Notes under the pieces: model-generated
Told to the model about the DNA's origin: nothing
Databases searched by the model: none
Seen by the model: only the letters and a program-made list of their open reading frames with translations
Source: Methylophaga sp.
GTDB taxonomy: Bacteria; Pseudomonadota; Gammaproteobacteria; Nitrosococcales; Methylophagaceae
DNA length: 33,036 nucleotides
Assembly (NCBI GenBank): GCA_026988435.1
Contig: JALSLH010000075.1
Location: forward strand, 1-33,036
Direction: 5' to 3'
Shown here: positions 1-33,036 of the stretch, in pieces
How the letters are laid out: the number at the start of each line of letters is the position of its first letter
How positions within the stretch are numbered: position 1 is the first letter of the stretch
Translations under genes and position numbers: made by a program

Positions 1-1358
<1,358 letters not shown>

Positions 1359-1376
1359 TCAGGCCCGTTTAATTTC

Positions 1377-2243
1377 TTATACCGCAGCTGCGCCGGCAAC
1401 AATTTCTGATATTTCTTGTGTAATCGCCGCTTGGCGAGCTTTATTGTAAACCAATTGAAGTTCATCAATAAGATCACCCGCATTATCAGATGCACTTTTC
1501 ATAGCAACCATTCGCGAAGCTTGCTCACAGGCAATATTTTCAACAACACCTTGATAGACAAGAGATTCAATATATCTCACTAATAAGTTATCTAATACGT
1601 CTTTTGCATCAGGCTCATAGATATAATCCCAGTGATGAGACATCTCTTCACTTGGCTCATCTGCTTTTGCTGGTAATAGCTTAACTGACTTATTTTCTTG
1701 CGTCATTGTGTTTACAAACTCATTGTAAACAAGATACAAGCTATCAATTGTGCCTTCATCATAAGCATCTAACATTACTTTCACAGCGCCAACTAACTCA
1801 TGTGGTCGAGGTGCATCACCTAACTGAACGGCTTGTCCCGCATGATTCACCGGCAGGCGGCTAAAAAAGCCTGCTGCTTTTTGACCGATAGTGCAAACAT
1901 CAACCTCTAAACCTTTATCAATCTTTGCAGAAATCTCAGTTAACGCCGTTTTGAATAAGTTATTATTCAAGCCACCACATAAACCACGATCAGATGAAAC
2001 TATGATGTAACCAACACGCTTTTCTTCTGTACGATCTTGCAAATACACATGTTTGTATTCAGGGTGTGCATAAGCCAAATGTTTGATGACATTATGGATC
2101 TTATCTGAGTAAGGACGTGTTGCCGCCATACGCTCTTGAGCTTTACGCATTTTACTCGCAGCAACCATCTCCATCGCACGCGTTATTTTCTGCGTGTTTT
2201 TGATGCTTGCTATCTGAGTCCGTATCTCTTTGCCGCTAGCCAT
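1377..2243 (-). CDS. atpG: ATP synthase F1 subunit gamma
   Basis: Central rotor stalk of F1, coupling ring rotation to catalysis in the beta subunits. It has 288 residues, close to the ~287 of E. coli. The N-terminus [14 protein letters not shown] with the [16 protein letters not shown] segment is the coiled-coil entry typical of gamma. [11 protein letters not shown] at about residues 83-93 and the C-terminal [18 protein letters not shown] helix are also family hallmarks. The start ATG (2243-2241) has a GGAG ribosome site 7-8 bases upstream. It lies 14 bp after atpA and is clearly in the same transcript. Confidence 0.98.
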
Positions 2244-2257
2244 TGCTTACGCTCCGA

Positions 2258-3799
2258 TTACCAACTACCAGTTGTTTTGAAACTTTCAATCGCAGATGTC
2301 ATTGCACCCGAAATATCTTTATCAAAACCACCTGATTGATTAATCTTATCCATCAAATCAGCTTGATTTGAATTCATATACGACAATAAAGCTGCTTCGA
2401 AATCACCCACTTTCTCCACTTCAACATCATCGATGAAACCTTCGTTAGCTGCAAATAATGATACCGACATTTCAGCAATTGATAATGGCTGATATTGTGG
2501 CTGCTTCATTAACTCTGTTACACGTTGACCACGTTGAATTTGGTTACGAGTTGCTTCATCTAAATCAGAGGCAAATTGAGCAAAGGCGGCCAATTCACGA
2601 TATTGAGCCAAATCAAGACGTGTACCACCACCTAATTTCTTAACGATTTTAGTTTGAGCTGCACCACCTACACGTGATACTGATAAACCAGCGTTAATCG
2701 CAGGGCGAATACCTGAGTTAAATAAATCAGTTTCTAAGAAGATCTGACCATCCGTAATCGAAATTACATTGGTTGGTACAAATGCAGATACGTCACCAGC
2801 TTGTGTTTCAATGATTGGCAAAGCAGTTAATGAACCTGTTTGACCTTTCACTTTGCCGTCAGTCATTTTTTCTACATAGTCAGCACTAACACGTGATGCA
2901 CGCTCTAATAAACGAGAGTGGATGTAGAAAACATCACCTGGGTACGCTTCACGACCTGGTGGACGACGTAATAATAATGATACTTGACGGTAAGCCCAAG
3001 CTTGTTTAGTCAAATCATCATAAATGATTAATGCATCTTCACCTTTATCACGGTAGTACTCACCCATTGTACAACCTGAGTAAGGTGCGATAAATTGTAG
3101 TGCAGCAGCATCAGATGCGGCAGCAGCAACAATTGTTGTAAATTCAAGTGCGCCATGCTCTTCTAATTTACGAACAACGTTCGCAATTGAAGATGCTTTT
3201 TGACCAATCGCAACGTACACACATTTAACGCCGGTGCCTTTTTGATTGATGATGGTATCAACAGCGATAGCCGTTTTACCCGTTTGTCTGTCACCGATGA
3301 TTAACTCACGCTGGCCACGACCAACAGGAATCATTGCATCAACAGATTTCAAACCAGTTTGAAGTGGTTGGTCAACTGATTGACGTGAGATAACGCCTGG
3401 AGCAACTTTTTCGATAGGAGATGTTTCTGTAGTAGCAATATCGCCTTTACCATCAATTGGCTGACCTAATGCGTCAACAACACGACCTAAAAGAGCTTCA
3501 CCTACTGGCACTTCCAAAATACGGCCAGTACATTTAACACTGTCACCTTCTGAAATATGTGTGTATGGACCTAATACTACAGCACCTACAGAATCACGTT
3601 CTAAGTTTAACGCCATACCAAAGGTATTGCCTGGGAATTCAAGCATTTCCCCTGCCATTACGTCGGCCAAACCATGAACACGAATGATACCGTCAGTAAT
3701 TCCGACTACCGTACCTTCTGTGCGTGCTTCAGTTGCCCCATCAAAGCTTTCAATTTGCTTTTTGATCAGGTCACTGATTTCTGCTGAATTCAGTTGCAT
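2258..3799 (-). CDS. atpA: ATP synthase F1 subunit alpha
   Basis: Non-catalytic nucleotide-binding subunit of the F1 hexamer. It has 513 residues, the same length as E. coli AtpA. Walker A GDRQTGKT is at about residues 169-176, and the [18 protein letters not shown] segment and [12 protein letters not shown] loop follow as expected. The N-terminal [17 protein letters not shown] helix, which contacts the delta subunit, is intact. The gene sits between atpH (24 bp upstream) and atpG (14 bp downstream). No irregularity is visible. Confidence 0.98.
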
Positions 3800-3823
3800 C
3801 TTTGTTTCCTCTATAACAAGCTA

Positions 3824-4357
3824 TTAGCCAATGGCATTAGCTAGTCTGTTCAATTTTCCCAAGGCAGATCCATCAATGATGGTATCTCCTGCTCGAATAA
3901 TCGCACCGCCCAACAAGGTTTTATCAACACTTGTATTCAAGGTGACATCTCGGCCTAAACGTTTTTTCAACGCCGCTGAAATATCCTTTTCTTGTTTTAC
4001 GGTGAGTTTTAATGCAGATGTTACATCTGCTGTAATCATTTGCTCAGCTTCTTCGCGTAATTCTTCATAAATTACAGCGATATCAGCTAACAATTGAAGA
4101 CGATTATTTTCTGCCAATACAGCTAGAAAATTATTCGCATCATCGGTCATTAATTTGCCTGACACATTAGCTAACAGGCCAATCACCTGCTCATCACTAT
4201 CTGCTGGGCTACTAATAATAGACTGTACTTCTGGTTGCGCTACACACTGCGCTAAAACCGTAAGTAACTCAGACCATGCTTTCAATTCGCCTTTGTCATC
4301 TGCAATGCCAAATATGGCATGTGCATACGGACGAGCGATAGTAATTGCTTCAGCCAT
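3824..4357 (-). CDS. atpH: ATP synthase F1 subunit delta
   Basis: Delta subunit (OSCP equivalent), which ties the top of F1 to the peripheral stalk formed by AtpF. It has 177 residues, the E. coli length. The N-terminal ARPYAHAIFGIA motif is the usual start of the helical domain. The C-terminal LGGAIIRAGDTIIDGSALGK segment is the conserved delta/OSCP signature. It lies 12 bp after atpF and 24 bp before atpA. Confidence 0.97.
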   Translation of the reverse strand: MAEAITIARPYAHAIFGIADDKGELKAWSELLTVLAQCVAQPEVQSIISSPADSDEQVIGLLANVSGKLMTDDANNFLAVLAENNRLQLLADIAVIYEELREEAEQMITADVTSALKLTVKQEKDISAALKKRLGRDVTLNTSVDKTLLGGAIIRAGDTIIDGSALGKLNRLANAIG

Positions 4358-4369
4358 TCTATTGCCCCC

Positions 4370-4840
4370 TTAGATCCGGCTTACCAATTCTTCTAACAAA
4401 GCAGTATGTGATTTTTTATCAATCTCACGCCCAAGAATTTTTTCAGCGCCCGCTAGAGCGATACTTCCTACCTGTGTACGAAGTTCATCTTTCGCTTTAT
4501 TGGCTTCTTGCTCTATTTCAGCTTGAGCAGAAATCAAAATACGCTCGCCTTCAACACGTGCTGTGTCTTTCGACTCGTCAACAATTTCATTTCCGCGACG
4601 TTGAGCTTGTGAAATAATTTCATTCGCTTGGTCTTTCGCTTCGTGAATAACTTGTTGTGAACGCTTTTCAGCTAATTCTTGTTCATGTCTACCACGTTCT
4701 GCAGCTGCAAGACCGTCCGCAATTTTCTTAGTGCGTTCGTCTAAAGCAGCCATGATTGGTGGCCATACATACTTCATGCAAAATGCGACAAAAATAGCAA
4801 AGGCTATCATTTGTCCAATAATGGTTGCATTAAGATTCAT
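4370..4840 (-). CDS. atpF: ATP synthase Fo subunit b
   Basis: Peripheral stalk subunit b. It has 156 residues, identical to the E. coli length. One N-terminal membrane helix (about residues 5-25) is followed by a long, charged, alanine- and glutamate-rich helix that would form the dimeric stator coil. The visible segment AALDERTKKIADGLAAAER is typical of the tether domain. It lies between atpE (50 bp upstream) and atpH (12 bp downstream). Confidence 0.97.
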   Translation of the reverse strand: MNLNATIIGQMIAFAIFVAFCMKYVWPPIMAALDERTKKIADGLAAAERGRHEQELAEKRSQQVIHEAKDQANEIISQAQRRGNEIVDESKDTARVEGERILISAQAEIEQEANKAKDELRTQVGSIALAGAEKILGREIDKKSHTALLEELVSRI

Positions 4841-4890
4841 GTTTGTACCTCTTTATGTGCAAATATAGTCTAAAAATAAACAGACTAGAT

Positions 4891-5139
<249 letters not shown>

Positions 5140-5172
5140 TTAAAGTAAAAATTTAGTGATTTATAAAATATA

Positions 5173-6449
<1,277 letters not shown>

Positions 6450-6483
6450 TGGATTTTCAATTTCTGCTTCTGCAAAGCATTTA

Positions 6484-6513
6484 ATTATACGGATGATAGC
6501 TATGATTGGTCAA
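6484..6513 (-). promoter_or_regulatory. Sigma-70 promoter of the atp operon
   Basis: Read on the minus strand, there is a -35 TTGACC (6513-6508), an 18-bp spacer and a perfect -10 TATAAT (6489-6484). Transcription should start near 6477, about 28 bases before the atpI GTG. This is the strongest housekeeping-type promoter I found in the window, as expected for ATP synthase. Confidence 0.8.
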
Positions 6514-6610
6514 TTGAAATTATTAATTATTTCTTTACCGCCATCTTCTAGTACCTTAGTACAATAGACATGATAACCAGATCGGAGTAAACCTTGTAGC
6601 TGCCTTATTT

Positions 6611-6655
6611 ATATAGCCTTACCCCCCTTTTTCGGGGGTTCTTAAGCCGCTATAT
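6611..6655. repeat. Long imperfect inverted repeat between atpI and the VPxPA-CTERM gene
   Basis: Three stacked pairing segments face each other around a T-rich loop: ATATAG/CTATAT (6611-6616 with 6650-6655), CTTA/TAAG (6618-6621 with 6643-6646) and CCCCC/GGGGG (6623-6627 with 6634-6638). It lies in the divergent intergenic space (6450-6792) upstream of the riboswitch and could form an RNA hairpin in the plus-strand leader. No T-run follows, so I do not call it a terminator. Function unknown. Confidence 0.5.
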
Positions 6656-6692
6656 TTATGGTGTAATTATTATGCAATTTTGCATTTTTAAA

Positions 6693-6773
6693 TTTATGGC
6701 CAACCTTGGTGCGAACCAAGTTACGGAAAGCTACAGGTCTTTAACTCTAATTAAAGATGGCTGGGTTGCATTT
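6693..6773 (+). promoter_or_regulatory. Cyclic-di-GMP-I (GEMM-I)-like riboswitch
   Basis: The order of elements matches the GEMM-I aptamer. GGCCAACC (6698-6705) opens the core. A 6-bp stem CTTGGT/ACCAAG (6705-6710, 6715-6720) is capped by a GCGA tetraloop of the GNRA class. The core stretch ACGGAAAGCTACAGGTCT (6723-6740) is followed by a second stem TCTTTAA/TTAAAGA (6738-6744, 6751-6757). The 3' strand GGCTGGGTTGCAT (6759-6771) closes the element. By alignment with the V. cholerae Vc2 aptamer as I remember it, the ligand-contacting G20, A47 and C92 positions are G6699, A6728 and C6769. Deviations are A22 to C, C45 to G and a weak P1. The aptamer ends about 10 bases before the ribosome site (6781-6787), so control of translation is plausible. 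Confidence 0.75.
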
Positions 6774-6792
6774 TCTTAATGAGGAAGATGTT

Positions 6793-7437
6793 ATGAAAAA
6801 ATTTATACTTTTATTATCGGCATTATTATTGTCGGTGCAAGCACAAGCGGCGCTTGTTAGTGTTTCAAGCCAAGGTAAAATAGTTAACCCCCCCAGTGTA
6901 CAAGAAGACTCTGTGCTAAGTCGCTATCAGAATAAGTACTATCAATTTGGATTTAACGAAGCTCAAGGTGTTACTTTAGATCGCACAATTAAGATCAGAG
7001 GCGGAACAATCGCTAAAGGCACAAAAGTGGACAGCCACCTTATCTTTTTGAATTCAAAAGGAAAGACAGATGTCACTAAAAAAGCCACGTGGGAATTTAG
7101 TGGCGATGTTCTTGGTGTAATGACAGACTCCTTGGGTAAAGATATGGCGGCAACCAACGATTTATTTGCCTATGGAAAATATTTTCAAGAGGTTACTGAT
7201 CACGATCCTATTGGTTCGCAACAATGGTTCAAAAACCTAGGGCTCGAAGGTGGTGGTGATTTCGCTAATTATTCTAGTAATTTCTTAAAACTAGGAATGC
7301 ATGTTACTGAACCTGGTGACTGGATCCGCGTCATCACTGTTTCAGCCGTACCTATACCAGCAGCATTATTCTTATTTGCACCGGCGTTATTAGGCTTCTT
7401 AGGTTTACGTCGTAAAGTTTCAAGCACTACAGCTTAA
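6793..7437 (+). CDS. Exported protein with VPxPA-CTERM sorting signal
   Basis: 214 residues from the ATG at 6793, preceded by GAGGAAG at 6781-6787. A longer frame from 6757 would begin inside the riboswitch stem, so I reject it. Residues 1-19 form a signal peptide ending AQA. The tail has the PEP-CTERM-class order: VPIPAA at 186-191, a hydrophobic helix at about 188-205, then RRK at 206-208. By family knowledge such proteins are cut and anchored by an exosortase and are often linked to extracellular polymer or biofilm. No exosortase gene is in the window. The middle (FGFNEAQGVTLDR, GGTIAKGTKVDSHLIFLN) resembles a recurrent PEP-CTERM protein family, but I cannot assign a substrate. It stands alone between operons, with its own riboswitch and terminator. 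Confidence 0.85.
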   Translation: MKKFILLLSALLLSVQAQAALVSVSSQGKIVNPPSVQEDSVLSRYQNKYYQFGFNEAQGVTLDRTIKIRGGTIAKGTKVDSHLIFLNSKGKTDVTKKATWEFSGDVLGVMTDSLGKDMAATNDLFAYGKYFQEVTDHDPIGSQQWFKNLGLEGGGDFANYSSNFLKLGMHVTEPGDWIRVITVSAVPIPAALFLFAPALLGFLGLRRKVSSTTA

Positions 7438-7465
7438 TAGTCGCAACAGTAAAATCATCTGATAA

Positions 7466-7502
7466 TAAAAAGCCGTGGTGATTTCCCATCACGGCTTTTT
7501 TA
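7466..7502. terminator. Bidirectional intrinsic terminator
   Basis: AAAAAGCCGTG (7467-7477) pairs with CACGGCTTTTT (7490-7500), and the stem can extend through GTG/CAT around a short loop. An A-run on the left and a T-run on the right let it work both ways. It separates the VPxPA-CTERM gene (plus) from the convergent membrane-protein gene (minus, ends 7520). Confidence 0.88.
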
Positions 7503-7519
7503 TTTATTCAGCACTGAAC

Positions 7520-8524
7520 TCATCTTAACGATGGCAAGCGTTGTTGGATTTGTAAGGGATAGTGTTGCACAATAAAGGTTCGACAATCATGCCAAAAAGC
7601 AGACAGTATTAACAAACCCGATCCAATACTTAATGCGGCAAAAGCAAAGCCCAGACTGACGACACCATATTGTTCTAAGATAGTGTTAAAAGCATAAAGC
7701 ACATAAATTAATGCTGAAACCATCAGCGCTCTACGGTCAATAGAAACCGAGATAATAGCAATAACAATGTATAAAAGCGTAACCAAGACCGCCTGCCATA
7801 ACCCAATCGCATTATCGAACACATTTAATAGTGCAAATATCGGATGTACAATCAGTGGTGCGGCAACAAGATGAAGCCAAAAGGCCACATCTGAACGCCG
7901 AGTTTGACGCTGTATATCTGATGAATCCCATTTCATTGCTAGCAAAAAAACGATTACGCCAGCAATAAAGATAATCGGTATCATCCACTCTCGTGTCTCT
8001 GACACCAGACCAAACAATAAAAACATGATGCTTGCAACTACGGTGGCGATACCTGCTGCTACTGTAATCGGCACTTTAAATCGTTGCCAGTGGAGCCATG
8101 CTGCAATCGCTGCAATCGCTGATACCACACCTGTTTGTAGCTCACTGCTCCATCCACTATTTTGACACGCTGCCAAGCCAGCAACAAAAACACCGCCAAC
8201 AAATGCCAGTAATAAAACGATTGAAGGTAACGCCATTCGCCGCTTTAGGGTGAAAAACTCAGCAAGCCCCCAAGCTGTAGCTGCTTGGGCCATACCGCCT
8301 AAAAAAGGATGAATAGATCGTGCGATCCATGACACTGAAACAAGCAGTAAAAAACAGGCAATAACAACAAATATATCGTTGAAACCGGTGATTAATCGAA
8401 AATGCTCTTCATCTACAATCGGTGAAGTTCTGTTGTTGGCGATATGCTCTCTAAAGGCTTGTGCGGTATCCTTGGTTATCACTCCGGCATCTATTGCGGA
8501 GCTTAAATCCTCTTCACTATACAT
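7520..8524 (-). CDS. Polytopic membrane protein of unknown function
   Basis: 334 residues. A soluble N-terminal part (about 1-48, EEDLSSAIDAGVITKDTAQAFREHI) resembles the short helical head of DUF2157-type membrane proteins. About ten hydrophobic helices follow, roughly at 49-67, 72-92, 100-118, 131-147, 152-174, 180-197, 213-232, 243-262, 266-283 and 290-310. The C-terminus is basic. I see no catalytic motif and do not recognise the family with confidence. It starts 16 bp after the parB stop on the same strand, so it is probably the last gene of the mnmG-rsmG-parAB transcript. Nothing indicates a role in chromosome segregation. Confidence 0.8.
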   Translation of the reverse strand: MYSEEDLSSAIDAGVITKDTAQAFREHIANNRTSPIVDEEHFRLITGFNDIFVVIACFLLLVSVSWIARSIHPFLGGMAQAATAWGLAEFFTLKRRMALPSIVLLLAFVGGVFVAGLAACQNSGWSSELQTGVVSAIAAIAAWLHWQRFKVPITVAAGIATVVASIMFLLFGLVSETREWMIPIIFIAGVIVFLLAMKWDSSDIQRQTRRSDVAFWLHLVAAPLIVHPIFALLNVFDNAIGLWQAVLVTLLYIVIAIISVSIDRRALMVSALIYVLYAFNTILEQYGVVSLGFAFAALSIGSGLLILSAFWHDCRTFIVQHYPLQIQQRLPSLR

Positions 8525-8540
8525 TGTAATTTATGACCTT

Positions 8541-9398
8541 TTATGAAATCCGTTTAATAATTTCTCTTAAATCTGCCACATCCGAATAATCAATTACTAA
8601 TTTACCTTTGCCACTAGCACTGTGTTTAAGTACAAACCGGCTGCCTAATTTGTCACTAATAAGCTTTTCTATAGTATTTAATTCTTCTTGCATGGCATCA
8701 GATTGATGTAGTTTTTCTTTTTTAGGTTTTGATAATCGCCTTATTAACTGTTCTGTTTCTCTTACTGACAGCCCTTTTTCAACAATATCACTGGCTGCTT
8801 TTGATTGAGCCTCGCCTTCTAATGCTAATAATGCACGGGCATGACCCATTTCAAGATCGCCATTTTCGAGCAATCGTTTTACATCTTCGTTTAGGTTACG
8901 CAAACGTAATAAGTTTGAGACCGCCGCGCGTGATCGCCCTACGGCCTCGGCCGCTTCTTGATGTGTGAGATCAAACTCTTCACGCAGACGATGCAAGGCA
9001 TTGGCTTCTTCCATCGGATTTAGGTTTTCACGCTGAATATTTTCAATTAGCGCCATGGCGATAGCACTGCGGTCAGACACTTCTCGCACTATCGCAGGAA
9101 TCGTGTCTAGGCCCGCTAATTTAGATGCTCGCCAGCGACGCTCGCCGGCAATTATTTCGTAATGGCCACCATCAATAGATCGCACCACAATGGGTTGAAC
9201 CACGCCTTGTGAGCGGATGGAATCGGCTAAATCTTCCAGCGAGTCTTCTGCCATATCAATACGTGGTTGATATTTTCCTGGCTGAACCATATCTAATGGA
9301 AAATGTTGCAGGCTATCATCTAGACTGTCATCTTCGTGCTGCACATCCGCAAGCAGTGCGTCTAAACCTCGCCCTAAACCTCTTTTTTTGCCGACCAT
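8541..9398 (-). CDS. parB: Chromosome-partitioning protein ParB
   Basis: CTP-dependent DNA clamp that loads at parS and spreads to organise the origin region. It has 285 residues. The N-terminal GLGRGLDALL (7-16) is the ParA-contact motif. GERRWRASKLAGL (85-97) is the CTP-binding/arginine patch box. A helix-turn-helix region follows (TRQEAAEAVGRSRAA-like, about 137-160), and the C-terminal part would dimerise. The gene follows parA after 78 bp that hold a palindromic repeat. I found no full parS match in the window. Confidence 0.96.
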   Translation of the reverse strand: MVGKKRGLGRGLDALLADVQHEDDSLDDSLQHFPLDMVQPGKYQPRIDMAEDSLEDLADSIRSQGVVQPIVVRSIDGGHYEIIAGERRWRASKLAGLDTIPAIVREVSDRSAIAMALIENIQRENLNPMEEANALHRLREEFDLTHQEAAEAVGRSRAAVSNLLRLRNLNEDVKRLLENGDLEMGHARALLALEGEAQSKAASDIVEKGLSVRETEQLIRRLSKPKKEKLHQSDAMQEELNTIEKLISDKLGSRFVLKHSASGKGKLVIDYSDVADLREIIKRIS

Positions 9399-9421
9399 TT
9401 ATTCTTCCTTATTCCAAATAG

Positions 9422-9473
9422 ATTCCGGCTAAGCTTGTGCTCAGCTTGACTGGGTAAGCTTACCGGAATGACG
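9422..9473. repeat. Palindromic intergenic repeat (REP-like) between parA and parB
   Basis: ATTCCGGCTAAGCTT (9422-9436) and AAGCTTACCGGAAT (9456-9469) are inverted copies with a single-base bulge, giving a stem of about 14 bp around a 19-base loop. It is followed by GACG. The outer CCGGAATGACG end resembles the dispersed proteobacterial palindromes that end in GGAATGACG. In the parA-parB message it would form a stable hairpin that could lower parB output or protect the upstream RNA. Confidence 0.75.
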
Positions 9474-9476
9474 GGG

Positions 9477-10244
9477 TTACTTATTTTCACGGCGTACAAA
9501 CTCACTTGCTAATGCCATATGTGCCAACGAACCACGCGATGATCGATCATATTTGACTATCGGTATACCATGGCTTGGCGCTTCCGCTAAACGAACATTT
9601 CTTGGAATCATAGTGTGAAATACTTTATTACCAAAATGGGTAATCAGTTGCCGCGAGACATCATTCGCCAAATTATTCCGCGTATCAAACATGGTGCGCA
9701 CAAGGCCCGTTATTTCTAAGCTAGGATTGGCGCGCTGCTTGATTCGCTCAATCGTTTTTAGCAATGAAGATAAGCCCTCTAACGCGTAATATTCACATTG
9801 GATTGGGATAATCACGCCTTTAGCAGCCACCAATGCATTTACCGTCAACATGCTTAATGAAGGCGGACAGTCTATTAAAATATAATCATAACGATCACGT
9901 GTTGATTCTAAGGCGACACGCAAACGATGTTCACGTAATTTAACGTCAATTAACTGAATTTCAGCCGCGGTCAGATCCGCATTAGTGGGCATAACATCAA
10001 AAGATAACTCTTCAGGGCTAATAATCGCATCAGCGGCTGTTGATGTTGTCATAATCACATCATAACTGCTAGTTTCAAGTGACTCTTTATCCACTCCACA
10101 GCCTGTTGTTGCATTGCCTTGAGGATCAAGATCAATTAACAATACTTTTTTGCCATTCTCTGCCAGCGAAGCAGCCAAATTAACGGTAGTGGTCGTTTTG
10201 CCCACCCCGCCTTTTTGATTTGTTACTGCGTAAATATTACCCAT
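9477..10244 (-). CDS. parA: Chromosome-partitioning ATPase ParA (Soj)
   Basis: Deviant-Walker ATPase that forms ATP-bound dimers on the nucleoid and moves ParB-parS complexes. It has 255 residues. The deviant Walker A is KGGVGKTT at 11-18 with the signature lysine K11. LLIDLDPQGNATTG (about 35-48) and ILIDCPPSLSMLTVNA carry the switch and Walker B elements. The start is 10 bp downstream of rsmG, so the two are co-transcribed. Confidence 0.97.
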   Translation of the reverse strand: MGNIYAVTNQKGGVGKTTTTVNLAASLAENGKKVLLIDLDPQGNATTGCGVDKESLETSSYDVIMTTSTAADAIISPEELSFDVMPTNADLTAAEIQLIDVKLREHRLRVALESTRDRYDYILIDCPPSLSMLTVNALVAAKGVIIPIQCEYYALEGLSSLLKTIERIKQRANPSLEITGLVRTMFDTRNNLANDVSRQLITHFGNKVFHTMIPRNVRLAEAPSHGIPIVKYDRSSRGSLAHMALASEFVRRENK

Positions 10245-10254
10245 TTATTTAGCC

Positions 10255-10881
10255 TTAAGTTTTAAGCAGACACACTAGGTGTCGTTGTCCAGCACAGCCC
10301 GGAACATCCAAAGAGACTACTTGCTGTAGCTTGAATTCGCCCATAATATTAGGCAGTTCATCTTCCGGCTTTGTACCTTTCATTAATAATAATGAACCCG
10401 CATCATCGCAATGTCTGCCAGCTAAATCAATGATCTCGTCAATTTTTGCAAAAGCACGGGCGGTTACCATGGCATATTTAGGCAATTCTGCCTGCTCGAT
10501 GCGCGCATGAACCACCCTTATGTTATCCAATGCTAATTCCGCTTTAGCTTGCTGTAAAAAACGTGTTTTTTTAGAGTTACTATCTAATAACGTCACCGCT
10601 AATTCGGGTTGTGCTATTGCCAGTGGGATACCGGGCAAACCAGCGCCGGTGCCGACATCTAATAATGAGTCACCTGAGACATAAGGCAAGATGGCCAAGC
10701 TATCTAATAGATGACGACTAATCATATCAATCGGATCACGCACTGATGTTAGGTTATAAACTTTATTCCATTTATCTAATAATTGAACATAGCGAACTAA
10801 CGTTGCTATTTGCGCCTGCGATAATGTCAGTTTTAGCTCAGCACAACCTTGTTGTAATCGTTGTAGCAAGCCTTCATCCAT
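10255..10881 (-). CDS. rsmG: 16S rRNA (guanine-527-N7)-methyltransferase
   Basis: Methylates G527 of 16S rRNA using S-adenosylmethionine. It has 208 residues. The SAM-binding loop [16 protein letters not shown] is at about 73-88. The upstream [13 protein letters not shown] segment and the [10 protein letters not shown] helix are diagnostic of RsmG (GidB). Its ATG (10881) overlaps the end of mnmG by 8 bases, so translation is coupled. Confidence 0.97.
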
Positions 10882-12766
10882 TCGCTTGTTTATCCTGTTG
10901 ATCGCTACGTTTTAAATGCACTAATAATAATGAAATTGCCGCAGGGGTGACTCCTGAAATGCGTGCCGCCTGCCCCAAGCTATTAGGCCGAGCTTGCGCT
11001 AGTTTTTCACGTACTTCATTTGATAAACCACGAACATCTTTATAATCTAATTCATCTGGCAAGGCGGTTGTTTCGTGTCGCTGTAGCCGTTCAATTTCAA
11101 GTTTTTGGCGATCTATATAACCGGCATATTTAGTTTGAATCACAACTTGTTCAGATACATCTTCCGCCAGTTGTGTTTGTTCGCCCATTAACGTTAACAG
11201 CCCAGCATAATCCACTTCTGGCCGGCGTAATAACTCTATGCCCGATCCTACTTTATTTAAGGGTTCGCCTAATATTTCTTTGGCTAAGGTTTGATCAATC
11301 TTTTCGGGGCTAAATTTATATGCATTTAAGCGCGCTGTTTCCTTTTCTACGGCTTCTTGTTTTGCAGTAAAAATCACCCAGCGATCATCATTAACAAGGC
11401 CTAACTCTCGCCCTTTTGGCGTTAAACGACTATCGGCATTATCTTCACGTAATAACAAACGATATTCTGCACGACTAGTGAACATGCGATATGGTTCTTG
11501 CGTGCCTAAGGTGATTAAATCATCAATCATCACGCCAATATATGCTTCATCACGCCGCGGACACCATTGTTCTAATCCTCGCACTTGCAAACCGGCATTT
11601 AAGCCCGCGATTAAACCTTGCGCCGCCGCTTCTTCATAACCAGTGGTACCATTGATTTGGCCTGCAAAGAATAAACCCGCCATATGTTTGGTTTCTAACC
11701 ATGGCTGCAAATCACGCGGGTCGAAATAATCGTATTCAATCGCATAACCCGGGCGCGTAATATGGGCATTTTCTAGCCCTTTCATTGATCGTACAATGTC
11801 ATATTGCACATCAAACGGTAAGCTAGTCGAAATACCGTTGGGATATACTTCGCCGCAATTCAAACCCTCAGGTTCAAGAAATATTTGATGCGATGCCCTA
11901 TCGGCAAAACGCACCACTTTATCTTCAATTGATGGGCAATAACGTGGACCAATACCTTCAATTTCACCGCTATACATTGGTGAGCGATCAAGATTGTTAC
12001 GAATGATTTCATGGGTATTTTCATTAGTATGCGTTATGTAACACGAGATTTGCTCAGGATGATCAGAGCGCGATCCTAAAAATGAAAATATCGGTGTCGG
12101 CGTATCACCCGGTTGTTCAGCCAAGTCAGAAAAATCAATGCTATCGGTGGCAATACGCGGCGGCGTGCCTGTTTTTAAGCGATCAACCCGAAATGGCAAA
12201 GCTCGCAAGCGCTGTGCAAGTGCAATAGATGCGGGATCACCCGCTCGACCGCCTTGATGATTTTCCATTCCAATATGAATTAAACCGCCTAAGAATGTGC
12301 CAACCGTTATCACCACTGCTTTTGCAGAAAACCGTAAACCTGCTTGCGTCACTACACCAACAACCCGATCATTTTCAACAACTAAGTCATCAACTGTTTG
12401 CTGAAATAAAAATAAGTTTTCTTGTGATTCTAAATACTCGCGAACCGCTGCTTTATAACGAACCCTATCAGCTTGGGCGCGGGTTGCCCGAACGGCTGGG
12501 CCTTTGCTGGCGTTTAAAATACGAAACTGAATACCACCGCGATCAGCTGCCTGCGCCATAATACCGCCTAGCGCATCAATTTCTTTAACCAAATGCCCCT
12601 TACCAATGCCTCCAATTGCTGGGTTACAGCTCATTTGACCTAATGTTTCGATATTTTGAGTCAGCAATAACGTTTTTACACCTTGGCGAGCAGAAGCTAA
12701 GGCTGCTTCTGTGCCTGCATGCCCGCCCCCCACGACTATCACATCGTAATGATCTTGATAATTCAT
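10874..12766 (-). CDS. mnmG: tRNA U34 carboxymethylaminomethyl modification enzyme MnmG
   Basis: FAD- and folate-dependent enzyme that, with MnmE, installs the cmnm5 group on wobble U34 of certain tRNAs. It has 630 residues (E. coli 629). The FAD-binding [10 protein letters not shown] starts at residue 13. Family motifs include [31 protein letters not shown] and [16 protein letters not shown]. The C-terminal helical domain that contacts MnmE and tRNA is intact, ending [19 protein letters not shown]. It is the first gene of the mnmG-rsmG-parA-parB unit. mnmE, often adjacent, is not here. Confidence 0.98.
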
Positions 12767-12803
12767 AATGTAATCATGCTCATATCTTAATTTTTAAGTG
12801 GCG

Positions 12804-12812
12804 ATTTTAACA
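12804..12812 (-). promoter_or_regulatory. Extended -10 promoter of the mnmG-parB unit
   Basis: On the minus strand TGTTAAAAT (12812-12804) fits the extended -10 form TGnTAtAAT. No convincing -35 lies at 17 bp. Transcription would begin near 12797, about 30 bases before the mnmG ATG. Confidence 0.4.
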
Positions 12813-12850
12813 TGTCCGTATTTTTTGAACCTAAATTCTTACTTTAACCG

Positions 12851-12859
12851 TGCTATAGT
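12851..12859 (+). promoter_or_regulatory. Extended -10 promoter of dgkA
   Basis: TGCTATAGT (12851-12859) matches an extended -10 box. There is no good -35 at the normal spacing, which extended -10 promoters tolerate. The start would fall near 12866, about 25 bases before the dgkA ATG. Confidence 0.45.
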
Positions 12860-12890
12860 TTGCACAAAAATTTATCGCAGAGAGATAATA

Positions 12891-13247
12891 ATGGAAAAAA
12901 ACACCGGTATTAAGCGAATTTTGTATGCAGGTCTGTATTCTTGGAAAGGCTTTCGCAGCGCACTAGCTAATGAAGCGGCTTTTCAGCAAGAATTTGTCGG
13001 ACTCTTATTTTTCGGCGGCCTCAGCTTTTTCTTAGATGTTTCAAGCTATGAACGTCTAGCCATGATTGTCAGTTTAGTGTTCATTCTGATTGTTGAAGTA
13101 CTCAACTCCGCTATTGAATGCATTGTTGATCGTGTCGGCACTGAGCACCACACTTTGTCAGGTAGATCTAAGGATTATGGTTCTTTTGCCGTATTACTGA
13201 GTATTTTTATTGCCATTGCCGTTTGGTCGGTTATTCTTAGCCACTAG
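12891..13247 (+). CDS. dgkA: Diacylglycerol kinase (prokaryotic, membrane type)
   Basis: Trimeric inner-membrane kinase that phosphorylates diacylglycerol to phosphatidic acid, recycling lipid from envelope polymer synthesis. I take the ATG at 12891, giving 118 residues (E. coli about 122). The open frame back to 12798 runs through the promoter and adds an unrelated leader. The active-site residues keep E. coli numbering: E28 in NEAAF, and E69, N72, E76 and D80 in the VEVLNSAIE-VDR segment. Three membrane helices are visible. It is monocistronic, divergent from mnmG. Its TAG stop (13245-13247) shares bases with the stop of the converging gene. Confidence 0.96.
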   Translation: MEKNTGIKRILYAGLYSWKGFRSALANEAAFQQEFVGLLFFGGLSFFLDVSSYERLAMIVSLVFILIVEVLNSAIECIVDRVGTEHHTLSGRSKDYGSFAVLLSIFIAIAVWSVILSH

Positions 13248-13801
13248 CTTTCATCATCGAAATCAATTTTTTGGCCTCGATACATACCTGTTCGTTTACC
13301 TTTAGGCTCGCCTGATTTAGTATGTGTCGATTTATTTTCATCTAGATTTTGACTCTCGCCTCGCCCTCTTCTATCTGGGCCAGAGTAAGGTAGATTATTT
13401 TGCCTTCTATCAAGCTTAGATGTCACGCCACGATACGTTGTCGCTTTTTTTCTTCTATCATGACCAACATGAATCGCTCTTTGTCTTCGATCATAAGACC
13501 TTGTTCGGTGTTGCGAGGAAGCCTTATTGTCATTTGATTCAGCAGTTCGAATAACACTGCTAGATCCTGATAATTCTGGCACATTATAAATAGTCAGTTC
13601 CGATTTATCTTGCTCTGTCAGAATAGCAACAAAATTATTATATGCATCAATAATGGCTGGGTTGTGATTTTCAATTGCTGCACGTCTTAACAGATCACTG
13701 ATACCGCCTGCGTTGCGAATTGATATTGCGATCTGTGATTCTTTTTTTACAACACGAGATAACCGTTGCAAATTTAAGAGCGTTCTCGATGAAAATCCCA
13801 T
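13244..13801 (-). CDS. Hypothetical protein with arginine-rich DRR repeats
   Basis: 185 residues from an ATG with the ribosome site AAGGAAAG. Residues 1-75 look folded and helical. Residues 80-185 are polar, low in hydrophobics and probably disordered. The tail has four DRR tripeptides at 104-106, 115-117, 131-133 and 143-145, the last as GPDRRGRG, plus two YRG motifs (123-125 and 174-176). YRG-start motifs recall DUF4278-like peptides, and GPDRR tails occur in many small gammaproteobacterial proteins, but neither gives a function. The high positive charge would suit binding to nucleic acid or acidic membrane, which is inference. It is convergent with dgkA and upstream of no obvious partner. 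Confidence 0.75.
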   Translation of the reverse strand: MGFSSRTLLNLQRLSRVVKKESQIAISIRNAGGISDLLRRAAIENHNPAIIDAYNNFVAILTEQDKSELTIYNVPELSGSSSVIRTAESNDNKASSQHRTRSYDRRQRAIHVGHDRRKKATTYRGVTSKLDRRQNNLPYSGPDRRGRGESQNLDENKSTHTKSGEPKGKRTGMYRGQKIDFDDES

Positions 13802-13885
13802 TTCTTTCCTTAATTTTTGTCCTTACTTAATACATCTTAACATTTTGAAACTGAACCTCAGCTGAATGGCAACTGATGTGCTATG

Positions 13886-14665
13886 TTAATTCAGTCTTTT
13901 ACGGCGCAATGATTTCATAAAAATAATTATTCCTACAATAATCATTGGCAGCGATAAAATTTGCCCCATCGTTAACCAATCTAGGGCCAAGTAACCTAAC
14001 TGTTGATCAGGTATTCGTACAAATTCAATCAAAAATCTAAATACGCCATATCCTAGTAAAAACAAACCCGACACGGCGCCAAGTGGTTTGGGTGCAGCTG
14101 AATACCACCATAACATAATAAATAAAACTAAGCCTTCTAAGCCCGCTTCATAAAGCTGTGAAGGATGCCGAGCCGCCGAGCCGCCGGTAGGAAATACCAT
14201 TGCCCAAGGCACATCGCTGACCTTGCCCCATAATTCACCATTTATAAAGTTACCAATTCGACCGAAAAACAAGCCTATCGGTACCATCGGGGCAATAAAG
14301 TCACTTATCGTAAAATAGGATTTTCCTGTCTTTCTAGCAAAAAACCAAAATGCGGTCAGCACTCCTAGCAAGCCGCCATGAAATGACATCCCACCTTGCC
14401 AGACCTTAAATACATTCAAAGGATGTGCCAGAGTGTCAGACAAGTCATAAAATATGACGGATCCCAAACGGCCACCAACAATCACTCCTATCGCCCCATA
14501 GAATAATAAATCTTCTACTTGCTCAGCCGTCCAGCCGTAACGCTCAGCACGTACGCGGCCCAGCCACCACGCACCTGCAAAGCCAAAAAGATACATCAAA
14601 CCATACCAATGAATTTGTAATGGCCCGAGAGATAATGCTACTGGATCAATTGTTGGATAAACCAT
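13886..14665 (-). CDS. lgt: Prolipoprotein diacylglyceryl transferase
   Basis: Inner-membrane enzyme that moves a diacylglyceryl group from phosphatidylglycerol to the lipobox cysteine, the first step in lipoprotein maturation. It has 259 residues, somewhat shorter than E. coli (291). The Lgt signature [13 protein letters not shown] is at 135-147. [11 protein letters not shown] (64-74) and the HGG motif with H96 (E. coli H103 position) are present, along with about seven membrane helices. It is minus strand, divergent from the torF-glnK-amtB operon. Its upstream region also holds the distal NtrC dyad of that operon. Confidence 0.97.
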
Positions 14666-14737
14666 ATATCACCCTAAAAATAATTTATGAAACATATAAT
14701 ACACAAGCGCAAAGCCAAATAAACAAATAACTTCTAC

Positions 14738-14782
14738 GCACTCTTACAGTGCAAAAGACACTTTAATGCACCACCTTAGTGC
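14738..14782 (+). promoter_or_regulatory. Paired NtrC-type enhancer sites of torF-glnK-amtB
   Basis: Two dyads of the form GCAC, seven bases, GTGC lie at 14738-14752 and 14768-14782, centred 30 bp apart (about three helical turns). The second, GCACCACCTTAGTGC, is close to the E. coli glnA enhancer pattern GCACC-N5-GGTGC. They sit 101 and 71 bp upstream of the -24 element, as expected for an activator working by DNA looping. Confidence 0.8.
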
Positions 14783-14845
14783 GTAAAAGTGGTTTTTTTG
14801 TCATATCCCGATGCTAATGCATTGATTTTTATGTGAACTCTGTCA

Positions 14846-14861
14846 TGGAATGATTTTTGCT
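14846..14861 (+). promoter_or_regulatory. Sigma-54 promoter of torF-glnK-amtB
   Basis: TGGAATGATTTTTGCT has the GG and GC dinucleotides at the exact sigma-54 spacing (consensus TGGCACg-N4-TTGCw). The -24 half is degenerate at CAC. Transcription should start near 14872. The leader can fold into a two-tier hairpin: GATTGC/GCAATC at 14879-14884 and 14915-14920, and TGTTG/CAACA at 14893-14897 and 14906-14910. Confidence 0.78.
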
Positions 14862-14960
14862 ATACGTATCCTGTTGCTGATTGCATACAAGATGTTGCAT
14901 TAAAACAACACGAAGCAATCATAACTGTATTTATTATAAATGTTACGAGGAGTAACTCAA

Positions 14961-16075
<1,115 letters not shown>

Positions 16076-16094
16076 GTTTGGGGAGTAATTTAGA

Positions 16095-17372
16095 ATGGAA
16101 AATGTAACAAATCAAATCTTCGAACTGCAATATGCTATCGATACCTTTTACTTCTTAGTAATGGGTGCGTTGGTTATGTGGATGGCGGCTGGCTTCTCAA
16201 TGTTAGAAGCCGGTTTAGTGCGTGCAAAAAACACAGCTGAGATTTTAACAAAAAACGTTTTATTATTTGCTATTGCCTGTACAGCATATCTAGTTATTGG
16301 TTATGACATTATGTATGGTGGCGGCTTCCTCTTAGATGGTATCGCCGGTGGTGATACATTAACAGCGGATGCCTTAGCAGCATCTAAAGAGGCTGGTTTT
16401 GATGGTGGCTCTGTATATTCTGCTGCTTCTGACTTCTTCTTCCAAGTAGTATTTGTTGCTACAGCGATGTCGATTGTTTCAGGTGCGGTTGCTGAGCGTA
16501 TGAAGCTATGGGCATTTGCTGCATTTGCTATTGTAATGACCGCATTTATTTACCCATTAGAAGGTAACTGGACATGGGGCGGTGGCGACGTATTTGGCAT
16601 GTACAATCTTGGTGATGACTTCGGTTTCCTTGATTTTGCAGGTTCAGGTATCGTACATATGGCCGGTGCGGCAGCTGCATTAGCAGGTGTTATCTTATTA
16701 GGTGCACGTCGTGGAAAATATGGTCCTGACGGTTCTGTTCGTCCAATTCCTGGTGCTAACTTACCTTTAGCGACTTTAGGTACCTTCATCTTATGGATGG
16801 GCTGGTTCGGCTTTAACGGTGGTTCAGTTTTAAAACTAGGTGATATGGCGAGCGCCAATGCTGTTGCGATGGTATTTTTAAATACTAACGCTGCTGCTGC
16901 CGGTGGTGTTATTGCGGCATTATTTGCTGCAAAAATGTTATTTGGTAAAGCTGACTTAACCATGATTTTAAATGGTGCATTAGCCGGCCTTGTTGCCATT
17001 ACTGCCGGGCCTGATACACCAACACCTCTAATGGCAACAATTATTGGTGCTGTTGGTGGTGTAATCGTTGTGTTCTCTATCGTGACATTAGACAAGCTAA
17101 AACTGGATGATCCAGTAGGTGCTATTTCTGTTCATGGTGTGGTTGGTTTATGGGGGCTGTTAGCCGTGCCATTAACTAACGGTGATGCAACTTTCGTAGG
17201 ACAATTAGTAGGTGCTGCGACTATCTTTGTTTGGGTATTTGGAGCAAGTTTTGCAACTTGGTTCGTACTTAAAATGGTGATGGGTATTCGCGTTAGCGCT
17301 GAAGAAGAAGATGAAGGTGTTGATCTTAGTGAATGTGGTCTGGAAGCCTATCCAGAATTCACTGATAGATAA
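16095..17372 (+). CDS. amtB: Ammonium transporter
   Basis: Trimeric ammonium channel of the inner membrane. It has 425 residues and about eleven membrane helices. The twin pore histidines are H188 in GIVHMAG and H347 in SVHGVVG. The conserved aspartate is D180 (E. coli D160 position). It has no clear cleavable signal peptide, unlike E. coli AmtB, and begins close to the first helix. The cytoplasmic tail (about 400-425) is acidic. It follows glnK by 19 bp with a GGGGAG ribosome site and ends at a strong terminator. Confidence 0.97.
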   Translation: MENVTNQIFELQYAIDTFYFLVMGALVMWMAAGFSMLEAGLVRAKNTAEILTKNVLLFAIACTAYLVIGYDIMYGGGFLLDGIAGGDTLTADALAASKEAGFDGGSVYSAASDFFFQVVFVATAMSIVSGAVAERMKLWAFAAFAIVMTAFIYPLEGNWTWGGGDVFGMYNLGDDFGFLDFAGSGIVHMAGAAAALAGVILLGARRGKYGPDGSVRPIPGANLPLATLGTFILWMGWFGFNGGSVLKLGDMASANAVAMVFLNTNAAAAGGVIAALFAAKMLFGKADLTMILNGALAGLVAITAGPDTPTPLMATIIGAVGGVIVVFSIVTLDKLKLDDPVGAISVHGVVGLWGLLAVPLTNGDATFVGQLVGAATIFVWVFGASFATWFVLKMVMGIRVSAEEEDEGVDLSECGLEAYPEFTDR

Positions 17373-17399
17373 AAATAACATCTTATCTGTTTGATATAA

Positions 17400-17430
17400 G
17401 GGCGTAGCTATTATCAGCTACGCCCTTTTT
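17400..17430 (+). terminator. Intrinsic terminator after amtB
   Basis: GGGCGTAGCT (17400-17409) and AGCTACGCCC (17416-17425) form a perfect 10-bp stem with a six-base loop, followed by five T. It closes the torF-glnK-amtB operon. The remaining gene-free stretch 17431-17660 holds one NtrC-like dyad and a small imperfect inverted repeat (17556-17575). I see no coding sequence there. Confidence 0.93.
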
Positions 17431-17457
17431 CATTGCTGGTGCATAATAAACTGCTAT

Positions 17458-17472
17458 GCCCCAATTTAGTGC
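17458..17472 (+). promoter_or_regulatory. NtrC-like dyad upstream of nirB
   Basis: GCCCCAATTTAGTGC has the GCnC, seven bases, GTGC form. It closely resembles the distal dyad of the narK2 promoter (GCCCCAATTATGTGC). It lies about 200 bp upstream of the -24 element, farther than at the other promoters, and no clear partner dyad sits 30 bp away. Confidence 0.5.
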
Positions 17473-17660
17473 GAAATGAACTTTCCACGCGCATGATTAT
17501 ATTAGGTCTATTCTCATTTAACTATCCACTTCTCAATGTAGTCAATAACCCTCATACCAATTGTTTTTCAATGGTCTAGCTAGTATAATTTTCATCTTCC
17601 AACAAATAAACTCCCCCTGCTCACATCAAAAAATCATTATTAATATAAAATATTTAAACT

Positions 17661-17676
17661 TGGCACAGACCGTGCA
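17661..17676 (+). promoter_or_regulatory. Sigma-54 promoter of the nirBD-nas operon
   Basis: TGGCACAGACCGTGCA matches the sigma-54 consensus at the whole -24 half (TGGCAC) and at GC of the -12 half with exact spacing. The predicted start is near 17687, giving a leader of only about 34 bases before nirB. That is too short for a NasR/NasT-type antitermination hairpin. Confidence 0.82.
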
Positions 17677-17720
17677 ATTTCTCACTATTAGAATTAAAAG
17701 ATAGTTACATCGAGGCATTT

Positions 17721-20255
17721 ATGAGCAACAAACAAACACTCGTCGTTATTGGTAACGGTATGGTCGGCCATAACTTCTTGGTCAGTCTAATGGCCAGCGA
17801 TATTAAAGAAAATTATAATGTCGTCACTTTTTGTGAAGAGCCTATTCCCGCCTATGATCGTGTTCATTTAAGCGAATATTTCGCGGGTAAATCTGCTGAT
17901 GACTTATCATTGGTAGAGCTTGGCTTTTTTGAAGACAATGACATCACCATTCATATGGGTGATAAAGCGAACACTATTGACCGAGCGGCTAAAACTGTCG
18001 TGTCTGATAAAGGTGTGACCATTCATTATGACAAATTGGTTTTAGCGACCGGTTCAACTGCATTTGTTCCCCCCATTCCCGGAAACGACCGTGATCAGTG
18101 CATTCCTTATCGTACTATTGCCGATCTCGATGAAATGAAAGTAGCAGCTACTAAATCAAAAGTCGGTGTGGTTGTCGGCGGTGGTTTATTAGGCCTTGAA
18201 GCGGCTAAAGCATTACAAGATCTTAAGCTTGAAACGCATGTTGTTCAGTTTGGGCCTCGTTTGATGGAAGCGCAACTCGATGATGGCGGCGCAGATTTAT
18301 TAAAACAAAAAATTGAAGATTTAGGTGTTAATGTTTTAACGAACAAAAATACAATAAAAATTGTCGATGGCGACAAACTTAAACATAAAATGGTATTCGC
18401 TGACGGTGGTGAGCTTGAAACAGATGTCATTTTGTATTCTGCTGGCATTCGTCCCCGTTATGAAATTGCTGCAGACTGTGGTTTAGAAATCGGCGGGCGT
18501 GGTGGCGTTGCCATTAATGATCAATGCTTAAGCTCTGATGAAGACATTTATGCCATTGGCGAATGTGCGTCATGGAATGAACAAATTTTTGGTTTAGTGG
18601 CCCCTGGTTACGCTATGGCGCGTACTGTGGTGGCGCATTTAGCAGGTGACGAAACCGCGTTTACGGGTTCTGATATGAGCACCAAGTTAAAATTAAATGG
18701 CGTAGACGTTGCCAGCATTGGTGATGCACATGCTAAAACGCCAAACTCCTTAGTTTATACCTATCAAAATGGCGTTGATGGTATCTATAAACGCCTTGTC
18801 GTTAGTGCCGACAATAAACAATTATTAGGCGCGGTATTAGTGGGTGATGCTTCTGGCTACCCAACCTTATCGCAATATTATGCAAGCAATATTGAGTTGC
18901 CAGAAAACCCTGATTCATTAATTTTACCTTCTCGCTCAGATGAATCGGTAGGTCTTGGCCCAGATGCATTGCCGGCTTCAGCACAAATTTGTTCTTGTTA
19001 CGATGTATCAAAAGGTGATATTTGCACTGCCATTGAAGCTGGCTGCACCACCATGGGCGCATTAAAAGATGAAACGAAAGCGGCAACCGGCTGTGGCGGT
19101 TGTGCTGCTTTATTAAAATCGGTGCTTGATTGCGAATTAGAAAAAGCAGGTATTGAGGTTAATACCGATATTTGTGAACATTTCGCCTATACACGCCAAG
19201 ATTTATATAACTTAATCATGGTTGAAGAAATTAAAACCTTTGCTGATCTGATCAAAACTCATGGCACCGGTCAGGGCTGTGAAATTTGTAAGCAAGCTGT
19301 TGGCTCGATCTTAGCGTCATATTGGAATGAATATATCTTACAAAATGAACATCTCGGCGTTCAAGATACCAACGATACTTTCTTAGCCAATATGCAAAAA
19401 GATGGTACATATTCTGTTGTTCCTAGAATGACAGGGGGTGAGGTGACACCTGAAGGTCTTATTGCTATTGGTCAAATTGCCAAAAAATATGGCCTTTATA
19501 CTAAAGTAACGGGCGGTCAGCGTGTTGATTTATTTGGTGCACGCGTTGATCAACTGCCTTTAATTTGGCAAGAATTAATTGATGCAGGTTTTGAAAGTGG
19601 CCATGCCTACGGTAAATCGTTACGTACCGTTAAATCATGCGTAGGTAGCACATGGTGTCGCTTTGGTGTTGATGATAGCGTTGGCCTAGCGGTAGAGCTT
19701 GAAAATCGTTATAAAGGTCTACGTGCACCGCATAAAATTAAATTTGCCGTATCGGGTTGTACTCGTGAATGTGCAGAAGCACAAAGTAAAGATATCGGTA
19801 TCATTGCAGTTGAAGGTGGCTGGAACTTATACGTCTGTGGTAATGGTGGCATGAAACCGCGTCATGGTGATTTATTTGCCACTAACCTTGATAAAGAAAC
19901 CTTGATTAAATACATCGATCGCGTACTGACATTCTATGTACAAACCGCTGATCGCATGCAACGTACTTCTGTTTGGATGGAAAATATGGAAGGCGGCTTG
20001 GATTATCTAAAATCAGTCGTGATTGACGATAAACTGGATATTTGTGACCGACTAGAAAAACAAATGGAGCATGTTGTTGAAACCTATCAATGTGAGTGGA
20101 AAACAACCATTGAAGATGAAAGCAAACTGAAGCGCTTCCGTCACTTTGTCAACAGCGACAAACATGATGAAAATATTTTATTTGTTGAAGAGCGTGGGCA
20201 AATTCGTCCTGCCAATATTGAAGAACGTGAACACTTATTAGCGGAGAAAGTATAA
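17721..20255 (+). CDS. nirB: Assimilatory NAD(P)H nitrite reductase, large subunit
   Basis: Reduces nitrite to ammonium with six electrons from NAD(P)H in the cytoplasm. It has 844 residues. The FAD loop GNGMVG is at 11-16 and the NAD loop GGGLLGLE at about 153-160. A first Cys-rich BFD-type [2Fe-2S] segment begins ICSCYDV near 422, and a second (ICEHFAY to CEICKQ) spans about 487-525. The siroheme/[4Fe-4S] half follows. The four cluster cysteines are C640 and C646 (CVGSTWC) and C680 and C684 (CTREC). It is the first gene of the operon, with a GAGG ribosome site, and its last base overlaps the nirD start. Confidence 0.97.
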   Translation: MSNKQTLVVIGNGMVGHNFLVSLMASDIKENYNVVTFCEEPIPAYDRVHLSEYFAGKSADDLSLVELGFFEDNDITIHMGDKANTIDRAAKTVVSDKGVTIHYDKLVLATGSTAFVPPIPGNDRDQCIPYRTIADLDEMKVAATKSKVGVVVGGGLLGLEAAKALQDLKLETHVVQFGPRLMEAQLDDGGADLLKQKIEDLGVNVLTNKNTIKIVDGDKLKHKMVFADGGELETDVILYSAGIRPRYEIAADCGLEIGGRGGVAINDQCLSSDEDIYAIGECASWNEQIFGLVAPGYAMARTVVAHLAGDETAFTGSDMSTKLKLNGVDVASIGDAHAKTPNSLVYTYQNGVDGIYKRLVVSADNKQLLGAVLVGDASGYPTLSQYYASNIELPENPDSLILPSRSDESVGLGPDALPASAQICSCYDVSKGDICTAIEAGCTTMGALKDETKAATGCGGCAALLKSVLDCELEKAGIEVNTDICEHFAYTRQDLYNLIMVEEIKTFADLIKTHGTGQGCEICKQAVGSILASYWNEYILQNEHLGVQDTNDTFLANMQKDGTYSVVPRMTGGEVTPEGLIAIGQIAKKYGLYTKVTGGQRVDLFGARVDQLPLIWQELIDAGFESGHAYGKSLRTVKSCVGSTWCRFGVDDSVGLAVELENRYKGLRAPHKIKFAVSGCTRECAEAQSKDIGIIAVEGGWNLYVCGNGGMKPRHGDLFATNLDKETLIKYIDRVLTFYVQTADRMQRTSVWMENMEGGLDYLKSVVIDDKLDICDRLEKQMEHVVETYQCEWKTTIEDESKLKRFRHFVNSDKHDENILFVEERGQIRPANIEEREHLLAEKV

Positions 20256-20590
20256 TGGGCTGGCAGGATGTATGTAGTAAAAATGATCTCCAGCCTAATT
20301 CTGGCGTATGCGCTTTAGTTGAAGATCAGCAAGTGGCTATTTTTTATATGCCCGACAATAATGCCATTTATGCAATTAATAATTATGACCCCTTTGGTAA
20401 AGTACATGTGCTTTCTCGTGGTTTAATTGGTGATCTAAACGGCGAACCGATGGTGTCTTCACCGCTTTACAAGCAACATTTCAGCTTGAAAACTGGACAA
20501 TGTTTTGAAGATGACAGCGTGACCATACCTGCCTATGCCGTTCGCATTGTAGGTGATCGTGTCGAAGTTAACTTAGCGGGAGAACAATAA
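20255..20590 (+). CDS. nirD: Nitrite reductase small subunit
   Basis: Small Rieske-fold partner of NirB, 111 residues (E. coli 108). The order DVCSKNDLQPNSGVCALV, then an IYAINNYDPFGK segment, then GEPMVSSPLYKQHFSLKTGQC fits NirD. As in this family, the usual Rieske Cys/His cluster ligands are not all present. It starts at the A of the nirB stop (TAATG), with GCGGAGA as ribosome site inside nirB, so the two subunits are translationally coupled. Confidence 0.95.
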   Translation: MGWQDVCSKNDLQPNSGVCALVEDQQVAIFYMPDNNAIYAINNYDPFGKVHVLSRGLIGDLNGEPMVSSPLYKQHFSLKTGQCFEDDSVTIPAYAVRIVGDRVEVNLAGEQ

Positions 20591-21507
20591 TGACATTAAA
20601 TTATTTCATTGCTGATGTATTTACTAATCAACTATTCTCTGGAGCACAGATAGCCGTTTTCCCCAATGCTGATACGCTAAGCGATAAGCAAATGGCGTTG
20701 ATTGCAAGAGAAATGAATTTATCTGAAACTGTTTTTGTTTCAAACCCAGATAACAGTATCAACTCACGAAGAATGCGAATATTTTCACCGTTAACCGAAA
20801 TTGACTTTGCTGGTCACCCTATTATTGCAACCGCTTTTGTCTTAGCTTCATCTGGCGATTTAACTTTAACAGATAGCAACACATCGCTAACGTTTGTGCA
20901 AAATAGCGGTGAAATTGAAGTTAATGTGTCGGCGAATGACGGTAAAGTAAATTTTGTACAATTTGCTCGTAAAGTCTCTTCTGTGATTGATCGATTTACA
21001 CCATCAACTACTGAATTAGCAGAACTCCTTTCTATTAGCCCTGATGATATTGACAGCAAAAAATATTCTACAAGATTAGTCTCGTGTGGTTTCCCCTATT
21101 TGATTGTGCCTGTTTGGAATTATGAAACGGTTAGAACAGCAACGTTTAATTTTAACGCTTGGAGCCAATCGGCTGCACCGCAAACAGCCGCTTCAGAAAT
21201 TTTATTATTCTCGCCCAAAACACCATTCAAAGATGCTAACTTTAATGCACGTTTATTAGGCCCAAACATCGGGGTTCACGAAGATCCACCTGTCGGTAGT
21301 GCCATGCCTGCTTTTGCTTCTTATTTATGCTCATTTGATTTCACTCAGCAAGGCACCCATGCTTTTGCTGTTGATCGAGGCGATGAAACCAATAGACGCA
21401 GCGTGCTAAACATTGAAATGGATCATAAAAAACAATCTGAGCTAGCGCTAAGAATAGGCGGTGAAGCCGTGATGGTTGCCGAAGGTAAAATGTTGATTCC
21501 TGACTAA
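20590..21507 (+). CDS. PhzF family isomerase-like protein
   Basis: 305 residues with the two-domain PhzF fold signatures. The catalytic glutamate E46 lies in NLSETVFV, DFAGHPIIATAFVL is in the first half, and EDPPVGSAMPAF is in the second. Family members catalyse isomerisation or epimerisation by proton transfer (phenazine PhzF, diaminopimelate-epimerase-like folds), but most are unassigned. The ATG overlaps the nirD stop (TAATG), so it is translated with the nitrite reductase. A phenazine role is unlikely, since no other phz gene is here. A housekeeping, metabolite-repair or nitrogen-linked isomerase is possible, but that is speculation. Confidence 0.88.
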   Translation: MTLNYFIADVFTNQLFSGAQIAVFPNADTLSDKQMALIAREMNLSETVFVSNPDNSINSRRMRIFSPLTEIDFAGHPIIATAFVLASSGDLTLTDSNTSLTFVQNSGEIEVNVSANDGKVNFVQFARKVSSVIDRFTPSTTELAELLSISPDDIDSKKYSTRLVSCGFPYLIVPVWNYETVRTATFNFNAWSQSAAPQTAASEILLFSPKTPFKDANFNARLLGPNIGVHEDPPVGSAMPAFASYLCSFDFTQQGTHAFAVDRGDETNRRSVLNIEMDHKKQSELALRIGGEAVMVAEGKMLIPD

Positions 21508-21512
21508 CACAA

Positions 21513-22730
21513 ATGAAAGAAAAATTAGTCCTAATCGGCAACGGCATGGCCGGCATGCGCACCATTGATGAGTTGCTAAAACTCGCGCCCGATAAGTATG
21601 ATATTACCGTATTTGGTGCCGAGCCTCATGGCAATTACAACCGTATTATGCTGTCACCTGTGCTTGCCGGCGACAAATCCATTGGTGAGATCCTTATTCA
21701 TGATCTGCAATGGTATCAAGACAATAACATTGCCCTTCACACTGAAAAAACGATCACTCAAATTGATCGTGCTAAACAAACTGTTATCGCTGAAGACGGC
21801 ATGACCACAGATTACGATCGCCTCATTCTAGCGACTGGCTCTAATCCAGTGATGCTGCCAATTCCCGGTATTGAATTAGAAGGTGTTATTAGCTTTCGTG
21901 ATATCAATGATGTCAACATCATGATCGAAACGGCCAAAACACATAAAAAAGCCATTGTCATTGGCGGAGGCTTACTTGGCCTAGAAGCCGCTAATGGCTT
22001 GATGATCCAAGGTATGGACGTATCAGTGGTGCATCGAAGTGGCACATTGATGAACCAACAGTTGGATCAAGCCGCTTCCGATCTGATGCTGATAGAACTA
22101 CAGGCCAAAGGCATGCATTTTTTAATGCACCACGATACCGCTGAATTCATCGGCAAAGATCGTGTTGAAAAAGTGCGCTTTAACGATGGCAGCGAGGTCG
22201 AAGCTGATTTAGTGGTCATGGCTGTCGGTGTTCGTCCGAATATTAAGCTCGCGCAAGACTCCGGCATTGCCTGCGAACGTGGCGTTTTAGTTGATGACAC
22301 TATGAGCAGCTATTCCCCTAATATTTATGCTGTGGGTGAATGTGTGCAACATCGCAACCAAACTTTTGGTCTTGTTGCCCCACTTTATGAGCAAGCAAAA
22401 GTATGTGCTAGCCGCCTTGCCAATAGTGGTGCAGCTAAATACAGTAGCTCAGCCACCGCAACTAAATTAAAAGTAACGGGCATTGATTTATTCTCTGCTG
22501 GCGACTTCATTGGTGATGATAATACCGAAAATTTAGTCTTTAGCGATCCGGCACGTCATATTTATAAAAAAATTGTATTAAAAGATAATAAAATCATTGG
22601 CACCGTGCTTTATGGTGATACCACTGATGGTAATTGGTATTTTTCACTGCTCAACGAGCAGCAAAATATTGCCGCTATTCGTGAAGATATTTTATTTGGC
22701 CAGCATCAAGTTGATAAGGAATTATTGTGA
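21513..22730 (+). CDS. nasB: FAD-dependent electron-transfer subunit of assimilatory nitrate reductase (NasB/NasC-like)
   Basis: 405 residues. The FAD loop GNGMAG is at 9-14, ATGSNP at about 108-113, the NAD(P)H loop GGGLLGLE at 151-158, and the second FAD motif NIYAVGECV near 273-281. It is colinear with the N-terminal reductase half of NirB but stops before any BFD or siroheme domain. It probably takes electrons from NAD(P)H and hands them to the [2Fe-2S] tail of NasA next door. It starts 5 bp after phzF without a clear ribosome site, so coupling is likely. Its last four bases overlap the nasA GTG start. The symbol follows Bacillus usage; in Klebsiella the equivalent is NasC. Confidence 0.88.
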   Translation: MKEKLVLIGNGMAGMRTIDELLKLAPDKYDITVFGAEPHGNYNRIMLSPVLAGDKSIGEILIHDLQWYQDNNIALHTEKTITQIDRAKQTVIAEDGMTTDYDRLILATGSNPVMLPIPGIELEGVISFRDINDVNIMIETAKTHKKAIVIGGGLLGLEAANGLMIQGMDVSVVHRSGTLMNQQLDQAASDLMLIELQAKGMHFLMHHDTAEFIGKDRVEKVRFNDGSEVEADLVVMAVGVRPNIKLAQDSGIACERGVLVDDTMSSYSPNIYAVGECVQHRNQTFGLVAPLYEQAKVCASRLANSGAAKYSSSATATKLKVTGIDLFSAGDFIGDDNTENLVFSDPARHIYKKIVLKDNKIIGTVLYGDTTDGNWYFSLLNEQQNIAAIREDILFGQHQVDKELL

Positions 22731-25378
22731 CTCAATCAGTATCAACAACCTGCCCATATTGTGGCGTTGGCTGCGGTGTATTAGCAACAACACATAAGGA
22801 TGGTTCAATAAGCGTAAAAGGCGATAGCGCCCACCCGGCTAATTTTGGACGATTATGCTCAAAAGGTTCTGCCTTAGCAGATACGGTTGATCTTGAAGGG
22901 CGCTTGCTTCATCCATACATTAACGGTCAACAAAGCTCTTGGGATGATGCCTTAAATGCGGTTGCCGATGGCTTCCAAAAAGTCATTAATGAGCATGGCC
23001 CTGATGCTGTGGCATTTTATGTGTCTGGTCAATTATTGACCGAAGATTACTATGTTGCCAATAAGCTAATGAAAGGCTTTATCGGCAGCGGCAATATTGA
23101 TACTAACTCACGTTTATGCATGTCATCTGCTGTCGCGGGTTATAAACGTGCCTTTGGCGCCGATGCCGTGCCTTGCAATTATGAAGATTTAGAGCAAGCC
23201 GACCTTATTGTAATTGAAGGTTCAAATACCGCTTGGTGCCACCCCGTTGTGTTCCAACGCATTGTTAAAGCGAAAGAAGATCGTCCCGAATTAAAAATAG
23301 TGGTGATTGACCCTCGCAAAACGGCTACGTGTGAAATTGCTGATCTACACCTTCCACTAAAATCAGGTAGTGATACAACCTTATTTAATGGTCTATTACA
23401 TTATTTAAAACAACATAATCATATTGATAGCGGTTTTGTTGAACATCATACCGATGGTTTTACCGCTGCTATTGCTGCCGCCCAACAATCATCAGGCACT
23501 AGCGAGCAAGTCGCCCAATATTGTGGTTTGAATCAAGATGATGTGAATGCCTTTTTCCACTTATTCGCTAATACTGAAAAAGTGGTCACGCTCTATTCTC
23601 AAGGGGTTAATCAATCCTCATCGGGCACGGATAATTCCAATAGTATTATTAATTGTCATCTAGCCACAGGGCGAATTGGCAAACCCGCTATGGGGCCTTT
23701 TTCAATTACCGGTCAACCTAATGCAATGGGCGGGCGCGAAGTGGGTGGTTTATCCAACCAACTTGCCGCTCATATGGATATTGATAATCCGACGCATCAT
23801 GATTTAGTGTCACGTTTTTGGGGCACAGACAGCTTGACCACATCGGCCGGTGCCAAAGCCGTCGACATGTTTAATGATGTAGCTAGTGGCAAAATTAAAG
23901 CCATTTGGATCATGGCAACCAACCCTGTCGTCACCTTGCCTGATGCCGATAAAGTGCGTGAAGCATTACAAGCTTGTGATCTGGTTGTGGTATCTGATTG
24001 TGAACAAAATACTGATACCACCGCCTGCGCCGATATCTTATTGCCCGCGCTCGCATGGGGCGAAAAATGTGGCACGGTGACGAACTCTGAACGTCGCATT
24101 TCTCGGCAACGTAATATTTTGCCTCACCCGGGCGAAGCAGAAGAAGACTGGTGGATTATCAGTCATGTCGCGCAACGCTTAGGCTTCGAACAACAATTTG
24201 ATTATCGCAGCTCGGCCGAAATTTTTCGTGAACATGCCGCTTTATCTGGTTATGAAAATAAGGGAGCGCGTGACTTTGATATCAGTGGCTTAATCGAATT
24301 GAGTGATGAACAATATGATCAACTTGAACCAGTGCAATGGCCGATCAATGCCCGCAATCCTAACGGCACCGAACGATTATTTACTGATAAACGCTTTTTT
24401 ACCGCCAGCGGTAAAGCGCAATTTATCGCTATTCAGCCTCGTTCACCGGTTAATGCGCCTAACGAAGCCTATCCTCTTATTCTAAATACGGGGCGGGTGA
24501 GAGATCAATGGCACACCATGACACGCACAGCACGAAGTGCAAAATTAAATGGGCATATTCCCGAACCATTTGTTGAGATTCACCCCGCTGATGCCAAGAA
24601 ATGGTCGGTAATAGAAGGCGCCTTAGCTCTAATTGAAAGCCAATGGGGCTCAGTATTAGCACGTGTTCAAATTACCGACAATCAACGCCAAGGCAGCGTG
24701 TTTATTCCCATGCACTGGAATCAGCAAAATGCCTCATCATCACGGGTAGATACTGTGGTCAACCCCGTAGTTGACCCACTTTCAGGCCAGCCTGAGTCCA
24801 AACATACCCCTGTATCGATACGCCCTTATCAAGCTGTTTGGCATGGATTTATACTTTCTCGCACCCCATTGCCGAGCATTAATTGCCAATATTGGTTACA
24901 AATTAAAGGTGAACAATTCTGGCGCTATGAGCTAGCAGGTGATACCGCTATTAACGATAGCTCTGCTTGGGCAAAACAACACTTGAGCAGTGATGGCGAG
25001 TGGTTAGAATTTTCTGATAATACATCACGACGCTATCGGGCAGGCGTCATAAAAAACAATCAACTTGAAAGCGTAATATTTATCGCCCCCACTCACGAGC
25101 TCCCCACGCGTTCATGGTTAAGCCAGTTATTTGCAGAAAAAGAACTAAGTAGCGAAGCCCGCACGAATCTACTCGCAGGCAAACCCGGTGCCGATCAGCC
25201 TGATATTGGTCCCTTAATTTGTGCTTGTTTTGGTGTCGGTGAAAACACCATTAAAGAAGCCATTGCCTGCGGTGATGCAAAAACAGTTGATGATATTGGC
25301 AAACAACTTAAAGCTGGAACCAACTGTGGTTCATGCATTCCTGAGTTAAAAAAACTACTGTATGCAACCGCAAAATAA
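22727..25378 (+). CDS. nasA: Assimilatory nitrate reductase, molybdenum subunit
   Basis: Cytoplasmic Mo-bis-MGD enzyme that reduces nitrate to nitrite. It has 883 residues. The N-terminal [4Fe-4S] ligands are C9, C12, C16 and C44 (CPYCGVGC, then GRLCSKG). The Mo ligand is C131 in NSRLCMSSAV. NAMGGREVGGL and TNPVVTLPDADKVREAL are family segments. The last ~60 residues (ICACFGVGENTIKEAI to CGSCIPEL) form a BFD-type [2Fe-2S] domain that would take electrons from the NasB-like reductase. The start is GTG at 22727, within GTGA overlapping the previous stop, with AAGGA just upstream. There is no Tat signal, consistent with cytoplasmic assimilation. Confidence 0.96.
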   Translation: MTQSVSTTCPYCGVGCGVLATTHKDGSISVKGDSAHPANFGRLCSKGSALADTVDLEGRLLHPYINGQQSSWDDALNAVADGFQKVINEHGPDAVAFYVSGQLLTEDYYVANKLMKGFIGSGNIDTNSRLCMSSAVAGYKRAFGADAVPCNYEDLEQADLIVIEGSNTAWCHPVVFQRIVKAKEDRPELKIVVIDPRKTATCEIADLHLPLKSGSDTTLFNGLLHYLKQHNHIDSGFVEHHTDGFTAAIAAAQQSSGTSEQVAQYCGLNQDDVNAFFHLFANTEKVVTLYSQGVNQSSSGTDNSNSIINCHLATGRIGKPAMGPFSITGQPNAMGGREVGGLSNQLAAHMDIDNPTHHDLVSRFWGTDSLTTSAGAKAVDMFNDVASGKIKAIWIMATNPVVTLPDADKVREALQACDLVVVSDCEQNTDTTACADILLPALAWGEKCGTVTNSERRISRQRNILPHPGEAEEDWWIISHVAQRLGFEQQFDYRSSAEIFREHAALSGYENKGARDFDISGLIELSDEQYDQLEPVQWPINARNPNGTERLFTDKRFFTASGKAQFIAIQPRSPVNAPNEAYPLILNTGRVRDQWHTMTRTARSAKLNGHIPEPFVEIHPADAKKWSVIEGALALIESQWGSVLARVQITDNQRQGSVFIPMHWNQQNASSSRVDTVVNPVVDPLSGQPESKHTPVSIRPYQAVWHGFILSRTPLPSINCQYWLQIKGEQFWRYELAGDTAINDSSAWAKQHLSSDGEWLEFSDNTSRRYRAGVIKNNQLESVIFIAPTHELPTRSWLSQLFAEKELSSEARTNLLAGKPGADQPDIGPLICACFGVGENTIKEAIACGDAKTVDDIGKQLKAGTNCGSCIPELKKLLYATAK

Positions 25379-25401
25379 AGTGACCGTTAAAAGGATGGGC
25401 A

Positions 25402-27102
25402 ATGCAATTTCATTCTAAACAAGCTAATTCCGTGTTAGCCATGAGTACGATGGCTTTTTCTGCCTGCTTTGCGATTTGGGTGATCTTTTCGATTATCGGC
25501 ATTCCCATCAAGGAGTTATTAGATCTAAGCGATACTCAATTTGGTTTCTTAATTTCTACGCCTATTCTCAGCGGGTCGTTAATGCGATTACCTATTGGTA
25601 TCCTGACCGATCGTTACGGTGGCCGTAATGTGTTTGTTATCTTATTGCTCTCCGTCATTATTCCCCTATATCTAATGGGCTCCGCAACTGAGTATTGGCA
25701 GTTTATTGTTCTAGGCCTCTTTGTGGGTATTGCGGGTGCCTCCTTTACAGTCGGTGTCACTTATACTGCTCGTTGGTATCCTCCTGCTCGGCGTGGACTT
25801 GCCATGGGTATCTTTGGTGCAGGAAATGCGGGTGCAGCATTAACCCAAATATTCGCCCCCAGTTTGATTGTATTATGGGGCTGGCAATCTGTGCCTCGTA
25901 TTTATGCTGTTGCGCTGATCATCGTTATCATCATTTTTTGGATGTTCAGTTATGAAGATCCAAGTCACCGAAGCGCTAATAAGGTGTCTGTAAAAGATCA
26001 ATTAGCACTAATACGCGATCCTCGGATCTGGAAATATTGCCAATATTATTCACTAGTCTTTGGCGGTTTTGTGGGTGTATCACTGTGGATCACAAAGTAT
26101 TATGTCAGTGAATATCACCTCGATCTAACAACAGCGGCACTACTCGCCACTATTTTTGTACTTCCATCAGGAATCGTACGCGCCTTTGGTGGCTGGTTAT
26201 CTGATCGTTATGGTGCCTATATTGTCACATGGGGCGTACTTTGGGTAAGCTGGGTCAGTCTGTTTTTACTCGCTTACCCACAAACAGCTATGACCATTAA
26301 AGTGATGTCTGGAGAAGACTGGGTATTTAATCTTGGGCTCAATATTTGGGTTTTCACAACCATCTTATTTACATTAGGCATCGCATGGGGGCTTGGTAAG
26401 GCATCTGTATTTAAAGCATTGGCCGATGAGTTTCCTGAACATTTTGGAGTAGCTTCGGGTATTGTTGGTCTAGCAGGTGGGCTGGGCGGATTCTTATTAC
26501 CTGTACTTTTCGGTGTATTAACCGATATTACCCGCGTTAATTCCAGCATCTTTATTTTATTGTATGGTGTGACATCGGTGTCGTTAATCTTAATGTACTT
26601 CACCTTTGGGCGTGCACATGAGGCCGAAGTCATTCAACATGCTAAAGAAGAAATAAAAGATGCAGAAACACTTCGTACAACCGCTCATCTGGATGACCAA
26701 CAGCGAGAAATAATCTCTGCATTAATTCGACCAAAAATGGAAAAATGTGCCACTAAATTATCTTGGTTACTTAATGATAGAAAGGCCTTAGAAAATCAAT
26801 TAAATGAACTACAAAAAGAGTTACCTCATTACAAATCACTCTATATCTTGAATTCTGCAGGCATACAAATTACTGCTAACCTTACTTCGAAAGGTCTCGA
26901 TGATGAAAGGTTGGGCAGAAATTGTGCCTCACGCCCATACATGCAAGAAATGTTTGCTGATAAGGATTTCAATTTGTCGGAAAATTACATCAGCTACGAT
27001 ACAAAAACGCCTGAACTGACAGCTATTCATGTTATTCGTAATCATAAAAATGCGCGTCTTGGATTTTTAGTCGTTGATTATTATTTAGCCGACCTACCTT
27101 AA
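25402..27102 (+). CDS. NarK-type nitrate/nitrite transporter with C-terminal PDC/Cache-like sensor domain
   Basis: 566 residues, about 100-160 longer than ordinary NarK/NasA-type transporters. Residues 1-403 form a 12-helix major-facilitator core. It has R62 and R260 in the positions of the substrate arginines of E. coli NarK (R89, R305), the first nitrate signature GNAGAALTQ (141-149) and the second GLAGGLGGFLLP (356-367). A charged helical linker (about 404-475) follows. Residues 476-566 resemble the distal part of a PDC/Cache ligand-binding domain: LYILNSAGIQIT, GRNCASRPYM, LSENYIS, TAIHVIRN and LGFLVVDYYLADLP. By MFS topology this domain would be cytoplasmic. It is the last gene of the nirB operon, 23 bp after nasA with an AAGGA ribosome site. 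The domain call is from motif memory. Confidence 0.85.
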   Translation: MQFHSKQANSVLAMSTMAFSACFAIWVIFSIIGIPIKELLDLSDTQFGFLISTPILSGSLMRLPIGILTDRYGGRNVFVILLLSVIIPLYLMGSATEYWQFIVLGLFVGIAGASFTVGVTYTARWYPPARRGLAMGIFGAGNAGAALTQIFAPSLIVLWGWQSVPRIYAVALIIVIIIFWMFSYEDPSHRSANKVSVKDQLALIRDPRIWKYCQYYSLVFGGFVGVSLWITKYYVSEYHLDLTTAALLATIFVLPSGIVRAFGGWLSDRYGAYIVTWGVLWVSWVSLFLLAYPQTAMTIKVMSGEDWVFNLGLNIWVFTTILFTLGIAWGLGKASVFKALADEFPEHFGVASGIVGLAGGLGGFLLPVLFGVLTDITRVNSSIFILLYGVTSVSLILMYFTFGRAHEAEVIQHAKEEIKDAETLRTTAHLDDQQREIISALIRPKMEKCATKLSWLLNDRKALENQLNELQKELPHYKSLYILNSAGIQITANLTSKGLDDERLGRNCASRPYMQEMFADKDFNLSENYISYDTKTPELTAIHVIRNHKNARLGFLVVDYYLADLP

Positions 27103-27278
27103 ATATGGATACTCCAGATTAACTGACTGTCACTTAATTTTAAGTTACCCAAAATAGTTACTTGAATTTAGAGCATACTTCACTAGGAAATATGTAAGAA
27201 TTACCATAAAGATAATGGTACACGGGTGCCCATAAGCGTTAAGATAAAAAGGAGGAAGAGCAACGCCAAGGCTCGAAC

Positions 27279-27902
27279 ATTATTATTCGCATATACCTAC
27301 TATTTGTAACTATTTTTCTGACTGCTTGCAGTCATGAGGCGAGCCATCTTCCCTCCCCTATACAGCTTCCGGGTGCAATAATTAGCTCAACTATCGAAAA
27401 TACACTTTATAGTGCTAAACGCAACAAAGTTGAGATTTATGTTGCACAGCATTATTTAGCGATACGTCACGATACACATCTTGGTGGCGGCTCTGCACTT
27501 GAGGGTGCATTTGATAATGCAAGCATAATAGGTCGACAACGTAATATGGCTATAAACAGCTTCATCAATGACTATGATTATCTCTTTAACAACAATCAGC
27601 TAGTGGCAGACCATTTGAGCGAAGTCATTTTTGTTTTATATGGTGTAAAACGCATTGATAAAAAAATTAATGGCCTTAGTCATATGAAGGCATATCAAAT
27701 TATTAATAATTATGCGACCGAAAACTTTGAATCTCTTCGGGTAGCTGTGCAACAAGGACATGGGGCAGGCTTGGATGAGCTGGAAACACGCTTAAATATC
27801 ACCGAGCCAACAAAGCGCCAATTATTTAATGAACAGGCAAAGTTACTTTATAAAACAATTTATTTAGAACCTGTGGTGGTGGGAATAATGGTTCATAGCT
27901 AA
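27279..27902 (+). CDS. Putative lipoprotein with apparent ATT start (or gene with lost start codon)
   Basis: The reading frame is open from 27243 to 27902, but no ATG, GTG or TTG occurs before the ATG at 27546. The codons ahead of that ATG clearly encode protein: IIRIYLLFVTIFLTAC is a textbook lipoprotein signal with lipobox LTAC (the Cys codon at 27327), and NKVEIYVAQHYLAIRHDTHL and GGGSALEGAF continue into the rest. ATT at 27279 with AAGG (27268-27271) seven bases upstream is the best start, giving 207 residues. A perfect AAGGAGG at 27249-27255 is 23 bases away, too far to serve it. The mature part is helical with no motif I recognise. It lies between two nitrate-transporter genes. The alternative is a 118-residue protein from 27546. 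The flanking stretch 27103-27278 shows no clear promoter. Confidence 0.55.
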   Translation: MIIRIYLLFVTIFLTACSHEASHLPSPIQLPGAIISSTIENTLYSAKRNKVEIYVAQHYLAIRHDTHLGGGSALEGAFDNASIIGRQRNMAINSFINDYDYLFNNNQLVADHLSEVIFVLYGVKRIDKKINGLSHMKAYQIINNYATENFESLRVAVQQGHGAGLDELETRLNITEPTKRQLFNEQAKLLYKTIYLEPVVVGIMVHS

Positions 27903-27917
27903 TCACCGCTTTCTCTC

Positions 27918-27963
27918 GCCCCAATTATGTGCGCTATAAATACGTATCGCGCCCAAGCGGTGC
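27918..27963 (+). promoter_or_regulatory. Paired NtrC-type enhancer sites of the second narK
   Basis: Dyads GCCCCAATTATGTGC (27918-27932) and GCGCCCAAGCGGTGC (27949-27963) are centred 31 bp apart. The second fits GC(A/G)CC-N5-GGTGC, the classical NtrC form. They lie about 94 and 63 bp upstream of the -24 element at 28019. Confidence 0.75.
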
Positions 27964-28018
27964 GACCTGACAGCCCTATTTTGTGGTTATCCCTTTGTTT
28001 TAACATATATTTTAGCTC

Positions 28019-28034
28019 TGGCATGATTCTCGCT
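28019..28034 (+). promoter_or_regulatory. Sigma-54 promoter of narK2-kinase-VC0807 operon
   Basis: TGGCATGATTCTCGCT has TGGCA in the -24 half and GCT in the -12 half at exact spacing. The start should be near 28045. An imperfect dyad GTGCT..AGCAC (28041-28058) surrounds the start point and could be a hairpin or an operator. Confidence 0.8.
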
Positions 28035-28089
28035 ATGGGTGTGCTAAGTACTAAGCACCTATAATCAATTTTTATTTCGAGGAGTATTC

Positions 28090-29556
28090 ATGTCTGCACA
28101 AAAACTCAAACTATTATCCTTTAGCGGTAATACCAAAATCCTTCACCTAAGTTGGATGGCTTTTTTCATCAGCTTTTTAGTGTGGTTTAACCATGCGCCT
28201 TTGTTAATAATGATTCAACAATCATTGGGGCTGACAGATCAACAGATTAAAACTATCTTAATTCTCAATGTGGCGCTAACAATTCCTGCCCGTATTGTGG
28301 TGGGTATGCTGGTGGATAAGTATGGCCCTAAAATAATGTTCCCTTTGCTTTTAGGTATATCTAGCTTTATCTGTTTCTTTTTTGCAATGGCGGATAGTTT
28401 TGAACAGTTAGCAGCAGCTCGGTTTATGTTAGGTTTTGTTGGTGCTGGCTTTGTTATCGGTATTCGTATGATTTCTGAATGGTACCCAGCAAAACAAGTC
28501 GGTCTTGCTGAAGGTATCTATGGTGGTTGGGGTAACTTTGGTAGTGCCGCTGCAGCAATGACGTTACCGACGGTTGCATTAATGTTTGGCGGTGAAGAAG
28601 GCTGGCGTTATGCGGTCGCTTTAACGGGTGCAATTGCCCTTGTTTATGCATTCATTTACTACAATGGTGTTTCTGATACGCCAAAAGGTTCAACCTACTT
28701 TAAACCTAAAAAATCAGGTGGAATGGAAGTAACGAGCAAAGGCGATTTCTTTTTATACCTTGCTATGAATATACCTTTGTATGCTGCTTTAGCACTATTA
28801 ACATGGAAGCTATCGCCGAGTGGTGTAAGCCTATTATCTGCGGCTATTGCTCAAGCTCTTTATATTGGTTTAGCTGTACTGTTTTGTTATCAGGCTTATC
28901 ATATTTACCAAGTTAATAAGGCTATTTTTACAACGCCTGTTCCTGAAATTCACCGTTATAAATTTAAACAAGTTGCCATTTTAGATTTGGCTTATCTTGC
29001 GACCTTTGGTTCCGAGTTAGCAGTCGTATCGATGTTACCTTTATTTTTTCATGATACATTTGAAATTAGCGCAGTTCAGGCAGGCTTATTGGCTTCTGGT
29101 TTTGCATTTATGAATTTAGTTTCACGCCCTATCGGCGGCTTGTTTAGTGATCGCTGGGGTCGAAAACGCACATTGTCCATATGCATTTCAGGCTTGGCAG
29201 TGGGTTACTTTATAATGAGCCTAATCACTCCCGAATGGGCAATTGTATTTGCAGTATTGGCAACAATGGCATGTTCTTTCTTTGTCCAAGCTGGTGAAGG
29301 TGCGGTATTTGCTGTTGTGCCATTAGTACAACGTCGTTTAACAGGTCAAGTTGCAGGCATGGCTGGTGCTTATGGTAATGTAGGTGCGGTGGCATTCTTA
29401 ACTATTTTATCTCTAGTGTCAGCTCAAACATTCTTCCTTGTTATTGCTGTAACTGCCGTAGTAACATTGATTGCCGTGCAATTTATGGATGAACCAAAAG
29501 GTCAAATGGCTGAAATTCTGCCGGATGGTACTGTGCAAATGATAGATGTACACTGA
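28090..29556 (+). CDS. narK: NarK-family nitrate/nitrite transporter
   Basis: Second nitrate/nitrite major-facilitator protein of the window, 488 residues with about twelve helices. R48 or R53 ([14 protein letters not shown]) and an arginine in [16 protein letters not shown] mark the two substrate-arginine helices. Nitrate signatures [12 protein letters not shown] and [12 protein letters not shown] are both present. It differs from the first copy by a loop of about 60 residues between the two halves and by lacking the C-terminal sensor domain. It resembles P. aeruginosa NasA-type carriers in context, lying beside a kinase gene. The ribosome site is GAGGAG 5-7 bases ahead of the ATG. Confidence 0.92.
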
Positions 29557-29575
29557 TCTTAAAAAGATGTGAACA

Positions 29576-31300
29576 ATGACAGCAAAACTAAAATTTAACG
29601 TCGGCTCATGTTCAGATAAAGGGCTCAAAGAAGAAAATCAAGATTCTTTGGCTCACTTTATTCCTGAAAATATCAACTTGCTTAACGGCAAGGGCGCTGC
29701 CTTTTGCTTAGCAGATGGGGTGAGCAGTAGCGCCGAAGCCAAGCAGGCAAGTCAAGCCTGCGCTACTGGCTTTATGGAAGATTATTTCAGCACACCAGAC
29801 TCATGGTCAGTAAAAAAATCAGGCGGCAAAGTCCTTACGGCTATTAATAACTGGTTATATAGTCAAAGCAACCAATTTCACAGTGTTGACAGGGGGTTGG
29901 CCAGCACCTTTTGTGGGCTGGTGATTAAATCAACCACGGCACATCTGTTCCATGTTGGTGATTCTCGCATTTATTTATTTCGTGACAATAATCTCGAACA
30001 ACTCACCACCGATCACCGTATTCACCTGCCCGGTGAACAAGAATATCTCGGTCGCGCGATGGGTATAGATTATCGCTTAGATATTGATTACAAATCTTTA
30101 GCTGTTGAAGTGGGAGATGTGTTTTTTATCTCAACCGATGGTGTTCATGATTATTTGTCAGATAAAAAAATCCTTGCCGAACTCAAGTCCGAAGAAGCTG
30201 ATTTAACCATACTTTGTGAACGCTTAGTGGCGCAATCTTTAGAAAATGGCAGCCTTGATAATATCAGCTGTCAAGCCATACAAATTACTGACCTACCTTC
30301 TCAAGATAGAGATGAAGCTTATTCACAGTTAACTAAGTTACCCTTCCCCCCTGAATTATATGAAGGTGTTATTTTAGACGGCTACCGTGTCACCAGAGAG
30401 TTACATGCCAGCTCCACCAGCCAACTTTATTTGGCTGTCGATACGGATACCAATGAAAAAGTAGTGTTGAAAACACCATCTATCAACTTTGAAGATGACC
30501 CTGCCTATATAGAGCGTTTTCAGATGGAAGAATGGATCGGCCGTCGCATTGATAGCCCGCATGTGATTCGCACAATTGAACAAGTCCGCCCCCGATTGTT
30601 TCTTTATTATGTGATGGAATACATCGAAGGCAAAACACTTGAGCAATGGATGGCCGATCAAACAGAACCAGATCTTACTGTCATTAGAAATATCGTTTCT
30701 CAAGCGGTTTCTGGGCTGCGAGCTTTCCACCGTTTAGACATGCTTCACCAAGATATTAAACCCGGCAATATCATGATCACCGAAGAAGGCTTAGTCAAAA
30801 TCGTCGATTTTGGCTCGACCAAAATTGCAGGAATGGCCGATGTCTCCACACCGATTGAACGCAAAGAATTGCTAGGCACCAAGCACTATACCGCCCCCGA
30901 ATATCTGATTAATGGGACAGGTACAACACAATCTGATCTATTTGCTTTGGGCTGCGTCACTTATGAAATGATTACTGGCAAACTCCCTTATGGAACTGCC
31001 ATTGCCAATGCAACCACGGAATCAGCCTTTAGCAAACTGAAATATGCCCCGATTAGTCGCCATGTGAGTAATATTCCTGATTGGATTGATCGTGCTCTGC
31101 AAAAAGCCGTCTCAATTGAACCCATTAATCGTTATGAAAAAATGTCTGAGCTTGAAAGCGATCTTAGAAAGCCTAACCCAGACTTTCTAAAAGAATCATC
31201 TCGACCGTTATTAGAGCGAAATCCACTTGCTTTCTGGAAATTTATCTCCGCATTGCTTTTTATCTCTAATTTGATTCTTCTTTATCTGCTCATTCAATGA
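29576..31300 (+). CDS. Bifunctional PP2C-type phosphatase / Ser-Thr protein kinase, membrane-anchored
   Basis: 574 residues. Residues 1-240 are a PP2C phosphatase with metal-binding acidic residues D23 (ENQDS), D47 (LADGVS), D188 (STDGVHDYL) and D228 (LDNIS), plus GDSRIY at 128-133. Residues about 262-530 are a Hanks-type kinase: K299 (VVLK), E318/E319 in the C-helix, HQDIKPGN at 391-398, DFG at 411-413, APE at 440-442. The nucleotide loop has no glycine (ELHASSTSQLYLA), and the usual HRD arginine is Gln. One membrane helix (about 551-573) ends the protein, so both domains face the cytoplasm. It is 19 bp after narK. A kinase gene also sits in the P. aeruginosa nir/nas cluster (PA1782, from memory). 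The target is unknown; the transporters are candidates. Confidence 0.93.
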   Translation: MTAKLKFNVGSCSDKGLKEENQDSLAHFIPENINLLNGKGAAFCLADGVSSSAEAKQASQACATGFMEDYFSTPDSWSVKKSGGKVLTAINNWLYSQSNQFHSVDRGLASTFCGLVIKSTTAHLFHVGDSRIYLFRDNNLEQLTTDHRIHLPGEQEYLGRAMGIDYRLDIDYKSLAVEVGDVFFISTDGVHDYLSDKKILAELKSEEADLTILCERLVAQSLENGSLDNISCQAIQITDLPSQDRDEAYSQLTKLPFPPELYEGVILDGYRVTRELHASSTSQLYLAVDTDTNEKVVLKTPSINFEDDPAYIERFQMEEWIGRRIDSPHVIRTIEQVRPRLFLYYVMEYIEGKTLEQWMADQTEPDLTVIRNIVSQAVSGLRAFHRLDMLHQDIKPGNIMITEEGLVKIVDFGSTKIAGMADVSTPIERKELLGTKHYTAPEYLINGTGTTQSDLFALGCVTYEMITGKLPYGTAIANATTESAFSKLKYAPISRHVSNIPDWIDRALQKAVSIEPINRYEKMSELESDLRKPNPDFLKESSRPLLERNPLAFWKFISALLFISNLILLYLLIQ

Positions 31301-31346
31301 TGTATCATATATACCCGTGATACTTCAACAAAACGAGAAAGACTCA

Positions 31347-32060
31347 ATGAGCAATTCAGCAACTACACCGGAACATAAACCACGCCCCTTTATTGATATG
31401 CTTGTCAGCATCATTATTCCTTCTGTAATTTTGATGAAATTTAGTGGTGAAAGTGCGCTTGGCGCCAGTGGCGCATTGATCGCTGCCTTGGCTTTTCCGA
31501 TAGGCTGGGGGCTTTTTGAGCTTATAAAATATCGAAAATTTAATTTTATCGCCCTCTTAGGTTTAGTCAGCGTATTGTTAACGGGTGGCATTGGTTTATT
31601 ACAACTTGATACCAAATGGCTAGCGATTAAAGAAGCGGCCATTCCCGGCATCATCGGCATCGCGGTATTGATTTCAACTCAAACACGTTATCCTTTAATT
31701 AAAACCTTAATCTATAATCCTAAGGTTTTAAATGTCGACAAAATTACCCAAAAACTTGAAGAACTAGGAAAAACTTCAGTGTTTGAATCGCGCTTAATGA
31801 AAGCCACCTATTTTCTGGCGGGCACCTTTTTCTTTTCATCAATAATGAATTATATTCTTGCCAAATGGATTGTCACCAGTCCATCAGGCAGTGAAGAGTT
31901 TAATGAACAACTCGGTCAGATGACACTGCTAAGCTACCCAATGATTGCCATTCCATCGATGATCATGATGATGGTTATTTTTTATTATTTATGGCGCACG
32001 ATTAATGGCATTACTGGGTTCAGCTTGGACGATATCATTAATGCTCCAGAAGAGTCTTAG
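31347..32060 (+). CDS. VC0807-like membrane protein of unknown function
   Basis: 237 residues from the ATG at 31347, which has GAGAAAG just upstream. A GTG at 31317 in the same frame lacks a ribosome site. About six membrane helices are visible, starting FIDMLVSIIIPSVILMKF. The central LLTGGIGLLQLDTKWLAIKEAAIPG resembles the septation-protein/VC0807 type of small membrane proteins. The function is unknown in the family. It follows the kinase gene by 46 bp and is probably co-transcribed with narK2. A target of the phosphatase-kinase is conceivable but unsupported. Confidence 0.72.
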   Translation: MSNSATTPEHKPRPFIDMLVSIIIPSVILMKFSGESALGASGALIAALAFPIGWGLFELIKYRKFNFIALLGLVSVLLTGGIGLLQLDTKWLAIKEAAIPGIIGIAVLISTQTRYPLIKTLIYNPKVLNVDKITQKLEELGKTSVFESRLMKATYFLAGTFFFSSIMNYILAKWIVTSPSGSEEFNEQLGQMTLLSYPMIAIPSMIMMMVIFYYLWRTINGITGFSLDDIINAPEES

Positions 32061-32069
32061 ATAGGGATT

Positions 32070-32114
32070 GCCCTATTTATGTGCATCTGAAATACCGCCG
32101 CGCCCTAGTGGTGC
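32070..32114 (+). promoter_or_regulatory. Paired NtrC-type enhancer sites of the nitrite channel gene
   Basis: Dyads GCCCTATTTATGTGC (32070-32084) and GCGCCCTAGTGGTGC (32100-32114) are centred 30 bp apart. They lie 101 and 71 bp upstream of the -24 element, exactly the geometry of the torF promoter. Both dyads resemble the corresponding ones upstream of narK2. Confidence 0.78.
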
Positions 32115-32177
32115 AAAATAATTAACTCCCTCACTGCCACACCTCCCTAACCAACTGTTTTTACATTGGTTATTTTT

Positions 32178-32193
32178 TGGCATACTTATTGTA
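32178..32193 (+). promoter_or_regulatory. Sigma-54 promoter of the nitrite channel gene
   Basis: TGGCATACTTATTGTA has a good -24 half and TTG at the right place, but GT instead of GC at -12. The start would be near 32204, 49 bases before the ATG. The -12 departure may make it weaker than the other three. Confidence 0.65.
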
Positions 32194-32252
32194 ATTAAGC
32201 TATTTATGCATGTATCAACATGTCTATTAACTTAGCTTTAAGAGAGAGATTT

Positions 32253-33036
32253 ATGTCTTATTTAGAACCCACAGAGTTTGTAACAAAAATGGTGGATGCC
32301 GGTGAAGCAAAAGCCTATATGTCGACCAAAGACACGTTAATTCGTGCATTTATGGCGGGTGCCACTTTGGCATTGGCCGCTGTTTTTGCCATCACCGTAG
32401 CAATGAAAACAGGTTCACCTGTGCTTGGTGCCGTACTTTTCCCTGTCGGTTTCATTATGCTTTATCTAATGAAGTTTGACCTGTTAACCGGTGTGTTTAC
32501 CCTTGTGCCACTTGCTCTGCTTGATAAACGCCCTGGCGTGACGTTTGGCTCAGTAATGCGTAACTGGGGGCTAGTCTTTTTAGGTAACTTAGGCGGCGCT
32601 TTAATGGTGGCATTTATGATGGCATTCATTTTTACTTATGGATTCAATACTGATGGCGGTGCAATTGCGGCAAAAGTATCCAGCATTGGTGAGGCTAGAA
32701 CTATAGGTTATTCAGCACATGGTACAGGTGGCTGGTTTACCGTGTTTATTCGCGGCATGTTATGTAACTGGATGGTATCAATGGGTGTTGTTGGCGCAAT
32801 GATTTCTACTTCAGCTACCGGTAAAATGGCAGCGATGTGGATGCCTATCATGTTGTTCTTTTACATGGGTTTCGAGCATTCAATCGTAAATATGTTTTTA
32901 TTCCCATTCTCAATGATTATGGGTGGTGATTTCACTATTCTAGATTATGTCGTTTGGAATGAGTTACCTACTGTTTTAGGTAATTTAGTAGGTGGGTTTG
33001 TATTGGTAGGCTTACCTTTATATTACACTCACGTTA
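32253..33036 (+). CDS. nirC: Formate/nitrite transporter (FNT) family channel, C-terminus cut by window edge
   Basis: I translated this from the ATG at 32253 to the right edge, giving about 261 residues with the frame still open. The ATG has AGAGAGAG upstream. It shows the FNT pattern of six helices: FMAGATLALAAVFAI, the omega-loop helix FDLLTGVFTLVPLALL, NWGLVFLGNLGGAL, a FIRGMLCNWMVSMG segment and MGFEHSIVNMF with the pore histidine (FocA H209 position). These pentameric channels pass nitrite or formate. Its place beside nitrate assimilation genes and its NtrC-type promoter favour nitrite, so I use nirC with reserve. The omega motif LLTG differs from the usual LFTG. Confidence 0.85.
   Translation, partial: MSYLEPTEFVTKMVDAGEAKAYMSTKDTLIRAFMAGATLALAAVFAITVAMKTGSPVLGAVLFPVGFIMLYLMKFDLLTGVFTLVPLALLDKRPGVTFGSVMRNWGLVFLGNLGGALMVAFMMAFIFTYGFNTDGGAIAAKVSSIGEARTIGYSAHGTGGWFTVFIRGMLCNWMVSMGVVGAMISTSATGKMAAMWMPIMLFFYMGFEHSIVNMFLFPFSMIMGGDFTILDYVVWNELPTVLGNLVGGFVLVGLPLYYTHV

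Follow-up and report, generated by a model that had tools for sequence, protein, structure and literature searches.

The window (the whole 33,036-nucleotide stretch of Methylophaga sp. DNA analyzed here) contains an open reading frame (ORF) at 25402-27102 on the forward strand that starts with ATG and encodes 566 amino acids. Sequence comparisons confirmed that this ORF joins a NarK1-type nitrate carrier (residues 1-403) to a 163-residue C-terminal tail, with the tail (26611-27102) in frame with the carrier. The fusion gene is the last of a same-strand cluster, nirB-nirD-PhzF-like-oxidoreductase-nasA, in which the NasA name is a putative one drawn from domains and context. The features discussed below are as follows:

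17721-20590, forward strand: nirB and nirD, assimilatory nitrite reductase (NIR_SIR, Pyr_redox_2 and Rieske_2 domains).
20590-21507, forward strand: gene for a PhzF-family isomerase, lying within the nirBD-nasA cluster (scores above the TIGR00654 cut-off).
22727-25378, forward strand: nasA-like assimilatory nitrate reductase gene (Molybdopterin, E = 3.7e-74, plus Fer2_BFD), 23 bp upstream of the fusion gene.
25402-26610, forward strand: NarK1-type MFS nitrate transporter domain (residues 1-403; Pfam, NCBIfam and PDB matches, and tree).
26611-26694, forward strand: charged helical linker (residues 404-431; compared with the C-termini of the nearest NarK1s).
26695-26829, forward strand: helical N-terminal portion of the Cache module (residues 432-476, carrying a QR motif at 434-435; alignment with 37 relatives, HMM, and helices in the structural model).
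26830-27099, forward strand: PDC/Cache core (residues 477-566, with R506, R511-P-Y513, Y529 and D559; profiles and Foldseek).

By hydropathy, the last hydrophobic segment of the ORF ends near residue 405, and residues 410-566 contain no hydrophobic 19-residue window (maximum 0.47); profile and structure-sequence matches to NarK reach residues 363-406. The roughly 160 extra residues that a first-pass annotation placed beyond the last NarK membrane helix are thus present as an in-frame tail (404-566), together with every motif it quoted. That annotation divided the tail into a charged linker and a PDC domain of about 90 residues: its core stands at 477-566, but its linker was drawn too long, as only about 404-431 is linker and the module spans 432-566 (135 aa). 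Judged by homology, most of what had been taken for a charged helical linker belongs to the Cache module as its conserved helical N-terminal portion, including the QR at 434-435. A 90-residue PDC behind a plain linker was ruled out, since homology begins at 432.

The carrier (residues 1-403) matched Pfam MFS_1 (E = 1.3e-47), and its best NCBIfam model was NarK TIGR00886, at 211.8 bits, below the curated cut-off of 311.7 (residues 11-363 over positions 2-368 of 368). E. coli NarU and NarK were the closest solved structures (E = 7e-18 to 2e-16), and the alignment extended to residues 402-406. Carrier residues R62 and R260 align with NarU arginines, which we take to be the substrate-binding pair that in E. 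coli NarK comprises the nitrate-holding R89 and R305. We call the carrier NarK-like despite its score under the TIGR00886 cut-off because it groups inside the NarK1s of nar loci, and it is probably a nitrate/H+ symporter.

The nearest NarKs outside the two fusion-bearing species, found in whole-protein genome searches, are 62-66% identical and come from other families. In a tree of 37 NarK domains, the fusion pair clusters with four NarK1s from other families (support 96/99), separately from six other rows of its own genus; the genus search (29 genomes) likewise returned six other Methylophaga species whose NarK1 is only 54-57% identical to the fusion carrier. This placement suggests that the fusion carrier was probably acquired separately from the genus's own NarK1s. 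The five outside NarK1 loci that were read (L153-L157) are of respiratory type: the NarK1 is accompanied by a NarG-sized ORF and by a second, NarK2-like carrier about 535 residues long, and three of the five (L153-L155) also carry a two-component pair; the gene names in these loci are presumed ones, assigned by length, start sequence and order. NarK1 nitrate/H+ symporters of narK1-narK2-narGHJI operons are thus close relatives of the fusion carrier, the nearest being 62-66% identical to it; those read sit in respiratory-type loci and carry no PDC, whereas the fusion combines an assimilatory cluster with a PDC. In the window's genome (assembly 95.1% complete), no narG scored over the cut-off (best 17.7 bits against 1084). 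The carrier groups with NarK1s from respiratory-type loci, yet its own gene neighborhood is assimilatory.

A charged C-terminal extension of about 75-80 aa occurs in eight of the nine nearest NarK1s that were read (L093-L095 and L165-L169), L096 being short. Because the linker at 404-431 is similar in make-up to these extensions, the PDC seems to have been added onto a pre-existing cytosolic helix of NarK1. None of the NarK ORFs read carries a PDC, the second fusion excepted. Separately, NarK ORFs of about 890-925 residues at L110-L113 and L117-L119 resemble NarK1-NarK2 fusions, a known architecture (PMC4689864). That work on nitrate in Methylophaga describes both narK1-narK2 and fused NarK1-NarK2, and the passages of it considered here do not mention a Cache fusion.

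Further NarK-like and regulatory genes lie in this part of the window. At 28090-31300 (forward strand), a gene for a second NarK-like carrier precedes one for a PP2C phosphatase fused to a protein kinase; this pair, or parts of it, recurs in the genus genomes L090, L091, L161 and L163, and some genus genomes hold a further, more distant copy of the kinase. An ORF at 31317-32060 (forward strand; 247 aa) has no Pfam match at 1e-5 and is 90-93% identical in genus genomes L091, L092 and L163.

The fusion is not an assembly error, because the same 566-aa ORF, 95% identical and with the same stop, is present in a second genome, that of the Methylophaga sp. NORP33 MAG (NVWQ02000047.1; L001); this ruled out a frameshift as well. 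Complete fusions were found in 2 of 29 genomes of the genus (whole-protein search) and 2 of 63 of the order (tail search). Among 369 genomes of the class, both the tail search and the whole-protein search returned the fusion in the window's own genome only (1/369 each); 41 genomes matched the whole protein at E <= 1e-60, the others over the carrier only. A tail search of 398 genomes of the phylum also found it only in its own genome (1/398). These genome sets overlap and hold one genome per species, and the fusion calls from tail searches rest on open-frame length. Tail searches of chosen orders and a family returned no fusion (0/6, 0/83, 0/2 and 0/20 genomes), nor did a whole-protein search of 146 genomes (0/146), in which 12 matched over the carrier only and the C-termini of five of the 12 were read.

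Besides the fusion itself, only one class tail match was in a long enough frame (582 aa, in genome G150), and it has a PDC followed by hydrophobic segments. A fusion common in the class was therefore rejected: the complete form is known from two species only. A pattern scan of contigs, which reaches close relatives only, found L001 alone, and searches of plasmids and viral contigs returned nothing. The tail search found no other tail relative in the window's own genome, its one match there (G000) being the fusion.

Relatives of the tail are more widespread than the fusion. Of the 369 class genomes, 101 gave a match, counting the window's own; the open frames that hold these matches are mostly about 310-430 residues long, and the match typically runs from around query residue 30 to the last residue. 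The proteins of this family mostly have 320-400 residues. In the phylum draw, only 7 of 398 genomes matched (own included), three of them outside the class. Thirty-seven loci of such relatives were read. The ORF begins 10-36 residues before the conserved QR in 30 of these, the remaining frames being longer, and in most the PDC module is followed by a second conserved domain with an FSCDG-[ST]-HY motif; L087 is cut at a contig end, and L085 has hydrophobic segments instead. On the Kyte-Doolittle scale, 35 of the 37 have no 19-residue window above 1.6, with L068 borderline (1.64, in its second half) and L085 clearly hydrophobic in its second half. Taken from these sequences, the family appears to be soluble and cytosolic.

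An HMM built from an alignment of 16 of the 37 relatives hit residues 432-566 of the fusion and no other part of it, reaching the end of the protein (E = 1.2e-40, 129 bits). The best pairwise matches between tail and soluble family are 36-48% identical, with 432-566 aligning end to end with the N-terminal module. The C-terminal FSCDG-[ST]-HY domain was absent from the fusion ORF and from all six frames of the downstream DNA in both species, so that no remnant of it was found past the fusion stop. With the HMM match confined to 432-566 and no part of the second domain after it, the N-terminal module is exactly what the fusion holds. The soluble proteins thus share with the tail the N-terminal helical part and the PDC module, QR motif included, but they have an extra C-terminal domain, which the fusion lacks, and no membrane part.

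Five members of the soluble family that were scanned gave no Pfam family over threshold and no NCBIfam match whatever. An operon link of this family to nitrate was considered and rejected, as no neighboring gene family recurs in more than five of the 37 loci; the stretches compared were about 4-18 kb long, and a few loci gave a longer antisense ORF instead of the true gene. Two further observations concern these relatives. At 7494-8465 (forward strand) of L085, from genome G150, the same kind of Cache module precedes strongly hydrophobic segments, possibly a second case in which this type of Cache is joined to a membrane part. In L058, L062, L064, L067 and L070, soluble members carry a further C-terminal extension of about 60-80 aa that looks shared.

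Several lines of evidence bear on the fold of the tail. The best Pfam match of the tail was dCache_1, at 20.2-21.1 bits against a curated threshold of 45, and the scan of the whole 566-aa protein listed no Cache model; the same Pfam model scored 18.5-29.3 bits in five soluble relatives and 42.5 in L085. The NCBIfam KinD model matched the tail weakly (E = 2.8e-4, 19.5 bits). By sequence, the tail alone gave only chance matches to the PDB (phmmer), while the soluble-family profile matched KinD (E = 0.009) and PctA (0.76 and 0.8), the only matches up to E = 1. AlphaFold, run on the tail with an alignment of the two fusion sequences only, gave a best model with pLDDT 61.6 and pTM 0.59, the other four reaching pLDDT 39.7-46.4; a whole-protein model had pLDDT 34.8. 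In the best tail model, the elements run H29-50, H57-70, E74-81, H98-104, H109-116, E125-130, E135-143 and E149-158, and this predicted helix-helix-strand-helices-three-strand order is that expected of a Cache domain, in which a long N-terminal helix leads into a PAS-like alpha/beta core.

The structure prediction proposed in the first-pass annotation thus gave a mixed answer: the best model resembles a Cache domain, but at a pLDDT of only 61.6, and the other four fall well below it. In Foldseek, the first 28 rows were Cache-type sensor domains (KinD, CitA, TlpA, Tlp3, WalK, DctB and others), with none of 743 matches at E <= 0.001 and a best value of 1.3e-3; KinD was first by fold as well as closest by profile. 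Each of these lines is modest, and together they are consistent. The dCache_1 match, homology to the soluble family, the KinD/PctA profile matches and Foldseek all favor the earlier PDC/Cache assignment, with homology to the soluble family as the clearest line and the KinD/PctA matches second. We consider the assignment very likely, with no Cache model reaching its curated threshold. The Cache domains of KinD and PctA, the closest solved structures to the tail family by profile, are extracytoplasmic and belong to a kinase and a chemoreceptor, whereas the PDC of the fusion is on a carrier and putatively cytosolic.

Prokaryotes use Cache domains as their main extracellular sensors. The 12-helix topology of NarK homologues, known from the NarK and NarU structures, places the C-terminus inside, and the NarU/NarK alignment of the fusion carrier runs to the end of its membrane part. 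Because of this topology, and because 35 of the 37 tail relatives have no membrane-like segment, we infer that the PDC/Cache module is probably on the cytosolic side, as the first-pass annotation proposed. The same two observations weigh against a periplasmic PDC that responds to external signals in the usual manner of Cache domains. Such an arrangement would agree with the 78% of Cache domains confidently predicted to be extracellular in the Cache survey (PMC4822843), and we regard it as highly implausible here. The earlier view that a cytosolic PDC is in itself out of place loses force: Cache domains are predominantly extracellular, but YkuI_C and Diacid_rec are reported there to be mainly intracellular (PMC4822843), and a cytosolic PDC is not odd in itself because the donor family appears cytosolic.

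Aligned with PctA, fusion residues R511, Y529 and D559 are read as PctA R126, Y144 and D173, which are respectively a ligand arginine, an aromatic residue and an aspartate in the roles described in PMC10104139. The motif of the universal amino-acid sensor dCache_1AA (PctA Y121, R126, W128, Y129, Y144 and D173) is incomplete in the fusion: R126, Y144 and D173 are kept, while W128 is changed to Y513, Y129 to M514 and Y121 to R506. Because R511, Y529 and D559 are kept and KinD is the nearest solved relative, the sequence hints at a small carboxylate or an amino acid, rather than nitrate, as the candidate ligand, our best guess being a carboxylate. PDB titles include KinD with pyruvate and a KinD R131A mutant, and nothing in the pocket or homology evidence points to nitrate as the ligand.

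Among 35 of the 37 relatives, the divergent L085 and L086 being left out of this count, 31 positions show conservation of at least 90%, and 24 of them are unchanged in the fusion. Of the seven changed positions, five are in the core (R508C, R536T, G557V, D561Y and R563A), one is in the leading helix (438) and one precedes that helix (427). D561 and R563 are at the very end, adjoining where the second domain would start, and these positions may have lost their partner with the absent domain. Given the changed positions, ligand binding by the PDC may be altered or lost.

Comparison of the two species suggests that the tail has been maintained as protein. Over residues 404-566, 23 of 489 bases differ, 14 of the 23 at third codon positions, and dN/dS is 0.15; it falls to 0.10 for 432-566 and to 0.06 for the core (477-566), where 2 of 90 residues differ and nine of ten base changes are at third positions. 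Among the stretches tested, dN/dS is highest in the linker (404-431), at 0.37, where 4 of 28 residues changed. These values indicate protein-level constraint (purifying selection) on the tail, from small counts in closely related species. They argue against a PDC that was fused by chance and is at most stabilizing, with no regulatory role. The seven changed conserved residues, the occurrence of the fusion in two species only and the loosely constrained linker would all fit such a passenger, which we consider rather improbable in view of the low dN/dS and the third-position lean.

Synonymous divergence is lower in the tail than in the carrier (dS 0.15 versus 0.58). This difference was ruled out as a special signal because identity across the region forms a mosaic, ranging from 67% to 98% per 150 bases. 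The mosaic extends over window positions 18623-33036 compared with L001, with, for example, 94-98% identity at 20700-21300 and 70-73% at 28500-29400 (per 150 bases). In L001, about 1.9 kb carrying a permease-like 431-aa ORF takes the place of the segment that corresponds to window 27173-27772. In the window, the ORF listed from 27546 (within 27243-27902, forward strand) runs upstream in frame to a stop at 27240, with no ATG; so extended, it has a lipoprotein-like start (a hydrophobic stretch and LTAC) and a weak DUF3015 match (E = 0.0075).

In the fusion, the carrier and the module are intact, the module is constrained, and helices join it to the last membrane helix, on the cytosolic side if the topology is that of NarK. 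The simplest use for this architecture would be to control nitrate entry at the protein level through a cytosolic ligand or partner. The NarK1-type carrier would import nitrate for assimilation. The PDC would bind either a partner protein or a small metabolite of the cytosol, perhaps an amino acid or carboxylate that reflects the carbon/nitrogen state; the state of the PDC would then pass via the helices after TM12 and slow or permit nitrate uptake. We give a probability of roughly 45% to this main reading, that of an assimilatory NarK1-type carrier whose nitrate uptake is influenced, by way of the PDC, by such a metabolite or partner. A fuller version is more tentative: that a respiratory-type NarK1, moved to an assimilatory operon and joined to the sensing half of a soluble protein, became the first nitrate or MFS carrier directly gated by a cytosolic Cache, with a carbon/nitrogen-status ligand shared with the soluble family.

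Two other uses of the module have to be weighed against control of uptake. Cache domains often dimerize through their long N-terminal helix, and that helical part is kept in the fusion, whose gene directly follows nasA; the PDC could accordingly be a dimerization or docking module that pairs two NarK chains or tethers the carrier to a partner such as NasA or NirB and senses no metabolite. The pocket positions R511, Y529 and D559 are kept along with the fold, which speaks against a purely structural role, and we consider this alternative unlikely but plausible. Control could also run in reverse, as in a transceptor, with nitrate transport changing the PDC and the PDC signaling to a soluble partner. 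The soluble relatives own a C-terminal domain, so that the module may normally talk to another domain, but neither the fusion nor the downstream DNA contains an output domain and the tail search revealed no other relative in the window's genome. We judge such reverse signaling distinctly improbable and retain control of uptake by the PDC as the preferred reading.

The first-pass annotation suggested that a design of this kind was undescribed, and this holds in part. Fusions of MFS carriers to CBS, PAS, CNBD and UspA domains at the C-terminus are described in a review (PMC10710835, citing surveys as its refs 146-147) that also covers plug-on regulatory domains such as MetN C2, ModC and CBS domains. 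These carriers resemble the fusion in joining a carrier to a C-terminal extra domain, but the MFS fusions in that source do not include Cache by name (the word "cache" has 0 occurrences in the text considered), which is the type found here. NrtC, of the cyanobacterial nitrate importer, also has a C-terminal domain, which is needed for inhibition by ammonium (PMC6603209). NrtC is thus similar to the fusion in having such a domain on a nitrate importer; it differs in being an ABC ATPase whose regulatory domain has a putative nitrate site and acts with PII, whereas the fusion pairs MFS with Cache.

The main text of the Cache survey (PMC4822843) does not contain the word "transporter", and among the papers listed by our literature search, judged by title and start of abstract, none describes a Cache-transporter or NarK-sensor fusion, with the MFS-fusion surveys of Willson and colleagues (2019) outside its scope. 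As far as we found, the MFS-Cache pairing is unreported. The finding is less surprising than it first seemed, since regulatory domains at the C-terminus of MFS carriers are known and the related family itself appears to be cytosolic.

Our data suggest that, in two related marine bacteria, a nitrate importer gained the sensor-like half of a free-floating protein, probably on its inner face. If the PDC gates uptake, it would give these organisms fast, protein-level control of nitrate import, and it would provide a transport read-out for finding the ligand of an uncharacterized PDC family. Should the carrier be gated in this way, the ligand acting on it would be the one sought for the soluble PDC family as well, and changes in nitrate uptake would reveal it.
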